Positions 1 through 64,000 of a DNA stretch of 64,000 bases are shown here, piece by piece. A program made the translations under genes and the position numbers. The notes under the pieces are model-generated. The model had not been told where the DNA came from, did not search any database, and saw only the letters and a program-made list of their open reading frames with translations. The stretch comes from Nostoc carneum NIES-2107 (lineage in GTDB: Bacteria; Cyanobacteriota; Cyanobacteriia; Cyanobacteriales; Nostocaceae). The stretch is from NCBI GenBank assembly GCA_002368155.1, contig AP018180.1, forward strand, positions 7,930,561 through 7,994,560, read 5' to 3'. Each line of letters starts with the position of its first letter. The stretch's first letter is position 1.

Positions 1-281
1 TCGCCAACTTTACCATGTACTTTAGTAGCAATTACAACTTGATCTCGTTGAGCAAAGTCTTTCAAGGCGCGCCCAACAATTTCTTCGCTCGCACCCAAGG
101 AATAGACATCGGCGGTATCAAAGAAGTTAATTCCCAAATCCAAAGCCAGTTTGATAAATGGGCGACTTTCTTCTTCTTCTAATACCCATTCGCGTAATTT
201 CCGAGAGCCATAAGTCATCGTACCAAGGGTAATACGCGATACTTTTAGTCCAGTTTTGCCAAGATTTACATATTTGGTCAT
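1..281 (-). CDS. Aldo/keto reductase, N-terminal part (runs off window)
   Basis: The first 93 residues of a minus-strand gene start at an ATG at 281 and stay open to the window edge. The start (MTKYVNLGKTGLKVS) followed by LGINFFDTADVYSLGASEE and VVIATKVHGKVG is the usual beginning of an NADPH-dependent aldo/keto reductase (TIM barrel). The Asp and Tyr of the catalytic tetrad lie in FFDTADVY and the Lys in IATK. These are soluble oxidoreductases acting on aldehydes or ketones; the substrate cannot be told. The C-terminal two thirds lie outside the window. Confidence 0.85.
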   Translation of the reverse strand, partial: MTKYVNLGKTGLKVSRITLGTMTYGSRKLREWVLEEEESRPFIKLALDLGINFFDTADVYSLGASEEIVGRALKDFAQRDQVVIATKVHGKVG

Positions 282-1244
282 ACTGTCTGCTCTACTTTTT
301 GTTGAAATGCTGAATAACGTTGTGTGCGATTTTGCTATAGCCTTTTAACCATGATTTCCCTAAAGAATTGCAGGGCTATAAGCATGACTTTGCAAAAGCT
401 AGTATCTATACTACTGTAAATCAATCGATTTATCGGAGTTAGTAGCTACAAGATTAAGAATTGCATATAAATGAGAAATAGGGAACAGTTAATCACGAAA
501 TGCTTGATAGAAGCGGCTTTTGGCAAACTATCCTAAAGATGTAGAGCGATCGCACTCCGCATCGAATCGAAACAGAACCTCAGGAGCATAGTGAAAACTG
601 TCTCTAATGTGCAAATTTAAAGATAAATTCTATAGCATAATCCGGTTAGGCTATAGAATTAGCGTATATTAAAATTAATCTAGCTATAATAAACTAAATA
701 TAAGTTTTTATTAGTGTTAAATAAAATACATATCACAGTAGAGACTAAAACTTTAATATATCGGTCTAACCATAAAACACAAGATTAGCTACAGAGAACG
801 AATGTATCTCATTATTCTGCATAAATATTTAATAATATATGTTCTCTAAATATAAAAATAAGACTTTAGTTGATTGAAATTAGCTATGCTAATATTTAGA
901 TAATCTAATGTTAATCAGATAATATTAGTTTTTCTCATTTTAGTGAGTTACATCTCCTTGTGTTGAGGGGCTAGAGGTGATGATGTACCTCATGCATATC
1001 TTTGGGAAAATACAGGATGCATCAGAGTAGTTACTGTTTTTATTGCAAATGCTATTGGGTTAGTCCTGTTTTGTAGCTTTTCAGCAATTAATTCCCATAA
1101 ACTTTGTCTTTCACTATTTAGAAAGATAGGTAGAAACTAGAAAGCAAAATGCCTAAGTAATGAAAATAGGAGATAGGAAGAAAATAACACTCCTAATTTC
1201 TCACTATTAGCTATTTTGTAATCATCTTCAACACTAGGAGAAGC
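282..1244. other. AT-rich intergenic region, no gene seen
   Basis: About 960 bases between divergent genes. It is strongly AT-rich with several TATAAT-like words and one GCGATCGC site near 550. I see no convincing coding frame, RNA gene or long repeat. It presumably carries the promoter of the nifE-like gene, which has a clear AGGAG Shine-Dalgarno sequence just before its ATG. Confidence 0.5.
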
Positions 1245-2657
1245 ATGAAAAATACTCAAGTAGTCATTAACGAAACACTTAGCGAAACAGTTTGCAAAGC
1301 TAACCAGAAAAAACTACATGCTAAGAAAAAACTCACTTGCAACAAACCACCACAACCAGGTTCAACCCAAGGAAATTGTCCTTTTGATGGTGCAATGGTT
1401 TCTGTAGGCGCTATTACTGATGCTGTTCATTTAGTACATGGTGCTGTTTCTTGTACTCACAATCCTTGGGCAACTCATGGTAGCCTTTCATCAGACTCGC
1501 AGTTATACCAAACTGCTTTTACTACTGATTTTAGTGAGGGTAATATCGTTTTTGGCGGAGAAAAGAAACTCTATAAAGCGATTGTAGATGTTGCTCAACG
1601 CTATCATCCGGCTGCTATTTTCGTTTATGCAACTTGCTTGTCTGCTTTGATTGGTGATGATATTGAAAGCGTCTGTCAACTAGCTAAACAACAAATTAAT
1701 ATTCCCGTTATCTATGTCAATGCGCCGGGATTTATTGGGAGTAAAAATTTAGGTAATCGCATCGGTAATGAAGTTTTATTAAATGCTGTCATTGGCACAG
1801 CCGAACCTGAATTTACCACACCATTCGATATTAATATTGTTGGTGACTATAACGTTGCAGGTGAAACTTGGAATATCTTACCCTTATTTCAAAAAATGGG
1901 GATTCGGGTTCTTGCCAAAATTACAGGTGATGCGCGTTATCAAGAAGTTTGTTATGCTCATCGTGCTAAATTAAATGTAGTTCTTTGCTCAAATGTAGCT
2001 ATCCAAATGGCACAAACTATGGCAGAATGCTATGGAATTCCTTATATTGAAGAATCTTTTTATGGTGCGGCTAACTTAAACAATTGCTTGCGGAATATTG
2101 CAACACAATTAAGTATCTCTTTGGGAGATAATATTGTTGCTCATGAATTGCAAGAACGTACAGAAAAGTTAATTGCTCAAGAAAATGCTGCTCTCGATAT
2201 TGCTTTAGCTCCTTACCTTGCTGATTTAAAAGGAAAGCGCATTCTGCTTTCTACAGGTGGTGTCAAAAGTTGGTCGTTGATATTAGCTGCCCAAGACTTA
2301 GGAATGGAAGTTATTGCAGCTACAGATGGCAAAACAACAGAAGAGGAGAAAGCTAAAATTAAACAATCTCTTGGTACAGATGGAATGCTGTTGTCTGATA
2401 CAACTCCCCCAGCAATATTAAAGGTGTTAAACCAAACCAAAGCTGATATTTTAATTACTGGGGCTGGCAATAAATATACAGCACTCAAAACGCGAATTCC
2501 TTTTTTAGACATTAACCATGAACGTCATCATGCTTATGCTGGTTACGCAGGTTTGGTAGTATTAGCACGTGAATTACATGAAGCTTTGTATAGTCCTATA
2601 TGGCAGCAAATTACCAAATCTGCTCCTTGGGATGACAAAATCAGTTATCAGCTATAG
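1245..2657 (+). CDS. Orphan NifE-like nitrogenase cofactor scaffold paralogue
   Basis: A 470-residue protein of the nitrogenase component 1 superfamily, closest by eye to NifE/VnfE. NifE forms a scaffold with NifN on which the FeMo cofactor is finished. Family landmarks are present: PGSTQGNCPFDGAM with a conserved Cys, HLVHGAVSC, FGGEKKLYKAI, VYATCLSALIGDDI, IEESFYGA, LSTGGVKSW and the C-terminal FLDINHERHHAYAGYAG. The start has an AGGAG ribosome-binding site. No nifN, nifD/K or vnf gene is nearby, so it is an orphan. Where common NifE proteins read CAGNSW this one reads CTHNPW, so it may be a diverged paralogue. VnfE is the main alternative. Confidence 0.8.
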   Translation: MKNTQVVINETLSETVCKANQKKLHAKKKLTCNKPPQPGSTQGNCPFDGAMVSVGAITDAVHLVHGAVSCTHNPWATHGSLSSDSQLYQTAFTTDFSEGNIVFGGEKKLYKAIVDVAQRYHPAAIFVYATCLSALIGDDIESVCQLAKQQINIPVIYVNAPGFIGSKNLGNRIGNEVLLNAVIGTAEPEFTTPFDINIVGDYNVAGETWNILPLFQKMGIRVLAKITGDARYQEVCYAHRAKLNVVLCSNVAIQMAQTMAECYGIPYIEESFYGAANLNNCLRNIATQLSISLGDNIVAHELQERTEKLIAQENAALDIALAPYLADLKGKRILLSTGGVKSWSLILAAQDLGMEVIAATDGKTTEEEKAKIKQSLGTDGMLLSDTTPPAILKVLNQTKADILITGAGNKYTALKTRIPFLDINHERHHAYAGYAGLVVLARELHEALYSPIWQQITKSAPWDDKISYQL

Positions 2658-2693
2658 GTAAAAGTTTCTCCTGTACAGTTAGGTGTCATGAAT

Positions 2694-2735
2694 CATCTCC
2701 TATGTACCTGTTGGTTAGTGGGAGATGTTTTTTTA
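2694..2735 (+). terminator. Rho-independent terminator after the nifE-like gene
   Basis: CATCTCC at 2694-2700 pairs with GGAGATG at 2721-2727 and is followed by a run of seven T. It lies 37 bases after the stop codon of the nifE-like gene. Confidence 0.75.
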
Positions 2736-2769
2736 TAGAAGCCAGGTTTTTATAAAATAAAAGATAATT

Positions 2770-2844
2770 GTAGGTTGGGTAGAGCGATAGCGAAACCCAA
2801 CATTTCCGCGAGAATGTTTGTTTTCGTTACTCAACCCAACCTAC
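2770..2844. repeat. Inverted repeat between convergent genes
   Basis: GTAGGTTGGGT at 2770-2780 is exactly inverted at 2834-2844. This is a common Nostocales interspersed repeat. It sits between convergent genes, with a second weaker inverted repeat (TTTTAGATTTTAGATT / AATCCAAAATCTAAAA) at about 2880-2930 next to the end of the MFS gene. Confidence 0.6.
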
Positions 2845-2935
2845 TGAACCTTATTGAAATAACAGCTACTTTTTCACCAAATTTTAGATTTTAGATTGAG
2901 TATATTTTAATCAAAATCCAAAATCTAAAATTAAT

Positions 2936-4207
2936 TTATCGCTCTATCCAACGTCTCACAGTTGCCAATTGTGTAGAGAACCATAACGCACCTAAAATGC
3001 TTATACTACCACAGACAATTAAGGCATGAGTCGCACCAAATTTGTCAGCTAAAGTTCCAGCTAGCAAATTTCCAAAGGGGATTGTACCCACTGTTGCTAA
3101 AGCATAAAAACTCATAACTCTTCCTCGCTTATCCTCAGCAACTAGGGTTTGAATAATCATATTGCTACTCGTAATTTGTAGGATGCTAAAGCAGCCTGTA
3201 AACACAAGTATGATAATGGAAAGTTCAACTTGACGCGATAGTGAAAAGGATATCAGACTTAAACCGATCGCAACTTGAGATACTACAATTACACGCTCTA
3301 AGCCTCCAATCCCTCGCCGCATACTTAAATACACACAAGCCAACAACGATCCAATCGGCGCTGAGGTGCTGAGGTGTGCCATTGTAGTTGCATCTCCATT
3401 TAAAACCTTAGCTGCAAAAACAGGCATAAGTGCAATATGAGACATCCCCACTAAACCATTTAAAGTCAGCATGAGTAACATAACTTTAATGGCGTAGAAT
3501 TGGCAAACATATTCAAATCCCTCCCATAATTTCAGCAAAGTATCTCTAATACCGCTAAGGGCTTCCATCGGTCTGACTGGTAGCCGCATTGCTAGTATGG
3601 TGAGGATAGCAGGGATATAGCTAAGGGTATCGTAGAGAAAACAGTATTCTACCCCTAAAGTAGCTATCAAAATCCCGCCCATAGCAGGCCCCAATACTAA
3701 AGAAGAACTTAACATTACTGAATTTAGCGCGATCGCATTACTCCAATCAGCGCGATCGTCTACGGTTTCAGTAACGATTGTATGACGCACGGGCATATCT
3801 AAGCCCTTCAGCAAACCATTGAGAACACTCAGTACCAATAGGCTAGGAAAAGTAATCCATTTAGTAAAAGTCAGAATTGTTAACGCCAAGGAAACGCTAA
3901 TTCCCAATATCTGCACCAACATTAACAAGTCACGACGACTCCAGCGATCGGATAATATCCCCGAAAAGGGAATCAGTAATAACGTAGGTAAAAATTGAAC
4001 AAACCCTGCAACCCCCAACAACCAAGCAGACTTAGTCAAATCGTATACCAGCCAAGGAATAGTTAACTGCTGGGTCATAAATGTCCCAGACATTGATAGT
4101 AACTGTCCTCCAAAAAACAGGCGAAAATTACGCCAGCGTAAGGCAGGTAAATAATGGTACGTGATGTTACTAATGCTTTCCCCGAATTGTCTATGCCAAA
4201 TTTTCAT
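2936..4207 (-). CDS. MFS transporter (Enterobactin exporter EntS/DUF894-like)
   Basis: A 423-residue membrane protein with about 12 hydrophobic segments. It starts with LRWRNFRLFFGGQLLSMSGTFMTQ, typical of MFS_3 (DUF894/EntS-like) efflux proteins, and has the loop motif GILSDRWSRRDLLM between TM2 and TM3, plus a second, GTLADKFGATHALIV, in the C-terminal half. Such proteins export small molecules across the inner membrane with proton exchange; the substrate is unknown. It is convergent with the nifE-like gene and divergent from the dioxygenase gene, so it appears to be a single-gene unit. Confidence 0.85.
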   Translation of the reverse strand: MKIWHRQFGESISNITYHYLPALRWRNFRLFFGGQLLSMSGTFMTQQLTIPWLVYDLTKSAWLLGVAGFVQFLPTLLLIPFSGILSDRWSRRDLLMLVQILGISVSLALTILTFTKWITFPSLLVLSVLNGLLKGLDMPVRHTIVTETVDDRADWSNAIALNSVMLSSSLVLGPAMGGILIATLGVEYCFLYDTLSYIPAILTILAMRLPVRPMEALSGIRDTLLKLWEGFEYVCQFYAIKVMLLMLTLNGLVGMSHIALMPVFAAKVLNGDATTMAHLSTSAPIGSLLACVYLSMRRGIGGLERVIVVSQVAIGLSLISFSLSRQVELSIIILVFTGCFSILQITSSNMIIQTLVAEDKRGRVMSFYALATVGTIPFGNLLAGTLADKFGATHALIVCGSISILGALWFSTQLATVRRWIER

Positions 4208-4529
4208 GAGGAAAATTTCATTATGGTCTACTAATAATTAGATTAACTAATGATAGTAAAATAATCACTATTTGCTTGTCTGTCAGCCCTAACACGTTTG
4301 CCTACTGGATATTAGCAGAGAAAAATATAGACCAGAGTTTCTATGCAAATATAGAAAATTCCTATTTAGTGACCGCATACTACGTTAAATCTATCGGAAT
4401 ACTGTATGATATTCTCAGTTATGCTCCCAGGATAGGAAAGTTGCTAGTAAATATTGGGTATCGGCAACATTTCTCAGGAAATAGGCGAGTGTGAACACCT
4501 CCTGACAGATAAAACTCTGGAGAATCTTC
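4208..4529. other. Divergent promoter region, MFS and TauD genes
   Basis: About 320 bases between divergent genes. A short TTG-started frame (4276-4494) exists, but its composition and lack of a ribosome-binding site do not support a gene. The region probably holds the promoter of the sulfur-scavenging genes to the right. Confidence 0.4.
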
Positions 4530-5498
4530 ATGGGCTATAAACATATAGAAGTTAAACAGGTAGCTGGTTTCATCGGTGCAGAAATCGGCGGTGTAGACCT
4601 TTCCCGCTCTCTTTCTGACGAGCAAGTCCAAGAAATTCGCAAAGCATTATTAAAGTGGAAAGTCTTATTCTTTCGTAATCAGAACATCGATCATGCTGCC
4701 CAGGTCGAGTTCACATCTCGTTTTGGCGAAGTAACTTTCGCTCATCCCTTGGGAGAACCAGAACCAGTTCCCGGATTTCCTCAACTCAAACCTGTAGATC
4801 GTAAGCTTTATGAACGCCAGTATGGTTTCCGCACTGGTGGCCCTTGGCACACAGATGTCACAGCAGCTATTAACCCACCAGCCGCGTCAGTTTTACGCGC
4901 AGTGACTGTTCCTAGTTTTGGTGGTGATACCCAGTGGAGTAACCTTGTTGCTGCCTATGAAGGACTCTCAGCACCTCTGCGCGCCCTTGCAGATACATTA
5001 AAAGCGGAACATCGCTTCAATGGGAGGGGATATGAAACCCGCGACAACAAATTTAATGAGCGCATTGCGGTTAATCCCCTAGTTTCCATTCACCCAGTGG
5101 TCAGAGTTCATCCTGAGACTGGTGAACGTGCTTTGTTTGTTAACCCTGGCTTTGTCTCCCAGATTGTGAATGTGTCTCCAGACGAGAGCAAGTATTTACT
5201 AGAGTTGTTCTTTAAGCAAGTCACTAAACCTGCTTACACCGCCCGCTTCCGTTGGAACAACGGTGATATAGCTTTCTGGGACAACCGCGCCACGGTGCAT
5301 TTAGCTCCCCAAGATTTGGATCATTTGGATGTGGAACGTCTGCTTTATCGCACCACCATCACAGGTGATGTTCCTGTAGGTGTTGATGGTTCTCGTTCCG
5401 AAGTGGTTCATGGTGAAGCCTTCAGCGCTGAAGTACCAAGTGTATTCAAGCAAAAAGCTGGGTCTGTGGCAGCACAACCAGCGCTTTCATCAAACTAA
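4530..5498 (+). CDS. TauD/AtsK-type 2-oxoglutarate-dependent dioxygenase
   Basis: A 322-residue TauD/TfdA-family Fe(II)/2-oxoglutarate dioxygenase. The iron triad is His107 and Asp109 in GPWHTDV and His257 in RATVHLAP; Arg273 in LYRTTI would bind 2-oxoglutarate. The family hydroxylates the carbon next to a sulfonate or sulfate ester, releasing sulfite or sulfate. The closest feel is the AtsK alkylsulfatase/TauD branch, and a sulfatase and a sulfonate-type binding protein are neighbours. CTGGAGAA precedes the ATG. It reads in the same direction as a second, divergent family member. Exact substrate unknown. Confidence 0.85.
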   Translation: MGYKHIEVKQVAGFIGAEIGGVDLSRSLSDEQVQEIRKALLKWKVLFFRNQNIDHAAQVEFTSRFGEVTFAHPLGEPEPVPGFPQLKPVDRKLYERQYGFRTGGPWHTDVTAAINPPAASVLRAVTVPSFGGDTQWSNLVAAYEGLSAPLRALADTLKAEHRFNGRGYETRDNKFNERIAVNPLVSIHPVVRVHPETGERALFVNPGFVSQIVNVSPDESKYLLELFFKQVTKPAYTARFRWNNGDIAFWDNRATVHLAPQDLDHLDVERLLYRTTITGDVPVGVDGSRSEVVHGEAFSAEVPSVFKQKAGSVAAQPALSSN

Positions 5499-5766
5499 GT
5501 TTTGATATCATGTCCGTTTGAGGACTTATCATATCTGTGAAGGTCGGTAATGGGTAATAGGTAATGGGTCATGGTCAAGAAAAATACAGTTTCCCAATTC
5601 CCAATTCCCAACAAGACCAACTATATCGTAAGTAATTAGCCGGACTTGATATGAGTTATGAGTGCTGAGTAAATTTAAAACTACTCAGTACTGATGAACG
5701 CAGATATAAACCCTTGTAGCTCTACAAGGGTGGCTTTGCATAACCTAAATCTCAGGATAATAAATC
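5499..5766. repeat. Short tandem GGTAATGGGTAAT / CCCAATTCCCAATT repeats
   Basis: The spacer between the two dioxygenase genes contains short tandemly repeated words of the STRR type (GGTAATGGGTAATA around 5546-5572 and CCCAATTCCCAATTCCCAA around 5592-5611), typical of heterocystous cyanobacteria. No gene is seen. Confidence 0.6.
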
Positions 5767-6651
5767 ATGACACTCACAGCTAGCAGGATTGATATTACAC
5801 CTACAGACGCGGCTCTTGGTGCGGTAATTACTGGAATTGATGTTAGTAGTGCTGTAGAACCAGAAGTAATTTTACAACTAAAGCAAGCATGGCGCGATCG
5901 CTACATCCTCATCTTTAAAAACCAGACATTAAATGACCAGCAGTTGTTAGAGTTTGCCAACTTCTTTGGCGATATTCTCCAACAACCTGCTTACATCCGC
6001 AAAGGGGAGACAGAAGAATATCTACCGCCTCTAGTTCTGACTCTCGCAAATGCTGCTCCTGAAGAAAGTTCAGTTAATATCCGACCGAACTATCGAGAAC
6101 TTTTACCCCATATCGATCACTACTGGCTACCTGTACCCTCTAGCGGCTCTTTCCTTTATGCAGTAGAAGTACCTGAGAATGGCCCAGATACCTATTGGGT
6201 GAACTTGGCTCAAGCTTACGAAGAGTTAGATGATGCTACCAAACAGCAAATTGCTGGTTTGAAAATTCGTTACCTCAATTTCTATGGCAGTAGGGATCGA
6301 GATGAATATGGTAACCCGAAATATGCAGCAGGTCGCGCTGTTGAACCAGGCGAAAGAGTAGCAATTCATCCTCTGGTTCGTACCCATCCAGATACAGGTA
6401 AAAAGATTCTCTTCTTTAATGCAGCTAGCGATGTAGACATCGTAGATTATGACCATGTAGAAGGCGCAAAACTAGTTGCAAAATTGCAAGAGCATATCAA
6501 ACAACCCCGATTTGCTTATCGTCACCAATGGAGTAAGGGCGACTTGCTGTATTGGGATAACCAAGCAACTGCTCACTATCGCCCTGAATTTGAGGCCAAT
6601 GCTACCCGTATTCTCAAACGAGTCAGCCTTCGAGGTAGCCGTCCTTTCTAA
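5767..6651 (+). CDS. Second TauD-family dioxygenase, divergent
   Basis: A 294-residue TauD/TfdA-family dioxygenase. Iron ligands are His115 and Asp117 in LLPHIDHYW and His270 in ATAHYRP; Arg281 or Arg285 is the likely 2-oxoglutarate Arg. It shares the VAIHPLVRTHPDTG block with the upstream enzyme but differs strongly elsewhere, so it probably handles a different organosulfur or carboxylated substrate. It is followed closely by the sulfonate-type binding protein, which argues for one uptake-and-cleavage pathway. It is cytosolic, with no signal peptide. Confidence 0.8.
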   Translation: MTLTASRIDITPTDAALGAVITGIDVSSAVEPEVILQLKQAWRDRYILIFKNQTLNDQQLLEFANFFGDILQQPAYIRKGETEEYLPPLVLTLANAAPEESSVNIRPNYRELLPHIDHYWLPVPSSGSFLYAVEVPENGPDTYWVNLAQAYEELDDATKQQIAGLKIRYLNFYGSRDRDEYGNPKYAAGRAVEPGERVAIHPLVRTHPDTGKKILFFNAASDVDIVDYDHVEGAKLVAKLQEHIKQPRFAYRHQWSKGDLLYWDNQATAHYRPEFEANATRILKRVSLRGSRPF

Positions 6652-6748
6652 AGATTTAGCAATCTAAACATAGAGAGCGAAATGCGATCGTTGATTGTTG
6701 ACTGTTAACATTCAACGGTCAACAGTCAACACCACGGAATTGAAAACC

Positions 6749-7828
6749 ATGATTAAACCTTATGTCCGGAAACGATTAATTTCCCGGCGAGATTTGCTTT
6801 ACGCCTTGTATGGGTTTACCTCTTTCGCTACATTGGTAGGCTGTGGGGCAAATGCTGGTAGTGGTGACAAGAATACGACAAGTAATAATAACAATGCTAT
6901 TGGCAGTAATAGCAGTAATAACAAGCCTAAACTTATTCGTCTTGGCTTCACATCATTTGGCGATTTGACAAGAGAAAAAGGTGTCATCGAAAAGCGTTTA
7001 GCTCCTTTGGGAATCGGTGTTAGCTGGACAAAATTTATTTCCGGGCCGCCTCTATTAGAAGCTTTAAGTGTGGGTAGTATTGATGGGGGATCAGTTGGAG
7101 AAACACCGCCTATATTTGCTCAGGCTGCTGGTAATAATCTGGTTTACCTAGTGAATATTCCAGCAGGTACGGGAGAAAGCTATGGGATTATTGTGCCAAA
7201 GGATTCTCCTATTAAAAAGGTAGAGGATTTGAAAGGTAAAAAAGTTGCTTACGCTAGAGGAACAGCACTCACTTATTTTTTGGCGAAAGCGCTAGAAGAA
7301 GTAGGGTTAAAGTTTAACGATGTTCAAGGTGTGAATTTAACCGTTTCTGATGGACGAGCCGCATTTTTGAACAAAACAGTTGATGCTTATATAGCGATTG
7401 ATCCGACATTAATCAAGTTTCAAAAAGAGGGAACAATCCGAGTACTGCGAGATGCTCAGGGAATTAAAACACCAGGCTCTTTTTATCTAGCTGCGAGGGA
7501 TTTTGCTAGCAATAATCTTGACATCTTTAAAGCAATTCTCGAAGAATATTATCAAGTTGGAGAATGGGCAAATCAAAATAGACGTGCTGCGGCTGAAATT
7601 TTGGCTCCGAACTTAAAGATTGATGTGGAAATGATGGAAACAATGCTGTCTCGGCGTAAGTACGATATGCAACCTATTAATGAGCAAGTACTGCGAGATC
7701 AACAGCAGGTAGCTGATTTGTTGTACCAGTTACAAATTGTGCCAAAACAAGTTGATGTTAAGCAAGCAACTCTCACATCTGGGCAGTATGCAGCAATCAT
7801 ACCGGAGAGTATCAAAAATAAGGCTTGA
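6749..7828 (+). CDS. Sulfonate/nitrate/taurine-type ABC substrate-binding lipoprotein
   Basis: I take the ATG at 6749 rather than the upstream TTG, because the extra stretch is made of short repeats (CAACGGTCAACAGTCAAC). The 359-residue protein begins with a twin-arginine-like signal (RKRLISRRDLLYALYG) and a lipobox LVGC, so it is probably a lipid-anchored periplasmic protein. The rest matches SsuA/TauA-type (NMT1) binding proteins: IRLGFTSFGDL, SVGSIDGGSVGETPPIFA, VPKDSPIKKVEDLKGKKVAY. It would deliver alkanesulfonates or similar compounds. No SsuB or SsuC gene is in the window, so permease and ATPase must be encoded elsewhere. Confidence 0.85.
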   Translation: MIKPYVRKRLISRRDLLYALYGFTSFATLVGCGANAGSGDKNTTSNNNNAIGSNSSNNKPKLIRLGFTSFGDLTREKGVIEKRLAPLGIGVSWTKFISGPPLLEALSVGSIDGGSVGETPPIFAQAAGNNLVYLVNIPAGTGESYGIIVPKDSPIKKVEDLKGKKVAYARGTALTYFLAKALEEVGLKFNDVQGVNLTVSDGRAAFLNKTVDAYIAIDPTLIKFQKEGTIRVLRDAQGIKTPGSFYLAARDFASNNLDIFKAILEEYYQVGEWANQNRRAAAEILAPNLKIDVEMMETMLSRRKYDMQPINEQVLRDQQQVADLLYQLQIVPKQVDVKQATLTSGQYAAIIPESIKNKA

Positions 7829-8113
7829 TGAGTGCGATCGCACTTATTGGGCTAAACATGAATTAGGGTTCTTGAAAACATAGGAGACTGCGGAAAAAAC
7901 AGCATAACATATACCACATAGCTGATATCTTCTTTTACTGACAGCTATTGCTTTTTTTTCCTGAATATGGGATTTTTATGTTAATAAATACGGTTTGTTG
8001 ACCAAATTATCGTAGTTTAAATCTGGCAACCAGTCAGCAACAGACTATATTATTTGGTTGCTTGTTAGTGGTAATTTGACCCTTTAACTTAAACCCCCAG
8101 ATAAAAATCCAAA
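7829..8113. other. Intergenic region before oppA-like gene
   Basis: About 285 AT-rich bases with one GTGCGATCGCAC site (HIP1) just after the previous stop codon. No recognisable RNA, terminator with a clean T-run, or ORF was seen. Confidence 0.4.
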
Positions 8114-9868
8114 ATGTGCATGTTCAATAAATTCAGTAAGGGTCAGATTCTTGCTCAAACTTTACTGAGCATTTTGTTGTTAACTGCTTGTTCTTCCCCA
8201 AGTCCTCAGTCTCCAACTGCTTCTACTCCCAGCACTTCTACGCCAACAGCAGCTAACGATACTTTAAAGCTTCTGTATTGGCAAGCACCAACTATTTTAA
8301 ATCCCCATCTAGCTCAAGGTAGCAAAGACTTTGAAGCTAGTCGCATTACTTATGAACCTCTAGCCAGCTTCGATAAAGAGGGTAAATTAGTTCCTTTTCT
8401 CGCAGCAGAAATCCCCTCTGTAGAAAATGGTGGGGTAGCAAAAGATGGTAAATCAGTGACTTGGAAACTCAAACAGGGGGTTAAATGGTCTGATGGTAAA
8501 CCTTTTACGGCTGCGGATGTAGTTTTTACCTACCAATTTGTGAGTAATTCAGCTGTAGGTGCAACCACTAGTGCTAATTATCAAGCTATCAAAAGCGTCG
8601 AACCTGTAGACGACTATACTGTGAAAATTAATTTCCAAGAATCTAACCCAGCTTGGTCATTACCGTTTGTTGGTTCTAATGGGCCAATCCTCCCCCGTCA
8701 TATTTTCGAGAAATATAACGGTAGTAACGCCAGAGAAGCACCAGCTAATTTACTTCCTGTAGCCACTGGCCCCTATAAAGTGGTGGAATTTAAGCCTGGT
8801 GATATTGTTATTTATGAAGCAAATTCCTTTTTCCGCGAAGCCAATAAACCTTTCTTTAAACGAGTAGAACTCAAAGGTGGTGGGGATGCAGTTTCAGCCG
8901 CTAGAGCAGTATTGCAAACTGGAGATGTAGATTTTGCTTGGAACCTCCAAGTAGAAGCGCCAATTCTTAAGCAATTGGAAGCAGCCGGAAAAGGTAGATT
9001 AGATATCAGCTTTGGCTCGTTTTTAGAACGAATTGCGATTAATCAAACTGACCCTAACAAAGAAACTAAAGAGGGCGAACGCTCCAGTATAGAGTTTCCC
9101 CATCCTTTTTTTAAAGACTTAAAAGTGCGTCAAGCTTTTAACTATGCTATCGACCGTAACACGATTAATCAACAGTTATATGGTCAAACTGGTCGTGCTG
9201 TCACAAATATTTTGGTAGCGCCAGCTATTTATAATTCACCCAATACTAAATATGAATTTGATTTAAAAAAAGCTGCTAGTTTGTTAGATGAAGCTGGATG
9301 GAAAGATAGCAACGGTAATGGTACTCGTGATAAAAATGGTGTAGAACTCAAGGTTTTATTTCAAACTTCTGTTAACCCAGTACGGCAGAAAACTCAGGAA
9401 ATTGTAAAACAATCACTCACTTCTATTGGTGTCGGAGTAGAACTTAAGAGTATTGATTCCAGTATTTTCTTTTCTGGCGATCCTGCTAATCCAGATACAT
9501 TAGCCCGCTTTCAGGCTGATTTACAAATGTTTAGTGGTGGTAATAGCAACCCCGATCCGGGTACTTATCTTAAGGCTTGGACTTGTGATGAAATTCCGCA
9601 AAAGAAAAATAATTGGTCAAAATCAAATAGTTCGCGTTACTGTAACCCTGAATATGACAAGCTGTGGAAGCAGTCTAATACTGAATTAAATCCCGAAAAA
9701 CGGCGACAATTAATTATTCAGATGAATGATTTGCTAATTAAAAACCAAGCTGTAATTCCTCTGATTTCTCGCGCCAATGTGAATGGAGTTAGTAATAGAA
9801 TTACTGGAGTCGATGTAACTCCTTGGGACGATCGCACTTGGAATATTAAAGATTGGCGTGTGAAATAA
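8114..9868 (+). CDS. Peptide/nickel-type (family 5) ABC substrate-binding lipoprotein
   Basis: A 584-residue protein with a short signal peptide and a lipobox (LLTACSS), then a Ser/Pro/Thr-rich linker. The mature part is a SBP_bac_5 (DppA/OppA/NikA) domain: YEPLASFDKEGKLVPFLA, VTWKLKQGVKWSDGKPFTAADVVFTYQF, VRQAFNYAIDRNTINQQLYG, IIQMNDLLIKNQAVIPLI. It binds peptides or other small solutes in the periplasm. The matching permease genes lie immediately downstream but on the opposite strand. In the neighbourhood of a sulfatase it may carry sulfate esters; that is inference from position only. Confidence 0.85.
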   Translation: MCMFNKFSKGQILAQTLLSILLLTACSSPSPQSPTASTPSTSTPTAANDTLKLLYWQAPTILNPHLAQGSKDFEASRITYEPLASFDKEGKLVPFLAAEIPSVENGGVAKDGKSVTWKLKQGVKWSDGKPFTAADVVFTYQFVSNSAVGATTSANYQAIKSVEPVDDYTVKINFQESNPAWSLPFVGSNGPILPRHIFEKYNGSNAREAPANLLPVATGPYKVVEFKPGDIVIYEANSFFREANKPFFKRVELKGGGDAVSAARAVLQTGDVDFAWNLQVEAPILKQLEAAGKGRLDISFGSFLERIAINQTDPNKETKEGERSSIEFPHPFFKDLKVRQAFNYAIDRNTINQQLYGQTGRAVTNILVAPAIYNSPNTKYEFDLKKAASLLDEAGWKDSNGNGTRDKNGVELKVLFQTSVNPVRQKTQEIVKQSLTSIGVGVELKSIDSSIFFSGDPANPDTLARFQADLQMFSGGNSNPDPGTYLKAWTCDEIPQKKNNWSKSNSSRYCNPEYDKLWKQSNTELNPEKRRQLIIQMNDLLIKNQAVIPLISRANVNGVSNRITGVDVTPWDDRTWNIKDWRVK

Positions 9869-9950
9869 TATTAATGCAAAATTAATTGTTGATGGTGCGT
9901 TGCGCTGTGCGACAACACACCCTACTCTACATTTAATAATTGCGATGAAT

Positions 9951-10904
9951 TTAAGACAATCTCGGATCTAGTGCATCTCGTAAAGCATCACCTATATAGT
10001 TAATGCTTAACACCGTGAGAAATATCGCTGTACCTGGGAAAATAACTATGTGGGGCGCATATTCGAGAAAGTTTTGTCCTTCGTTGAGCATTCTTCCCCA
10101 AGTTGGGACATCGGGTGGAAAACCTAAACCAAAAAAGCTCAAGGTTGATTCGGTAAGAATCGCAGTACTAACTGAAAGAGTAGCCGCAACTAGTACAGGA
10201 CTGATGACGTTAGGTAAAATATGAACCCAAATTAACCTTGCTGGGGAAGCACCGAGGGCGCGGGCTGCGGTGACAAATTCTAACTCTCGTACTTTCAAAA
10301 AACCTGCTCGTACTAATCTAGCTACAGACATCCAGTTGAGTCCGCCAATTACCAGTACTATCAATACAAATATACCTAGTTCTGGCCCCGCGATCGCCTT
10401 TAACGCATCCCGAAACAAAAATATTACCAGTAATAATAATGGCAGTCGTGGTAAAGCTAAACACAAATCTGTGAAACGCATCAAAATAATATCTAGCCAG
10501 CCGCCATAAAATCCAGCCATTGCGCCGATGACTGTACCAAGACTTATAGCTACCAACATCGAAAAAATACCCACTGCGATTGATATTCTTCCACCATGCA
10601 AAACTCTGGCTAATATATCCTGTCCTAAATCATTTGTACCAAATGGATGCGCCCAACTAGGGCCGAGAGTCGATTTAGCAAAGTCAATTTTGTTGAGGGG
10701 AGTCTGATAAATAAAAGGGCCAAAAACCACACTTAACACGATGATGAGCAAGACTACCATCCCAAACATAGCTTGACGATTACGGCGAAACTTGCGCCAT
10801 GCTTCTTGTGTGAGTGTTTCTGGTTGCGAAAGAAAATTGGTGGATGGTGGAGAAATTGAAACCTTGGATGCTGGGGAAGTTTGATTAGGCGATCGCTTCA
10901 ACAT
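9951..10904 (-). CDS. DppC-type ABC transporter permease
   Basis: A 317-residue inner-membrane permease with a cytoplasmic N-terminus, about six hydrophobic segments, and the family blocks LGPSWAHPFGTNDLGQDILARVLHGGRISI and ALGASPARLIWVHILPN (EAA loop that contacts the ATPase). It ends with YIGDALRDALDPRL, the standard DppC ending. It lies 17 bases after the DppB-type gene on the same strand, forming a two-gene permease operon. No DppD/DppF ATPase is present nearby. Confidence 0.9.
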   Translation of the reverse strand: MLKRSPNQTSPASKVSISPPSTNFLSQPETLTQEAWRKFRRNRQAMFGMVVLLIIVLSVVFGPFIYQTPLNKIDFAKSTLGPSWAHPFGTNDLGQDILARVLHGGRISIAVGIFSMLVAISLGTVIGAMAGFYGGWLDIILMRFTDLCLALPRLPLLLLVIFLFRDALKAIAGPELGIFVLIVLVIGGLNWMSVARLVRAGFLKVRELEFVTAARALGASPARLIWVHILPNVISPVLVAATLSVSTAILTESTLSFFGLGFPPDVPTWGRMLNEGQNFLEYAPHIVIFPGTAIFLTVLSINYIGDALRDALDPRLS

Positions 10905-10921
10905 AAATATCTATTTTCCTG

Positions 10922-11884
10922 CTATTTTGTATACTGGACACGAGGATCTAAAAAACCATAGAGAATATCAGCAATGAGATTAAAAATAACAATCAAAATT
11001 GCATAGATAAATGTAATTGCCATGACTACTGGGGTGTCATTCTTATAGATAGAATCAATTAATAAGGCCCCAATACCTGGAACACGAAAAACTTTTTCTG
11101 TAACTAAAGCACCTGTAAACACGCTGGGAATATCTAAGGCTACTAATGTCACTACAGGAATTAATGCATTCCGCAAAACATGGCGATTGATTACTAAAAA
11201 CTTTGGTAATCCTTTAGCATAAGCAGTACGCACATAGTCTTGATGGATATTTTCCAAAATCTCAGAACGAACAAAGCGCATGAGCATCGCTGTCTGCCAA
11301 ATTCCTAATACAGCAATAGGCATAATTGATTGTTTGATTTGTGCAATAAAACTCTGCCAATCTGTTACCTGTAAAGTACTGCTGTAGATAAAAGGAAACC
11401 ATTTTAACTGGATGCTGAAGATAATAATAAATAGTAATCCTGTAAAAAATGTTGGTAAAGAAAATCCTATAAAAACTAAAGTTGTCAAAACTGTATCAAC
11501 AATAGTATTGCGTTTGAGAGCCGAAATTACGCCCAAAGGAATAGCCAGCAATACACCGACAAGATAAGCAGAACCTACTATCCACAAGGTTGTCGGTACG
11601 CGTTGGATAATTAAGCCAATTACAGGACTACGGCTAGTAAATGAATACCCCATATCTCCCGTGACAAAAGCGATAAACCACTTCACATAGCGGATATGAA
11701 TTGCTTGATCTAAACCTAAAGATTTGCGGATATTTTCTCGTACTTCTGCGGTGATAGAAGGATTCGTAGCAAATTCTCCCATTGGATCGCCTGGTGCTAA
11801 TGCCAGAATCGTAAAAATGACAATACTGATGGCAATTAAAGTTGGAATAGCAATCAGTAATCGATTGATTAAATATTTACCCAT
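10922..11884 (-). CDS. DppB-type ABC transporter permease
   Basis: A 320-residue permease, first gene of the pair with the DppC-type gene. It starts MGKYLINRLLIAIPTLIAIS and carries LAPGDPM, YVRTAYAKGLPKFLVINRHVLRNALIPV (EAA loop) and VTEKVFRVPGIGALLIDSI, all standard for DppB/OppB. It would form the heterodimeric channel served by the oppA-like lipoprotein at 8114-9868. An open frame on the other strand overlaps its 5' end, but this permease frame is clearly the real one. Confidence 0.9.
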   Translation of the reverse strand: MGKYLINRLLIAIPTLIAISIVIFTILALAPGDPMGEFATNPSITAEVRENIRKSLGLDQAIHIRYVKWFIAFVTGDMGYSFTSRSPVIGLIIQRVPTTLWIVGSAYLVGVLLAIPLGVISALKRNTIVDTVLTTLVFIGFSLPTFFTGLLFIIIFSIQLKWFPFIYSSTLQVTDWQSFIAQIKQSIMPIAVLGIWQTAMLMRFVRSEILENIHQDYVRTAYAKGLPKFLVINRHVLRNALIPVVTLVALDIPSVFTGALVTEKVFRVPGIGALLIDSIYKNDTPVVMAITFIYAILIVIFNLIADILYGFLDPRVQYTK

Positions 11885-12104
11885 TCCCGTCTACGATAAT
11901 TTTTACAACTCGAATATGTTGGCGATATATTCCCTCAATAATATTGATAATTTCCGAGGATTTTCTATAGCCAATTCCTTGTGTTATGAGAAGGCAACAA
12001 GGACCTTAGTAATATTTGCTTTGCGCCCTCTAAATGTGCAATACTCTTACTCTATCAATAAACTACTGCAAGTCTATCAAATTAGTAGAGATTATTTTGG
12101 CGAT

Positions 12105-13445
12105 ATGGTTGATACGAATTCTGCGACGACACAGCGTCCTAATATAGTGTTCATTTTGGCTGACGATCTCGGTTGGGGCGATCTCAGCATTGACGGACAG
12201 CAAAACTATCACACACCTCACCTAGATAATTTGGCTAAAGAGGGAATCAGATTTAGTACTGCTTATTCTGCTTCCCCAGTTTGTACACCGACACGAGTTA
12301 GTTTTTTTACAGGGCGATATCCGGGGAGAATTCCGCTGGGCGTGCAAGAGCCTTTATTGAGTTTTCAACAAATAGGAGACAAAGTAGGATTACCTCCAGA
12401 ACATCCAACCATAGCCTCTTTGCTGAAAGCCAATGGTTATGAAACAGCTTTAGTTGGTAAATGGCATTGCGGCTATTTACCTAAATATGGCCCATTAAAA
12501 AGTGGCTTTGATGAATTCTTTGGTAATTTAAGCGGTGCTATTGACTACTTTAGGCATGTAGATACAAGTGGAGAGCCTGACTTATGGGAAGCTGAAGTAT
12601 CAGTAAAGGAAATAGGATATGTGACAGATTTATTTACTGAACGGGCTATAGATTGTATCAAAAGACCCCACAAGCGCCCGTTTTATCTGAGTTTGCACCA
12701 CACTGCACCCCATTGGCCTTGGGAAGGACCAAATGATATTGAACTCAGTAATACCTTGATTGGCAAAGATAACGTGCAAAATTGGGTGAATACAGGCACA
12801 GCAGAATCCTATGCTGCTGTAGTGGAGAGGCTAGATTATGGAGTTGGGAGAGTATTGCAAGCATTGAGTGATGCTGGAGTTGCGAACAATACCATTGTTA
12901 TTTTTGCCAGTGACAATGGAGGTGAGAAGTTCTCAAATTTGGGTGGTTTTAAAGGTAAGAAAGGGAATTTATATGAAGGTGGTATCCGCGTCCCTACATT
13001 TATTCGCTGGACAGGAGTGATTCAACCAAACCAAGTAAGCGAGCAAGTGATTATTACTCACGATATTACAGCCACTATTCTGGCAGCTACAAATACAAAT
13101 CCCGATCCCAATTATCCTTTAGATGGTCAGAACTTACTCCCCACGATCAAAGGTGAAGCGCCTGTTACTCCCCGGACACTTTTCTGGCGACATAAAGGCG
13201 TTGATAACCCAGCTTTACCGCCAAAGGTGCTACAAGGTGCGGTACGCAGTGGGGATTGGAAGTATTTGAAATCGGGAGAAAATGAATATCTTTTTAACTT
13301 AGCGACTGATGAAACTGAAGAAGTAGACTTAAAAACACAGCAGAAAGAAACATTTGAACAGCTACGCGCTCGATATGAAAAATGGGCATTGAATTTAGAG
13401 CCTTATCCCACTTGCTCAGTAGGAGACACCCGCAGACAGGAGTAA
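12105..13445 (+). CDS. Type I (formylglycine) sulfatase
   Basis: The frame is open further upstream, but that part overlaps the DppB gene; the ATG at 12105 starts homology at once (RPNIVFILADDLGWGD). The 446-residue protein has the metal Asp pair (Asp20, Asp21), the sulfatase signature CTPTR with Cys60 to be converted to formylglycine and Arg64, then FFTGRYPGR, GKWHCGYLP, TAPHWPWEGP and FASDNGGEK. It hydrolyses sulfate esters. No signal peptide is visible, so it probably acts in the cytoplasm. Maturation needs a formylglycine-generating enzyme, not found here. With the dioxygenases it suggests organosulfur scavenging. Confidence 0.9.
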   Translation: MVDTNSATTQRPNIVFILADDLGWGDLSIDGQQNYHTPHLDNLAKEGIRFSTAYSASPVCTPTRVSFFTGRYPGRIPLGVQEPLLSFQQIGDKVGLPPEHPTIASLLKANGYETALVGKWHCGYLPKYGPLKSGFDEFFGNLSGAIDYFRHVDTSGEPDLWEAEVSVKEIGYVTDLFTERAIDCIKRPHKRPFYLSLHHTAPHWPWEGPNDIELSNTLIGKDNVQNWVNTGTAESYAAVVERLDYGVGRVLQALSDAGVANNTIVIFASDNGGEKFSNLGGFKGKKGNLYEGGIRVPTFIRWTGVIQPNQVSEQVIITHDITATILAATNTNPDPNYPLDGQNLLPTIKGEAPVTPRTLFWRHKGVDNPALPPKVLQGAVRSGDWKYLKSGENEYLFNLATDETEEVDLKTQQKETFEQLRARYEKWALNLEPYPTCSVGDTRRQE

Positions 13446-13526
13446 ACACTGCTTCACAAAACTATTAACGGTTGTGGAAAATTTTCCTCAATCGTCTTTT
13501 TGCTACAGAATACAATATAGTAAGCT

Positions 13527-13562
13527 GAGTTCCGATTTACTTCCGGAACTCAACCGGAACTG
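13527..13562. repeat. Imperfect palindrome with TTCCGGAA core, copy 1
   Basis: A 36 bp imperfect palindrome centred on TTCCGGAA. It is followed by TAACGCCCAAAACATAGAC, nearly the same tail (TAATGCCCAAAACGTAGAC) that follows copy 2 at 14656-14691. The two copies therefore form direct repeats on either side of the truncated tnpB. Confidence 0.75.
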
Positions 13563-13619
13563 TAACGCCCAAAACATAGACCTGACAAAGAAATTTAACC
13601 GCTACTCAATTACGTCTAG

Positions 13620-13755
13620 CTAGAACACCGATTCACTAATAAAAGACGAGACTGAAAACCCCGGTTTTAAGGTCTCTCACAATGAAACATTCATTGTTAC
13701 AACTCACGAAACCTGGTTTTTCGTCATCATTCCGAATACTGAATCGGTGTTCTAG
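13620..13755. other. Multi-hairpin structured element of 136 bp
   Basis: A 16 bp closing stem (CTAGAACACCGATTCA at 13620-13635, exactly inverted at 13740-13755) encloses three smaller hairpins: 13648-13676 (GAGAC...GGTCTC with AAAACC/GGTTTT), 13679-13697 (ACAATGAA/TTCATTGT with a 3-base loop) and about 13706-13723. The shape suggests a structured RNA or a small non-autonomous mobile element. Its nature is unknown to me. Confidence 0.55.
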
Positions 13756-13795
13756 TATCAAGTTTTGTGAAAACTGCAAAACCAGGCAAAATTAC

Positions 13796-13934
13796 TTCAT
13801 TAACGCTCCCCGCCCAAGTGCTACGCTTCATAACGGGGATTCTTGCTTCACTCTTGCACCTTGCCTAGACTTGTTGCCCTTCGGGTTCACCAGTCGCAAA
13901 AGGAGGGAAACCCTCCTAAGAGCGCTGGTGAACC
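13796..13934 (-). ncRNA. Likely omega-RNA / right end of the tnpB element
   Basis: Read on the minus strand, the end of tnpB and the following bases form a hairpin GGTTCACCAG...CTGGTGAACC (13884-13934) with an inner AGGAGGG/CCCTCCT stem, then a second hairpin with TCCCCG/CGGGGA stems (13807-13839). Known TnpB omega-RNAs overlap the 3' end of tnpB and end at the right end of the IS200/IS605 element, which matches this position. The exact 3' boundary near 13796-13800 is inferred. Confidence 0.5.
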
Positions 13935-14652
13935 AAGTCTCGGTAGAGGGTTATCTCTCCACAAGCGTTAAAAGTTTCGGTGCGCCCCACCGTACTTATG
14001 TCTAAATGAGTTTGTTTCAGTGCCTTGTTCAAAATGTTAATGCTGGCATTCAAATCCCGGTCTAAAATACACCCACACTTACAGATATGAGTGCGAACAG
14101 ATAGGGATTTTTTCACAACTTCACCACATAATGAACAGTTTTGGCTTGTGAATTTCGGGTCAACAGGTACAACAACTCGACCATATATTTTCCCAAAATA
14201 TTCTAGCCATTGGGTGAACAACGACCATGAAACATCACTAATACACTTCGCAAGCGTGCTATTTTTAACCAGATTTTTCACTTGCAGTTTTTCATACGCC
14301 ACAAGGTTGTTAGACCTCACCACGCATAACCCTTGCTTAATTGCGTTATCTTTACGCTGAAGCGAAACTTTTAAGTGCTTTGTGCCAAGACGGTTAATAG
14401 CTTTCTGACGATTATTAGACCCACTATTTTTACGACTGACTGATGAGTGAAGACGTTTTAATGCCTTCTCTGACTTGCGTAAATATCTAGGGTTCTCTAC
14501 TGTATTGCCCTGCGAGTCAGTATAGAAGTGATTCAGCCCAACATCTAACCCTATGGTTTTGCCCGTTGGTTGAGTGTCTATATTGCGTTCTGCATCTATC
14601 GCTACGTATGGAGTCTTAAGAGCAAATTTGATAAAAATAGCTTTGAGTTCGG
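13916..14652 (-). pseudogene. tnpB: Truncated IS200/IS605-type tnpB (RNA-guided nuclease)
   Basis: The frame carries the C-terminal two thirds of TnpB: catalytic Asp in TIGLDVGLNH, Glu in LVAYEKLQVKNL, the zinc ribbon CSLCG...CKCG, and the last Asp in LDRDLNAS. About 130 N-terminal residues expected of a full TnpB are missing. Homology ends at about 14650, exactly where the perfect palindrome 14656-14691 begins; the apparent start at 14722 lies beyond it in unrelated sequence. The RuvC residues are intact, but loss of the N-terminal DNA and RNA binding region should make it inactive. No tnpA is present. Confidence 0.75.
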
Positions 14653-14655
14653 GTT

Positions 14656-14691
14656 GAGTTCGGATTGAGTTCCGGAACTCAATCCGAACTC
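14656..14691. repeat. Perfect 36 bp palindrome, copy 2
   Basis: Two perfectly complementary 18-base halves meet at the core AGTTCC|GGAACT. It lies exactly at the break point of the truncated tnpB and shares a downstream tail with copy 1 (13527-13562). Confidence 0.85.
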
Positions 14692-14896
14692 TAATGCCCA
14701 AAACGTAGACTAAAGGACACAATCCGCCAAAGTATCAAAAAATAGCTGTAGAAAAAGTTTCTGTATAATCAAATATTGCGATCGTTTGGAGAGTTCACGT
14801 TGTTTGAGCAGAGGTATTCGATTGAGCGGTTTCAACCCTATCATTTCGGTGAGGTAGCTGTTCCTAAAGCCTGTTACATGATGTTTGACGAAAGAG

Positions 14897-16846
14897 CTAA
14901 TCAACATCTGCCATCAGGTCTTTATACTCCGAAACGGCGTTTCGATAAGCCTCATTCTCCCCAGGTCTTGCATCCCAAAGGATTCTAATGATGTGGGTCT
15001 GGTTAAGATTCATTTCGTTTCGCAAGCGTAAAATCTCCGCTATTGCCTCATTTCGGAGTAAGGCGAAACGGGTGAAACGCTGCTGTTGTGAACTGAAACT
15101 ATTGATGGAGCGTCTTTTCGGCGTTTCGGATGATTGTTTCGGCGTTTCGCCAGGTAAGGATTCCGTTTCGGCTTCATCAGCAAAGAAACTTGACTCCAAT
15201 CTCTTGATAGTGTCGATATCAGAGCTTATGAATTCTCCAGGAGTAGGTGGCTGAAATCCTTCAAGAAAACTCCTCGTATCGCGGTCATAGCCAGAATGAT
15301 TCTCCAGCTTAGGCATTGCAAACCAATTATTTAATCCACCGTGATAAACTGCTCGGTTTACAGGTGAAGTATCAATAAACTCCTGAAGTTTGGCATCACT
15401 GATTTTCTGAGAACTGGGGATAAAACCAGTAGAAATCATGGCACTATAGGCTGCAATATTCACAGCAGAAACAATCGCCAGAGGAGTAAACTGCGATCTC
15501 AGTCCACCGCTAATCCCCAAATCCTCAGTATGGGGATTCTGGGCTAAAATCCAAACTCTGATACCCGCAGAGTCACCGCAAGAAGTATAACTGGTCAATT
15601 TGCCCTTGAGCCAATCGAGTTGCTTTGCAATCTTGAACTGACTGCCAATCTGTGTCCCTTCATCAAAAGCTAATAACTTGTCACCCCTGAGAGAATCAAA
15701 TTCCCGAATACAATTTTGGAACCAACTGACAATTTCAACAGGAGTCATCGATGGAGTAGAAGCCCGTTTGAGGACATCTACACAACCAGAGAAATAACCA
15801 GTCTCCTTCGGGTCGTTTTTGGGGTCAATGTAGAAAATGGTAGTCTGCGGATGCAATTGTTTAATTCGCCGTAAAGCATTACTAACAAGCAAACCTTTGC
15901 CAGCCCCAGGAATACCTATGATTAAATGGTTAGAAATCCGTTGTGACATCTTCTCAATTACATCAAGTGTTTGCGGTATTGAGGGACTGTATTCGTCAAT
16001 GTGTGTGTTAGTGTCTGAAGTTGATGAGCAAGGAATACCAAGCGGTAAATCAGTTGTCGGTGCGGCTAAAGGTAAGTGAGCAATAGGCGGTGGCGGTAAG
16101 TTGATTTGAGGTGCTTCTAATTGTGGTGGACGTATTTGTTGAATTGCTTGAACATGGTGATAGTTCACCCTGGGGTCAAATGAAACTTTGGCAAGATGCT
16201 GATTGAGTTGGTCAAATGTGGGGAAGACACCGCGAAAATTGACAAAGCAATCAAGCAGATATCGATAAGCGTAAAAGCGTTTCCCAGGTTCCACAATATT
16301 AATAAACTCAGTTAAGGTATGGGTGTGCTGCCTGAGCATGGCAAATTCATAACGCTCACAAGGTTCTAAATGATGCATCAAGTCAACAAATTCGTTTTGG
16401 TTTGAGAACCATTCTTCTCTGGCTTGACTATCACCCATCGCTGATAAAAACTCGAAGAAATTGCCTCTAATAAAGGGTATAGGTGCAAACTGATGGGAAG
16501 CATTCATGTCAGTTGCAACTGCCCAAACATACCCAGCACTGGCAATTAATGCACCGATGGGTGCTAGAGGACTAGTTGCATAGCAGACTGCTCCAATTGC
16601 CCCACCAGCAAGAGTGATGAGTTTCGAGAGGTTCATCCCGGCTCGCTCATCTTTGGCTCTGACTAATAGCTGATCGGTGCGTTCAACTAACCAAGCGGCA
16701 ACATTTCCCGCTTCGAGGTGTTCTATTGAAGGATAATCTTCTCTGAGTCGAGCAGTTTCTAGCGTAGTTAAAGATGGTACTTGGCTGCTCTGATGAGTCT
16801 GGTTTTGATGAGATGCAGGGTCTGGCTGATAATTGAGAAAATCCAT
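14897..16846 (-). CDS. Membrane-associated HerA/VirD4-like plasmid ATPase
   Basis: A 649-residue protein. A hydrophobic stretch at about 76-112 probably makes two membrane segments. A Pro-rich linker (about 239-270) leads to a P-loop ATPase domain: Walker A GIPGAGKG at 311-318, a FYIDPKNDPKETGYF block at about 338-352, Walker B LLAFDE at 391-396 and a WILAQNPHTEDLG block. The organisation resembles HerA/VirD4/TraD pumps that move DNA or protein across membranes, but no family is certain. It is the last gene of a minus-strand series of small membrane or helical proteins (19400 downward), 18 bases after a multi-TM protein, suggesting one complex. Confidence 0.6.
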   Translation of the reverse strand: MDFLNYQPDPASHQNQTHQSSQVPSLTTLETARLREDYPSIEHLEAGNVAAWLVERTDQLLVRAKDERAGMNLSKLITLAGGAIGAVCYATSPLAPIGALIASAGYVWAVATDMNASHQFAPIPFIRGNFFEFLSAMGDSQAREEWFSNQNEFVDLMHHLEPCERYEFAMLRQHTHTLTEFINIVEPGKRFYAYRYLLDCFVNFRGVFPTFDQLNQHLAKVSFDPRVNYHHVQAIQQIRPPQLEAPQINLPPPPIAHLPLAAPTTDLPLGIPCSSTSDTNTHIDEYSPSIPQTLDVIEKMSQRISNHLIIGIPGAGKGLLVSNALRRIKQLHPQTTIFYIDPKNDPKETGYFSGCVDVLKRASTPSMTPVEIVSWFQNCIREFDSLRGDKLLAFDEGTQIGSQFKIAKQLDWLKGKLTSYTSCGDSAGIRVWILAQNPHTEDLGISGGLRSQFTPLAIVSAVNIAAYSAMISTGFIPSSQKISDAKLQEFIDTSPVNRAVYHGGLNNWFAMPKLENHSGYDRDTRSFLEGFQPPTPGEFISSDIDTIKRLESSFFADEAETESLPGETPKQSSETPKRRSINSFSSQQQRFTRFALLRNEAIAEILRLRNEMNLNQTHIIRILWDARPGENEAYRNAVSEYKDLMADVD

Positions 16847-16864
16847 AGCTTCTTCACTCAGTTG

Positions 16865-17572
16865 CTAACTCTTGGTCAATTTCCAGATGGTGTAGCCGAT
16901 TTCGCCAGCCATCATTGAGCCTAAGTTGTAAATAAGGCAGGCAAGGATAGTGCTGGGATTGGTGAAAGCAAAAGGGTTGCGTCCAACAAAAGTGGTTGTC
17001 AAATCAAAAATCCAAAAGAACAAAGCAACTGCACCGCCTGTGTGTCGTTCTTTCATCCCTGCAACCTTGTAATCCCGCCACAATGCCTGTGTTAGGTCAA
17101 TACTGCCACTGGGTTTGCTGCCTAATGTAAATTGCTTGGAATATTCAAACTCGGTTTTAGCTTCCTCTGGACGTTTACCTCTTAATGTTCGAGCTTGCAT
17201 TACTTGGACTAATGCAGATATGCCAAAAGATAGCCAGAATAATGGGTTGAAGGGCAGTGTTAGCCAACCAATCCACCCTATCCAATTTTGCTCAAACCAC
17301 GGGAAGAGAGGAGTTCCAGCAAACATCGTCTGCCAAATGCCATCAGTACTGAGTAAAGAACCGATGAAAAATCCCAGTGCGCCGATGATTTTCGTACCGC
17401 CAGAACCAGGGGTGACGAACTGTGCCAGGATATGGGAAACGAAAGACACGGGGATAGAGATAATATCAACAATCCATCCAGCAAGGATTTCTATGTAGTC
17501 AGAAACTCCTTTCCTCTTTTGGGTCTGCTTTTCGGTTGCTTGCTCAGAAGATGAATTTTTCTGAGTATCCAT
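16865..17572 (-). CDS. Multi-spanning membrane protein, plasmid operon
   Basis: A 235-residue protein that I do not recognise. After a polar N-terminus come about four or five hydrophobic segments (near residues 28-50, 60-80, 92-120, 178-195, 205-225). It lies directly upstream of the HerA/VirD4-like ATPase with an 18-base gap, so the two are probably translated from one mRNA and may form a membrane complex. The gene begins at a normal ATG. Conjugation or surface transport is possible but unproved. Confidence 0.6.
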   Translation of the reverse strand: MDTQKNSSSEQATEKQTQKRKGVSDYIEILAGWIVDIISIPVSFVSHILAQFVTPGSGGTKIIGALGFFIGSLLSTDGIWQTMFAGTPLFPWFEQNWIGWIGWLTLPFNPLFWLSFGISALVQVMQARTLRGKRPEEAKTEFEYSKQFTLGSKPSGSIDLTQALWRDYKVAGMKERHTGGAVALFFWIFDLTTTFVGRNPFAFTNPSTILACLIYNLGSMMAGEIGYTIWKLTKS

Positions 17573-17741
17573 TCTCTTTATTCCTCCACGAACCCGAAAT
17601 TATTAGGCGAGGGTGAGCTCTTGAGGCTGGGGAAGCAGGGGAGGCAAGAGAGTTTTGTTCAATTACTCTTTTCTCCCCTAGCACCCCCAGCACCCCCCGC
17701 TCTCCCAGCTTGTCACCACGCGAAGTTTGTGTGACACACGA
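17573..17741. repeat. G/C-homopolymer-rich interspersed repeat
   Basis: The spacer contains GGGGAAGCAGGGGAGGCAAG and a matching C-rich strand pattern (CTCCCCTAGCACCCCCAGC). A similar G/C-rich block occurs at about 18714-18806 in the same operon. These are common low-complexity repeats of Nostoc genomes. Confidence 0.6.
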
Positions 17742-18149
17742 CTAGCCCGGTGCATCAGTACAAGCATTTTTGTAGTGATATTTCCATTGCCATTGCCGAG
17801 CAGAAATCCGCCCTATGCAAGCACCCGCAGAGTCATAAACATAAATCACTTCTGACTCTAACCAACCTGTAGTTTCCGGGCGCGGATCTCGTTTTGGATT
17901 ATCAATGTACTGCCGGATTTTCAGTTTTTGAGTGTTGGGCATGACTTGGGTTTGAGCTAACTTTAAAGCTGTCATCTGGCGTTGCTCAATGCGTGAAAGT
18001 TCTACATCTTCGTTCTGTTCAATCCTTGCGGTAGCGTTAAATGATTGAAATTGGGATGGGAGTTTGAGAAATAGGGGTGATGCAATTAAGGCGATTCCTA
18101 TAAAACCGAGTATTGCTTGTCCAAGGTATTTATTAGCACTAGTAGTCAC
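17742..18149 (-). CDS. Small single-pass membrane protein
   Basis: I choose the GTG at 18149, preceded by GGGGAGAAATC, over upstream codons. The 135-residue protein starts VTTSANKYLGQAILGFIG and has one N-terminal membrane segment (about 8-30). The rest is polar and presumably periplasmic or cytoplasmic, with GWLESEVIYVYDSAGACIGRIS and a Cys-containing C-terminus. The product is not recognised. It shares direction and spacing with the unknown operon that contains the HerA/VirD4-like ATPase. Confidence 0.55.
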   Translation of the reverse strand: MTTSANKYLGQAILGFIGIALIASPLFLKLPSQFQSFNATARIEQNEDVELSRIEQRQMTALKLAQTQVMPNTQKLKIRQYIDNPKRDPRPETTGWLESEVIYVYDSAGACIGRISARQWQWKYHYKNACTDAPG

Positions 18150-18390
18150 GATTTCTCCCCGATCAATTTTACCGATATGCCAGCAGTAAAACCTAAACTC
18201 ATAGCAGACGAACAATTCGCAATTCGCAGTTCGCAATTGTGAACAAAATTTTCAATTGATTCATTGTTTTTACAAGCTTTTAATTTCAACTATGAACAAG
18301 AAAAACAGACAGTATTAATTGCGAATTGCGAATTCATAATTGTGATTTGGCTGGTTGCTAATTTCTGCAATGCTTGTGCGAGTTTTTGGC

Positions 18391-18807
18391 TCATTTTGAA
18401 ACACGCCCCAAAATTGCAAAACCTGCGCCAACAACTATTCCTAAAGCTGGGAGCAATCCAGCAGAGAGTACACCAGTGGCAATTACACTTCCCAAGAGAT
18501 AGCCACTTCCACCCAAAGCACCTAAAACTGAAGTGGTGAATAAACTTGTACTGAGAATATCCATAACTGTCAAATTCCTTTGGGATTTCAAGATTTCTTG
18601 CAGTAGTTGGATTTGGGCAACAGTGGCGACAGTTTCAGTTTGAAGTTGTAGTAATTGAGCCACCACTTTGTACGCTTCTAGAAGCGAATCTGCGTTCCCA
18701 ACATAATGAGCAGGGGAAGCTGGGGGTGCTGGGGGGGAAAGAGAGTTGTTAATTATTACTTCTTCGCTCCCCTTACTACCCCTGCTCCCCCCGCTCCCCC
18801 TGCCCAC
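18391..18807 (-). CDS. Small helical/hydrophobic protein, uncertain start
   Basis: A 138-residue frame. The first 35 residues are a Gly/Ser/Pro-rich run encoded by a G/C-rich interspersed repeat, so the true start is doubtful. A later ATG at 18564, with AAAGGAA upstream, would give a 57-residue hydrophobic protein. The middle part (SLLEAYKVVAQLLQLQTETVATVAQIQLLQEIL) looks like a real amphipathic helix, followed by two Gly/Ala-rich membrane segments. Function unknown; same operon as its neighbours. Confidence 0.45.
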   Translation of the reverse strand: MGRGSGGSRGSKGSEEVIINNSLSPPAPPASPAHYVGNADSLLEAYKVVAQLLQLQTETVATVAQIQLLQEILKSQRNLTVMDILSTSLFTTSVLGALGGSGYLLGSVIATGVLSAGLLPALGIVVGAGFAILGRVSK

Positions 18808-18824
18808 CTCAACAGATAACTTCT

Positions 18825-19400
18825 CTAACCAAAGCGGGTAACGTTTGTTCCCATTGAGCTGACTCGTTCTCTCAAAAGGTTCAGTCGCTGTTTTAGTTGT
18901 TCTTGTTTGCGGATGGACTCCCCCAATCTTGTTGAGGCTTCTTGGGCTAGGTTAATTAAGCTCTGATCAATCTCCGCTATCTGATTGTCCACCTCAAGCA
19001 GAGATTGCTCTGCAAAAGCATCTAGCACAGTTCCTTTAGCTGCAATCAAGGATTCCATGAACAACAATGCGCCTGTTACCCCAGTAGAGGCACCCAAGAT
19101 TTTCGATTGTTCGTTTTGAACAGCGATTGCTCCTGATATCGTCTGTTTATCTGCTGCTGTTAGCTTGTATGACGCTTGTTGAATTGCCTCGTCAGCCTTC
19201 GTAATTGTGGCTTCTCCCATGCCATTGAATGGTTGCGAGTCCGGCTTTTGGTCTTGTTTGACTTTTGAATGAGCAGCCAGAAATTCTTCGGGGAGTGGGG
19301 AATTGATTGTCCAAGTTTGTCCTGGGAAGTTTTTGCGGAACTCGTCAACTAACTTACCAGGCTTTATACCAATAGATTCTGCATATTCTTTAATAGTCAT
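18825..19400 (-). CDS. Helical protein with IF2N-like N-terminal domain
   Basis: A 191-residue protein. Residues 1-45 (TIKEYAESIGIKPGKLVDEFRK...) resemble the small winged-helix domain found at the N-terminus of translation factor IF-2. The middle includes a Gly/Ala-rich stretch (about 100-125) and the C-terminus (about 135-185) is a long predicted coiled coil rich in Gln, Glu and Leu. It starts three bases after the stop of the upstream gene, so the two are coupled. Specific function unknown; possibly a DNA-binding or structural part of the plasmid-specific membrane complex. Confidence 0.5.
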   Translation of the reverse strand: MTIKEYAESIGIKPGKLVDEFRKNFPGQTWTINSPLPEEFLAAHSKVKQDQKPDSQPFNGMGEATITKADEAIQQASYKLTAADKQTISGAIAVQNEQSKILGASTGVTGALLFMESLIAAKGTVLDAFAEQSLLEVDNQIAEIDQSLINLAQEASTRLGESIRKQEQLKQRLNLLRERVSSMGTNVTRFG

Positions 19401-19403
19401 TAT

Positions 19404-19703
19404 CTAAACTCCTGTAAATTTTTCTGGGTAGTTGGCTAATTCTATTGCTGTTTTTTTCAGCCCTTTGACAAGTACTGAAGTTCTAATCAGTTGCAGAGTT
19501 GGGATATGCCAGTTTGTTAACTTGATATGTCCATTTAATCCCCCATTTTCTTCATCTCTAAAATCTGCAAACTCTGGTAAGTAAAGACTGGCTAAGTCTA
19601 AATACTTTTGCAATTGCCTCATCGTCACCTGTGGTTGCAAATTCTTTGCTACTTGCTCTCGTGTGAGAGGTTGTTCGACTACGCAATTACCTTGAATTAA
19701 CAA
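19404..19703 (-). CDS. Small HTH-like protein
   Basis: A 99-residue protein read from a TTG start at 19703 that has a strong GGAGG ribosome-binding site. The segment PLTREQVAKNLQPQVTMRQLQKYLDLASLYLPEF looks like a MerR-like helix-turn-helix, so it may be a DNA-binding regulator. Its stop lies three bases before the next start (19400), which indicates translational coupling. A palindrome with TTCCGGAA core at 19731-19764 lies just upstream and could be its operator; that is inference. Confidence 0.55.
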   Translation of the reverse strand: MLIQGNCVVEQPLTREQVAKNLQPQVTMRQLQKYLDLASLYLPEFADFRDEENGGLNGHIKLTNWHIPTLQLIRTSVLVKGLKKTAIELANYPEKFTGV

Positions 19704-19730
19704 GCTTTTCGCCTCCTTGAGTTCTCCTAG

Positions 19731-19764
19731 AGTTCCGGTCTAGTTCCGGAATTTGACCGGAACT
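19731..19764. repeat. Palindrome with TTCCGGAA core, copy 3
   Basis: A 34 bp near-perfect palindrome: AGTTCCGGTC and its exact complement GACCGGAACT flank the TTCCGGAA core. It is related to copies 1 and 2 and lies 28 bases upstream of the TTG-started gene 19404-19703, in the position expected for an operator. Confidence 0.75.
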
Positions 19765-19836
19765 ATTGATGCCATCAACATAAAAATACCTGCTAAAACA
19801 AAGCAGGTCATCACTTAATTAACTCTTAGTTAATAA

Positions 19837-20130
19837 TTAGGCAGCTTGTATTTGTTTCATTTCTAATAAACGAGCTATTAAAACGAACTTCAGCATACTT
19901 CTTGTTCTTTGAGGCATATTGGGAAATTCTATGCCAGGCCCCCATTTTATTTGTACTGTTTTGAAAGGAATATCTAGTTCTTGTGACAGAATCGAACAGT
20001 ATTCTTTGAAAGTTCCGCGTTCGCTCTCTTGAGTTTCTACAGTCTGCAAAGACATTCCACTATAGGCGGATTTAATTTTTCTACAAAAAGTTAATGGAGA
20101 TATCTCCTGAATCCGAGTTTTTGGTAACAT
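19837..20130 (-). CDS. Small plasmid protein of unknown function
   Basis: A 97-residue protein; I choose the ATG at 20130, which has a GGAGAGAGC ribosome-binding site, over the longer frame. The sequence is basic and mixed (LPKTRIQEISPLTFCRKIKSAY... RGTFKEYCSILSQELDIPFKTVQIKWGPG... MLKFVLIARLLEMKQIQ) and could contain an HTH, but I do not recognise it. It precedes the putative membrane-complex operon on the same strand. Confidence 0.5.
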   Translation of the reverse strand: MLPKTRIQEISPLTFCRKIKSAYSGMSLQTVETQESERGTFKEYCSILSQELDIPFKTVQIKWGPGIEFPNMPQRTRSMLKFVLIARLLEMKQIQAA

Positions 20131-20163
20131 TTGCTCTCTCCTTCCAGGTTGATTATGGACAAG

Positions 20164-20378
20164 CACTCAGGGACGAATGGCACGCTTGAAAAGCTGAAAG
20201 CTTGTCTGGCCAGGGTATTGGGGGTGGGGTGTAGGAAAAAATCAATAAAAGTAAATATGAGTATGCACACAAATAAATTTCTTTCTCACGACACCCGACA
20301 CCCGATACCCCACACCCTCTCATCCTTATAGGTAATGGGTTTGGCGTTAACGAGCGTGCCATTCCACTCAGGGACGAA
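20164..20378. repeat. Repeat-bounded non-coding insert
   Basis: CACTCAGGGACGAA occurs at 20164-20177 and again at 20365-20378 in the same orientation. Next to the copies, GAATGGCACGCT (20175-20186) is exactly inverted at 20353-20364. Between them is a low-complexity stretch with GGGGGTGGGGTGT and ACACCCGACACCC blocks that can also pair. This looks like a small MITE-type insertion bounded by a 14 bp duplication. Confidence 0.5.
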
Positions 20379-20413
20379 AGTTAACACTTTGAGCTTTGGG
20401 TCTCTACTTCTTT

Positions 20414-20710
20414 TTAGCTGTACACCTGAAGTGATGGAGCTTTTCGCTTCAAATTACCGTTGCCATCATCCCCATTGGTTGTAATGGTAGGCTGCTGTCT
20501 ACATTCCGAACGATTACATCTGAAATCCCAGTGATTAATTTGAGATTTTCCACGATGTTCTACCAGAACTATTTGGTTTTGATAAGTAGGATTTTGACCA
20601 CTGATCAAAAATGCATCTCCTAATGCATAAAAGCCAGTGAGTACATAATGTCGCTTGTCGATACCCATTAATGCATCCCAAGCTTGTTGAGTTTGTTGCT
20701 GTAAGTCCAT
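20414..20710 (-). CDS. Hypothetical protein, 98 residues
   Basis: A small protein not recognised. It begins with a Gln-rich helix and contains the block YVLTGFYALGDAFLISGQNPTYQNQIVLVEHRGKSQINHWDFRC, followed by a second Cys, which reads like a folded domain. The C-terminal tail is polar and basic. It belongs to a series of minus-strand plasmid genes with short spacers. Confidence 0.5.
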   Translation of the reverse strand: MDLQQQTQQAWDALMGIDKRHYVLTGFYALGDAFLISGQNPTYQNQIVLVEHRGKSQINHWDFRCNRSECRQQPTITTNGDDGNGNLKRKAPSLQVYS

Positions 20711-20749
20711 ATTGATTAACCTAAATCTTGGTAATTGCTTGTAACAAAG

Positions 20750-20968
20750 CTATTCATCTAGTTTCAAAACTTCCAATGTTTGTGCAAGCGCTTGTATTGC
20801 ATCTGCCAAACTCAAATCCCTTTTGTTATCACATAAGAATTGATAAACTCGTGGGTTATACTCTTGAAAATCTACCAGTGAATTGAATATTTTCTCCAAT
20901 TCTTCATGCACAGATTCTCTGGTTCGGCTGTCTAAGTACAGTGCTTTATCTAGAGTTTGTTCAATCAT
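20750..20968 (-). CDS. Hypothetical all-helical protein, 72 residues
   Basis: A small acidic, apparently all-alpha protein (TLDKALYLDSRTRESVHEELEKIF... LSLADAIQALAQTLEVLKLDE). No known domain was recognised. It lies 39 bases upstream of the next minus-strand gene and has normal coding character. Confidence 0.45.
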   Translation of the reverse strand: MIEQTLDKALYLDSRTRESVHEELEKIFNSLVDFQEYNPRVYQFLCDNKRDLSLADAIQALAQTLEVLKLDE

Positions 20969-21066
20969 GATTTCTATCCGATATAAAGAAGCGCTCTGTT
21001 AATAACAAAGCGCTTGGTGATTGATAGATTGTGGTAAGTTGCTACTAATATGTCTTCGGATTGCTG

Positions 21067-21582
21067 TCAAGTTGCAGCAAATCTTGTCAACAATTCTTCA
21101 CGGCTTAATTGAATGCATAGAGGCGTAAATTCTTCTGGTTGTAACTGTAACAACCTATCAACTACTCTTGATAGCTCTTCATCTAAATTACCAAACCTGA
21201 CTCTCAGTAAATTCTCTACAACTTCACGTTGCCCTTTTTGCTTTGTAGTTTCTTCCCATTCTTGATATGCTTGTGACAAATTCATGATTAACTCCTGGTC
21301 ATCTTGTGTGAGATTTTCCGGCTGTTGAATTGAAATAATTCGCCAATTGGTAATTAGTTTAAGAGTGTTTTGTCGTACTACGTTGTTATCGGGTAGTGCT
21401 AGTAATTCACTGACAGCTTGGCGTTGAGTTTCTCCTTTACCTAAGAGCCTTAACCACAATGTTTCACTGGTTACTGGTAGCTGGTTAATCGCGACTATCG
21501 CCGTTCTCAATGAATTAGCTAGAAAGTAAACTCCAGCAGACCAATTGTCTAGCTCCAGTTTAGCGCCAAAACTGTTAAGCAA
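21067..21582 (-). pseudogene. C-terminal remnant of an Rpn/PD-(D/E)XK (DUF4351) protein
   Basis: The 171-residue frame matches the C-terminal part of the Rpn/PD-(D/E)XK transposase-like nuclease family common in cyanobacteria. Signs are the flexible YQEWEETTKQKGQREVVENLLRVRFGNLDEELSRVVDRLLQLQPEEFTPLCIQLSREELLTRF ending, written here in parts: LSQAYQEWEE, VENLLRVRFG and LQPEEFTPL. The N-terminal nuclease domain, about 150 residues with the catalytic D...ExK, is missing and no upstream frame continues it. It is most likely a decayed gene; expression as a short protein cannot be excluded. Confidence 0.6.
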
Positions 21583-21860
21583 ACTTAATGAAATTTTTGT
21601 TCTTTTTCTCCAGAAATGGAGAAGCTTGAAACCTTGTTTTTAGATTTTAAATTTTGACTTTAATCCAAAATCCAAAACCTAAAATTGTCTCGGTCAATTT
21701 TCATCTTATTGAAATTGATTCAGCGCTGTTTGTTGATTTAAACCCAAATTTTTTTAATGATTAACTCTTTTGAATGAATCTAATAAGACTTCTCACGTCC
21801 GGCTTATTATGCTGATATTGAGATGGTGGGCGCATTGTGCCCACCATATTCTCTCTTAAA

Positions 21861-22559
21861 CTACGCGACTAACACCATACTCTCTGGAAGTGGCTGATAC
21901 TCCATCAGCCGCTTCCATTCCTCGCTCGTCAGTTGATCAAACGGTTTATCCAACAATTCCTCGCAAGACCTAGTTTCGAGACTAGGCAATACTTCGACCA
22001 TCGACAATGACCACACGGCATCGAATGCAGAATCACAGGGCACTTGCTGCTGATGCTCTGATGAGGCTCTTTTCACCCACCAGCGACCATCAGTGCATCC
22101 CGCCGAGCCTAGCTTTTTGTCGTTGTTGTAGATACCTTCATCAAGGAGTTCAAAGCCAAATTTCTCACATTCCAAGGCAATTTGTACCATGACTTCGTTA
22201 CCCGTAATATTGGCTGGAACTTTTTGCTTTTGCACGGGTAGTGTGCCTTGCTTGTGGTGCCAAACAATGTGGTTGTGGCACTTCGCCCAGCTGTTTGCAC
22301 GATGTTCTTCGGTTGAGTTCACGATCACTACCCAGCGTTGTGTCACGAATTCGTCGTGATCGTATGTAATGCTGCCTATCAGTTTGTCGCCAACGTAAAG
22401 TTCATAGTCGTAGGAGCTAATTTCGACAACGGTGAATTCTTCGGGTGCTACAACTTCACCCTGTTGTGTGATGTGCTGCTCTAATTCTGCTTGGTCTATC
22501 GTTTGCTCGTCAACGAAAGAAGAGAAAATTCCTTGCTGTGCAGGTGTTTTGTAGGTCAT
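21861..22559 (-). CDS. Hypothetical plasmid protein, 232 residues
   Basis: A soluble, acidic protein with a beta-rich middle (VVEISSYDYELYVGDKLIGSITYDHDEFVTQRWVVIV) and a C-terminal acidic helix region. It is rich in His, Trp and Cys around HNHIVWHHKQ and GCTDGRWWVKR, but no known motif was recognised. It is monocistronic, with a GCGATCGC-containing hairpin (22587-22628) in front of its start. Confidence 0.5.
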   Translation of the reverse strand: MTYKTPAQQGIFSSFVDEQTIDQAELEQHITQQGEVVAPEEFTVVEISSYDYELYVGDKLIGSITYDHDEFVTQRWVVIVNSTEEHRANSWAKCHNHIVWHHKQGTLPVQKQKVPANITGNEVMVQIALECEKFGFELLDEGIYNNDKKLGSAGCTDGRWWVKRASSEHQQQVPCDSAFDAVWSLSMVEVLPSLETRSCEELLDKPFDQLTSEEWKRLMEYQPLPESMVLVA

Positions 22560-23026
22560 AATAGATATTCCTTTGAGAAAAGGGTAAAAGGCGATCGCTG
22601 AGTTTTCCAGACATGGGCGATCGCCTTTGTTTTTTATGAACTAACGTTGTGGTTTCCCACAACGTACTCACAGAAATTTGGCGCAGCCTTACATTCAAAT
22701 GCTCCGCGTCCGTAACCGGAGCTTGCCACAGCAGCATATCTTTTGATCAAGCAACAGTCGGTTTTCCGCTGCTTCAAAAACGACTGTTGTACTGCTATAG
22801 CAACTTTTTATTAACCTGATCCCTTTTCCCAATCTATACCTCTCGCCTTCTCTGGTTCTGCCAGTGTCTCAGCTACCCCTCAATCGGTACTTTAGGTCTT
22901 CTTTTCATGGTTCAGTAATTCTAATTGCAACTCTTTCGCGTTTCAGGCTGCTGGCTGTTTGCTTTCCTTTGCCCTAATAATTAATTTACTAGTGCGACTT
23001 ATAAATTGTCAAGTACCACTTATAAA
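22560..23026. other. Intergenic region with HIP1 hairpin
   Basis: AAAGGCGATCGC at 22587-22598 is perfectly inverted at 22617-22628 and is followed on the plus strand by GTTTTTT, so it could act as a terminator for plus-strand transcripts or as a leader hairpin for 21861-22559. The remaining 400 bases show no convincing gene. Confidence 0.5.
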
Positions 23027-23330
23027 TTATTGAGATATTATTTTGGGTGAGCCAAAAATTTCTTGAACATCATGCCCAAGGATTTGACAAATATACCTAA
23101 GCAATTGAAAAGATACGTTTTGCGGAGCTTTCGGCATATTAGGATTTTCTAAAAGTTGGATATATTGCTGAGAAACTTTATAGTCAAATCTTGTTTGAAT
23201 TTCCTCGGCAAGTGACCGCCTAGATACCTTGCCACGCATGTGCTTCAACTTTTCTCCAAAAGCAGGTTTCCAGGCGACAGTGGTAATTAAATCTAGCTCT
23301 AACATAATATATTCTTTACTAGTGTCACTT
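22989..23330. promoter_or_regulatory. CTAGTGNNACTT sites around HTH gene
   Basis: CTAGTGCGACTT at 22989-23000 (followed by a related ACCACTT block) and CTAGTGTCACTT at 23319-23330 bracket the small HTH gene. The second copy sits 14 bases before its start at 23305. This suggests autoregulation. Confidence 0.4.
23027..23305 (-). CDS. XRE-type helix-turn-helix regulator
   Basis: A 92-residue protein from the ATG at 23305; the longer frame from 23341 would begin inside the putative promoter (ATATTATG). The segment FGEKLKHMRGKVSRRSLAEEIQTRFDYKVSQQYIQLLENPNMPKAP is an XRE/Cro-like HTH with the usual recognition helix. The C-terminus VSFQLLRYICQILGHDVQEIFG is also typical. It is probably an autoregulated repressor: related CTAGTGNNACTT words flank it. 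It is divergent from the BRO/AlkB/HTH operon, which it could control. Confidence 0.75.
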   Translation of the reverse strand: MLELDLITTVAWKPAFGEKLKHMRGKVSRRSLAEEIQTRFDYKVSQQYIQLLENPNMPKAPQNVSFQLLRYICQILGHDVQEIFGSPKIISQ

Positions 23331-23603
23331 GACGCATTCATAATATAATTGATAAAGTCATGCTAGTAAAGAGTAAATCACTCACATTCACAGCTTTCCA
23401 AATATTTGGTAAAGCTGAACTTCTTATGACCTTACGCCATAACTAAAGGCGATCGCACAACTTTCATATTGGGCGATCGCTCAAGATGGCAGGTGATGAG
23501 TAATTATTACTAGTTTACAGTTTTGAGATATAAAACTTAAAAATCTTAGGCGGTATAGTTGCAATGCCGCAATAGCTTTATGCGTCAAAAATTGGGAGAT
23601 AGT

Positions 23604-24416
23604 ATGGACGCAATTATAAAGTACGAAAGTAACAGCAGCCCATTTGACCAAATTAAACAGGTTGATACCGATGGATCTGAGTATTGGTTAGCAACTGAAT
23701 TGTTAACACTACTGGGTTATCAGACTTGGAAAAGAATCAAAGACACAGTTGAAAGAGCAAAAATTAGTGCCAGGAATTCCGGGTTAAATGAATCCTACCA
23801 TCTGGTCGATGTCGTCCAAATGGCGCAAATTGGGGGTTCTCAGGCATTTCGAGAAGTGCTGAAGGATTATAAGCTATCACGACACGCCTGCTATTTGGTG
23901 GCGATGAACGGCGATCCGCGCAAGAGTGAAATAGCTGCTGCACAAAATTACTTCGCGGCGAAAACTCGTGAAGCAGAGCTAGCACCGCAAAATTCAGAAC
24001 TACTTGCTCAACTATTGGAGAAATTTGAACAGCAAAATAAGGTAATCGAAGAACAAGGAAAGGCGATCGCCCAGCTGCAATCCCAAATCCAAAACCTCCT
24101 GCCCCCATCAGCCGACTTCATCCCTCCAGGCTGGAATGAAGAAGTATGGCGAAAGCTTCCTCGACAGGACAAACACCATTTTCGCTTTTTGTATCGCCGT
24201 CGTAACTTCCGTCCTTCAGGACAAGGCACAAATGAGCAATTGGCATTACCTGTTGTCACTACTGAGCAGTTGAAGCAAAAACAACGGGCGGAATTTGAGC
24301 AGCTCGTCGGTGAGTCATCAGCCCAGGAGAAACAGCAATTAGAAGCAGCAAAACAACAAGCACTGAAACAACTTTGGTTACAAGGAGAACAAGATGATAC
24401 AGATGTCCCTTTTTAA
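23604..24416 (+). CDS. BRO/DinD-like antirepressor-type protein
   Basis: The ATG at 23604 has a GGGAG ribosome-binding site. The 270-residue protein opens with a BRO-N/DinD-like domain (residues about 5-120): SPFDQIKQVDTDGSEYWLATELLTLLGYQTWKRIKDTVERA and a KDYKLSRHACYLVAMNGDPRK block as in DNA-damage-inducible protein D. A coiled coil (about 130-170) and a basic C-terminal part follow. Such domains occur in phage antirepressors and mobile-element proteins. The 3' end overlaps the AlkB-like gene by 23 bases, so the genes are translationally coupled. Confidence 0.75.
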   Translation: MDAIIKYESNSSPFDQIKQVDTDGSEYWLATELLTLLGYQTWKRIKDTVERAKISARNSGLNESYHLVDVVQMAQIGGSQAFREVLKDYKLSRHACYLVAMNGDPRKSEIAAAQNYFAAKTREAELAPQNSELLAQLLEKFEQQNKVIEEQGKAIAQLQSQIQNLLPPSADFIPPGWNEEVWRKLPRQDKHHFRFLYRRRNFRPSGQGTNEQLALPVVTTEQLKQKQRAEFEQLVGESSAQEKQQLEAAKQQALKQLWLQGEQDDTDVPF

Positions 24417-24993
24417 TCAACCAACCCCAGTTTTACCAGTCACTTATTACCCAGAATTCTTGAGCCAAGAAGAAGCTGGCGTGTTATACCAACACTGCCT
24501 AAAGCTGCAATGGCAGCAGAATCAAATCAAAATGGTGGGTAAAACTTTACTTGTGCCTCGGCTGGAATGCATTTACGGTGATGAAGGTTGCGAGTATTTG
24601 TATTCCAAGAGCGTGCTACTGAAACCATTGCCTTGGACTGAAGCTCTGGCCGAGTTGAGGGACAGGATTACTTCACTGACTGGCTACAGCTTCCGTATCG
24701 TCATTGGCAATCAATACAGGAGCGGTCAGGACTCGATAGGCTGGCACGCTGACAATGAGCAATCGATGGGGCTAAATCCAGCGATCACATCTATCAGTTT
24801 AGGTGCGGAGCGGAAATTTCAGATAAAGCCCATCAAAGGTAAGCCAACTGATTTCTGGCTGGAACAAGGGAGTTTGCTCTTTATGCACCCCGGTTGTCAG
24901 TCCACGCACCTTCATCAAGTTCCCAAAACCAAGAAATTGGTTGGCACAAGAATTAATCTAACTTTTCGCCCACATGTGGGAGGTAGAAAATGA
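24394..24993 (+). CDS. AlkB-like 2OG-Fe(II) oxygenase
   Basis: A 199-residue AlkB/ABH2-type dioxygenase that would remove alkyl groups from DNA or RNA bases by oxidation. Iron ligands are His118 and Asp120 in IGWHADNE, and a distal His in THLHQVPK (172 or 174). Arg186 and Arg192 in GTRINLTFR match the 2-oxoglutarate and substrate Arg pair, and the N(Q)YRSGQDSIGW block is the family's usual lead-in. It lies between a BRO-type and an HTH gene with overlaps on both sides, so it is part of a mobile-element operon; protecting the element's DNA is a plausible role. Confidence 0.85.
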   Translation: MIQMSLFNQPTPVLPVTYYPEFLSQEEAGVLYQHCLKLQWQQNQIKMVGKTLLVPRLECIYGDEGCEYLYSKSVLLKPLPWTEALAELRDRITSLTGYSFRIVIGNQYRSGQDSIGWHADNEQSMGLNPAITSISLGAERKFQIKPIKGKPTDFWLEQGSLLFMHPGCQSTHLHQVPKTKKLVGTRINLTFRPHVGGRK

Positions 24994-26018
24994 ATAGCTT
25001 CACCTCCGCAGTACTCGGACAAATACACACTCCCGTCAATATTCTCTCTGAATTTCTGGCGACTTTTAACCGTCGCCAGAAGTGCAAAGCCGCAATACTA
25101 TCTTGGCTGGATGGTAAGCACTACTATGGGCACGAATGGGTCAGAATCACATTTGAGAAGTTGGCTGATATTTTAGGTTACTGCCGGGAAACTATTAGCC
25201 GTCATATGAAGGAGTTAGTTTTTGATGACTTAATCAAAGAACAGGCTGCTCAAAAATTTCCCAAGGATACTGCTTGCGAGTATCAATTAAATCGGGAAAA
25301 GCTCACAGAATTACTCAATTCTCAACGATGCGAAAAAATTGACACACATGTGTCAGATATTTCGACAAGATGTGCGAATAATCCGCCAACATTTGAAACT
25401 ACTTTAAACCTTTTAAAAAACAACAACACTGCTGTTGAGGAAAAAAAGGATGAAGGGGTAAAACAAAGCGAATATGAGCTAGTTCGCCAAACACCAGAAC
25501 CAGAACCACCCCAGATTACTCGCTTTGCTGATAAACAAGAATTGGATGACTCGACGAGTGGGATAGATCCTCATGAGGACGAGTTTTCCGAGGCAGAAGT
25601 TGAAGTCAGTTCAACTTCGGATAAGCCAAGTAAGCACGAGATTGCTGAGGTGTGTACCGAGTTGCGGCGGTTGCGGATTAACCCTGAACCTTGTTTGGGG
25701 GTGGTGAAGAAATATTGGGTGAATGTGCCTGGGGCGATCGCACGAGTGAAGGAAGGAATTCATGAAGGCTGGTGTGATAATCCGACTGGGTTGTTTATCA
25801 ACAGCTGCAAAAGTGGGGCTAAAGGTAAGAATACTATAACAAGCGATGTGAGTGCTTGGTTTGAGTGGGCAAGGAAGCAAAGGATTGCACTTGCTATGTC
25901 TTCTGGATTCGTGTATACACCTTCGGGGGATGCGGTGGAAGTTGGCGAGATGATGCAGCGGTTTCCGGTAGGGAATAGAGGTTCTGCATCTGCCCAAAAT
26001 CCTGAAATGGTCGATTGA
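24990..26018 (+). CDS. HTH plasmid protein, Rep-like, with recurrent C-terminal module
   Basis: Its ATG overlaps the stop of the AlkB gene (ATGA). The 342-residue protein has an N-terminal winged-helix domain (about 30-110): KAAILSWLDGK, FEKLADILGYCRETISRHMKELVFDDLI. A long acidic, Pro/Glu-rich linker follows, then a C-terminal domain (about 205-335) with NVPGAIARVKEGI and a final module WFEWARKQRIALAMSSGFVYTPSGDAVEVGEMMQRFP. It resembles HTH replication-accessory proteins of cyanobacterial plasmids. Fragments of the final module recur at 28573-28767, 32733-32887 and about 32900-32945, pointing to repeated recombination at this 3' end. Confidence 0.6.
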   Translation: MNSFTSAVLGQIHTPVNILSEFLATFNRRQKCKAAILSWLDGKHYYGHEWVRITFEKLADILGYCRETISRHMKELVFDDLIKEQAAQKFPKDTACEYQLNREKLTELLNSQRCEKIDTHVSDISTRCANNPPTFETTLNLLKNNNTAVEEKKDEGVKQSEYELVRQTPEPEPPQITRFADKQELDDSTSGIDPHEDEFSEAEVEVSSTSDKPSKHEIAEVCTELRRLRINPEPCLGVVKKYWVNVPGAIARVKEGIHEGWCDNPTGLFINSCKSGAKGKNTITSDVSAWFEWARKQRIALAMSSGFVYTPSGDAVEVGEMMQRFPVGNRGSASAQNPEMVD

Positions 26019-26170
26019 GACGAGCGCTGCAAGATTAGAGTGGATAGACTACCAGGGTAATGACTCTGCGAGTACGGATTGCAATCAAACGATGATTGAC
26101 AAAGTTTTAACAGTGGGGATTGGTGCTACTAATGGGAGGCTGCTGAAGTGAAATAAGCAAAAATCTGTCA

Positions 26171-27460
26171 TTATAGAATTTCTTTCCAGACTTCATTTAT
26201 TTTTTCACGATTACGAATAATCTTTTCAGGTGTTGTGTCTCTAGTACTGGCTTGAATTATGTGTATACTTTCTTTCATTAAACTTAACCACTGAGGTAGG
26301 TTAATTGCCAAAGGATTACCTGAATAAACAAATATCTTTAGAAGATTTCCACTGGCTGCCATACCATGAGCTAAAAACAACATTTTGTGTAGTCTTAAAT
26401 TTGATTTAATTTTAGCAATTTCGCTTAATCCAATAGAAGTATTGATAAAATTTTGAACTTGCTCTTGACTTTCTAAACAAGATAAATAATGATAACTTCT
26501 TACTATTAATTCGATGACTGCTACAGAGGTAGACATAGTAATAAATTGTCTTAAATCATATCCACTTAAATACATCCATTTAGATATGTCTGCTATATTT
26601 TTTTGATTTGTGCCAAAGGAACCAAATTGCAGAAATTGAAGGAATCCCCATCCTGGTATAGGAATTCCTGCTTTAGTACATACATCAGAAACTATATGGA
26701 CTAGCCAAATTAGAGGAGCAAAAGCTTTATCTGCTGTTGAAATATTAAATGTTTTTAGTATGTGAAGCTTGCCATTGGTATCAAAAGCAGTTAATGTACC
26801 GTTTAAAATGTCTAAAGTTCCAAATATAAGACCAAATAATGGATCGTGTCCAAGGCTCAATAGCCTATGTGTTTTCGGGTTGAAACCCTTGATTTCAGGA
26901 TTAATACTTTGATCATAAGGAACTTTACATACATTCTCGCACCACCTCAAGAATGGATTTAATTTTCCCTCGTCATCAATTCCTAAACCTCTTAGCCACT
27001 GGGTAAAATTGCTACCTTGCTGTTGATACCTGCCTAAATAGCTAATATCTTTAGGTATCTTGACAATTAAAATATCAACAATTGTAGCAATTAGCCCAGA
27101 TAAGCCAACTATTACATAATCTAGAGTAGATAAATTAGGAAGAATTTCTGGATTTTTCAAAACCTCTTCTTTTATTTTGCTTTCTATAAGTAAAGGATTG
27201 TAATTTAAGAAAAAATTATCATCCCATTGTAAATCAGTTGATGGCTGAGATATTTTACAATTAGCATTTAATATGCTATTTAATTCTTCTGAAGAAATAC
27301 CTATCTCTTCAGCTATGCTGAGAATTTCAATTTCCAAGTTTGCTAAAACATCTGATTCTTTCTGTTGAAAAGTATGGATAACACGAAAATGTGAGTTAAT
27401 AGCTCTAATTTTTTGGGATAATTCTGAAAACTCATCATCCCAGTTCAGTACTGTAGGCAT
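26171..27460 (-). CDS. Unknown membrane protein, possible YdjM/DUF457-like fold
   Basis: A 429-residue protein, second gene of a two-gene cassette (7-base gap). The N-terminal 110 residues are polar and helical. Then come several hydrophobic segments: LDYVIVGLSGLIATIVDILIV, LSLGHDPLFGLIFGTLDIL, APLIWLVHIVSDVCTKAG with IPIPGWGFLQFL, and MSTSVAVIELIV. The spaced motifs HRLLSLGHDP and HxxSD...PxPGW recall the His/Asp pattern of YdjM (DUF457) membrane hydrolases and of unnamed proteins of conjugative elements; this is recall, not a search. The product may be a membrane enzyme. Base composition is AT-richer than the preceding operon, suggesting transfer. Confidence 0.5.
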   Translation of the reverse strand: MPTVLNWDDEFSELSQKIRAINSHFRVIHTFQQKESDVLANLEIEILSIAEEIGISSEELNSILNANCKISQPSTDLQWDDNFFLNYNPLLIESKIKEEVLKNPEILPNLSTLDYVIVGLSGLIATIVDILIVKIPKDISYLGRYQQQGSNFTQWLRGLGIDDEGKLNPFLRWCENVCKVPYDQSINPEIKGFNPKTHRLLSLGHDPLFGLIFGTLDILNGTLTAFDTNGKLHILKTFNISTADKAFAPLIWLVHIVSDVCTKAGIPIPGWGFLQFLQFGSFGTNQKNIADISKWMYLSGYDLRQFITMSTSVAVIELIVRSYHYLSCLESQEQVQNFINTSIGLSEIAKIKSNLRLHKMLFLAHGMAASGNLLKIFVYSGNPLAINLPQWLSLMKESIHIIQASTRDTTPEKIIRNREKINEVWKEIL

Positions 27461-27467
27461 ATTATAT

Positions 27468-28478
27468 TTATAGTAAATCTTGGTTTCTCTTCAAGGCATT
27501 TTTTAAGTACTCAATAGCTTTTTCCAGATTTTCTATTTTCTGCTTATTTTTCTCTTTATTAAGTAAGAGATCATCCTTTTGATCCTCAAGAGAACGAATA
27601 GCTTGTCTCTGTTCCTTAATGATTTCCTGAGCTAGACGGATATCTTTCTGAATCAGCACAATCTCTTTTATAACTACTTCTAGTTTGGCTGCTTGTGTTA
27701 ATGCTGAGTCTGGAGATTGGGCAAATACAGCACCAACCCCAGCGCCAGCACCAGCACCGAGAATTGCGCCGCCAGCAATAATTACTGCAAAACCGCCAGC
27801 CATTCCAAAACCACCTGCGGCGATCGCTCCGCCACCCAGAGCAGCTAAAACTGCTGATACGGCTGCTGCGCCAGATAAACCCGGTGCTAATATAGGTGCT
27901 AACAAAGCGGCAATAGCGGGAGTAAAAAATGCTGCTACAACTGCTAGTACAATAGCTCCAATTGCACCTATAAGCCAGGGGTTCCAACCGCCTTTAATAC
28001 CTTGTATGGCTTCGTCGTAGTGGGACTTAAAACGTATAACAACACTTGAGTCTATGTTTAATGTGCTAGCAAAAAACTTGAGTTTGTTGACAAGTAGCTC
28101 TTCATTAGATACTTTCAAATTTTTGAATTTATCGTCATCACTACTGTTACCAAGTGAGTAGTAGGGTTTAAAAAGGGTTGTTTCTAATAAAATTAAATAT
28201 AGAGTTAATTTATTTCCAGCTTCATCTTTAATTTCTTTAATTATATCTTTAAGTACTTGGAAATCAGTGAGAAGTTGTAAATCAGATTTAATAGATGTAT
28301 CTTGAGAAACCTGACTTTTTAAGAAAAGCTCTGTAGAGTCTTTCCACATAGATAGCCATTTTCGTTTAAGCGCTTTTGTTTCAAAACTACTTTCATTATC
28401 TATGTCTGCTAGTACTAAATGATACTGGTAACTAAACATGATTCTGGTTTGTTCCAGAGTTAATCCAAATTCTTTCAT
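27468..28478 (-). CDS. Gly/Ala-rich membrane protein with C-terminal coiled coil
   Basis: A 336-residue protein, first gene of the cassette. Residues 1-160 are polar and helical; 163-253 are an extremely Gly/Ala-rich hydrophobic block (GAIGAIVLAVVAAFF, AALGGGAIAAGGFGMAGGF, GAILGAGAGAGVGA) that could form several closely packed membrane helices; 262-334 are a heptad-rich coiled coil. The Gly-zipper-like block resembles pore-forming or TMCO4/DUF726-type membrane regions. No family name can be given. Paired with the next gene it could be a membrane-acting conflict or defence unit, which is inference from architecture and location. Confidence 0.5.
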   Translation of the reverse strand: MKEFGLTLEQTRIMFSYQYHLVLADIDNESSFETKALKRKWLSMWKDSTELFLKSQVSQDTSIKSDLQLLTDFQVLKDIIKEIKDEAGNKLTLYLILLETTLFKPYYSLGNSSDDDKFKNLKVSNEELLVNKLKFFASTLNIDSSVVIRFKSHYDEAIQGIKGGWNPWLIGAIGAIVLAVVAAFFTPAIAALLAPILAPGLSGAAAVSAVLAALGGGAIAAGGFGMAGGFAVIIAGGAILGAGAGAGVGAVFAQSPDSALTQAAKLEVVIKEIVLIQKDIRLAQEIIKEQRQAIRSLEDQKDDLLLNKEKNKQKIENLEKAIEYLKNALKRNQDLL

Positions 28479-28572
28479 ATGTTGTTTAAGTTAGAAAATT
28501 TAAATACTTATTTACTGCTTATTTAGCATAAAATATTTTTTATACTAAAAACTTAGTATTTGTACGTAAAAA

Positions 28573-28767
28573 ATGTTTCGGCTCAACGCAGAGATTCAGC
28601 GTACAGTCAAGTGTTACAAGGAAAATGTGCCGGGTGCGATCGCTTGGTTTGAGCAGGCAAGGAAAAACAGGATTGTGATTGCGATGTCGGGTGAGGTCGT
28701 ATACACAGCAGATGGTGAGGCTGTGACGTTAGCCGAGATGATGCGGCAGTTTCCTATGCAGCAGTAA
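28573..28767 (+). pseudogene. Shortened copy of the HTH-protein C-terminal module (copy B)
   Basis: The 64-residue frame joins ENVPGAIA directly to WFEQARKNRIVIAMSGEVVYTADGEAVTLAEMMRQFP. In the full protein (24990-26018) these two blocks are separated by about 45 residues. It is therefore a diverged, internally deleted copy of that protein's end, on the far side of the two-gene membrane cassette. Confidence 0.65.
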
Positions 28768-28968
28768 CACCGCAAGCAAAGCGTGATCATGGTTCTAAAC
28801 GTCACTATCTACTTGTTGTGCCTCAATAGTATCGATATCTAAAATTTTATTGACTTTATGCCTTTTCTCTTAGCTAACATGAGGGGATAAATATAGTGTA
28901 ATTACTGAAGGTTTAGCTTGCTGGTTAAGTTAATTAATACTTAAGCTTGTTTAAATCCTAAGTTATTT

Positions 28969-29211
28969 ATGAAACCACTGCATTACTTAATTTTTCATCC
29001 AGACTATGCAAGGCAAAAAACTGAAGTGCATGGACAAGTATTAATTAACAATCAAGTTACTGATTGGAAAGGTCATGTTTGGGTAGATAGCCCAGGTGGG
29101 AATGAAGATCCATTTGTATTCTCACAAAGATGGCTCTACTCATACTGCCATGCTACACAATTAAAAAGATCTCCCAGCAATACTGCATACCCCGGATTTC
29201 TCACAAGTTAG
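28969..29211 (+). pseudogene. Small unknown gene cut by the IS1380-type element
   Basis: An 80-residue frame (MKPLHYLIFHPDYARQKTEVHGQVLINNQVTDW...) that looks like real coding up to about residue 74. Its last residues YPGFLTS are encoded by the left inverted repeat of the IS element at 29190. The 3' part cannot be recognised beyond the right end of the IS, so the original protein is lost. Function unknown. Confidence 0.5.
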
Positions 29212-31043
29212 AAAAAAAATATTGATATACTTGATATACTCAAGATTCAGACTAATCGAATTTATACATAAATAACTCAGACCTAAAAAACTAGATATTT
29301 CTCAATATTAATACTGAGTATACTAGATAATTAAATACTCTAAACACTGAAACAATAAAATAAAAAACATCTGGAGATGAAATCTAGACACGGTAAAATT
29401 AGAATTGAATAAATCCAACTCTAAGTGTAAGTTAATAATTCAGGTTTAAATCAGGTTAAATCAACTAAAATCAAGTGAAATTAGGTAACATACTCAAATA
29501 CTTGTAAGCAATTGCAAAAGTCTCTTGGTAAGGGCAAGCATTAGTAATCGCAATCAAAATTTGTCGGGTGCTAAAAGTAATAGTTGCACCTAACTTCAAT
29601 AACTTTGTCCGAATAGTACCAATTTGGGCATTTCGTAGTTCTGTTTTAGCTAAACACTGTTCTCGTAAAGCATTCATCAAAATATAAGCAATAGACGAAA
29701 ACCACAAACGTAATTGATTACCAACAAATGTGTGGGTACTGGTTCTGTCACTTTTCAATTCTAGTTTTTGCTCCTTGAAACGATTCTCCATATCGCCTCG
29801 CGGACAATATTTGCGGGTGTAAAGTCTTCCTGGAGGTACTAATTTAGTAGGTAGTGAAGTCACAACAAAGCGAGTATTTGCCCCTTGCTCACCGTATTCA
29901 ATTTTTGAAACCACACGCCGATTACGACTCCAAGAGTCTAATGTTTTATAGTCGAGCGAACAATACCAAACTGATTCATCAATGAATGTTGTAGCTTGCT
30001 TTTTCAACTCTTGATCAGGAATAAATAAGGTTTCAAAAAAACTGACTAAGGTTTGAAGTTTTTGTGAATATTCTTCAGCGGCTCGGTTTTTGGTTGATTG
30101 AGATAGTTTTAACAACCTACTGTTCGGTGCTAACCCAAACACATAATCTACCCCTACTTGGGATTCGCACCATGCCATAATTTCTTCTCTGGAATACGCA
30201 CTATCTCCGCGCACTAGGATTTTTACTTTACTCCAACGTGAGCGTATTTGTTTAATGATTCGTTGTAATTCGGATAATGCTCCTTCTGCTGGGTCTACAT
30301 TAGAAGCACGCAGTTTTGCTGCTAATAAATGCTTGCCGCAAAAAATATAGAGGGGCGCATAACAATATCCTCCATAATAAGGATTAAAGAAAGCTTTTTC
30401 TTGATTACCGTGTACGAGGTCGTCGGTAACGTCCAAATCCAAAATTATCTGTCTTGGTGGTTTTGAATAGGACTCTAAAAATATTTCCACCAACAAATTT
30501 TCTATTGCTTCTGCCTCATGTTCAATGCGATGATATCGACTATCGGCTCTATTTGAAACTGTTTCCGGGCAGTGTTCAATACGATTTAAGGTGCTTTTTC
30601 CAGCTAGAGTAACTGCTTCATTCTCTAGACCAATTACTTTTCCTACTGACAGCCCGAACATTAAGTCGTGCCTTAACTGTTCGTGGTCATTTATATCTTC
30701 GTACCCCATGATTAAGCCATATACTCTCTGTGCAATTAAACTATCCACAGAATGCTTAATCCTTTTTGCTTCTCGGTAATCTTTAAAACATCTTGCTAAC
30801 CGCGATGTTATTCCTCTTTTCCGGTCTAGTTCTGCAATTAAGCTTAGTCCTGCATCCGATGTTACATTCTCACCCTTGAAATTAACTAGAACCGAGTATG
30901 AATCTACTTTTTCAAATTGGAATTGTTCCGGTATACAATCTGTGAATACTGGGGTCATGTTCAAAACTGCTGAAATTCTTTCCTAATCTACATTTTCACA
31001 GTTTTTGACCCCTCTTCTTTTAACCTTTGTGAGAAATCCAGGG
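29190..31043. mobile_element. IS1380-type insertion sequence
   Basis: CCCCGGATTTCTCACAA (29190-29206) is matched by the inverted CCCTGGATTTCTCACAA at 31027-31043; one mismatch in 17. The 1854 bp element contains one transposase gene. IS1380 elements normally make 4 bp target duplications; I see none here, so one flank may have been rearranged after insertion. Confidence 0.75.
29471..30964 (-). CDS. IS1380-family DDE transposase
   Basis: A complete 497-residue transposase. The opening FQFEKVDSYSVLVNFKGENVTSDAGLSLIAELDRKRGI and GLIMGYEDINDHEQLRHD are standard IS1380 sequence. Catalytic Asp residues fall in ILDLDVTDDLVHG and KILVRGDSAYS, and the late Glu in MENRFKEQKLELKSDRTS. It acts on the inverted repeats at 29190 and 31043. 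No frameshift or stop is seen, so it may still be active. Confidence 0.85.
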   Translation of the reverse strand: MNMTPVFTDCIPEQFQFEKVDSYSVLVNFKGENVTSDAGLSLIAELDRKRGITSRLARCFKDYREAKRIKHSVDSLIAQRVYGLIMGYEDINDHEQLRHDLMFGLSVGKVIGLENEAVTLAGKSTLNRIEHCPETVSNRADSRYHRIEHEAEAIENLLVEIFLESYSKPPRQIILDLDVTDDLVHGNQEKAFFNPYYGGYCYAPLYIFCGKHLLAAKLRASNVDPAEGALSELQRIIKQIRSRWSKVKILVRGDSAYSREEIMAWCESQVGVDYVFGLAPNSRLLKLSQSTKNRAAEEYSQKLQTLVSFFETLFIPDQELKKQATTFIDESVWYCSLDYKTLDSWSRNRRVVSKIEYGEQGANTRFVVTSLPTKLVPPGRLYTRKYCPRGDMENRFKEQKLELKSDRTSTHTFVGNQLRLWFSSIAYILMNALREQCLAKTELRNAQIGTIRTKLLKLGATITFSTRQILIAITNACPYQETFAIAYKYLSMLPNFT

Positions 31044-31139
31044 GGAGCAATCGCTTGTCTTTTCACAATTAAAAACTGCTTTGGTTCTTATATTTGGTTC
31101 TTATATAGTGGGTAGGTTTAGAGAAGGCAACAGAATTAC

Positions 31140-32057
31140 TCAACTATCCGTAAAATAATCTGAATCAACTTTCTTGACTTCATATACAGCAAATGGTGTA
31201 ACACCAACATTATTTTCAATCATCAACTGAGTTAGCATCTCACCATCAATCAGAACAATCTTGCTGTCAATTCTTGAAACATAGTCTTTAGCTTCATTTG
31301 TAAATGTTGATGTTGTTATAAATACTCCTTTTCTAGCTCGAAATCCTTGCAAAGCACCAGCAAACTTTTGAATTTCAGGACGACCTACAGAATTTTCCCA
31401 GCGTTTAGCTTGAATATAAATTACGTCTAGACCAAGACGATCTTCATTGATGATACCGTCAATTCCCCCATCTCCATTACGTCCTACTGTTTTACCTGCA
31501 TCTTTGCGAGTACCGCCATAGCCCATCTTGACTAATAAATCGACCACCAGTTTTTCAAAGAAAGCTGGAGAGGAATTTTTAATTATCTGTAGTAAATCTG
31601 ATGCTAATTCTTTTGTCAGCTTTTGAATGGCAAGTTCTACATCTTCTTCTGGTGTACGAGTTGCATTGATTTCAACCCCACTACCATTAGATGTGCTTTC
31701 CTCTGATTGTTGAGTATAATTTTGAAATTCAAGAAATTCTGGAAACTGCTTTAAAAACTTAGCATTAATTTCAACAGGATCAGCTTTAATAGTATTGATT
31801 CCTCTATCAGTTATGCGGAAATAGCCTCGCTTAGTTGATTCTACTAATCCAGCTTTTTTTAAATAAGTACGCGCCCACCCTACACGATTATTAAAAGTTG
31901 GTTGACGGCCACTAGGCAGGAGTTCTTTCCGTTCATCTTCAGTTAATTGGAAGTGATCTGCCAAAGCATCAATTGTTTCCTGTAGTGAGTGTTCCTTCTG
32001 GTCGGTGGTATATTTGAGTAACGGTAGCATTATCGCTTGGTAGTCAGGAATGGGCAT
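31140..32057 (-). CDS. mrr: Mrr-type restriction endonuclease
   Basis: A 305-residue Mrr-family protein, a defence enzyme that cuts modified foreign DNA. Residues 1-115 form the N-terminal winged-helix Mrr_N domain (PDYQAIMLPLLKYTTDQKEHSLQETIDALADHF... ITDRG). The catalytic domain (about 160-290) has FFEKLVVDLLVKMGYGG, GRNGDGGIDGII with Asp200, and DVIYIQAKRW with Gln216 and Lys218, the PD-(D/E)XK core, then VFITTSTFTNEAKDYV. It is a single-gene unit in an insertion hot-spot between copies of the HTH-protein tail module. Confidence 0.88.
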   Translation of the reverse strand: MPIPDYQAIMLPLLKYTTDQKEHSLQETIDALADHFQLTEDERKELLPSGRQPTFNNRVGWARTYLKKAGLVESTKRGYFRITDRGINTIKADPVEINAKFLKQFPEFLEFQNYTQQSEESTSNGSGVEINATRTPEEDVELAIQKLTKELASDLLQIIKNSSPAFFEKLVVDLLVKMGYGGTRKDAGKTVGRNGDGGIDGIINEDRLGLDVIYIQAKRWENSVGRPEIQKFAGALQGFRARKGVFITTSTFTNEAKDYVSRIDSKIVLIDGEMLTQLMIENNVGVTPFAVYEVKKVDSDYFTDS

Positions 32058-32145
32058 ACAGCCTTGTCAGTAGGAGTAAAATCTTACTGGAGGATAACAA
32101 TTTATACTTAAGTTAGCAACTTCATTGCATTAAAAATTTAATCAC

Positions 32146-32178
32146 AATAAAGATTTATAATTCTTAAAAATCTTTATT
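32146..32178. terminator. AT-rich hairpin between Mrr and the transposase fragment
   Basis: AATAAAGATTT (32146-32156) is perfectly inverted at 32168-32178 with an 11-base loop. It is AT-rich and may be a weak bidirectional terminator or the remains of an IS end. Confidence 0.35.
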
Positions 32179-32708
32179 GCTACAATCCACAGATTCAAGC
32201 TACCAAACAGCAAGGTTTCGCTCAATTTAATTTAGTTGGATATTACAAGCGTAAATATCGAGGTAAACTCGAGCCTGCTGGCTGGTTTTTACTGACTAAC
32301 CTTGACAGCCTCAAAGATGCAATTAAAGCATTTAAATTGCGAAGTGGGATTGAAGCTATGTTCAAAGATTGCAAGACTGGTGGTTACAATCTTGAATCTA
32401 CTCATGCTGATAATCAACGCTTGAGCGCACTGATTTTATTAATTGCTATTGCCTATACTTGTGCAATATTCGCTGGTCGTAACTCTCGCAAAATGGGACT
32501 ACAAAAATATATCGGTCGTCTCAAGGAATTACAGCGATTGCACCGCCGACATAGCTCATTTTGGATTGGTTTATATGGTCATTTATGGATAGGGGCAATG
32601 GAATTTTGGGCTGATTTAGCTCATGATTTTATGCGTTTAAAGCCTGGTAAACTACCTTATTTTCAGAAAGGTCTTCGCGCTATGGCTCTTATCCAGTCTG
32701 CTTTCTAG
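32171..32708 (+). pseudogene. C-terminal fragment of an IS4-type transposase
   Basis: The reading frame gives QATKQQGFAQFNLVGYYKRKYRG..., then GWFLLTNL, IEAMFKDCKTGGYNLESTHAD and a C-terminal helix region ending at 32708. The YREK-like IExMFKDxK motif carries the catalytic Glu of IS4-family DDE transposases. The N-terminal half with the Asp residues is absent, so it cannot be active. Confidence 0.7.
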
Positions 32709-32732
32709 CCTCTTTGTCACCCCTTCAGCCTC

Positions 32733-32945
32733 AAAACACAGCGACGGCAGACGTAATTGCTTGGTATGAATGGGCAAAGAGCAAAAGGATAGTTGTAGCA
32801 ATGTCTGCGGGAGTTGTTTATACACCTTCGGGTGAGCCTGTGGATTTGCAACAGATGATGCGACAGTATCCCTGTGAGTGCAGTTAATTGGACGAGAAAA
32901 TTATGGGCAAGAATACCGTAACAAGCGATGTGAGTGCTCCCTCTG
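32733..32945 (+). pseudogene. Two further remnants of the HTH-protein tail module (copies C and D)
   Basis: Frame at 32733-32887 reads NTATADVIAWYEWAKSKRIVVAMSAGVVYTPSGEPVDLQQMMRQYP and stops at 32887; it aligns with the end of the protein encoded at 24990-26018. Immediately after, 32908-32938 repeats the DNA around 25826-25856 with few changes (AACAAGCGATGTGAGTGCT is identical) before losing similarity. Confidence 0.7.
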
Positions 32946-32974
32946 GATGGGCGATGAGCGTTGTTATGAGATGC

Positions 32975-33787
32975 TTACGTGTGACGCAGCTTGTTGAAGC
33001 GGCGGATTAGATATGCTGCAAGGAAAAAGAACGGTGCCCAGCCAACGAGGAAGAAAAAAAATGCTGGCGAAAACGAACCAGGCTGGTTACCCAGGTATGT
33101 GCTTGTCGCTGGGTCGTCACCCTTGAGCGCGATTAATATCCCAGGTCCAAACCCCTGAATCGCGCCCCACCAACTGAATGCTGCCAAGCAGCTCATGCCA
33201 AAGCGATGTCGTGCCACAGCCGTTTCATGGTGATTACTTGGGGATGAAGTTGTTCGCGCAACAATGACAACAATCAGGACAAAAGTCCAGATCATCCACA
33301 GTGCACCAGTCCACGGATTGAGTCGCAAAGTGATGATAACCGTGAGTACTAGCCCAGTCGCGACGAGCAGGGCGGGCATCACCCAGAAAGCGGTACCACC
33401 GACCTGCCGACGGAATACACGTGGCGGCGTGACCTCTCGTAAAATGTAGAGGATACACAGACCCACGAACAGGAAGCCCAAGCGTGCCGGATAAGTGCTG
33501 GGCATGGTGTAACCTGCATATTTTGTATGGTTCTCTTTGACAAAAAAGCAGAGTCGAACCACGTCGAGCAAGATCCCGGTGAGTGCCACGACGACCATCG
33601 ACTCTGCGAAAAAGCGTCCAGAGCGCGCGTGCGATTTGCTGCCTTTTCGTGCGGTGAAGGACACAATAGCGGAAATTGGTGCAATTGCCCCTCCGATGAT
33701 GTGGAGTAAAAGCATCGTCAAGAAGACATAGTTGGCAACAGAGCTTCCGTAACTGACTGGCTTGTGAAGCAAGAACGTTGATTCCAC
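32975..33787 (-). CDS. Seven- or eight-pass membrane protein of foreign-looking composition
   Basis: A 270-residue integral membrane protein with about seven hydrophobic segments and conserved-looking HIIGGAIAPISAIVSFTARKGSKSHARSGRFF near the N-terminus, reminiscent of the DUF2306 type of membrane proteins with a His pair. Its GC content is visibly higher than its neighbours and its codon use differs, suggesting transfer from a non-cyanobacterial source. Substrate and role are unknown. It appears to be a single gene next to the remnant modules of the insertion hot-spot. Confidence 0.6.
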   Translation of the reverse strand: MESTFLLHKPVSYGSSVANYVFLTMLLLHIIGGAIAPISAIVSFTARKGSKSHARSGRFFAESMVVVALTGILLDVVRLCFFVKENHTKYAGYTMPSTYPARLGFLFVGLCILYILREVTPPRVFRRQVGGTAFWVMPALLVATGLVLTVIITLRLNPWTGALWMIWTFVLIVVIVARTTSSPSNHHETAVARHRFGMSCLAAFSWWGAIQGFGPGILIALKGDDPATSTYLGNQPGSFSPAFFFFLVGWAPFFFLAAYLIRRFNKLRHT

Positions 33788-34231
33788 TATTACTCCTATT
33801 CTGACTGCGTGTGTAATTTTTTATTTAACAGAACAGCATCTTAAATGAAAATTTAAATATATATACTTAACTAAAGTTATATTTTTCCACTAGCCCCCTC
33901 AGTTCACAAACCTGACATATTTCTTCCCTCCGAACTCAATAATTTCAATCAAACCCTAATTGAGGTAATTAGACCTCTTGCAAAAGTCCTAATTTTCGCG
34001 TTCTTCTTTGCGTCTTTGCGCCTTTGCGTGAGCTTTTCAAACGAATACTCAACAACGCCAAAATATTTATGCAAGAAGTCTATTGATTATTTAGTCCCCT
34101 TGCATTTAAAAGATTTCCCAATCTCGACAACTAAGTAGGTCAACTTTGAAAAACGTAAAATAGATTCCTGGCGATTACTTCTCTACGAGACGCTACGCGA
34201 ACGCTACACTGCGTTTCGCTTGTAATGACAT
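33788..34231. repeat. Intergenic region with Nostoc interspersed repeats
   Basis: Contains CTTTGCGTCTTTGCGCCTTT (near 34010-34030) and the GAGACGCTACGCGAACGCTA element (near 34188-34208), both widespread non-coding repeats in Nostocales. No gene is seen. Confidence 0.55.
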
Positions 34232-34750
34232 TTGACGTTTAATTCTGTTGAGCTACTTAACATTTATCCACCGCAAGAGCTTGATGTGAGAGAACCAATT
34301 TGGCCAGTAGAGAATGAGGTAGTAAACGAATGGCTTCATAGCTCCCCAATTGTTGCCATCGTCAACATCAATATGATTCACATTTCACCAAGGTCAGCCT
34401 GTCTGGGACTCATGGCAGGGGCAGGTCGTATCCTCAAAGCAGGAGGTATTCTCTATTTATATGGGCCCTTTAAACAAGGTGGAGAACATACATCACCAAG
34501 TAATGCAGCTTTTGACGAATATTTACGCGCCCAAAACGAAAAATGGGGTGTGCGTAACTTGGATGATGTAGTGGCAGCAGCTAGGTCAGAAGATCTGATC
34601 TTAAAACAGGTTTACCAAATGCCAGCAAATAATCTTTCAGTAGTATTTGAACGTTCTGCTAGGGGTGTGAGTATCAATGGATACTGTTGGCTCAAGTGTT
34701 ACAAACGCATAAACAAAAGTGTTACAACAAAAGCCGCAACGACAAATTGA
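34232..34750 (+). pseudogene. N-terminally truncated DUF938 methyltransferase-like gene
   Basis: From a TTG the frame encodes IVAIVNINMIHISPRSACLGLMAGAGRIL, GGILYLYGPFKQGGEHTSPSNAAFDEYLRAQN and MPANNLSVVFER, the C-terminal part of DUF938 SAM-dependent methyltransferase-like proteins. The first 80 or so residues with the SAM-binding loop are absent, and the sequence beyond residue about 145 is unrelated. A gene fragment, very likely non-functional. Confidence 0.65.
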
Positions 34751-34937
34751 AGGTTTTCACCTACGTAATACTTTAAACTACAACTATGTATTACATTCGC
34801 CAACAGTATCGGTATCCCGCCTGTACCCCTATAACTTGAGACGAGTAGCTAAAGTTCAACCTCAAAAAAAATTCCCCTTTCCTGAGCAATCTTTGAGCAA
34901 CTAGATATAGTAAATCAAAATGCATCAAGAGACGAAA

Positions 34938-35040
34938 GTGTCTTTGGCACGATTGGAGCCGCAGATGCGATCGCCAACGCGGTCTATCACGCTACAGGCA
35001 ACCTCGCGATCTGCCCATTACATTAGACAAGCTACTGTAA
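34938..35040 (+). pseudogene. C-terminal scrap of a xanthine-dehydrogenase-type molybdoenzyme
   Basis: Translation gives GTIGAADAIANAVYHATG and, after a one-base frame change, RDLPITLDKLL followed by TAA at 35038-35040. This is the typical end of the large molybdopterin-binding subunit of xanthine dehydrogenase/CoxL-type enzymes. Nothing upstream continues it. Confidence 0.5.
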
Positions 35041-35106
35041 TAAGGGTGCTTTCAAGACGACTTGTAGTTTTGATAGAAAAAATGAGTAAATAAGCAGGCA
35101 CAACCA

Positions 35107-36125
35107 ATGACTAGTTCAATTAACCAACAAATCTTACTCAAAAGCCGTCCGCTTGGAGAACCGAAAGAGAGCGACTTTGCCCTTGTCGAAACACCAATTC
35201 CAGAACCAGGGGAAGGTGAAGTCCTCAATCGGACGATCTACCTGTCCCTTGACCCTTATATGCGCGGTCGTATGAGCGATCGCGAGTCTTATGCTGCTCC
35301 AGTAGAACTGGGGTCTGTGATGGCCGGTGGCACAGTTAGCCAAGTGATGAAATCTAACCATCCCAATTCTCAACCGGAGATTTTGTGCTTGGTTATGACG
35401 GCTGGCAAGCCTATGGCATATCGAAAGGCGAAACTTTGCGTAAGCTTGACCCCAATCAAGCTCGCATTTCCTATGCGTTGGGCGTAATGGGAATGCCCGG
35501 AATGACGGCATATTTTGCTCTGCTTGATGTTGGGCAACCCAAAACTGGCGAAACGGTTGTTGTTTCTGCCGCCTCTGGTGCAGTCGGTTCTGTAGTGGGT
35601 CAAATTGCCAAAATCAAAGGCTGTCGGGTGGTAGGAGTCGCTGGGAGTGATGCAAAATGCAATTATGTGACGAAAGAATTAGGGTTTGATGCCTGTATTA
35701 ACCGTAAAACTCAAGAACTGAGTTCAGGCCTAAAAGCCGCTTGTCTCAACGGGGTGGATGTTTACTTTGACAATACAGCTGGCCCTATTTTAGAAGCGGT
35801 GTTGCAGCACATTAATCAAGGAGCAAGAATCCCATTGGTTGGTTTAATCTCACAGTATAATGCCGAAAATTCTCCTCCTGGCCCTAATTTAATGCCGCTG
35901 TTGGTTAAACGGGCGTTAATCAAAGGATTTCTTGTGGGTGATTACCAACATCGGCAGGCAGAGTTTGTCAAAGATGTTTCTGGGTGGTTGCAAGAAGGTA
36001 AGCTCAAGTACAAGGAAGATGTTGTACAGAAACTGGAAAACGCCCCGCACGCCTTCATAGGCTTACTACAAGGGAAAAACTTCGGCAAGCTGATTGTTCA
36101 AGTCAGCGACGATCCGACACGATAA
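35107..36125 (+). pseudogene. NADP-dependent oxidoreductase (CurA/YncB-like), frameshifted
   Basis: The first frame gives the start of a medium-chain reductase (NQQILLKSRPLGEPKESDFALVETPIPEPGEGEVLNRTIYLSLDPYMRGRM) to about 35370. The rest, GDFVLGYDGWQAYGISKG... VSAASGAVGSVVGQIAKIKGCRVVGVAGS (NADPH-binding Gly-rich loop), lies in the +1 frame to 36125. Together they make a normal 340-residue protein, so one base has been lost near 35375, or the assembly has an error there. No zinc ligands, as expected for this subfamily. Its neighbours are also decayed. Confidence 0.8.
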
Positions 36126-37162
36126 GCATACTTTTTGAATCAATTATCAATTACGTCCGCAATTGCTCTCTTCGTAGCGGTAGCGACTGTGATTTGAACG
36201 ATAATTTAGCGATTACGCCGTAAGCCTCCCACTGAAACTGTGACTTAAAGGAAAAGATTGCCGAAAATTAAAGGATAAGCTTGTCGAACCCAGAGACTAA
36301 CTAGCTTCTGTCTTTGTCATGGCGCGATAGCCGAAGGCTTAAGCGGGAGCAATGCGATTTTGTGAGTTCGGCCAAAAAAGGTGCGATCGCTAAAAATCAA
36401 ATCTAAGTGAAAAGTGCTTTTATTTACATGAAGTATATTATTTTACACAAAAATTTATCTTGATGAGATATCTCAAAAAGATTACTAGCAAGTATTTTGA
36501 CGATTATTCCTAAAAATATCTACAATCAGTAGACCTAAAAGTTCTGCGATCGCGCACAGAAAGATACCTATAAATTGATCATTGTCAAAAAAACCGTATT
36601 CTTAGATACATTTTTTGGCAAAACCCTTGAGCAAGTCTAATTTACCCTCAAACAGATGCTTGAGTTTTTACGTCAAGTAGTAGACCGCAACTATGGAGTA
36701 AAGAGCGAAGTTTGTTTGCCATCTGGGTGATTTTGGTTGATTTCCGAGATATTTAATAAGTAAAACTTATTAAATATCCACAGCAGTCAGCTTTTTTATA
36801 TTCCCTCAGAAAACGGTATCATACACTACTATTTTTTAGCGATCGCAGAACTTTTTGGTGGTCTTCTCCCAAGGGGAGACGCTACGCAAACAATTAGTGG
36901 CGGGTCTGAATCCCCCACTAATTGATTCTGACTCCTTGGCGGAGCGTCTCCGGCTCCGCTCCTGACTTCTGGCTTCTGGATTCTTCTTCAATTTTGCCAA
37001 ATTGGGATGCTCCCGTTGTTTGAAACAACGGTATTCTTTACGAAAAAGATAAGGTTCAAAGTCACGCCTCTTGTGGATGATAGCTCCCTCGCTTCCTTGA
37101 TTGAGAGCAACTCCCGCAAGTAGCGTGGTTTTTCTCCTCTGCTCTCCTGCTCCCCTGCTTTT
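36126..37162. other. Long non-coding region with one MITE-like repeat
   Basis: About 1 kb without a supported gene. It contains HIP1-like GCGATCGC/TGCGATCG words and, at about 36880-36990, a block with ACTAATTGATTCTGACTCCT and TGACTTCTGGCTTCTGGATT plus GGAGACGCTACGC that belongs to the palindromic repeat family seen at 40.9-45.2 kb. Confidence 0.5.
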
Positions 37163-38284
37163 TCACGCCTCGTTGGCTCTCTCTAGGTCGATGGATTGTG
37201 CAGCTTGACGAAACGATGCTATCGACGTCAGGCGATTGGAGGGACAATCCCACAGAATGTATTTGAAGCAATCAGGAATATCTACCATTCGCAGCCTTTT
37301 TGCATTCCTAAGCAGGTGAATATTTTGATTGTGGCAAGCTTGGAGGTTGTAATTGGGGATTCTGTCACAAAGATGATGAATGTTATGGTAGCCGATATCG
37401 GCGGAAAACCACTTTAAAACCGTGGGTAACTCCAGATAACTGCTGCCCTTAATTGCCCCTTCGAGATAGTCCCACCCTTCAGTTTTGTGGGCGTAAGAGC
37501 CATCAAAGTTGTGCTGAACAAAGAAGATGCAGATGAGGATTGCCCCAGCACAAGTTAGCGTGATTGAGTAAACGCTCACGAAAAAACCAAATCCAAGTAA
37601 ATACCCCAGAAAAATCCAGCTGCCGACTACACAAATGTTGTTGAACAACAGATGCCAAAACTCAGCCGCAGTGTACCAATTTCTAGACTTATGAGAGGAG
37701 ATGATTCGAGGTAAATCCATAAAAGGATCTTGCTGCAAGCAAGTCAGTAGATGAATGATAAAATCATATGTTCCTGAAATCAGGGCGAGTCTTGGCTTAA
37801 TTGCGACATAGAAAAAACCTCCCGGAAAGATCATCAATGGGTGCCTCAGTAGTTCATAACGCCTTTGGGCTGATGGGCTGAGGCGAGCAAACTCCTCAGT
37901 AGAGAGTAATGCACTAGGACCGCGATAGCGTTGCCAATCACCGTTGGTTTTGTGGTGATAGGCATGTCCTCTTGACCACGGATATTGAGGGATCGCGTTG
38001 ATTACCCCCAGAATAAAACCGATAATTTGATTAACCCTTTTTGAACGAAAGAGTGAATAGTGTCCGCAATCATGCATTAAAGAAAAACAACGCGATGAAA
38101 ACAGCGTCATCAAGACTATAGTAGGCACAAGCAACCAAAAACAATTAGCAGCTGCTTTGTGTGCTAAAAACCATAAAACTACATAAGGCACAACCGTATT
38201 CAGGATTTGATAAGTTGCCCGCAAGTCGCTGCTGTTCATGTAAGGAGTCAGGACAAAATCCGACTTTTTCACTGCGGTTTCCAT
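37163..38284 (-). CDS. Fatty acid desaturase (DesA/Delta-12-like)
   Basis: I choose the ATG at 38284, which follows AGGAGAAAG. The 373-residue membrane protein has three His boxes: HDCGH at 71-75, HAYHH at 107-111 and HNIHH in the C-terminal part, which bind the di-iron centre. It would insert a double bond into acyl lipids. The four hydrophobic segments around the boxes fit the acyl-lipid desaturase fold, closest to the DesA/omega-6 group. It is a single-gene unit. The last residues are encoded in a repeat-like stretch, so the native C-terminus may have been altered. Confidence 0.85.
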   Translation of the reverse strand: METAVKKSDFVLTPYMNSSDLRATYQILNTVVPYVVLWFLAHKAAANCFWLLVPTIVLMTLFSSRCFSLMHDCGHYSLFRSKRVNQIIGFILGVINAIPQYPWSRGHAYHHKTNGDWQRYRGPSALLSTEEFARLSPSAQRRYELLRHPLMIFPGGFFYVAIKPRLALISGTYDFIIHLLTCLQQDPFMDLPRIISSHKSRNWYTAAEFWHLLFNNICVVGSWIFLGYLLGFGFFVSVYSITLTCAGAILICIFFVQHNFDGSYAHKTEGWDYLEGAIKGSSYLELPTVLKWFSADIGYHNIHHLCDRIPNYNLQACHNQNIHLLRNAKRLRMVDIPDCFKYILWDCPSNRLTSIASFRQAAQSIDLERANEA

Positions 38285-38479
38285 TAAATAAAACTTTCTC
38301 CTAGCGGCTAGTGCAAAACTGAACATTGCAGATTCAATGCAGAACAATACCACAGATCCCATCCTGAAACTTCTAAACCACAACAACACTCTGCTGTTGA
38401 GCCTCCTAAAAGTGAGGACTTGAAAAACGAGATTTTAGACTGTAGCCAAGAACCAATTTGTCAAACCGCACAGCCAGAG

Positions 38480-39028
38480 CTACGCCAAATTAGGAAACCA
38501 CTCATCGTGCAATAAAGCATAAATATACTCATCCTGCCATGCGCTTTTGATGAACTGGCTTTGCCTTAAATGCCCTTCGCGCCTCATACCAAGACGTTCC
38601 ATGAGCCGAAAGGATGCTGTGTTGCGTGTGTCACAAATTGAGGTAATTCGGTGCAACTTACGATCTACAAAGGCATAGTTAAGCAATACTTGTGCAGCCT
38701 CGGTTGCATAACCATATCCCTGATAGTTAGGGTGAAGTGAACACCCAACTTCGCCTTTACTTTGTGCTCTTGGTAAAAGGTTTATGCTAACCTCGCCAAT
38801 TATTTTGGCATCGCCTATATGGTAGATTCCAAACATGATATAGCCCCCATCATCGCCGATTTCCACTATTGCTTGTCGGGTGAGAAAGCTCATTGCTTGC
38901 AATGACGTAAGTGGTTCTACTGGCGTATATTGTAAAACTTCAGCGTGAGTTTGGTACGCCAGAAAATCAAGCAAGTCTGTCTCTGCCATACGGCGTATGA
39001 TTAACCGTTTCGTTTCCACAGACTTCAT
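38480..39028 (-). CDS. GNAT N-acetyltransferase (RimJ/RimL-like)
   Basis: The ATG at 39028 has an AAAGGAAT ribosome-binding site; the longer frame is unlikely. The 182-residue protein is a complete Acetyltransf_3 domain: TKRLIIRRMAETDLLDFLAY, then the acetyl-CoA loop region GEVGCSLHPNYQGYGYATEAAQVLLNYAF and RITSICDTRNTASFRLMERLGMRREGHLRQ. It transfers an acetyl group from acetyl-CoA to an amine, possibly a protein N-terminus or small molecule. The adjacent minus-strand methyltransferase may be co-expressed, but a 90-base gap separates them. Confidence 0.85.
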   Translation of the reverse strand: MKSVETKRLIIRRMAETDLLDFLAYQTHAEVLQYTPVEPLTSLQAMSFLTRQAIVEIGDDGGYIMFGIYHIGDAKIIGEVSINLLPRAQSKGEVGCSLHPNYQGYGYATEAAQVLLNYAFVDRKLHRITSICDTRNTASFRLMERLGMRREGHLRQSQFIKSAWQDEYIYALLHDEWFPNLA

Positions 39029-39117
39029 ACTTTTATTCCTTTCGTCAAGCAGTGTGGTAAAAATCAGCATGGGGTTTTTTGTACAAACCCCAATGTCTCA
39101 TCTTTATCAACGAATTA

Positions 39118-39954
39118 TTATTTCGGCTTGCGTCCGAAGACGTAAAAGATAGTGAGATCGTTCCAAATTCCTTGTTCAGTTTGCAGTGCCTCCAAGGAAG
39201 CATCAAATTCTACTTTAGCCTGTGCCAATTGTTCAGGTGTGAGTTGCAATAAGGGATTAGGATACTGTCCGGGTACAGGAGATGAGGCATTACCTATCCA
39301 CATTCCCTTTGCTTTCTCTAAACTGATGTAACTGCCATCAAGCTCTGATTTAATTTCAATTTCTGAAAAACCTGCTTGTTGGAGCATTTTCTGGCATTTT
39401 TCAACTGTTCCAGTTGGCTTGCTAAACAACAAGGAAACGCCATACTTTTCAAGTACCCTCTGTGCTACGACCCCTTCGACAAAAGCGGTGTCTGCAAAAG
39501 CATGAAAGCCAAGTAAACCTTTTGGTTTAAGAAGCCCATACCATAGTCGCAACGCACCCACTAGATCAGACATCCAAATCAACGCAGATGAACAGAAGAT
39601 GTCATCAAAACTGTTCAATGGGAAATCCAAGGCTTCAGCGTCTGCAAGTTGGAACTCAATGTTACTCAACCCTAATGCAGCAACTTTTCGTCTAGCCTGT
39701 TCGAGCATCCCAGTCGAAATATCGACCCCAATCACTCGACCCAATGCCCCCACAATTTGAGCCGCTTCAAGTGCCACCATGCCTGTTCCAGTTGCAATAT
39801 CTAAAACCTGCTGTCCAGGACGAATATGTGCATATTCAACTAAACGGTGAGCAATGCGAGGATGCCAGTCACCGTTATCGTAAGTAGAACTCCGGCGGCT
39901 ATATAAATCTGCTATCTGCTGCTTGTATTCACTTAGTTCTACTTGGTGGCTCAC
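39118..39954 (-). CDS. Class I SAM-dependent methyltransferase (UbiE-like)
   Basis: A 278-residue methyltransferase. Motif I is VLDIATGTGMVALEAA, followed by GVDISTGMLEQARRK (motif post-I) and FQLADAEALDFPLNSFDDIFCSSALIWMSD (motif II/III). The form is typical of UbiE/COQ5 and related small-molecule methyltransferases. The substrate is unknown. It is soluble and lies 90 bases upstream of the GNAT gene on the same strand; no biosynthetic gene next to it suggests a pathway. Confidence 0.85.
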   Translation of the reverse strand: MSHQVELSEYKQQIADLYSRRSSTYDNGDWHPRIAHRLVEYAHIRPGQQVLDIATGTGMVALEAAQIVGALGRVIGVDISTGMLEQARRKVAALGLSNIEFQLADAEALDFPLNSFDDIFCSSALIWMSDLVGALRLWYGLLKPKGLLGFHAFADTAFVEGVVAQRVLEKYGVSLLFSKPTGTVEKCQKMLQQAGFSEIEIKSELDGSYISLEKAKGMWIGNASSPVPGQYPNPLLQLTPEQLAQAKVEFDASLEALQTEQGIWNDLTIFYVFGRKPK

Positions 39955-40085
39955 TGCGTTTTTCTGACTTCTTAGTGACCAACTTTGACAAATTTAGATA
40001 TATTATAGAATCTAAAACCCAATTACCGAAATGGCTGTGAGCACCCATGCTACGGCTGAATCCAATAATAGCAGCGGTATTAAGT

Positions 40086-40352
40086 ATGCCAAAGCAAGAT
40101 GCTCCTCTCACAGGAGAAGCGTTGATTAAAGAAGTCTGTCGTCGCATTCGAGTAGCTCGTAGTTATTGGGATGCTCATAGCAATACCGCTCGTCGAGGTG
40201 AGCGCGAGCGCGCCTTGGCTCTTTACAACACATTAACTAAAGAGCAAAAACAGCAGATACCGCAAGTGTTGCGGGTGTGGCTGCGTTATCGCAGTGAGAA
40301 ATATTTTGGCGCACATCGAACACCACCCAAATCGGTACGGCAATCGAAATAG
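40086..40352 (+). CDS. Small basic hypothetical protein
   Basis: I prefer the ATG at 40086 (MPKQDAPLTGEALIKEVCRRIRVARSYWD...) over the longer frame. The 88-residue protein is very basic, with RARRGERERALALYNTLTKEQKQQIPQVLRVWLRYRSEKYFG-like character (TARRGERERALALYNTL, QVLRVWLRYR). It may bind nucleic acid. I do not recognise a family. Confidence 0.5.
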   Translation: MPKQDAPLTGEALIKEVCRRIRVARSYWDAHSNTARRGERERALALYNTLTKEQKQQIPQVLRVWLRYRSEKYFGAHRTPPKSVRQSK

Positions 40353-40584
40353 ATGCTACCAGAGCGTCCGTTGTTCAATTTACGCACATCGAGTTCTGCT
40401 TGGTACACTTACGACACAACCCAAAAAATCAATGCTTTTCTAAGATGCAGACAGATGAGATTGTTCTTTTGTGATTGTGGATTGTTAATTTTCATCTAAT
40501 GCTGAATTTTTATTTCTGTCCTCCCTTTCCTGACAAAGGTAATGATGCTAAATTTCCTTTATTTACAATGCTCCAAGATAATTT

Positions 40585-40869
40585 ATGAATAAAAGTGAAT
40601 TAGTAGATGTTGTAGCAGCCAAGGCTAACATGACAAAAAAGCAAGCTGATGAAGTCCTTTGTGCTTTTTTATCAGTCGTGACCGAAGCTGTGGCTAATGG
40701 CGATAAAGTGACGCTCATAGGATTTGGCTCATTCGAGCGACGCGAGCGCTCAGAGCGTGAAGGGCGTAATCCCAAAACCAAGGAGACAATCACGATTCCA
40801 GCTACTAAAGTGCCTGCATTTTCAGCAGGCAAGCAGTTCCGCTCAAAAGTAGCATCATCTGAACCATAA
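40585..40869 (+). CDS. hup: HU-family histone-like DNA-binding protein
   Basis: A 94-residue HU/IHF-family protein: MNKSELVDVVAAKANMTKKQADEVLCAFLSVVTEAV, then the flexible DNA-bending arm GFGSFERRERSEREGRNPKTKETITIPATKVPAFSAGKQFRSKV. Length and the arm RNPKT match normal HU. It bends and compacts DNA without strong sequence preference. A plasmid copy next to small unknown genes may serve replication or silencing of the element. Confidence 0.93.
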   Translation: MNKSELVDVVAAKANMTKKQADEVLCAFLSVVTEAVANGDKVTLIGFGSFERRERSEREGRNPKTKETITIPATKVPAFSAGKQFRSKVASSEP

Positions 40870-41038
40870 AGAAGAATTCAGAAATCAGAATTTAGGAGTC
40901 AGCATTAATTAGTGGGGGATTCAGACCCACCACTAAATCAAAGATTTAATGGGGTCTTAAAACCACTTATTCATCCGCCATTCGCACAAAATTCAATTCT
41001 AAATTCTGGCTCCTGATTCCTGAATTCTATTTTGATAG
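40870..41038. repeat. Palindromic MITE-like repeat, copy 1
   Basis: Outer arms AGAATTCAGAAATCAGAATT... and its complement near 41010-41030 (CTGATTCCTGAATTCT) flank an inner TTAATTAGTGGGGGATTCAG ... ACCACTTATTCATCC core. The core recurs at 42708-42897. Confidence 0.7.
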
Positions 41039-41358
41039 ATGCATTAACTGAACTTCTGCCTATCCAATCACTGCGGCTTTGTATTGAGCATTACGATCAC
41101 AAAGCATAAACAACGCTAGGGGTGAAACCTGTGTGTTGAGCCGCAGATTTTACGCCTAGCGATTGTAATTGCGCGAGCACAAGTATAATCGCTAGCACTA
41201 CTCCACAAGCATAATTGCTTACTTCAACAGACCGAACAGATTGCCTTGTTTTCACTACTTGTTAAAGACTATTCAATCACTCACTATAGATGAGGCTTTA
41301 ACACAATTTTTAGCTACATCTGTTTTTCTGCTATCAAGCTTTTTAAACCAAGATAAAC
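41039..41358. other. Intergenic region, no gene supported
   Basis: About 320 bases. A 61-residue frame here lacks a ribosome-binding site and coding character. Nothing else was recognised. Confidence 0.4.
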
Positions 41359-41631
41359 ATGAAACCTATCAAAAAACCGGAACTACTGATGGTCAAAAAG
41401 TCTGTTGCTTCACAGCCAGCAGTTGAGGAAGTTGCTCCTACAGAGACTGTCTCTACTGATGAACCTATCATTGACCAGCAGCCAGATTTGGAAGTAGAAA
41501 GCCAATTGACAGAATATCTTCACGTCTACGCTCCAGTGCAAGATTCTCCAGTTCTCCAGTCTGTGGGTAATACTGGCTGGCAGGTTTCTGACATCTGGCG
41601 AGATTTACGTATTGATAACTTTTGTGATTGA
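41359..41631 (+). CDS. Small acidic hypothetical protein
   Basis: A 90-residue protein with a basic N-terminus and an acidic, Pro/Glu-rich middle (EEVAPTETVSTDEPIIDQQPDLEVESQLTEYLHVYAPV, partly shown). The C-terminus GNTGWQVSDIWRDLRIDNFCD looks folded. First of a plus-strand series of small unknown genes separated by MITE-like repeats. Confidence 0.45.
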   Translation: MKPIKKPELLMVKKSVASQPAVEEVAPTETVSTDEPIIDQQPDLEVESQLTEYLHVYAPVQDSPVLQSVGNTGWQVSDIWRDLRIDNFCD

Positions 41632-41963
41632 TATTTTCTCTATGGTTAGTTGCAACAACTATTGTACTTTTTTACAGTTGCAATAGTTGTCTCACATATA
41701 TACTTAATTTCTTGAGAAGGCTACACTTTTTTCGGTAGTTGGCTTTCGGTGATATATTTACTAGAATTACGCTTAATCTAAATTAAATAGATTGAAGCCC
41801 AATAGCTCGAATAGCATTTGTAATCACTTGAAAAACCAAAGATTTTTACAGTGCAATGGTTCAGCAATAAAGTTTGAGCTTTTCTACTGTTTCTTCCAGC
41901 TTGGCAATTTCATTTTTTGGCTTACGCCTGAAGAGAACTGAAGGTATTTAGAAGCAATCAACC
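41632..41963. other. Intergenic region, no gene supported
   Basis: About 330 AT-rich bases. TAGTTGCAACAACTATTG... near 41645-41685 can form a hairpin (AGTTGCAACAACTATTGT / ACAGTTGCAATAGTTGT-like), a possible terminator for the upstream small gene. No other feature. Confidence 0.4.
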
Positions 41964-42206
41964 ATGATTCAGGCAGTTAGTTTTGAACAGACATTTGTCA
42001 CCCATCTCGAAAGCTTTATGGGTAAAGCAGATAAGTTCATCAAGGTTTATTATACAGGTATAAGTGAAGAAACTCATCTAAAAGAAATAATGCTGGCAGT
42101 GAAAAATCTCGCACTTGATGCAGACTTAAAACAGCTAGAAGCTGAGTATCAGATGTGCAGCGAAAGAAAAGACTTATTAGCTGACTGCGATGATTCAGCT
42201 TGGTAG
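41964..42206 (+). CDS. Small helical hypothetical protein
   Basis: An 80-residue acidic protein, probably all helical (FEQTFVTHLESFMGKADKFIKVYYTGISEETHLKEIMLAV..., partly shown). Not recognised. Same strand and style as the neighbouring small genes. Confidence 0.45.
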   Translation: MIQAVSFEQTFVTHLESFMGKADKFIKVYYTGISEETHLKEIMLAVKNLALDADLKQLEAEYQMCSERKDLLADCDDSAW

Positions 42207-42362
42207 TAGCACGTTCCAATTGCAGGCTGAAATTCTAACCATATTAAGTTGAATTTAGTAAGTCGAAAGTCGGAATTTTTAACAGTTTTGACTTTCGATT
42301 TGCTACTTCTGAAAAGACATTGGCTTACGCCATTTGGTTAATGAAGTTTACGGAAATTCTAT

Positions 42363-42743
42363 ATGCCGTCACGCAAATCTTCTACCCCTACCCTTCAACC
42401 AATAGATGGTTCAATATTAGGGGAGTATGCCGTTAGCAACTACTCGGAGCGTGTCTACTCAAAAGTTTACTATTCTATCCGCTCTCTTTGTGGACTTGTT
42501 GCCAAACGAACGCTCAAAAAAACTTTTGATTGGGATGAATTTAAAGAACGCTTTACTACTGATTTTGGTAATGTTGAAGAAAAGCGATACACTCTAGAAC
42601 AACTTCTTGAATATGCAAATCGCAAATTTGGTAAAAGCCTGGAAGATTTGATAGTTCAAAATCAAATATCTTGGCAACGTAGACAAGAATATGCCGAGCG
42701 AATTGGAGAATCCAGAAGTCAGAATTCGGGAGTCAGCAATTAA
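42363..42743 (+). CDS. Small hypothetical protein whose end lies in a MITE-like repeat
   Basis: A 126-residue protein with ESERVYSKVYYSIRSLCGLVAKRTLKKTFDWDEF-like sequence (YSKVYYSIRSLC, FDWDEFKERF) and a DLIVQNQISWQRRQEYAERIGE helix. The final residues (SRSQNSGVSN) and stop codon are supplied by the left arm of the MITE-like repeat at 42708-42897, so the native C-terminus was replaced. Function unknown. Confidence 0.5.
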   Translation: MPSRKSSTPTLQPIDGSILGEYAVSNYSERVYSKVYYSIRSLCGLVAKRTLKKTFDWDEFKERFTTDFGNVEEKRYTLEQLLEYANRKFGKSLEDLIVQNQISWQRRQEYAERIGESRSQNSGVSN

Positions 42744-42897
42744 TTAGTGGAAGATTCAAACCCGCCAATAATGGTAGACGGCTAAACTGAAAATTTAGTG
42801 ATTGTCTTAAACCCACTTATTCATTCACAGTTGGCGCATAATTCCATTGGATAATTCTGACTCCTGACGAATGTATTCTGTTTTGATAAATAGTAGC
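42708..42897. repeat. Palindromic MITE-like repeat, copy 2
   Basis: Shares with copy 1 the order AGTCAGAATT, GGAGTCAGCA, TTAATTAGTGG..GATTCA, AACCCACTTATTCAT, and a closing AATTCTGACTCCTGA and TTCTGTTTTGATA. It overlaps the end of the upstream CDS. Confidence 0.7.
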
Positions 42898-43067
42898 AAT
42901 TTTCAAATCCTCCAGTAGTTAATCATGCTGGAGGATTTTTAGTAAAAGCGATTTATCTCCTCAAATCAACGCTTTTAATCAGTAGACTTTTGTGGTTATC
43001 TGTCTACGGAATTACTCGCTTCACAACTTGCAAACTCATCAATATTCAACTATCTGCTGTTACCAAT

Positions 43068-43799
43068 ATGCTACAGAACAGCTATATTGTTTGGTCAGGA
43101 GCTTCTCTAATTGACGGTTCTGCGATCGCCCTGATTTTAACTGGATTTGTTAACCCTACATCCAATCGCAAGACTGGAAGATTGATTCAATCTTGGATTT
43201 TGCAGCAAGAATTTGTGCCGACGGAAGCAGCAAAAAATGGTTTAGACCAAGGTATTTGTGGGAACTGTCCCTTGAAATTAAGTCAAAGCGGTAGCTGCTA
43301 CGTTAATTTGTTGCCTATCAACAATATTTACCGCAAGTATAAAACCGGAACTTATCCGAAACTGGGTACAAATGAAATAGAAGTTTTGAAACGATATCGC
43401 TATCCGGTGAGAATTGGCTCTTATGGAGACCCAACAGCAGTACCAATAGAGGTGTGGGAGCCAATCATTTTAGCCTCTAAAAAATACACGGGTTACACGC
43501 ACCAGTGGCAAGTTTGTGATCGCCGTTGGCAGAAATATTTAATGGCTTCTGTGCAAAGTAAAGCTGAAGCGGAATTAGTACAAATGCAGGGTTGGAGGAC
43601 TTTCAGAATCATCGCTCCTGATGCTCCTTTGAGCCAAGGCGAAGTTCTGTGCCGCCATACTGAAGATGACAGAATTCAATGCGAAACCTGCTTATTATGC
43701 AACGGTGCATCCTCAAAACCGAATGTAGCCGATCCCGTTCACGGTTTAAATTGGAAAGTCTCGAATTTTCTCAAATACACCGAATCAGTATCAATTTAA
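43068..43799 (+). CDS. Cys-rich phage-type protein (DUF7227-like)
   Basis: From the ATG at 43068 the 243-residue protein reads SYIVWSGASLIDGSAIALILTGFVNPTSNRKTGRLIQSWIL..., CGNCPLKLSQSGSCYVNL and a later CRHTEDDRIQCETCLLCNG. The order (W-G-S-L-D-G; NKTGxMIQ; CGxCP...CY) matches a protein family of unknown function found in many phages. The Cys residues probably bind zinc or an iron-sulfur cluster. It suggests phage-derived genes on this element. Confidence 0.65.
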   Translation: MLQNSYIVWSGASLIDGSAIALILTGFVNPTSNRKTGRLIQSWILQQEFVPTEAAKNGLDQGICGNCPLKLSQSGSCYVNLLPINNIYRKYKTGTYPKLGTNEIEVLKRYRYPVRIGSYGDPTAVPIEVWEPIILASKKYTGYTHQWQVCDRRWQKYLMASVQSKAEAELVQMQGWRTFRIIAPDAPLSQGEVLCRHTEDDRIQCETCLLCNGASSKPNVADPVHGLNWKVSNFLKYTESVSI

Positions 43800-43837
43800 T
43801 TGCAGGAACTTTTATCTATTTTCTCAAAATTATCAGA

Positions 43838-43975
43838 TTCAGAATTCAGAACACAGGAGCCAGGAGTCAGGAGAGTTAAAGAATTAGGAAAACATAAGTT
43901 ACGAAATATACTGTACTCATTCTTAATTCTGACTTCTTACTCCTGAATGCTGAATCCTTACGGCAAGAGAATTTA
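43838..43975. repeat. Palindromic repeat related to the MITE family, copy 3
   Basis: ATTCAGAATTCAGAACACAGG / GGAGTCAGGA on the left is mirrored by TTAATTCTGACTTCTTACTC and GAATGCTGAATCC on the right. The middle differs from copies 1 and 2 but matches the copy at 45108-45245 (GTTAAAGAATTAGGAAAA / GTTAAAGAATGAGGAAAA). Confidence 0.6.
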
Positions 43976-43998
43976 GAACAGAATGTACGGCACTACCG

Positions 43999-44286
43999 AT
44001 GGCAGAAGTATTAGCAGAACCACAATTTCAAATATTCACTCACATAAAAACGGGAGCAAAAGTAGGAAGAATTTATTTTCCGGCTTTGTTTCTGACTGAG
44101 TTTCACGCAACTGTATACCAATGGTTGCAAAGGCAAGAAATTATTTTCGATGAAAAAGACATCAAACAATATGCTGATGGCTCATTTCGACTTTATTTTA
44201 GAAGTACTAATTCGCTAGAAACAGAATATTTCCGATTAGTAAAACCTCTCACTGTTCACGGGTCAAAAACATCAGGGTTATTTTGA
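43999..44286 (+). CDS. Small hypothetical protein, 95 residues
   Basis: A small mixed alpha/beta protein (FQIFTHIKTGAKVGRIYFPALFLTEFHATVYQWLQRQEIIF, partly shown). Its end overlaps the next frame by four bases. Not recognised. Confidence 0.45.
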   Translation: MAEVLAEPQFQIFTHIKTGAKVGRIYFPALFLTEFHATVYQWLQRQEIIFDEKDIKQYADGSFRLYFRSTNSLETEYFRLVKPLTVHGSKTSGLF

Positions 44287-44375
44287 AAAAAACTTTCCTG
44301 ATTAAACCTCGGTATAAACAACGAAATAGGCTGCTACGCAAATTCAGTAAACTCCAAAGCCAGGAGAAATATTCC

Positions 44376-44639
44376 ATGCAATCAAACTATCAAAGCTTTC
44401 TATGTGATGCTAATGGCCAAGTTTTAACTATTCATAATTTTCAGACCAATTCCCCAGTCAAACCAGAACGAGAAAAAATAAAGCATACCCTGATTGGCTC
44501 CAGTAAAGCTGTAATGGCAACAATTCGTGTTTTACATCAACTTGGTTATGCAGATATAGGTGATTGGAGTCCGTTGTTACCAACGAACAATTCTGGAGAA
44601 TTTATGAGCATTTTAATCCGCACTATCATCGTGCAGTAG
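44376..44639 (+). CDS. Small hypothetical protein, 87 residues
   Basis: The ATG at 44376 has an AGGAGAAAT ribosome-binding site and is preferred to an upstream TTG. The product (MQSNYQSFLCDANGQVLTI... IRVLHQLGYADIGDWSPLL) is not recognised. Confidence 0.45.
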   Translation: MQSNYQSFLCDANGQVLTIHNFQTNSPVKPEREKIKHTLIGSSKAVMATIRVLHQLGYADIGDWSPLLPTNNSGEFMSILIRTIIVQ

Positions 44640-44641
44640 TT

Positions 44642-44850
44642 ATCGGGAAAGGCAGAAGGCAGGAGGCAGGAGGCAGAAGGGAATTCTGACTCGTGTCCTC
44701 TGCCCGTGACCGTACCCCTGCGGGGAAGCAAGCTACGCGCAGCGTCTCTGAAAGAGAAGATTTAGTGGTCTACCATTATTGGAGGGTCTGAATCCCCCAC
44801 TAGTTGATTCTGACGGATGTATGCTGACGGATGTATTCTTCTTCAATTAA
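44642..44850. repeat. Interspersed repeat cluster
   Basis: Contains GGCAGGAGGCAGGAGGCAGA tandem units, the CAAGCTACGCGCAGCGTCTC element, and a MITE-family segment with TCTGAATCCCCCACTAGTTG and ACGGATGTATTCTTCTTCAA. The last is shared with about 36900-36990. Confidence 0.6.
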
Positions 44851-45065
44851 AAGTCCTCATTATTGATAAGAATAGAACTAGATTCAGGCATATTAACATC
44901 AAGCCATTCTTGAAATTCTTCTTCAGATTGTTCTGAGGATTTTTCCTCTTCCATCTTTAAACCAGCTAGTGCTGCTACATCATCAGGATGAATTATATCT
45001 TCTGTTAGTAAATCACTAACTGTATCAAATTGATGAGATGAAGCAAAAACTTCTGTTTGACTCAT
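44847..45065 (-). CDS. Small acidic hypothetical protein, 72 residues
   Basis: An acidic protein (MSQTEVFASSHQFDTVSDLLTEDIIHPDDVAALAG...) with a Glu/Ser-rich middle. No recognised motif. It is the only minus-strand gene in this stretch. Confidence 0.4.
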   Translation of the reverse strand: MSQTEVFASSHQFDTVSDLLTEDIIHPDDVAALAGLKMEEEKSSEQSEEEFQEWLDVNMPESSSILINNEDF

Positions 45066-45375
45066 AACTTAAATACCTAAAACTAATTTACATACTAATA
45101 CAATATCGCTAAGAATACATCCGTCAGAATGCATTAGTCAGAAGGGTTAAAGAATGAGGAAAAATATTTGATGAATCAATTTACTAGTCTACTAGACTAC
45201 CTCTAAATTCTGACTTCTGAATCCTGGGTGCTGAATTCTTACCAATATTGCTTCTATAATTAATAAACTTAAATATCACTATAGTAATATTTAAATACTT
45301 GACTTTCAACTTATTCAATCATAGATAAAAGACAACTAATTTAATAAGTTGTAGTTGTAAATAAAGCAGTATTCT
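45066..45375. repeat. Upstream region of the polymerase-like gene with MITE-family copy
   Basis: A copy of the palindromic repeat at about 45108-45245 (ACATCCGTCAGAATGCATTA and the mirrored TTCTGACTTCTGAATCC). The remaining 130 AT-rich bases probably hold the promoter of the gene starting at GTG 45376. Confidence 0.5.
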
Positions 45376-47892
45376 GTGGCAATTATCCTAGAACACTTCT
45401 GCACCAAAACTGGAAAACCTATTATCGTTAATGACAAGCCGATTGTGGAGACGATAAAACACTGTCTAGCAGAGTATTTTGCGCCTAATGCTACCTTTAA
45501 GTTAGGAACAGTTTACCCAACTTTAACGACAGAACAAGACCTACAACAGTTTACAGAACAGGGACTAAAACTAGAATTCGCTGCTGATGACCGCTTTTAC
45601 TTTATGGATGAACCTTTGCGGGAAAAAATATTTGACCAACCGCATTTTGGTGCTGCCTACGGTAGTAATATGTTTACTCCGTGCCAAAGCTTTAAAGAAT
45701 TTAAAAATCTCCGCGTTCTAGTGGTCGATGCCAGCACAGGGGAAAATGGTGAAATTCTTTCACCGGATAAAGCAATTAAGCTTGTTGGTGATGGTGACGG
45801 CAAAATTGATGTTCGCTTGCACGAAGAATTAGGTAATGCAGCTCAAACACCATTTCAAACCAGATTTGGCATCAAAGAACGCCGTCTGGGATTAGATGAT
45901 GATACTAAACCTGTTAATCAAACATGGCAGTTGGGTAAAGGTACATTTGCACCTCGTGACTTATCTACAGTGGGAAACGGGTATGACCTAGTGATTTCTT
46001 GTGATCAACTCAAAGGTCGAAAAAATGTAGAAAGTATCTTGGGTCTTCTTGATACAAACGGGAAGCCTGTGAAAGTGGGCAACGAAATTAAAGCTGGTGA
46101 GTACACAATGACAATAGGCATTGGTAATAAAACCGATGCATACTACGGGATAACCTCTACAGGCGCTCAATTCTGGAATTCATTTCCTAGTGGTGTACAA
46201 GGTGATGTGCTTCCTCGTCTTGAAAAACGCTTAGAAGAACTCAAAGATATGGCGCATGACCCTAGAAGAATCGCGCAAGACTACATCAGTTCAATAGATT
46301 CTAAATTTAAACATCTAATTAAAACTGAAACTGTACAGAAAGGCAGTTGGATAGATTTCACCAATTTAAATTTAGGCGAATTAGAAACACTGATTGATAA
46401 GGCTTTCGCCAATAGCGACCAAGATATTATGTACCGCATTCTCAAAGCAGATTTAGAGGGATATTGCCAGGTATTAGAACTACCAAAAATTATAGAAAAA
46501 CTCCAAGAGCATTGGCGTAAGCAGTATATGGATTGTGCCAGTGGGCGATTTATCAAATTTGATTCCGCAATGGCACAAACATCTCATGACTTAGCTGACA
46601 ATGAAGTATGCTACCCAAAATTTCCAGATGGAGAAGAAGTAATTGTTTATCGCAGCCCGACAGCAAATAGTAATACTGTTAACGTTTTTATTAATAGACA
46701 TCTAATAGATGAGCCTTTAGATGAGGGTACTATTAAGATGTCTCCAAAAGCATTGAAGCTCTCACTTAGCGATTGTGATGGCGATCGCATGGCGGTTACT
46801 TTGGCATCTGATTTTCCTAATACCACAACGGAAATTAAACATAAACAGCTTGAAGAAAACCGTTATGCGGAAATCATAAAGCTTGCAAAAAAGCCTTATG
46901 AAGGTAGTTTTGAGCAAATTGCCCTTCAAGCAATGGAAAATAAAGTAGGGTTAATTGCCAATCTTTGTATGAAAGGTATTGCACTAGAAAATGAGTGTAT
47001 TTGTATACCACAAGAATCAGCCTTTAAACTCATACAAGATATTAGTATTGATGCAAATAAAATACTTGCATTTGAGAACAATTATAATAAATCTGTCAAA
47101 TATCCAGATAACCTTAGAAAGCAAATTCTAGAACTGTCTAAGTTAGGACAGATAGACGATAGACTACCCAGTAATATCAGCCAATACAATACTTTAGAAG
47201 ATTATAATTGCTCCCGCAGTCAAAGGAACTTATCACATTTATCCAAAGAAGATATAGATATTTATTTAAAGAAAGCCCATGTATTTTACCATGATGTAGT
47301 TGGGATTTTGGGAGGGCAATTACAAATTGAAGTTGATAGAGGTAAAAGTGCAAATCGTTCAGATTCAGAAATTATCAATGCTTGTAAGATGATTGTCATG
47401 AATCCGGATCTAGCACCTTGGGTAGAAGAAAGGAAAATAGAGGAAGTTTTCGCCAGTAGACCAATGAGGCGCAAAGGGCATAGCGCTATCGATATGATGG
47501 TGGATATGACAAACGCAGCATTTACAGAAAGTGCGCTGATTGCTCGTTCTACACAGCAGTTTCAAGATTTATTTAAAGGAGTTGAATTCACACAACAACA
47601 TAAAGCTCAAGCTGTTGAAATTAAAAACACCTATGATCATCTAATTAATCGAGCAATAGAAATCAGCCGTGAAGTAGCAGAATCATCAGCCCCAAGAATT
47701 TTTGCTACAAGCCACTCAGGGAATAGATTAGAAATAATTGGTTTGGCTGAATATAAACACCCAAATGCTTTTGATAACAATCATAAACTGGATATTAAAA
47801 TTGTTGGGAATAATTCACCAAATAAAAAAACTCAAAATCAATGGATAGCAATTGCTACTGTATTAACCTCAGATGGCAAAGTAGAATTAAAA
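45376..47892 (+). pseudogene. RNA-polymerase-like (DPBB, DxDGD) protein, 5' part of an interrupted gene
   Basis: The first 839 residues of a protein of about 1433, read from a GTG. Residues 421-473 are the key: VIVYRSPT (423-430), then GTIKMSPKALKLSLSDCDGDRMAVTL with Asp466, Asp468 and Asp470. This matches the order RxP...(35 residues)...DxDGDxMAV of RNA polymerase beta-prime (NADFDGDQMAV) and of YonO/QDE-1-type single-chain polymerases. Earlier blocks TPFQTRFGIK (158-167), LGKGTFAP (186-193) and CDQLKGRK (209-216) may be the first, Lys-bearing barrel. The frame runs into the IS element at 47893, adding 12 foreign residues and a stop. Enzyme activity is inference. Confidence 0.55.
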
Positions 47893-47982
47893 CTGTACGT
47901 TCGCTTATTTTTGAAGTGTGAGAGGAATTAACGCCTTACTGTTAAAGGAAACAATACGATTTTGGATCTCCTAAAACCATCA

Positions 47983-48170
47983 CCGTGTAATACTTGGGAA
48001 AAGGAGAACGAGCTTTACCATGTATTACATGGTAAAAGAAATTGCGACTTTGCGTGTATTACAGGGATGAAAGAAATATATTGAGAGACTGTTACCGGAA
48101 GTTAAGCTCTTCAGTGTAATACATGGAAGAGTAGCAATATTCAAAGTTCAATTTACGGTGTCTTACACGG
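47983..48170. repeat. Left-arm array of CCRTGTAWTACAYGG palindromes
   Basis: Copies at 47983-47997, 48018-48032 (extended perfect palindrome 48014-48036), 48052-48066, 48112-48126 and 48156-48170. They lie between the left inverted repeat and the transposase gene, outside any CDS. Probably binding sites for an element-encoded protein. Confidence 0.8.
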
Positions 48171-48248
48171 AAATTGCTAATATTGAAATGGGACTTCAAT
48201 TGTGTGTATCCTCCTTCAGGAGTGGTACAGGTAATTGAGTAAGATGAA

Positions 48249-49955
48249 TTATGTCGAGCGCACCACTGAATCTATCTGATAAAGGGATTCAGGCATTTTC
48301 ATTAAAGAAAGAATTTGTTTTTGAAGCGCGTTAATTGGTGTGATGAAGATGGTAGAATCAGGTAAAAAATAAAGAGTTAAATTACAAAAAGCCTTGAGCA
48401 TTTGTTCAGCAGATGGGCGAGCAGTTTTTCGCTTTGGATTACCGTCATAAAGACCTGCCAAAGATTGTTGGGTTTGCTCAAGAGCCAGCCGTACTACAAA
48501 CTCCATTAGAGTAAATACACGCAAAGCTATGTTCAACAGGAACATTAAGCCAGTGATTCGGTCAGTATTTTGAAAGTAAATGGGTAGGGCTGGCAAAGAA
48601 CCCCTTTTAAAACGGTGAAAACCTCGCTCTAAAAGCCATTCATCCCGATAATACATCACAGCAAGTGGTAAACTCATCTGGCTACTATCGGCATTAGTAA
48701 CATACAATCGCCACCCTGCCAAAGTTTCTGCCTCCTGAATTGCAGTATCTATCTTCTGGATATGAAGTTGAAGACAAATATCTGTCAATTCCTCTGTGGT
48801 CGAGTTTTTTGATGGTCGTCCCCGTCCGAGATGACGAGTTTTTTTAGTGATCTGTTCTGTAATCATGGTTGAGAAAAAATTTTTGACACGATAGCGCTGG
48901 AGAATGTTTTCTACTTTATGGGTGAGTAGCTCCCGATCTGAGCCTGGCTTGTTAGCTAAACTTTGGAGAGCGGTTTCAGCAGTCAAGATGCGTTGCTGTT
49001 GTCCACGTATCATTGATGCGGCAAGGCTTTGGGAGTAAACTACTAAGTAGCGTTCTAGCCAACGCACCCATTTGTTGGTTTGTTTGTTGAACCAAAACTT
49101 ACCTAACTCCACTTCAAAACCTTTTCCCACCGCAGGTTCTTCTTCATCTTGTCGTGGTAAACGAATGGGCACAATTTCCGCTGGTGGGTTGAGAACCCAT
49201 TGCTGAAGATATTGAGGGTGTTGCCCACTCATGGCTACAGGAACGCAGTAAATACCCCTAGAAGCGGCGATTTGAGCGCGAGTTGCAATCGACCCAGCTT
49301 TACAATCAGCGATGAAGACAAACTTTTTATGTCCAATCACTTGTGCTATTTTTTGCCAAGTGGGGAAATATAATGGGTCGTCAGCTCCATTACCTTCAAG
49401 GGTTGTGCTGACTAATGGCATTCCCATTGGGTCAAGGGTTGCCAATAATTGACGGTATTGCAACAAATCTGGGCGTTTGTCCTTGGAATAGCCATAACGT
49501 AATATATTTTCTTCTGGAGAATCTCCCTGTTGATGATTCACGCTAAAACTAGTCGTATCGGTTCGTGCCACTTGTGTGGGCAATTCGTAGGCGCGAATCA
49601 GATTTTGTCCTAACTTGACCTCTATTTCCTGCGTTGCTTGTGTTTGCTTACCTAACTCTTCGACTACCCTTGCCAATCTGTCATCACTGGTATCTTTTTC
49701 TCCTATCGACCACCCTGTACTTAACTCTAAAATCCTTCGATGTGCCTTTACCCATGATTCCACTGCACACAACCGATGGTCTGATTGAGTAATTATGTAT
49801 GTCAGTAACAATACACTCAATTGACCATAACTCATGCCTTTGTGGTTTCCGTGTGGTTTTTTGAGTTTTTGGTCAATACATTTAGCTATCCCCATCTGAA
49901 CAAGCCATTCCACGATGACGGGAATATCGTCAATCCGCTCAGAACTTATGTCCAC
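48249..49955 (-). CDS. IS1634-type DDE transposase
   Basis: A complete 568-residue transposase. Catalytic Asp133 in ARTDTTSFSV, Asp217 in FVFIADCKAG, and the Glu of ERGFHRFKRGSLPALPIYFQ (YREK-like region) follow the IS4/IS1634 superfamily pattern, as do the N-terminal DDRLARVVEEL block and the long insertion between Asp and Glu. The start is an ATG at 49955 with AAAACAGTGG in front. No frameshift. It should act on the TIRs of the 2727 bp element; a TTAAAA 6 bp duplication fits the 5-6 bp habit of the family. Confidence 0.88.
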   Translation of the reverse strand: MDISSERIDDIPVIVEWLVQMGIAKCIDQKLKKPHGNHKGMSYGQLSVLLLTYIITQSDHRLCAVESWVKAHRRILELSTGWSIGEKDTSDDRLARVVEELGKQTQATQEIEVKLGQNLIRAYELPTQVARTDTTSFSVNHQQGDSPEENILRYGYSKDKRPDLLQYRQLLATLDPMGMPLVSTTLEGNGADDPLYFPTWQKIAQVIGHKKFVFIADCKAGSIATRAQIAASRGIYCVPVAMSGQHPQYLQQWVLNPPAEIVPIRLPRQDEEEPAVGKGFEVELGKFWFNKQTNKWVRWLERYLVVYSQSLAASMIRGQQQRILTAETALQSLANKPGSDRELLTHKVENILQRYRVKNFFSTMITEQITKKTRHLGRGRPSKNSTTEELTDICLQLHIQKIDTAIQEAETLAGWRLYVTNADSSQMSLPLAVMYYRDEWLLERGFHRFKRGSLPALPIYFQNTDRITGLMFLLNIALRVFTLMEFVVRLALEQTQQSLAGLYDGNPKRKTARPSAEQMLKAFCNLTLYFLPDSTIFITPINALQKQILSLMKMPESLYQIDSVVRST

Positions 49956-49991
49956 TGTTTTCCCCGCTTACTGATACAAAACAGCGAATTC

Positions 49992-50378
49992 CTACTGTTG
50001 TGTATACTCGCTATTTAGTACCACAATAAAATGATTGAGGGCTTTGAGTGCTGCTTTGTAGCCCGGTGATTGCTTACCTAACTTCAACTCCAATATTACT
50101 TGGTTACGTAAACTTTCGAGTGTTGCCACCTTTAGAGGCATGGTCGCAACTTCAACAACACTAGTTTTGGCTTTATGTGCCAACTTTTTTTCCCGTGTAA
50201 TACTTGGATGAGCATTCCTTCTAATCACCTGTTCAACGTAATCAGCTCTAGTCATACCCAAGCATTCGGCAGCGATCCCCAAAGCCTTCCAGGTTTCATC
50301 CGTTAATCTTAAAGAGCGCACTTGACGATAATCATCGTCTTTGAGGGCGAACTTCCCTTGAATATCCCGCTTTAACAT
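49992..50378 (-). CDS. Passenger DNA-binding protein, ribbon-helix-helix-like
   Basis: I choose the ATG at 50378 (GAGGCGA in front); other starts lie a few codons upstream. The 128-residue basic protein has DDDYRQVRSLRLTDETWKALGIAAECLGMTRADYVEQVIRR, the beta-strand plus two-helix pattern of MetJ/Arc-type ribbon-helix-helix proteins. A copy of the 15 bp palindrome lies at 50388-50402 directly before it, another at 50193-50207 within the gene. It probably binds these sites, regulating itself and perhaps transposition. IS1634 elements do not usually carry such a gene. Confidence 0.65.
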   Translation of the reverse strand: MLKRDIQGKFALKDDDYRQVRSLRLTDETWKALGIAAECLGMTRADYVEQVIRRNAHPSITREKKLAHKAKTSVVEVATMPLKVATLESLRNQVILELKLGKQSPGYKAALKALNHFIVVLNSEYTQQ

Positions 50379-50387
50379 TCGCCTCAT

Positions 50388-50529
50388 CCGTGTATTACAT
50401 CGTAAGTTTAACCCCAAATTAGTGAAGTTTAAAGTGTAATATTCAGTATTACAGATGAGATGTTAATGAGCCATAGCTTCCATGTAATACATGGAAAGGG
50501 CTTTTTTCCTTTTTCCATGTATTACACGG
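50388..50529. repeat. Right-arm array of CCRTGTAWTACAYGG palindromes
   Basis: Copies at 50388-50402, 50480-50494 (extended palindrome 50478-50496) and 50515-50529 (the inverted-repeat partner of 47983-47997), plus two joined half-like sites near 50433-50453. An additional copy, 50193-50207, lies inside the small gene. Confidence 0.8.
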
Positions 50530-50619
50530 TGATGCTTTTAGGATATCCAAAATCGTATTGTTTCCTTTAACAGTAAGGCATTAATTCCTCTCACCCTTTA
50601 AAAATGAGCGAACGTACAG

Positions 50620-52410
50620 TTAAAAGACGGCAAGCCAAAATATCAAAGCTTAGGTTATATTTCTGCCGAAACTGTCAAAAAATATCCTGAAAATATTAAA
50701 CATGGGGCAGAATTCAAAGACCTAACAAAAGAAGTTGTACCAGGACTTACTCAAAGACATGTTCAAGCAGCTTTTAGGCAAGTAAGAGAATTTGCCACCA
50801 TTACTAGAGAAAATATTCCCGACTCTCAAAAAGAAGCTATTGCAGCTGCTATGTGGCAGCTTTCAACTACAAGTAAAGAAGATGCTGAACGCGGGTTTAA
50901 AAAGACATCCGCTATCTTTGCTATGTTTGGTGATGAGTTAGTAGGATGCTTGAACAAATTACAGTTTACCGAATTTGCAGTGGTAGGAGTTCACAAAGCT
51001 TGTAATGAGCATTTAGGGCGAAAGTGGCTAGGAGAGAAAGTAGAATGTCATATCGAACAAGCACCTGACCCTGCTAATCCAATACAGAATAAACGTTGGT
51101 TGGTGGCTGAAGGTAAAAAATTAGGTGTATTCCGCAGTGAGTCAGCCCAACTACCCATTGGCACTTCTTTTAAAGCAGAAATTATCTCGCCACCGAGTGC
51201 ATCTATCATCATTACAAGTACCAAAGGCAATCAGCTCAAGGTAGGACAGTTAAAAAAGTATGCCTTCCCAAATCAAGAATGGCATGGGGAAGAAGGCGTA
51301 GTCACAATTAGTTTGTCTGGAAGCGGTAAAGCTTTGACTCCTATTGCTTTGGTTAGCGATCAGCCTTTGGGGGTAATTGATAAAGAATCCTTTAGCGTTT
51401 TAAGTGAAAAGTTAATAGCTCATGGGAGAAAAATTCAAGGATTTCAATTTCATGCAACCCTAGAATCAGCACCAGCAACAATTGCTAATATTAAATTAGA
51501 ACCTGAATCAATTCAATATCCTAAAGTGTGGGTAACAGAACAGCCATTAGTCAAAGAAACAAAACTCAGCTACTTAGAAGAACTAAATACGCTCCTCAAA
51601 CAAAAGTATCAAAATAAAAATAATCAAGGTCTACTGCACGATGATGAAGCATATTTGGGAGCAGTACGACTCAATGATGAATACTTTAAAGTTTTTATGC
51701 AACAGAGAGGTCAAAATTCAGAATCAATTAAAGCGATCGCAGATGAAATTGAGCGGCAGTTAGGGGGAGAAAGTTTTATTGGAGTTGCCCAAAAAGGTAA
51801 TATTGAAGAAATTTACTTTTGTATCACTATCCCAACTGAGCGATCGCAAGAGCAAACAGCAGCCAAAATCACTGATACTTTCAAGTTTCTCCTGGAATAC
51901 GACCAGCTGGAAAATGGACAAAGGACAAAATTTATTGCCATCCCTGTAGATGAATTACAAGAGATAATTTCACAAACCCATAAGCTAACTGCCACCTCCT
52001 CAAACCTTTCTCAAAAGTTAAACAACCAAGAAATAAACCTAAAACTACCTAATACTGACCAACAAGATTTAAAGAAGGCTCATGCAGAAGATGTCTCTAC
52101 ACCACAAGCTGTACAACGCGAAGATTGGGAAAAGCTCATGCTCAAAGATGCCATGTTGAGCTTGAAAGCTAATCCAGCCAATACTGGAGAAGAAATTCAA
52201 ACTGCAACATTTGCACAGAACAAATACCGGGTAGTTTACTACTCTCCTTTAGAAACCTTGCGAATTGTAGATGAGGTGGGTCATCGAGGGACATTGTACA
52301 AGGCACAAAAGGGTCAATCTGCCCAAGTTTGTCAGTTTAGTGAAGATGAAAAGAAAAGTTTTCAACAAGAATCTCAACAATATCACTGTAGAGACTTGCA
52401 GCAGGAATAA
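50620..52410 (+). pseudogene. RNA-polymerase-like gene, 3' part after the IS element
   Basis: After one TTAAAA copy, GACGGCAAGCCAAAATATCA continues the interrupted gene in frame (DGKPKYQSLGYISAET...) to the stop at 52410, adding 594 residues. Independent translation could begin at the ATG at 50851. This part has beta-rich blocks (VECHIEQAP, FKAEIISPPSASIIITSTKG, YFKVFMQQRG) and a polar, Gln-rich tail; no domain recognised. The residue count after precise removal of the element is 839 plus 594. The last block (AQNKYRVVYYSPLETLRIVDEV) looks like a small separate domain. Confidence 0.65.
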
Positions 52411-52420
52411 ATTTCGCTGA

Positions 52421-53275
52421 TTACAATTCCACCAAACCACGACGTAAAGCACTGACTGCTGCTTGGGTACGGTCATCAGCACATAATTTGTTGAGAACAT
52501 TACGGACATGGCTTTTCACAGTTCCAACCGTGATGTAAAGTTTGGTGGCGATCGCTGCGTTATTGTAACCTTCTACAATTAGCTGTAAAACCTCTGATTC
52601 TCTTTCTGTAAGAGTGAACAGATCAATCATTTCATCATCTTCAATATTACTGGAGTTTTTGGTAGCCAGTTTTTGAGTCTTGAATGATGCTTTATCTAAA
52701 ACGAATGGAGTTTTTTGCGCCTGTTCTAATACAATACGTGCAATTGTGGGGTCTATCCATGTATTGCCATGATAAGTCACACGAATAGCTTCCAATAGGC
52801 TATCAAATTTGATATCTTTCATACAGTAGGAGTCAGCCCCAGCCGCAAACGCAGCTAACACAGCTTCTTTTTGATCACATAAAGTTAAAATTAATACTCT
52901 AACTTTTATGCTTTTTTTGCGAGCAATTAATTTTATCTCTCTTGTGAGTTCAATACCATCTTTGTCTGGTAAAAAAATATCTACAATTACAATATCAGGT
53001 TGTAAGTTATGTAATAGTTGTAGCCCAAGAGTAGCATTAGCTGCTTCCCCTATAACTTCAATGTTTTCATGTTGCATGAGTGCAGTCCGAATCCCAATAC
53101 GAGTTAATTCGTGGTCTTCAATTACAACTGTGCGAATTTTAGTAATGGGTTCTAAACTAATTTCTGGCTCGTTTATTAGTGAACTAAGTTCTAATTCTGT
53201 CTCTGGATTACTTGGAGGTAAATAATCATGCTGTTGGGTATTCAATTTGATATCTGTCATTAAATCTTGGTTCAT
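52421..53275 (-). CDS. NarL/LuxR-type response regulator
   Basis: A 284-residue regulator, last gene of the partition operon. A polar N-terminal extension (1-45) is followed by a receiver domain (about 46-165) with Glu53-Asp54, the phosphoacceptor Asp99 in IVIVDIFLPDKDG, and the Lys in SYCMKDIK. The C-terminal LuxR-type HTH (about 218-284) reads LTERESEVLQLIVEGYNNAAIATKLYITVGTVKSHVRNVLNKL. It binds DNA as a phosphorylation-controlled activator. No histidine kinase is in the window, and such a regulator inside a plasmid partition operon is unusual. Confidence 0.88.
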   Translation of the reverse strand: MNQDLMTDIKLNTQQHDYLPPSNPETELELSSLINEPEISLEPITKIRTVVIEDHELTRIGIRTALMQHENIEVIGEAANATLGLQLLHNLQPDIVIVDIFLPDKDGIELTREIKLIARKKSIKVRVLILTLCDQKEAVLAAFAAGADSYCMKDIKFDSLLEAIRVTYHGNTWIDPTIARIVLEQAQKTPFVLDKASFKTQKLATKNSSNIEDDEMIDLFTLTERESEVLQLIVEGYNNAAIATKLYITVGTVKSHVRNVLNKLCADDRTQAAVSALRRGLVEL

Positions 53276-53295
53276 TTTGTTTACCTTCTTGAAAA

Positions 53296-53961
53296 TTAAG
53301 GCTTTTTAACTCGTAACAAACAATAATTAGATACTTGATTATGTCCTTTTTCCTTATTAGTTAATAACCTTTGAGCAGATACTTTAGTACAACTGAGATT
53401 AGTCAAACTTTCCGAATTCCAATTTACAATTTCGCGTGCGAGTTTGCCTTCATAACTTTTCGACCAGCGCAAAGTCTCTACCTCTGCAACAGTTAATAAC
53501 CTGGGCTTCAAAGGTGCATATCCACCAGCCAACCACACAGGAACAGATAATCCTGTCAAAACACCAAACCCGATGGCAGCTATTAATAACCCTATAGCTG
53601 GTAACATTATCCTTAAACGACTACGCTCTTTTGATTCGCAATGGTCAATTAGTTTATCTACCATCCTACGGATTTCCACTTCTTGACCACTAATAGCCGT
53701 GCGTTTCGCCTTTTCCAAGTGGTCGTAAATTGCTTCAGACCACCGTTGAAATAAGCGTTCTAACTCGTTTGGTTTATCCTCTAGCAATACTTGGAGTTGG
53801 CCAGTTGCTAGCATGACAAGAAATAGGGGGTCGCTTGTAGAAAGTCCATGTTCTACAGCTATTGCTAAGACCCTTCTTTGAAAATCTGCATCTTTACCTT
53901 CAAGTAAACGAGTTAAAAAACTTTCGGTTTTAGCTTGTCGCAAACTACGCACCATAATCAA
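53296..53961 (-). CDS. Single-pass membrane protein in partition operon
   Basis: A 221-residue protein overlapping the upstream gene by 17 bases. The N-terminal half is helical and polar (RQAKTESFLTRLLEGKDADFQRRVLAIAVEHGLSTSDPLFLVMLATGQLQVLLE, partly shown); one membrane segment (about 118-142: IMLPAIGLLIAAIGFGVLTGLSVPVW). The C-terminus is polar. No family recognised. Its arrangement suggests a membrane anchor working with the neighbouring unknown protein. Confidence 0.55.
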   Translation of the reverse strand: MIMVRSLRQAKTESFLTRLLEGKDADFQRRVLAIAVEHGLSTSDPLFLVMLATGQLQVLLEDKPNELERLFQRWSEAIYDHLEKAKRTAISGQEVEIRRMVDKLIDHCESKERSRLRIMLPAIGLLIAAIGFGVLTGLSVPVWLAGGYAPLKPRLLTVAEVETLRWSKSYEGKLAREIVNWNSESLTNLSCTKVSAQRLLTNKEKGHNQVSNYCLLRVKKP

Positions 53962-54943
53962 TCCCTTTTGATTCGTGAATTATGGCATCTTCGTTTTGTA
54001 AAGCCATTATTTCAAGTTGTTTTGGTCGAGTATTTTCAATATATGTAGATGCTTTTATATTCTGTATTTGTAAGATTTGGGAAAAATTTAATGCATCCGC
54101 TTCTTTGAGTTCATCTATTATATCAGCTTCTAAAGTAGCACTGAGAATCGTATGTTCATCTTCTGATGAACGCAATATAAAATAATTTTCTGCAAAATTA
54201 ACTGTAACTATCCCAAAGGGTAATATAACAAACTCATTGGTATCTTTTTCTGCACAGTTTTCCAAAATTGTATCGATTAAAAGATTTTGAATTGCTAATA
54301 ATTCACTTTTTTGGAGCTTTATTTCTAATTCAGTCTGCGCTGAAACTATTGCACTAACGACAGGCTCCTCTTCTTCAATAGATAGAGTTTTGCTATTTGG
54401 GAAACTCGTTTCTCCTGTTTCTTGTAATGAAAGCAACTCTTCTGCAGAAGAACTAAATACCAACTGTCTCAATTGCTGTAAATTAGTTGCACTGATATTT
54501 AATTCTATTAAACTCTTAGCATCATAATTTTCTACCGGGCTATCCGAAGAATTTTTATCTTCATCAAAGATTTCGCTATTACGTGAAATTAACTGTGAAG
54601 ATTGAAATACTGCTTGATTACGTAATTGGCAGAATTCTTCCACATATTCTGGGCTAAAAACCCGATCAAGAATTTCGCTCTGGGTATTATAGGCTAAACT
54701 AGGTGACAAAGTTTTATAGGGTGATAAAGACCAATCTCCATCAGTATTAATGTGACCGCTTATTAGAAAACCTCCTAAATTGTGGGCAAGAAACCATTCT
54801 TTCTCAATTCCTAACTTGAGTAGTACAGGATCTTCTGTAGCTAGGATATATAACCTGCCCATATATTGCTCACCACCATTTGTTGTAACATCACAGTTAA
54901 AAGCGGCTTCGGTAGAATATAAAGCGTGAAATTCGTATGACAT
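53945..54943 (-). CDS. Hypothetical protein in partition operon
   Basis: A 332-residue, acidic, soluble-looking protein. The N-terminal 100 residues (FHALYSTEAAFNCDVTTNGGEQYMGRLYILATEDPVLLKLGIEKEWF) read like a folded beta-rich domain; the middle is Ser/Glu-rich and probably disordered; the C-terminal part is mixed. It starts four bases after the stop of the ParA-like gene and overlaps the membrane-protein gene, so it is translationally coupled. Not recognised. Confidence 0.5.
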   Translation of the reverse strand: MSYEFHALYSTEAAFNCDVTTNGGEQYMGRLYILATEDPVLLKLGIEKEWFLAHNLGGFLISGHINTDGDWSLSPYKTLSPSLAYNTQSEILDRVFSPEYVEEFCQLRNQAVFQSSQLISRNSEIFDEDKNSSDSPVENYDAKSLIELNISATNLQQLRQLVFSSSAEELLSLQETGETSFPNSKTLSIEEEEPVVSAIVSAQTELEIKLQKSELLAIQNLLIDTILENCAEKDTNEFVILPFGIVTVNFAENYFILRSSEDEHTILSATLEADIIDELKEADALNFSQILQIQNIKASTYIENTRPKQLEIMALQNEDAIIHESKGIDYGA

Positions 54944-54947
54944 AACA

Positions 54948-55700
54948 TCAACCTTTTACGCTAGATTCATTTTTAGTTAAATCTTTCTTCTGCGGTTGTG
55001 TATCCTTGTCCCATAGTTGAGTATTCTCAATTGCAAGGTGTGAATCTTCTAAAAAAGTAGACAGTCGCTGCTGAGACATAATCGGCATTTTTTCCTCAAT
55101 CTCATTCGCATCGAATCGAAATTTATTTAGGTCAATAAAATACCTATCTCCTGGATAAAGTAAAGGAAAATCTATGATAAAAATTGTGTTTTTGTATTTT
55201 TTATTAACATTTTGGTAAGTTTCGTCATCCTCCAAAAAACTCCAATCATCTGTTTTACCAAAATTCCTCACCAAGATATGTAGCATTTTATCTTTGTGCA
55301 AATTAATGGATTGGTAAAACAAATCGATAGATTCAAAGCCCCCATCACAAACAAACCATTTACAGATATCTACGCCATATTTTGGAGCAACCTCAAGTAA
55401 GCGTCCCTTTTTAATCCAGTTGTTTACTAGAGGAAATACATTGGCTGGAAGGTTAACAATAACTGGTTTATTTCTCGCCAGTTCAAAGATAATATCAGCC
55501 CTATTTCCCTTATTGACAGCTTCGCTAAATTCAGCATCAACTGCATAATGATAGAAGCGTTTGACATCTTGGTTAGTCATATCTGCATCTACCAAGGCAT
55601 GTTCTAATTTTTTATCAATCGCATACTGCACCATGACGCGAGCAAACAGCGACTTGCCAACCCCTCCCTTCTCACCATCAATTAAATGTATTCTTGCCAT
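54948..55700 (-). CDS. ParA/MinD-type ATPase
   Basis: A 250-residue deviant-Walker ATPase: IHLIDGEKGGVGKSLFARVMVQ with the signature Lys before GGVGKS, ALVDADMTNQDV as switch I and a FIIDFPLLYPGD region. The residues differ from ordinary plasmid ParA proteins, so it may position a plasmid complex or control its partner protein. It sits 12 bases downstream of the small gene after ParM, so two different segregation-type NTPases share one operon. Confidence 0.8.
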   Translation of the reverse strand: MARIHLIDGEKGGVGKSLFARVMVQYAIDKKLEHALVDADMTNQDVKRFYHYAVDAEFSEAVNKGNRADIIFELARNKPVIVNLPANVFPLVNNWIKKGRLLEVAPKYGVDICKWFVCDGGFESIDLFYQSINLHKDKMLHILVRNFGKTDDWSFLEDDETYQNVNKKYKNTIFIIDFPLLYPGDRYFIDLNKFRFDANEIEEKMPIMSQQRLSTFLEDSHLAIENTQLWDKDTQPQKKDLTKNESSVKG

Positions 55701-55712
55701 AAAAAACTACAT

Positions 55713-56150
55713 CTAGGGTGAAAAACTGGTGCTATCTGTGGTTATGCCGGCTAGATTCCAGTCTTTGAAGTCAAAATCATTCAAGTCTTCATCTTTAACT
55801 GCGAATTTACTTTGATTAGTGGTGGAAGATAATGGGATTTGGAATACACCGCACAACACGTCACTTACACGAACTGGGTCAATCTCAAGTACTGCACACA
55901 TATACTTCAGATGATTTGCGATCGCACTGACTGAATCCAAAAGTATTAATTCTAAAGTTTCGCGAGAGCAACTGCCTTCACCATATAGTGCCAGTGGCAG
56001 ATAATAAGCGTTTAAAGCAGTGACGATCATCGCCGTCTTATCTTGCGATGGGTGCAACTCTCGGTTCTGGATGTAAGCAAGCATTTTCGCCTTGTCTGAG
56101 TTTAGAGGTGGTTGGTATCGCCATTTAAAGTCTTTTTTTCGCTCATCCAT
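55713..56150 (-). CDS. Small ParM partner (ParR-like), putative
   Basis: A 145-residue protein overlapping the end of the ParM-like gene by eight bases. The N-terminal part (KWRYQPPLNSDKAKMLAYIQNRELHPSQDKTAMIVTALNAYYLPLALYG) looks like a ribbon-helix-helix fold of the kind found in ParR-type centromere-binding proteins; the rest is acidic. Position directly after parM is also that of parR. The assignment is based on position and fold-like appearance only. Confidence 0.6.
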   Translation of the reverse strand: MDERKKDFKWRYQPPLNSDKAKMLAYIQNRELHPSQDKTAMIVTALNAYYLPLALYGEGSCSRETLELILLDSVSAIANHLKYMCAVLEIDPVRVSDVLCGVFQIPLSSTTNQSKFAVKDEDLNDFDFKDWNLAGITTDSTSFSP

Positions 56151-57288
56151 TGGAAGTGACTGCCTCTACAACGGACGACTTTATACCTGCTTTGACTTTC
56201 ATGCCGTGGTAAACAGACAACGCCCAGACATCAGCAAGACGACTACCGAGCCATTGCTCATTTAAAGTTGGCGGAATATCTACACTTCCATGCCATACTA
56301 CAGGCGTTGTGGGAAACACTGCATCCAGTTCCAAGCGCAGATAATCAGCTGTACCGCCACAGATAATTACCTCATCTAACTCGTTTTTGGCTGGTAATAC
56401 TTCTTTTAACCAAGTGGTGAGGCTAATGGCATACTCTGCTCTTGAAGATTGTACGGCAAGTATAATTTTCTCAATTTGAGCAGTTCTAATTGAGTTGTCG
56501 CAACCACCACAAAGAGAATAAAAATGGCTTTGTTTTGGTTCGCTATCGGCAGCAACAATTGCTGTGATTAGCTGTTCCACCTCCAGTCCTGATGTACGTT
56601 CCATGACCAAATCAACCATTTTAGCCATGCCCAAGTTCGCAGTTTTGCCGCGATTCAAGATGCCACGTCGGGATATCAATACAGAAGCGTTACGAAACCC
56701 AAGCATAACCAGAGCAACTACTTTACGTCGAATTGCCTCACCCGTATTTTTGCAGTACATGGCATAAATTCCACCACCTTCTGGAAAGCACTCGTAACTT
56801 ACCAAGTTGGCGTTTAATTTCCCTGTTGGCGTATCAAATTCAGCGAGAGCATCCTTGAGCATTGGTTTTAATAACGCCGAATCTTCAAATTCTCCTGGTG
56901 GTAAAAGTAGTGCTAACGAAATATGGAAGGAGTTAGGTAACTTAAATGTCAGCTTTGCCACCCACACAGCAGCAAGTGTTTTATACACAGCTAATTCGTA
57001 CTTTCGTGGTTTTAGTGTCGGTGTAGCGCTATATGTACTTCGTGCTAAGTAGCCTACAGCTCGATAATCTTCACCTATTCCTACCCAAGCTGCATTCTGT
57101 GGGTAAGCATTGCCCAAATTACGAGTTTTTTCTGCAAGGGAAAGACGAGTAGCTTCAATGACAGCCGGTTCCATCCAAAATGCTGTTGCTTTCCCACCTT
57201 GAATCTGTAAAATTCCCTTGGTACCGCTTCCGCCAAAGTCGAGTGTTAATGTAACTTCTGGAAAAGCTTCTTTGGTTAATCTGCCCAT
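56143..57288 (-). CDS. parM: ParM/StbA-type actin-like segregation ATPase
   Basis: A 381-residue actin-like protein. The first phosphate-binding loop is LTLDFGGSGTKGIL, and the adenosine motif is LDEVIICGGTADYLR; the middle VVALVMLGFRNASVLISRRG fits the second phosphate loop. ParM proteins form filaments that push plasmid copies apart. It is first in an operon with a ParR-like partner, a ParA-like ATPase and others. A cluster of TTCCTAC repeats lies upstream (57366-57468) and could be the centromere. Start ATG with preceding CGCATATG context. Confidence 0.85.
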   Translation of the reverse strand: MGRLTKEAFPEVTLTLDFGGSGTKGILQIQGGKATAFWMEPAVIEATRLSLAEKTRNLGNAYPQNAAWVGIGEDYRAVGYLARSTYSATPTLKPRKYELAVYKTLAAVWVAKLTFKLPNSFHISLALLLPPGEFEDSALLKPMLKDALAEFDTPTGKLNANLVSYECFPEGGGIYAMYCKNTGEAIRRKVVALVMLGFRNASVLISRRGILNRGKTANLGMAKMVDLVMERTSGLEVEQLITAIVAADSEPKQSHFYSLCGGCDNSIRTAQIEKIILAVQSSRAEYAISLTTWLKEVLPAKNELDEVIICGGTADYLRLELDAVFPTTPVVWHGSVDIPPTLNEQWLGSRLADVWALSVYHGMKVKAGIKSSVVEAVTSNG

Positions 57289-57365
57289 ATGCGATTTCTT
57301 GATCTACGGCATCGTTCTCAAATTATCAAGTTGAGGCAAATAAACGAATGTGCCAATAGTAATTT

Positions 57366-57468
57366 TTCCTACTATCACTTTAGACGTAAATCTAAGGGTA
57401 GTAATTTGGTAGGAACTCAGTAGGATTATGGGCTGTATGAAGATTAATTATTCCTACCTTTTTCCTAC
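57366..57468. promoter_or_regulatory. TTCCTAC repeat cluster, candidate parC centromere/operator
   Basis: TTCCTAC occurs at 57366-57372, 57451-57457 and 57462-57468, and in inverted form at 57409-57415 (GTAGGAA) and 57420-57426 (GTAGGAT, one change). The cluster is immediately upstream of the ParM operon, where parC sites of ParMRC systems lie. Probable binding site of the small ParR-like protein. Confidence 0.6.
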
Positions 57469-57578
57469 TGTTTCTTTGCACTGCTTCTAGTGACAGATTC
57501 CTAAACTTAGTGCATAGTTTGGAGGAGCAAGCAGTGGTGGTATCCGTAGTTAGTTTTGGAGATAATATTGATGTAATG

Positions 57579-58046
57579 TCACTCTGCTTCGTCTTGGGTG
57601 ATTTCCAATTCTGCAATTAAGTCATCCAAGCTATCTGGAAATGTCCCCCGTGTTACCATTTTGGTAAACACTTGATAACAATCATTCTTCGCTCCTTCTT
57701 TACGAGGAAATCCCAACCATAAAATTACAATCGCCTTTAACTCTGGAGTCTCAAATGCTCGAAAAAATAGGCGATATCTTTCTGGTAAACCCATTTTCTT
57801 GACTCGTCCATAACGCTTTAAAGCCCCAGTTAAAGCAAAGTAGCTGGCGAAAGGAGCGGCGGGGATTTTGGTTTCAATTGCAACAGTAATGGCGGCAAAT
57901 AACTTCACCGTTGCATGGGTTTTAAACTCGCTTGACGGTAACTTTTTTTGTAAATCAGAAACACGCTCAAATAGTTCTTGATACTGAGTGGAAAATAGTT
58001 GCGGATGAAAATAAATCTCCCAACCATGACTGATAAACTTAGCCAT
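57579..58046 (-). CDS. yhaV: YhaV-type toxin (RNase) of a type II toxin-antitoxin pair
   Basis: A 155-residue RelE-superfamily mRNA-cleaving toxin. Typical YhaV blocks: GWEIYFHPQLFSTQYQELFERV, KTHATVKLFAAITVAI, KRYGRVKKMGLPERYRLFFRAFETPELKAIVILWLGFPRKEGAKNDCYQVFTKM (partly shown). Its start overlaps the antitoxin gene by eight bases. Loss of the plasmid would free this long-lived toxin and kill the cell, so it acts as a maintenance module next to the partition genes. Confidence 0.88.
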   Translation of the reverse strand: MAKFISHGWEIYFHPQLFSTQYQELFERVSDLQKKLPSSEFKTHATVKLFAAITVAIETKIPAAPFASYFALTGALKRYGRVKKMGLPERYRLFFRAFETPELKAIVILWLGFPRKEGAKNDCYQVFTKMVTRGTFPDSLDDLIAELEITQDEAE

Positions 58047-58374
58047 CTTCGAGCGACTCGTCTTCTATTTCCACACCCGCAATGAATTGATGTGCAATCT
58101 CAGACATCTCTGTTGTGTAAGGTTGCAGGCTATTATTTTTTAATGCTTCTGTCATAGCGAAATCGAGAAACAGCCGCATCATTAGAGAATCTTCTTCATC
58201 TTCATCTTCCACTGATTCGGGAATAATTTTGACGATCGCAGTATCGGGGGACAATACTTCTATCCAACCCGAAGCATTTGCAAACTGGGGATGTTCGCGG
58301 TAAAACTCCGCAGGTAGACGAAATCCGGCACTATTACCAATTTTGGTGCTGCGAATTTTGTAGGAGTTGTTCAT
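58039..58374 (-). CDS. prlF: PrlF/AbrB-type antitoxin for YhaV
   Basis: I use the ATG at 58374 (AGGAGTTG lies inside and the upstream frame has a poor start). The 111-residue protein begins with a swapped-hairpin AbrB/SpoVT-type domain (YKIRSTKIGNSAGFRLPAEFYREHPQFANASGWIEVLSPDTAIVKI, partly shown), then an acidic helical tail that would cover the toxin. It overlaps the toxin gene by eight bases and probably represses the pair's own promoter. Confidence 0.82.
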   Translation of the reverse strand: MNNSYKIRSTKIGNSAGFRLPAEFYREHPQFANASGWIEVLSPDTAIVKIIPESVEDEDEEDSLMMRLFLDFAMTEALKNNSLQPYTTEMSEIAHQFIAGVEIEDESLEDG

Positions 58375-58440
58375 GGTGTATGTACGTGATGTACTTACAT
58401 GATAACGAAGATGGCGCTGATCATTTTTTTGTAGTGAAAA

Positions 58441-58461
58441 CCCAGTTATCAAATAACTGGG
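58441..58461 (-). terminator. Hairpin terminator for the 78-residue gene
   Basis: CCCAGTTAT (58441-58449) and ATAACTGGG (58453-58461) form a perfect 9 bp stem with a 3-base loop; on the minus strand it is followed by TTTTC. It lies downstream of the gene 58486-58722. Confidence 0.65.
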
Positions 58462-58485
58462 CGAAATTTTAGATGTTTCTATTTT

Positions 58486-58722
58486 TTATCCAGTTTGTTT
58501 AGTCTTCCCTTGCCGCTTTTTCTGCTTGTGTTTATCTTTAAGGTTGCTAGCCTCTTTAAATATTGCGATTAACTCAGTGGTTATCTTCCTGAAATCTTCT
58601 ATTGTTAAGTCTTTCTCCTGAATTTCTGTATTCAAATGTATACCAAGTAACATCACACGTAGGACTAATAGGGATGCGATCGCTTTCTTAAGGATACTGG
58701 TATTAGATTTTTTAACAGACAT
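58486..58722 (-). CDS. Small hypothetical protein divergent from the STAND gene
   Basis: A 78-residue protein with a GAGGTGAGTAG ribosome-binding site. An N-terminal hydrophobic helix (LKKAIASLLVLRVMLLGIHL) is followed by an acidic helix and a very basic tail (KDKHKQKKRQGKTKQTG). Not recognised. It could be a small membrane or nucleic-acid-binding protein; the shared divergent region with the STAND NTPase suggests a link but this is not shown. Confidence 0.5.
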   Translation of the reverse strand: MSVKKSNTSILKKAIASLLVLRVMLLGIHLNTEIQEKDLTIEDFRKITTELIAIFKEASNLKDKHKQKKRQGKTKQTG

Positions 58723-58770
58723 CTACTCACCTCGTTTTTTTGATTACAAGGTGATTATTTGTTTGGGTTC

Positions 58771-58855
58771 TTCCCCAAGCAAACTCCCCAAGCAATGTCT
58801 ATAATGCTTGTAGGGAGAGGATTTGCTGTTTGGGGAAACTTGTTTGTTTGGGGAA
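58771..58855. promoter_or_regulatory. TTCCCCAA / TTGGGGAA operator-like cluster
   Basis: TTCCCCAA at 58771-58778 and TCCCCAA at 58785-58791 face TTGGGGAA at 58830-58837 and 58848-58855, a symmetrical arrangement about 58813, just upstream of the STAND gene. Probably operators for the divergent promoters. Confidence 0.55.
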
Positions 58856-58889
58856 TTTTAAATTTTCATGTTTTCTTTATATTTTATAA

Positions 58890-61800
58890 ATGCTAAGAAA
58901 CTCTAACTTAAGTCAATCTGTATTAGATAATGCACTGATTTTGGTAGAAATTTTGCTGAAAATATCAACACAGCAGCAATCAGACAATTTACTATTAAAA
59001 CCTACAACTTATGTTTATTGGAAATCAACAAATGAACTGCGAGTTACAGGATGGACACAGAATAGAAAAACATACGACGAAAAAGGTACAAAACTGGAAT
59101 ACTTACTTCAGCTAATTGAAGATGAGGGCAAAAAATTAACACCTCACAAAAAAAGAGATGGCTCTGATGGTAAACCAAAAGAAGCACTTCAAATTGCTCT
59201 GGATTTTTTGTTTCGTTTAGGTGTGCGGAAAGAGCCTCCGAAATCTCCAGGCTTTAATCACGGCTGGTGGAAATTCACATTGATTCTAGAAAATCAGACA
59301 AAAACAACCGAAGAAAATCTTCAGGTAATTAAGCAGAAATGGAATGAATACTTAAAAACTACAAAACCAAACAAAAAACAAAATCAAAAAACAATAGCCA
59401 ACCCTAATACTAGAGATTCATTTCAATACCCCGAGCAAAATTCAACCTCAAATAAAATAAATGAAGATAATTTTCTACCAGAAGGATTTGAAACTCTAAA
59501 AAAGATTTTTTTAGCCAAAGAAGGTAAGAGAAGTGAAGGGCGACTATTAAAAATAGCAGAAGCGAATTGGTCTTTAATTATTAATAAAAACTATATTGAG
59601 CGAGATAATCAACAACAATGGTTGCAAATAGCTAAAGACTTAGCTGAATTTGAAGGAATTTCCCTTTTGTTAATTAAAGGTAATCCGGGTGCAGGAAAAA
59701 CTGCTGTAATGTACTGGTTAGCTCATCAATTATTTGAAGAGGATCATCTCATTATTGTTCCTACCAATAAAAGGAATGAAGTAGACTCTGGTTGGTTAGA
59801 ACAATTATATAAATTTTCTGACAGACATCAAGAAAAACATTTTTATATAATTGTTGATGATATATTTCGGAATTCTTCTATACTCGAAGACTTAAAACAA
59901 GTAGAATATAAGTTTCCTTTAACATTGATTGCAACCACTCGTATCAACGAAAATCAAGAAAATTATTTTGGTAAATCTGGTGATTTACGGATAGAAACAG
60001 TTGATATAGGTAAACCAAGTGAGCGAGAAAAAGACCGTATCATAGAGAAAATTCGTGAAGATAAAAATGGTGCAGAACGACTCAGCAAAATAGAAGAAAC
60101 AAAGTTACAAGAGCTTCGACAGCATGATGTTGAAATGCTAGTATTTATGTTGGAATTGTCAGAAGGTAAAGGATTTGATCAAATTATCGCAGATGTTATC
60201 CAACAATTAAATAATGTAAATCAAACTGTATATAAAGTTTATGAAGTGATATGTACTTTTGGACAGTATAATATCCATTTAGCTGAAGAAATAATAGCTT
60301 TATTATTACCAAATACTTCTATTGTTGATGTTAATACAATAGTTCAAGGGACTGAAAATTCATATTTAAGCGGACTGATAAACCGATTTTTTACTAGATA
60401 TGAATATTATGCATTTATAACAATTCATGAATTAATTGCCTATCACACTATCCAGTCAGCCTATAGTCAAAGAAATCCATTTTATAATCCTACCAGTATT
60501 GAAAATTATTTAAAAATCTCATTACAAAATTTCAATATAAACTATACAAGCCATATTCGTTGGATCAGTTATTGCCTAAAAAGCCTAGCAAATCAAAAAG
60601 ATAAAACTCATTTTCTTAAGGACATATTACGTCAATACGAAAAACAGATACAAGATTTACAAGAAGGAGCAACGGTTGCAACATTATATTCATGGTTTGA
60701 GATATATAAGAAATTAGAAATTATTGAAGATCAGAATAAATGTAAAGATAAAATCCTGAATACTTCTCCTAAAAGTGGGCCAGATTGGTTTTATTGGTTA
60801 TCTGTAATTGATAAATTTGGTGATATTCAACAAAAACTTGATGCTGTAATTAAAATAACTCATGTTTTACAACATAATTCAACTTTATTTGAAAAAGGTA
60901 AAGACCAAGGTTGGAGAATTCGGAAAATTCATTTAAAGCTAATTCGAGAAAACAAATTAGTAGAAGAGAAATTATTATCTCAAGACGACTTTCAACAAGT
61001 CATTAAAATGACTGTTAAGTGGTTATCCAGAAAAGATGATTGGCAAGTTCGTAAGTATTACTTACTATTAATTAGTAAAAATGGAAATACCGAACAACAA
61101 CAAGAAGCTATTATTAACACAAATAAATTTCTCAATAATTATCCTAAATACTGGGTTAACAATTCTGTACTTCATCCATATTTAGAGTTGGTTAAACGCA
61201 AAGGATATCAACAGGATAAGCAGGAAGCAATATCTAAAATTTTAGAAGTGTCTAAAGAGAATCATAAGTTTTTTGAAAATTTGTTACAAGCATTCTTGGT
61301 AGGTTTCTTTTTAGCAATTATAAACGATGCAGGAACCCATCAGCAAAAGCAAGAAGTTATTCAAAAAATTGGCTCTGTAGTCAATGATAATCCAGAAATC
61401 TATTCTAAAATATACGATCTTCCTGATTATTTGAATCTTATTTCTAAGGAAAATAACCTTATACAAACACGCAAAGCGATTGATAATTTTCCGAAAAATT
61501 CTGAATTACAATCTGATAGAGAGCGCATCAATAAGGGTTTTAAATTGATTAACATGATATTGAAAAATAATAACGAACAACATACACAGATAGTAATTAA
61601 TTCTTTATCGTCTTGGCTAGATAAAAATTATAAAGAACAAACGTATCCAATTGTTATTCAGAAATATTTATTGTTTCTCAAAAAGAACAAAAATATAGAT
61701 TTATTGCAAAAATATGTTAAGGTAGCAGTGAATTGGGTAAAATCATATCAAAAACCTGAAAACAATAATGATAATGAAAATTTAGCAAGACTATTGATAG

Positions 61801-62078
61801 AGATCGGTGAGACTTATTACGTGCTAAAACGTTGGAACGTTGCTGAAAAATACCACGGAGATAGTTATGATATATCTCAACAAATACCAGATGAGAAAAT
61901 TCGATTAAAGCAAATGTCAGTTGCTCTTTCTAATAGAGCTAAAGTCGTGATTGAGCAAGGAATTAAAAGGTACGGAGATGCTTGTGATTATTTGGAAAAA
62001 AGTACTCAAATAGCTGAACAAATAGGTGATACAAAACAAATTGAAATCAATAATGAAATAATGAATAAAATACGATAA
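58890..62078 (+). CDS. STAND-type NTPase with C-terminal helical repeats (putative defence protein)
   Basis: A 1062-residue protein, AT-rich compared with its neighbours. Residues 1-160 form an N-terminal domain of unknown type; about 160-200 is a polar linker. The NTPase has Walker A GNPGAGKT (264-271), Walker B FYIIVDDI (318-325) and the sensor LIATTR (346-351). A helical region (about 430-600) precedes ARM/TPR-like repeats to the C-terminus, ending in CDYLEKSTQIAEQIGDTKQ. This sensor-NTPase-effector layout is that of Avs and other STAND anti-phage proteins. I infer a defence role. Its stop codon abuts the broken dnaB. Confidence 0.75.
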   Translation: MLRNSNLSQSVLDNALILVEILLKISTQQQSDNLLLKPTTYVYWKSTNELRVTGWTQNRKTYDEKGTKLEYLLQLIEDEGKKLTPHKKRDGSDGKPKEALQIALDFLFRLGVRKEPPKSPGFNHGWWKFTLILENQTKTTEENLQVIKQKWNEYLKTTKPNKKQNQKTIANPNTRDSFQYPEQNSTSNKINEDNFLPEGFETLKKIFLAKEGKRSEGRLLKIAEANWSLIINKNYIERDNQQQWLQIAKDLAEFEGISLLLIKGNPGAGKTAVMYWLAHQLFEEDHLIIVPTNKRNEVDSGWLEQLYKFSDRHQEKHFYIIVDDIFRNSSILEDLKQVEYKFPLTLIATTRINENQENYFGKSGDLRIETVDIGKPSEREKDRIIEKIREDKNGAERLSKIEETKLQELRQHDVEMLVFMLELSEGKGFDQIIADVIQQLNNVNQTVYKVYEVICTFGQYNIHLAEEIIALLLPNTSIVDVNTIVQGTENSYLSGLINRFFTRYEYYAFITIHELIAYHTIQSAYSQRNPFYNPTSIENYLKISLQNFNINYTSHIRWISYCLKSLANQKDKTHFLKDILRQYEKQIQDLQEGATVATLYSWFEIYKKLEIIEDQNKCKDKILNTSPKSGPDWFYWLSVIDKFGDIQQKLDAVIKITHVLQHNSTLFEKGKDQGWRIRKIHLKLIRENKLVEEKLLSQDDFQQVIKMTVKWLSRKDDWQVRKYYLLLISKNGNTEQQQEAIINTNKFLNNYPKYWVNNSVLHPYLELVKRKGYQQDKQEAISKILEVSKENHKFFENLLQAFLVGFFLAIINDAGTHQQKQEVIQKIGSVVNDNPEIYSKIYDLPDYLNLISKENNLIQTRKAIDNFPKNSELQSDRERINKGFKLINMILKNNNEQHTQIVINSLSSWLDKNYKEQTYPIVIQKYLLFLKKNKNIDLLQKYVKVAVNWVKSYQKPENNNDNENLARLLIEIGETYYVLKRWNVAEKYHGDSYDISQQIPDEKIRLKQMSVALSNRAKVVIEQGIKRYGDACDYLEKSTQIAEQIGDTKQIEINNEIMNKIR

Positions 62079-63184
62079 ATTTGAGAAAGTGCCAAAACGG
62101 GAATATCTAAATCTCCCGCCATTTTGTAAAGTTCCCTCGCCACATCTCCCAGTTCATAGCTACGATTTCCCCCGGAGTCTTCTGCCATCATTTGTAGGTA
62201 ATCGATGACTACCAATCCCAACTTTCCTTCTTTTGCCTTCACTTGACGACATTCACAAGCAATTGCAGAAACGCTAATACCTCTTGAATCATTAATGTAC
62301 AAAGGTAGTTCGGAGGCAATATCAACAATTTGGGCAATATTTTTCAACTCCCATTCTTCTAGAGGGTTACTACCAGAGCGGTGTCTGCGAATGCGATCGC
62401 TTCTCAAAGGAACCAAGTTGTAATCTCCATACTCTTGAGTAACGCTAATTAAACTCCACAACCTGTATTCCAACTGCTTTTTAGTCATCTCCAATGAAAA
62501 AATGATGACTGGTAATTGGTAAAGTATGATCATTTGGAGAGTTAAAAACAAGGATATTTGTGACTTTCCAATTGACGGTCGCCCTCCAACAATAGTGAGC
62601 GTTCCAGCTTCCAATCCCACTATCAATTGATCGAGTTCAGTCAGTCCTGTAGGGTAAATTGGTTGAGAGGATTTTAATTCCTCATAGGCTGCAATATTAA
62701 TCATGCTATTGTGTTCGGTATTTGTGGAAAATGCTTGGTTGGTAACTTGAAAAATTCTTTGCTCTGCAAGGTTGAGGATGATTGGTAGCTCAGTTGCTGT
62801 CTCATAACCCAGTTCTACAACCTCGTTACCAGCTTTGATTAACTGCCTTCGTCTATATTTCTCCATCACCAAAGCTGCTAAAGCATCGATATTTACTGCT
62901 GATACAGTGCTGTCTACAAGGCTTACCAATTTATTTTTGCCACCAATACGAGCTAGCAAATTTTGGTCAATCAACCAATTTGTGACGGAAAGTAAATCTG
63001 TAGGTTTGCCTGCGAAGTGAAGGCGAAGCGCGCACTGGTAGATATCTTGATGAGCTTTGATATAATACGCTTGTGGAATTAAGAAATCACTTACCCGATT
63101 AATTGCCACTGGATCAAGCATGATTCCGCCAAGAATAGCCTCTTCTGCCTCTATGCTTTGGGGAGGTAGTTTATCAATTGTCAT
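62079..63184 (-). pseudogene. dnaB: Replicative helicase DnaB, lacking its C-terminal part
   Basis: From the ATG at 63184 (GAGG upstream) the frame encodes DnaB: N-terminal PQSIEAEEAILGGIMLDP, linker, then the RecA-like domain GTLTIVGGRPSIGKSQ (Walker A), VIIFSLEMTKKQLEYRL, LGLVVIDYLQMMAED (Walker B) and DLDIPVLALSQ. Homology stops there; VSRGVEQR... and the rest, about 90 residues with the arginine finger and motif H4, are missing. The frame then continues into unrelated bases to 62006, overlapping the STAND gene's end. It has probably lost helicase activity. It follows the HTH gene 63201-63989. Confidence 0.8.
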
Positions 63185-63200
63185 TTGTGGTTGCCTCACG

Positions 63201-63989
63201 TCAAGTATTTAACACCACTTGAAAATCTTTGGTATGGACTTGTTGAGCCATTTGTTGCTTTAAAATCTCCATACTCCTGCGTTCTTGTTCAGCTAGTTGT
63301 CTGCGAAACTCCTCTAAAGGACTGGCATCATTGCTTAGAGACTGCTTATTTTTTAATCGCCTTTGTTGTTTGAAAGAATGGTAATAAACTTCCCAACGGT
63401 TTCTTCCTGCTTTGTTTTTATTGGCCAGCCAAGCTTCAATGTCATTGACTTCTTGGGGTAAATTCTTGATTTTGTCTCTACAAAAATTCAAAAAATTCTC
63501 TCGCTCATCTTCTGAGAGAGTGTGAATAAAGTCTGAGTAAGTCTGAATAGTCTGAGGGATGTTGTAATCCTTGCCAGACAAGGCTTCTGACTCTTGATTT
63601 GGACAATTTTGTCTTGGCTTTGACAGATTCATCTCTTTTTGGACGATTTCGTCACCATCTGAACAAGGCTGTCTGAAGTCAGACTGATTTGTCATTTTTC
63701 TACCACCAGAAGATTTATCTCCTCTTTTCTTTTGGCAAAGCTCTTTAGCTTGTTTACCCGCTAAATTTTGTCCCCGAATTACTACGGGTTCCCACCGATA
63801 AAGCTCTAAATCTTCTAATTTTTTGAGAGAACGTTTAACTTGTCTCTCACTAATTTCAATTGCTGCGGCAATTTCTGAGACTTTAGGTAGCTCAATCATG
63901 CGATCGCCAAAAGGGTCAATCATTTGCAAATAAGACCACAGTGCCCAATCAGCAGCAGTCAGCTTGGCATGGATAGCTTTAATTGTCAT
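63201..63989 (-). CDS. Winged-helix plasmid replication-associated protein
   Basis: A 262-residue protein read from the ATG at 63989. The N-terminal domain (about 8-75) is a winged helix: LTAADWALWSYLQMIDPFGDRMIELPKVSEIAAAIEISERQVKRSLKKLEDLELYRWEP (partly shown). A polar linker leads to a conserved-looking C-terminal part (SEDERENFLNFCRDKIKNLPQEVNDIEAWLANKN) and a Gln-rich helix. HTH genes directly upstream of dnaB are typical for cyanobacterial plasmid replication regions. Its promoter lies outside the window. Confidence 0.65.
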   Translation of the reverse strand: MTIKAIHAKLTAADWALWSYLQMIDPFGDRMIELPKVSEIAAAIEISERQVKRSLKKLEDLELYRWEPVVIRGQNLAGKQAKELCQKKRGDKSSGGRKMTNQSDFRQPCSDGDEIVQKEMNLSKPRQNCPNQESEALSGKDYNIPQTIQTYSDFIHTLSEDERENFLNFCRDKIKNLPQEVNDIEAWLANKNKAGRNRWEVYYHSFKQQRRLKNKQSLSNDASPLEEFRRQLAEQERRSMEILKQQMAQQVHTKDFQVVLNT

Positions 63990-64000
63990 GGAGTTAGGAG

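Follow-up and report, generated by a model that had tools for sequence, protein, structure and literature searches.

The gene described here belongs to a family that, on large cyanobacterial plasmids, is often found where the maintenance and mobilisation genes are clustered. With moderate confidence, we read its products as large single-chain, two-barrel RNA polymerases, kin to the eukaryotic RNA interference (RNAi) enzymes and to single-subunit phage enzymes, which would make RNA on plasmid DNA, most likely DNA that is single-stranded at transfer or replication, with a primer or a first transcript as the product. Homology, predicted fold, invariant residues, neighbourhood and the fusion to RNase H were established by computation.

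The copy in the window, i.e., the whole stretch of 64,000 nucleotides that was analysed, is chromosomal; its contig C1 measures 8,352,649 bp, and the genome as a whole 9.36 Mb. The original prediction of a plasmid-borne gene consequently fails for this copy on its 8.35-Mb contig but holds for the family, relatives of which are present in 82 plasmid records. The window sequence contains the gene in two pieces, divided by an insertion sequence:

45376..47892, plus strand: N-terminal gene piece, aa 1-839, with both putative barrels within
47893..50619, no strand assigned: insertion sequence of 2,727 bp with long terminal inverted repeats
47887-47892 and 50620-50625: 6-bp direct repeat TTAAAA flanking the insertion sequence
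48249..49955, minus strand: transposase of the insertion sequence (DUF4277 and DDE_Tnp_1)
49992..50417, minus strand: second ORF in the insertion sequence, with a weak TacA1-like match alone (E 0.039, under the cut-off)
50620..52410, plus strand: C-terminal piece of the same gene, of no known family

Counting the window copy, 13 full-length copies of the insertion sequence occur in the genome. The open frame 45376-47931 on the plus strand (851 aa, GTG start) passes position 47892 into the insertion sequence and its final residues are IS-encoded, and the open frame of the C-terminal piece opens at 50608, likewise inside the element. A "reconstituted" protein of 1433 residues had been named earlier, though the disruption of the copy went unmentioned; here, both pieces were analysed separately and alongside intact relatives. 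The window copy is a chromosomal relic, split downstream of both barrels, and probably non-working. An uninterrupted long relative is present in the same genome on a 221-kb contig. Among intact members, plasmid4 of Calothrix brevissima encodes one of 1,282 aa (BAY67035.1), and the gene is also carried by two plasmids typed conjugative, plasmid C of Trichormus variabilis ATCC 29413 and pANACY.02 of Anabaena cylindrica PCC 7122.

The AlphaFold model of the N-terminal piece is confident (pLDDT 85), and Foldseek gave 31 PDB matches to it at E<=0.001, every one of them a two-barrel RNA polymerase, either single-chain or multisubunit. Two double-psi beta-barrels in one chain are thus well supported as a prediction, in line with the earlier view that the protein resembles single-chain RNA polymerases such as YonO and QDE-1; a fold lacking the barrels, which had been named as evidence to the contrary, did not emerge. 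Top matches are the eukaryotic QDE-1 and RDR2, which belong to the gene-silencing polymerases of fungi and plants, and the phage protein gp64. The structural alignments to RDR2 and QDE-1 comprise 477-508 residues over positions 1-725 of the model, with an identity of 12-13%. TM-scores in the PDB list are low, not exceeding 0.38 by query length, and the rmsd of the full-length alignments is large, so that it is the catalytic core which carries the fold match. Descent from a duplicated chromosomal beta-prime gene was considered and rejected, since PF04997 and PF00623 match above cut-off a single gene of the same genome, at C1:7.536 Mb (taken as rpoC1), and the window gene is absent from the PF00623 list of this genome even at E<=10.

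The following motifs of the N-terminal piece were assigned, all on the plus strand:

45937..45939: K188 in the GKGT motif; invariant and, by analogy with QDE-1 K743, the putative first of two active-site lysines in the first barrel
46012..46014: K213 in the QLKGRK motif; also invariant and, by analogy with QDE-1 K767, the putative second of these lysines
46651..46659: RSP, aa 426-428 (R426 and P428 invariant), opening the conserved region of the second barrel
46771..46785: DCDGD, aa 466-470, putative metal-binding aspartates, all three conserved in relatives
47323..47346: QIEVDRGK (Q650, D654 and K657 invariant), conserved motif past the second barrel

As predicted, RSP is followed by DCDGDRMAV 38 residues past P428 in the 851-aa frame, and PFQTRFG, KGTF and QLKGRK are present. 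All stop-to-stop frames of the window of at least 60 aa, together 29,709 residues, contain a single instance of the pattern D.DGD. A search of genome contigs gave 196 relatives, the best 80 of which, representing 79 loci, were kept; DxDGD with its three aspartates is retained in 79 out of 79, so homologues without them, the second observation that had been named as contrary, were not encountered in this set. In alignment A4, which contains the window protein and 61 of the 79 loci (8 two-frame, 2 truncated and 8 not chosen loci were left out), the three aspartates as well as Q161, R163, K188 and K213 are invariant in 62 out of 62 rows. In alignment A1, two long proteins were shortened. In 3 of the 29 loci of the first search, the longest frame (378-516 aa) is devoid of DxDGD. 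The two lysines remain putative first-barrel active-site residues by analogy with QDE-1. Their spacing, 25 residues here and 24 between the QDE-1 counterparts, was dropped as evidence because it varies, amounting to 40 in the RNase H fusions.

These data bear on two readings that dispense with catalysis. A polymerase fold that has decayed and serves some purpose other than catalysis, for example to bind nucleic acids, would agree with the broken window copy and with the gene being in two frames in 8 of the 79 loci from the best 80 of 196 relatives, which may reflect decay or sequencing errors; we regard it as very improbable, given that the putative catalytic residues are invariant across relatives as distant as 28% identity. 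That DxDGD arose by chance in an unrelated, non-polymerase protein fits the lack of any credible sequence match of the window protein in Pfam, NCBIfam or PDB, but structure matches, conserved residues and the matches of relatives to the RNA-dependent RNA polymerase (RdRP) family make this extremely improbable. In detail, the Pfam RdRP model (PF05183) does not match the window protein, and distant relatives exceed its gathering cut-off in 5 of 292 genomes.

An RNAi-like RNA-dependent RNA polymerase, which would provide double-stranded RNA for plasmid-encoded defence or regulation, is suggested by the same family match and by RDR2 and QDE-1 being the nearest solved structures. Nevertheless we consider it improbable: no Argonaute or Dicer-like gene is named in the annotations examined, mostly "hypothetical", two members carry RNase HI (see below), and the abstract of PMC2950127 indicates that QDE-1 uses DNA as well.

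The surroundings of the window copy are composed as follows:

44847..45065, minus strand: small divergent upstream ORF of 72 aa, retained next to the gene in 7 of 21 close relatives
52421..53275, minus strand: response regulator (receiver and LuxR-type HTH); 7 of the 21 close-relative loci contain a relative
53296..53961, minus strand: DUF6753 protein
53945..54943, minus strand: conserved 332-aa protein of no family, shared by 11 of the 21 close-relative loci
54948..55700, minus strand: ParA/TraL-like P-loop ATPase (conjugal transfer protein TraL, E 2.9e-8, far under the model's cut-off)
55713..56150, minus strand: conserved 145-aa protein of no family
56143..57288, minus strand: ParM/StbA-type actin-like segregation protein, 41% identical to an annotated ParM, without a Pfam match at E<=0.01

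The search for homologues on other plasmids and for conserved neighbours, proposed in the original prediction, yielded, besides the plasmid records, a recurring set of ParM, TraL-like ATPase and DUF6753 genes, often together with a relaxase gene. Among the 79 loci from the best 80 of 196 relatives, Mob_Pre relaxases are near the gene in 31 and MOBP-type relaxases in 14, as raw counts without a random-gene baseline that depend on often short flanks. Relaxases of two types, sought by tblastn, were not detected in the window, 20 kb before it or 40 kb after it. The recurring set of genes points to a function in the transfer or maintenance of plasmids.

Alternatively, the protein may be a YonO-like transcription enzyme serving a plasmid gene set from its own promoters on double-stranded DNA, with no part in transfer or priming. 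Passages of PMC5467207 describe YonO, which has two barrels in a single chain, as the strictly DNA-dependent RNA polymerase of its prophage. Moreover, 29 of the 82 plasmid records with relatives are typed non-mobilizable, and a subfamily of 890 aa adjoins an HU gene on two plasmids, for which no relaxase is annotated within the stretches examined; as far as this typing and this subfamily are concerned, a transcription role fits equally. Segregation, TraL-like and relaxase genes as recurring neighbours, and the RNase H of two members, speak against it, and we rate it as possible but rather unlikely.

RNase HI degrades the RNA strand of RNA/DNA hybrids. Fusion of the polymerase to an RNase HI domain was seen on two plasmids only, both conjugative and from Gloeothece, with ssb close by; one fusion protein, WP_013325638.1, has 2,448 aa. 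Neither ssb nor RNase H is a general companion (0 of the 79 loci from the best 80 of 196 relatives). Macro/NADAR fusions were likewise rejected as a general explanation, a macro domain being found in 4 of these 79 loci; the labels of a NADAR-like stretch (best Pfam E 0.18) and of a SLOG-like stretch (no Pfam match) are our own. The earlier description as a stand-alone enzyme calls for caution, since many relatives possess additional sequence after the polymerase part, which in two of them includes an RNase H domain.

Neighbours and RNase H fusions together favour RNA made on DNA. For the preferred polymerase, we infer catalysis, a DNA template and a role in transfer or priming. The three aspartates of DxDGD in the second barrel would hold metal ions, the first barrel probably supplies K188 and K213, and RNA would be formed by nucleotidyl transfer on plasmid DNA, most likely single strands exposed at transfer or replication, to give a primer or a first transcript. 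Where an RNase HI domain is part of the same chain, it could strip the RNA from the hybrid. It is tempting to speculate, tentatively and at rather long odds, on an enzyme of conjugation and plasmid maintenance on an RNA-polymerase/RNAi fold. Such an enzyme would either arrive together with the transferred single strand or work on it, depositing RNA that serves as primer or initial transcript, and on some plasmids would remove this RNA by its own RNase H.

The conjugation primases RP4 TraC and Sog make RNA on transferred single strands, and their genes are near transfer genes. They resemble the present family in the proposed role alone, whereas the fold differs and no primase family was found in Pfam scans of the two window pieces (E<=10) and of four intact relatives (E<=1). 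Should the tentative role in conjugation be true, this would to our knowledge be the first primer-making machine of conjugation with an RNA-polymerase/RNAi fold. In contrast to QDE-1 and RDR2 (PF05183), the family is bacterial, often located on plasmids and differs in the flanking sequence. With the phage proteins gp64 and gp96 of P23-45 and gp66 of phi14:2 it has the single chain, the matching fold and the carriage by mobile elements in common, and by description also resembles SPbeta YonO as a single chain borne by a mobile element. Unlike these phage polymerases, it often occurs near plasmid segregation and mobilisation genes, and two subfamilies have no match in 50,697 phage records.

Ruprich-Robert and Thuriaux (2010) is said to be the source paper for non-canonical polymerases of cyanobacteria. 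Passages of PMC7598289 and PMC5467207 mention such polymerases, borne by likely mobile elements, for Cyanobacteria besides Firmicutes; the present family probably falls within this broad group. According to passages of a review (PMC7281927), many phages and the linear plasmids of fungi have two-barrel enzymes made of a single chain. To the question of prior description, the answer is thus that polymerases of this type on cyanobacterial mobile elements are already in print in broad outline, although for the cyanobacterial ones these passages of PMC7598289 and PMC5467207 give neither a gene nor a neighbourhood, a fusion or a demonstrated function. The recurring neighbourhood and the RNase HI fusion are new here; no description of either was found in the literature searched, mostly abstracts and passages.

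Such genes are numerous on large cyanobacterial plasmids, and most of their database entries (55 of 60 listed records) are labelled "hypothetical". The RNase H fusions offer a concrete, testable case for an enzyme that both makes and removes primers. Should the products prove to be plasmid polymerases, a major phylum would have plasmids with RNA synthesis of their own. The speculative reading as an enzyme of conjugation and plasmid maintenance, if true, would also reveal a bacterial plasmid reservoir of relatives of the eukaryotic RNAi polymerases. As these are the enzymes with the nearest solved structures, their origin may become easier to place with the help of the family.

The polymerase copy in the window is broken and chromosomal, the latter being taken from the size of contig C1 of this genome (8,352,649 bp), within which the window is located. 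Its parts are as follows:

45376-47931, + strand: open frame with the first piece of the polymerase gene, holding DCDGD at amino acids 466-470
47893-50619: insertion sequence of 2,727 bp with inverted repeats, transposase and a second small ORF, flanked by a direct repeat
50620-52410: remainder of the polymerase gene, after the insertion sequence

The DCDGD motif is the sole occurrence of D.DGD among the 29,709 residues of all stop-to-stop frames of at least 60 aa in the window. The insertion sequence carries inverted repeats of approximately 140 bp (89%), and the direct repeat TTAAAA is situated on either side of it. Since 13 full-length copies, that of the window included, are present in the genome at 100% identity together with two further copies of 2,680 bp, the element probably moved recently. 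Seven of the 13 are located on contig C4; two pairs are just ~480 bp apart. Palindromes around ATGTAWTACAT, repeated at both ends of the element, are perhaps binding sites. In the same genome, contig C3 (221,468 bp) carries a second relative of the polymerase as an uninterrupted 2,589-aa frame, located beside a relaxase as well as relatives of ParM and DUF6753.

With the first piece as tblastn query, 82 out of 72,556 plasmid records and none of 50,697 phage records were matched. Among the 60 plasmid matches listed of the 82, all are cyanobacterial by name, and the annotation under the match reads "hypothetical protein" for 55, "ribonuclease H" for one and no feature for four. The 82 plasmids were typed as conjugative (37), mobilizable (16) and non-mobilizable (29). 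The same query matched 31 out of 292 genomes of the window's phylum. Among 84,980 species scanned, 196 relatives were obtained; 79 loci from these, all cyanobacterial by name, genus or family, were retained. They comprise subfamilies S1 (21 loci of the type seen in the window, DCDGD, best-segment identity 57-73%), S2 (28 loci, DFDGD, mostly ~1,270 aa) and S3 (30 loci, D[FY]DGD, ~1,570-2,600 aa in complete members). More distantly related are the two groups A2 (five sequences, four with ADFDGDQLMV) and A3 (nine sequences, mostly ~890 aa, eight with DTDGD). Relatives of the 890-aa type are followed by an HU gene on two plasmids typed as non-mobilizable, of 51.6 kb (L134:1033-3669) and 76.6 kb (L135:41638-44292).

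The DxDGD motif is kept in all 79 loci. In alignment A4, comprising the window protein and 61 of these loci, Q161, R163, K188, K213, R426, P428, D466, D468, D470, Q650, D654 and K657 are invariant in all 62 rows. For the RNAi polymerase QDE-1, passages of PMC1750930 describe an active site to which the first barrel contributes K743 and K767, with the catalytic Asp located at positions 1007-1011 of the second barrel. K188 and K213 may be the counterparts of K743 and K767; their spacing of 25 residues, compared to 24 in QDE-1, is suggestive, yet it is 40 in two relatives.

The window protein has no credible match in Pfam or NCBIfam and was not recovered by PF00623, even at E<=10. The link to known polymerases is given by its distant relatives: the RdRP family PF05183 matches four out of five A2 members (best 2.6e-6) and one out of nine A3 members (2.5e-4), and A4 aligns to A2 and A3 with E-values of 1.9e-55 and 8.8e-47, respectively. 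Across the 292 genomes PF05183 finds seven places, five of them above the cut-off, and all seven overlap places found independently by the window protein; none was found in 14 control genomes. Two A2 members are hit by PHROG 4291, which is annotated as RNA-dependent RNA polymerase (5.1e-6 and 7.3e-6), and PHROG 34895, of function annotated as unknown, gives 5.9e-64 with an A3 member and 9.9e-7 with the window protein. The family identity of the window gene is well supported. Due to the PHROG 34895 match of the A3 member and an IMG/VR contig (L116) coding for a relative of the 890-aa type with 51% identity, some phages probably carry this type as well.

The kind of polymerase is known, since YonO-like proteins are said to occur in many Firmicutes and cyanobacteria (PMC5467207, in a passage citing Ruprich-Robert and Thuriaux 2010) and a passage of PMC7598289 refers to non-canonical polymerases of likely mobile elements from some members of both groups; the window family is a variant of this kind. 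According to a passage of PMC5512222, polyvalent proteins are scarce in cyanobacteria. In the literature searched, with key older papers outside its scope, the neighbourhood, the RNase H fusion and a demonstrated function were not found described.

Neighbours were counted by blastp (E<=1e-4) over the 79 loci with flanks of up to 10 kb, often shorter. ParM was observed in 53 loci, DUF6753 in 38, a TraL-like ATPase in 37, a MOBP-type relaxase in 14 and a Mob_Pre relaxase in 31 (0 of 21 in S1, 21 of 28 in S2, 10 of 30 in S3). Nine of the 21 S1 loci have the full order DUF6753-332aa-TraL-145aa-ParM, running convergently to the polymerase, and two more have part of it; in six S1 loci a MOBP-type relaxase match then follows. 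The window keeps this order at 53296-57288, and neither relaxase type is present in the window, the 20 kb before or the 40 kb after it. As judged from plasmid size, most of the listed plasmids being 100-500 kb, closeness of polymerase and module by chance would be unlikely there.

A YhaV-type toxin gene (57579-58046, E 1.5e-46) adjoins the ParM end of the window module. The gene at 58890-62078 encodes a defence-like protein of 1,062 aa with matches to Effector-associated domain 4 and STAND-type NTPases, and its end is overlapped on the opposite strand by a DnaB-like helicase gene (62006-63199). An Mrr-type restriction endonuclease gene is located at 31140-32057.

Two relatives on plasmids typed as conjugative are fused to RNase HI. 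In case of Gloeothece citriformis PCC 7424 plasmid pP742402, a protein of 2,805 aa named ribonuclease H (L147:8911-17325) carries an RNase HI domain (2188-2319, E 1.5e-20) in one chain with the polymerase, whose DFDGD is located at 529; in G. verrucosa PCC 7822 plasmid Cy782203 the fusion has 2,448 aa (L148:3968-11311). Both contain the motifs TDGS, RMEL, SDSQ and CD, which we take to carry the RNase HI catalytic residues, and an ssb gene is situated 1.1 and 2.1 kb upstream. On Cy782203, ~3.8 kb downstream of the fusion, DUF6753 is followed in order by a 373-aa protein similar to the TraL-like ATPase used as query, one small gene, ParM, MobC and a relaxase. The RNase H domain as query found both fusions as the best two of 702 plasmid records, the other 23 matches listed having <45% identity, and the domain is absent from all 79 loci searched. 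A macro domain is present in four of the 79 loci, e.g., internally in the long-type relative L082 (14426-14893), where it matches a macrodomain protein of solved structure with an E-value of 2.8e-7. There it is followed by a NADAR-resembling stretch (E 0.18) and, by eye alone, ASCH-like and SLOG-like stretches, the latter also seen in L037.

Considering fold and residues, the family would synthesize RNA from NTPs by means of two barrels and Asp-bound metal ions. DNA is the more likely template, given that RNA/DNA hybrids are the substrate of RNase H and that the segregation, relaxase, MobC and ssb genes near some relatives act on plasmid DNA. We propose that the product, a primer or first transcript, would be made on single strands. 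A strong rival is a transcription enzyme acting on duplex DNA in the manner of YonO, the single-chain two-barrel DNA-dependent RNA polymerase of prophage SPbeta. The role proposed here for the polymerase family, RNA synthesis on single strands, is testable.
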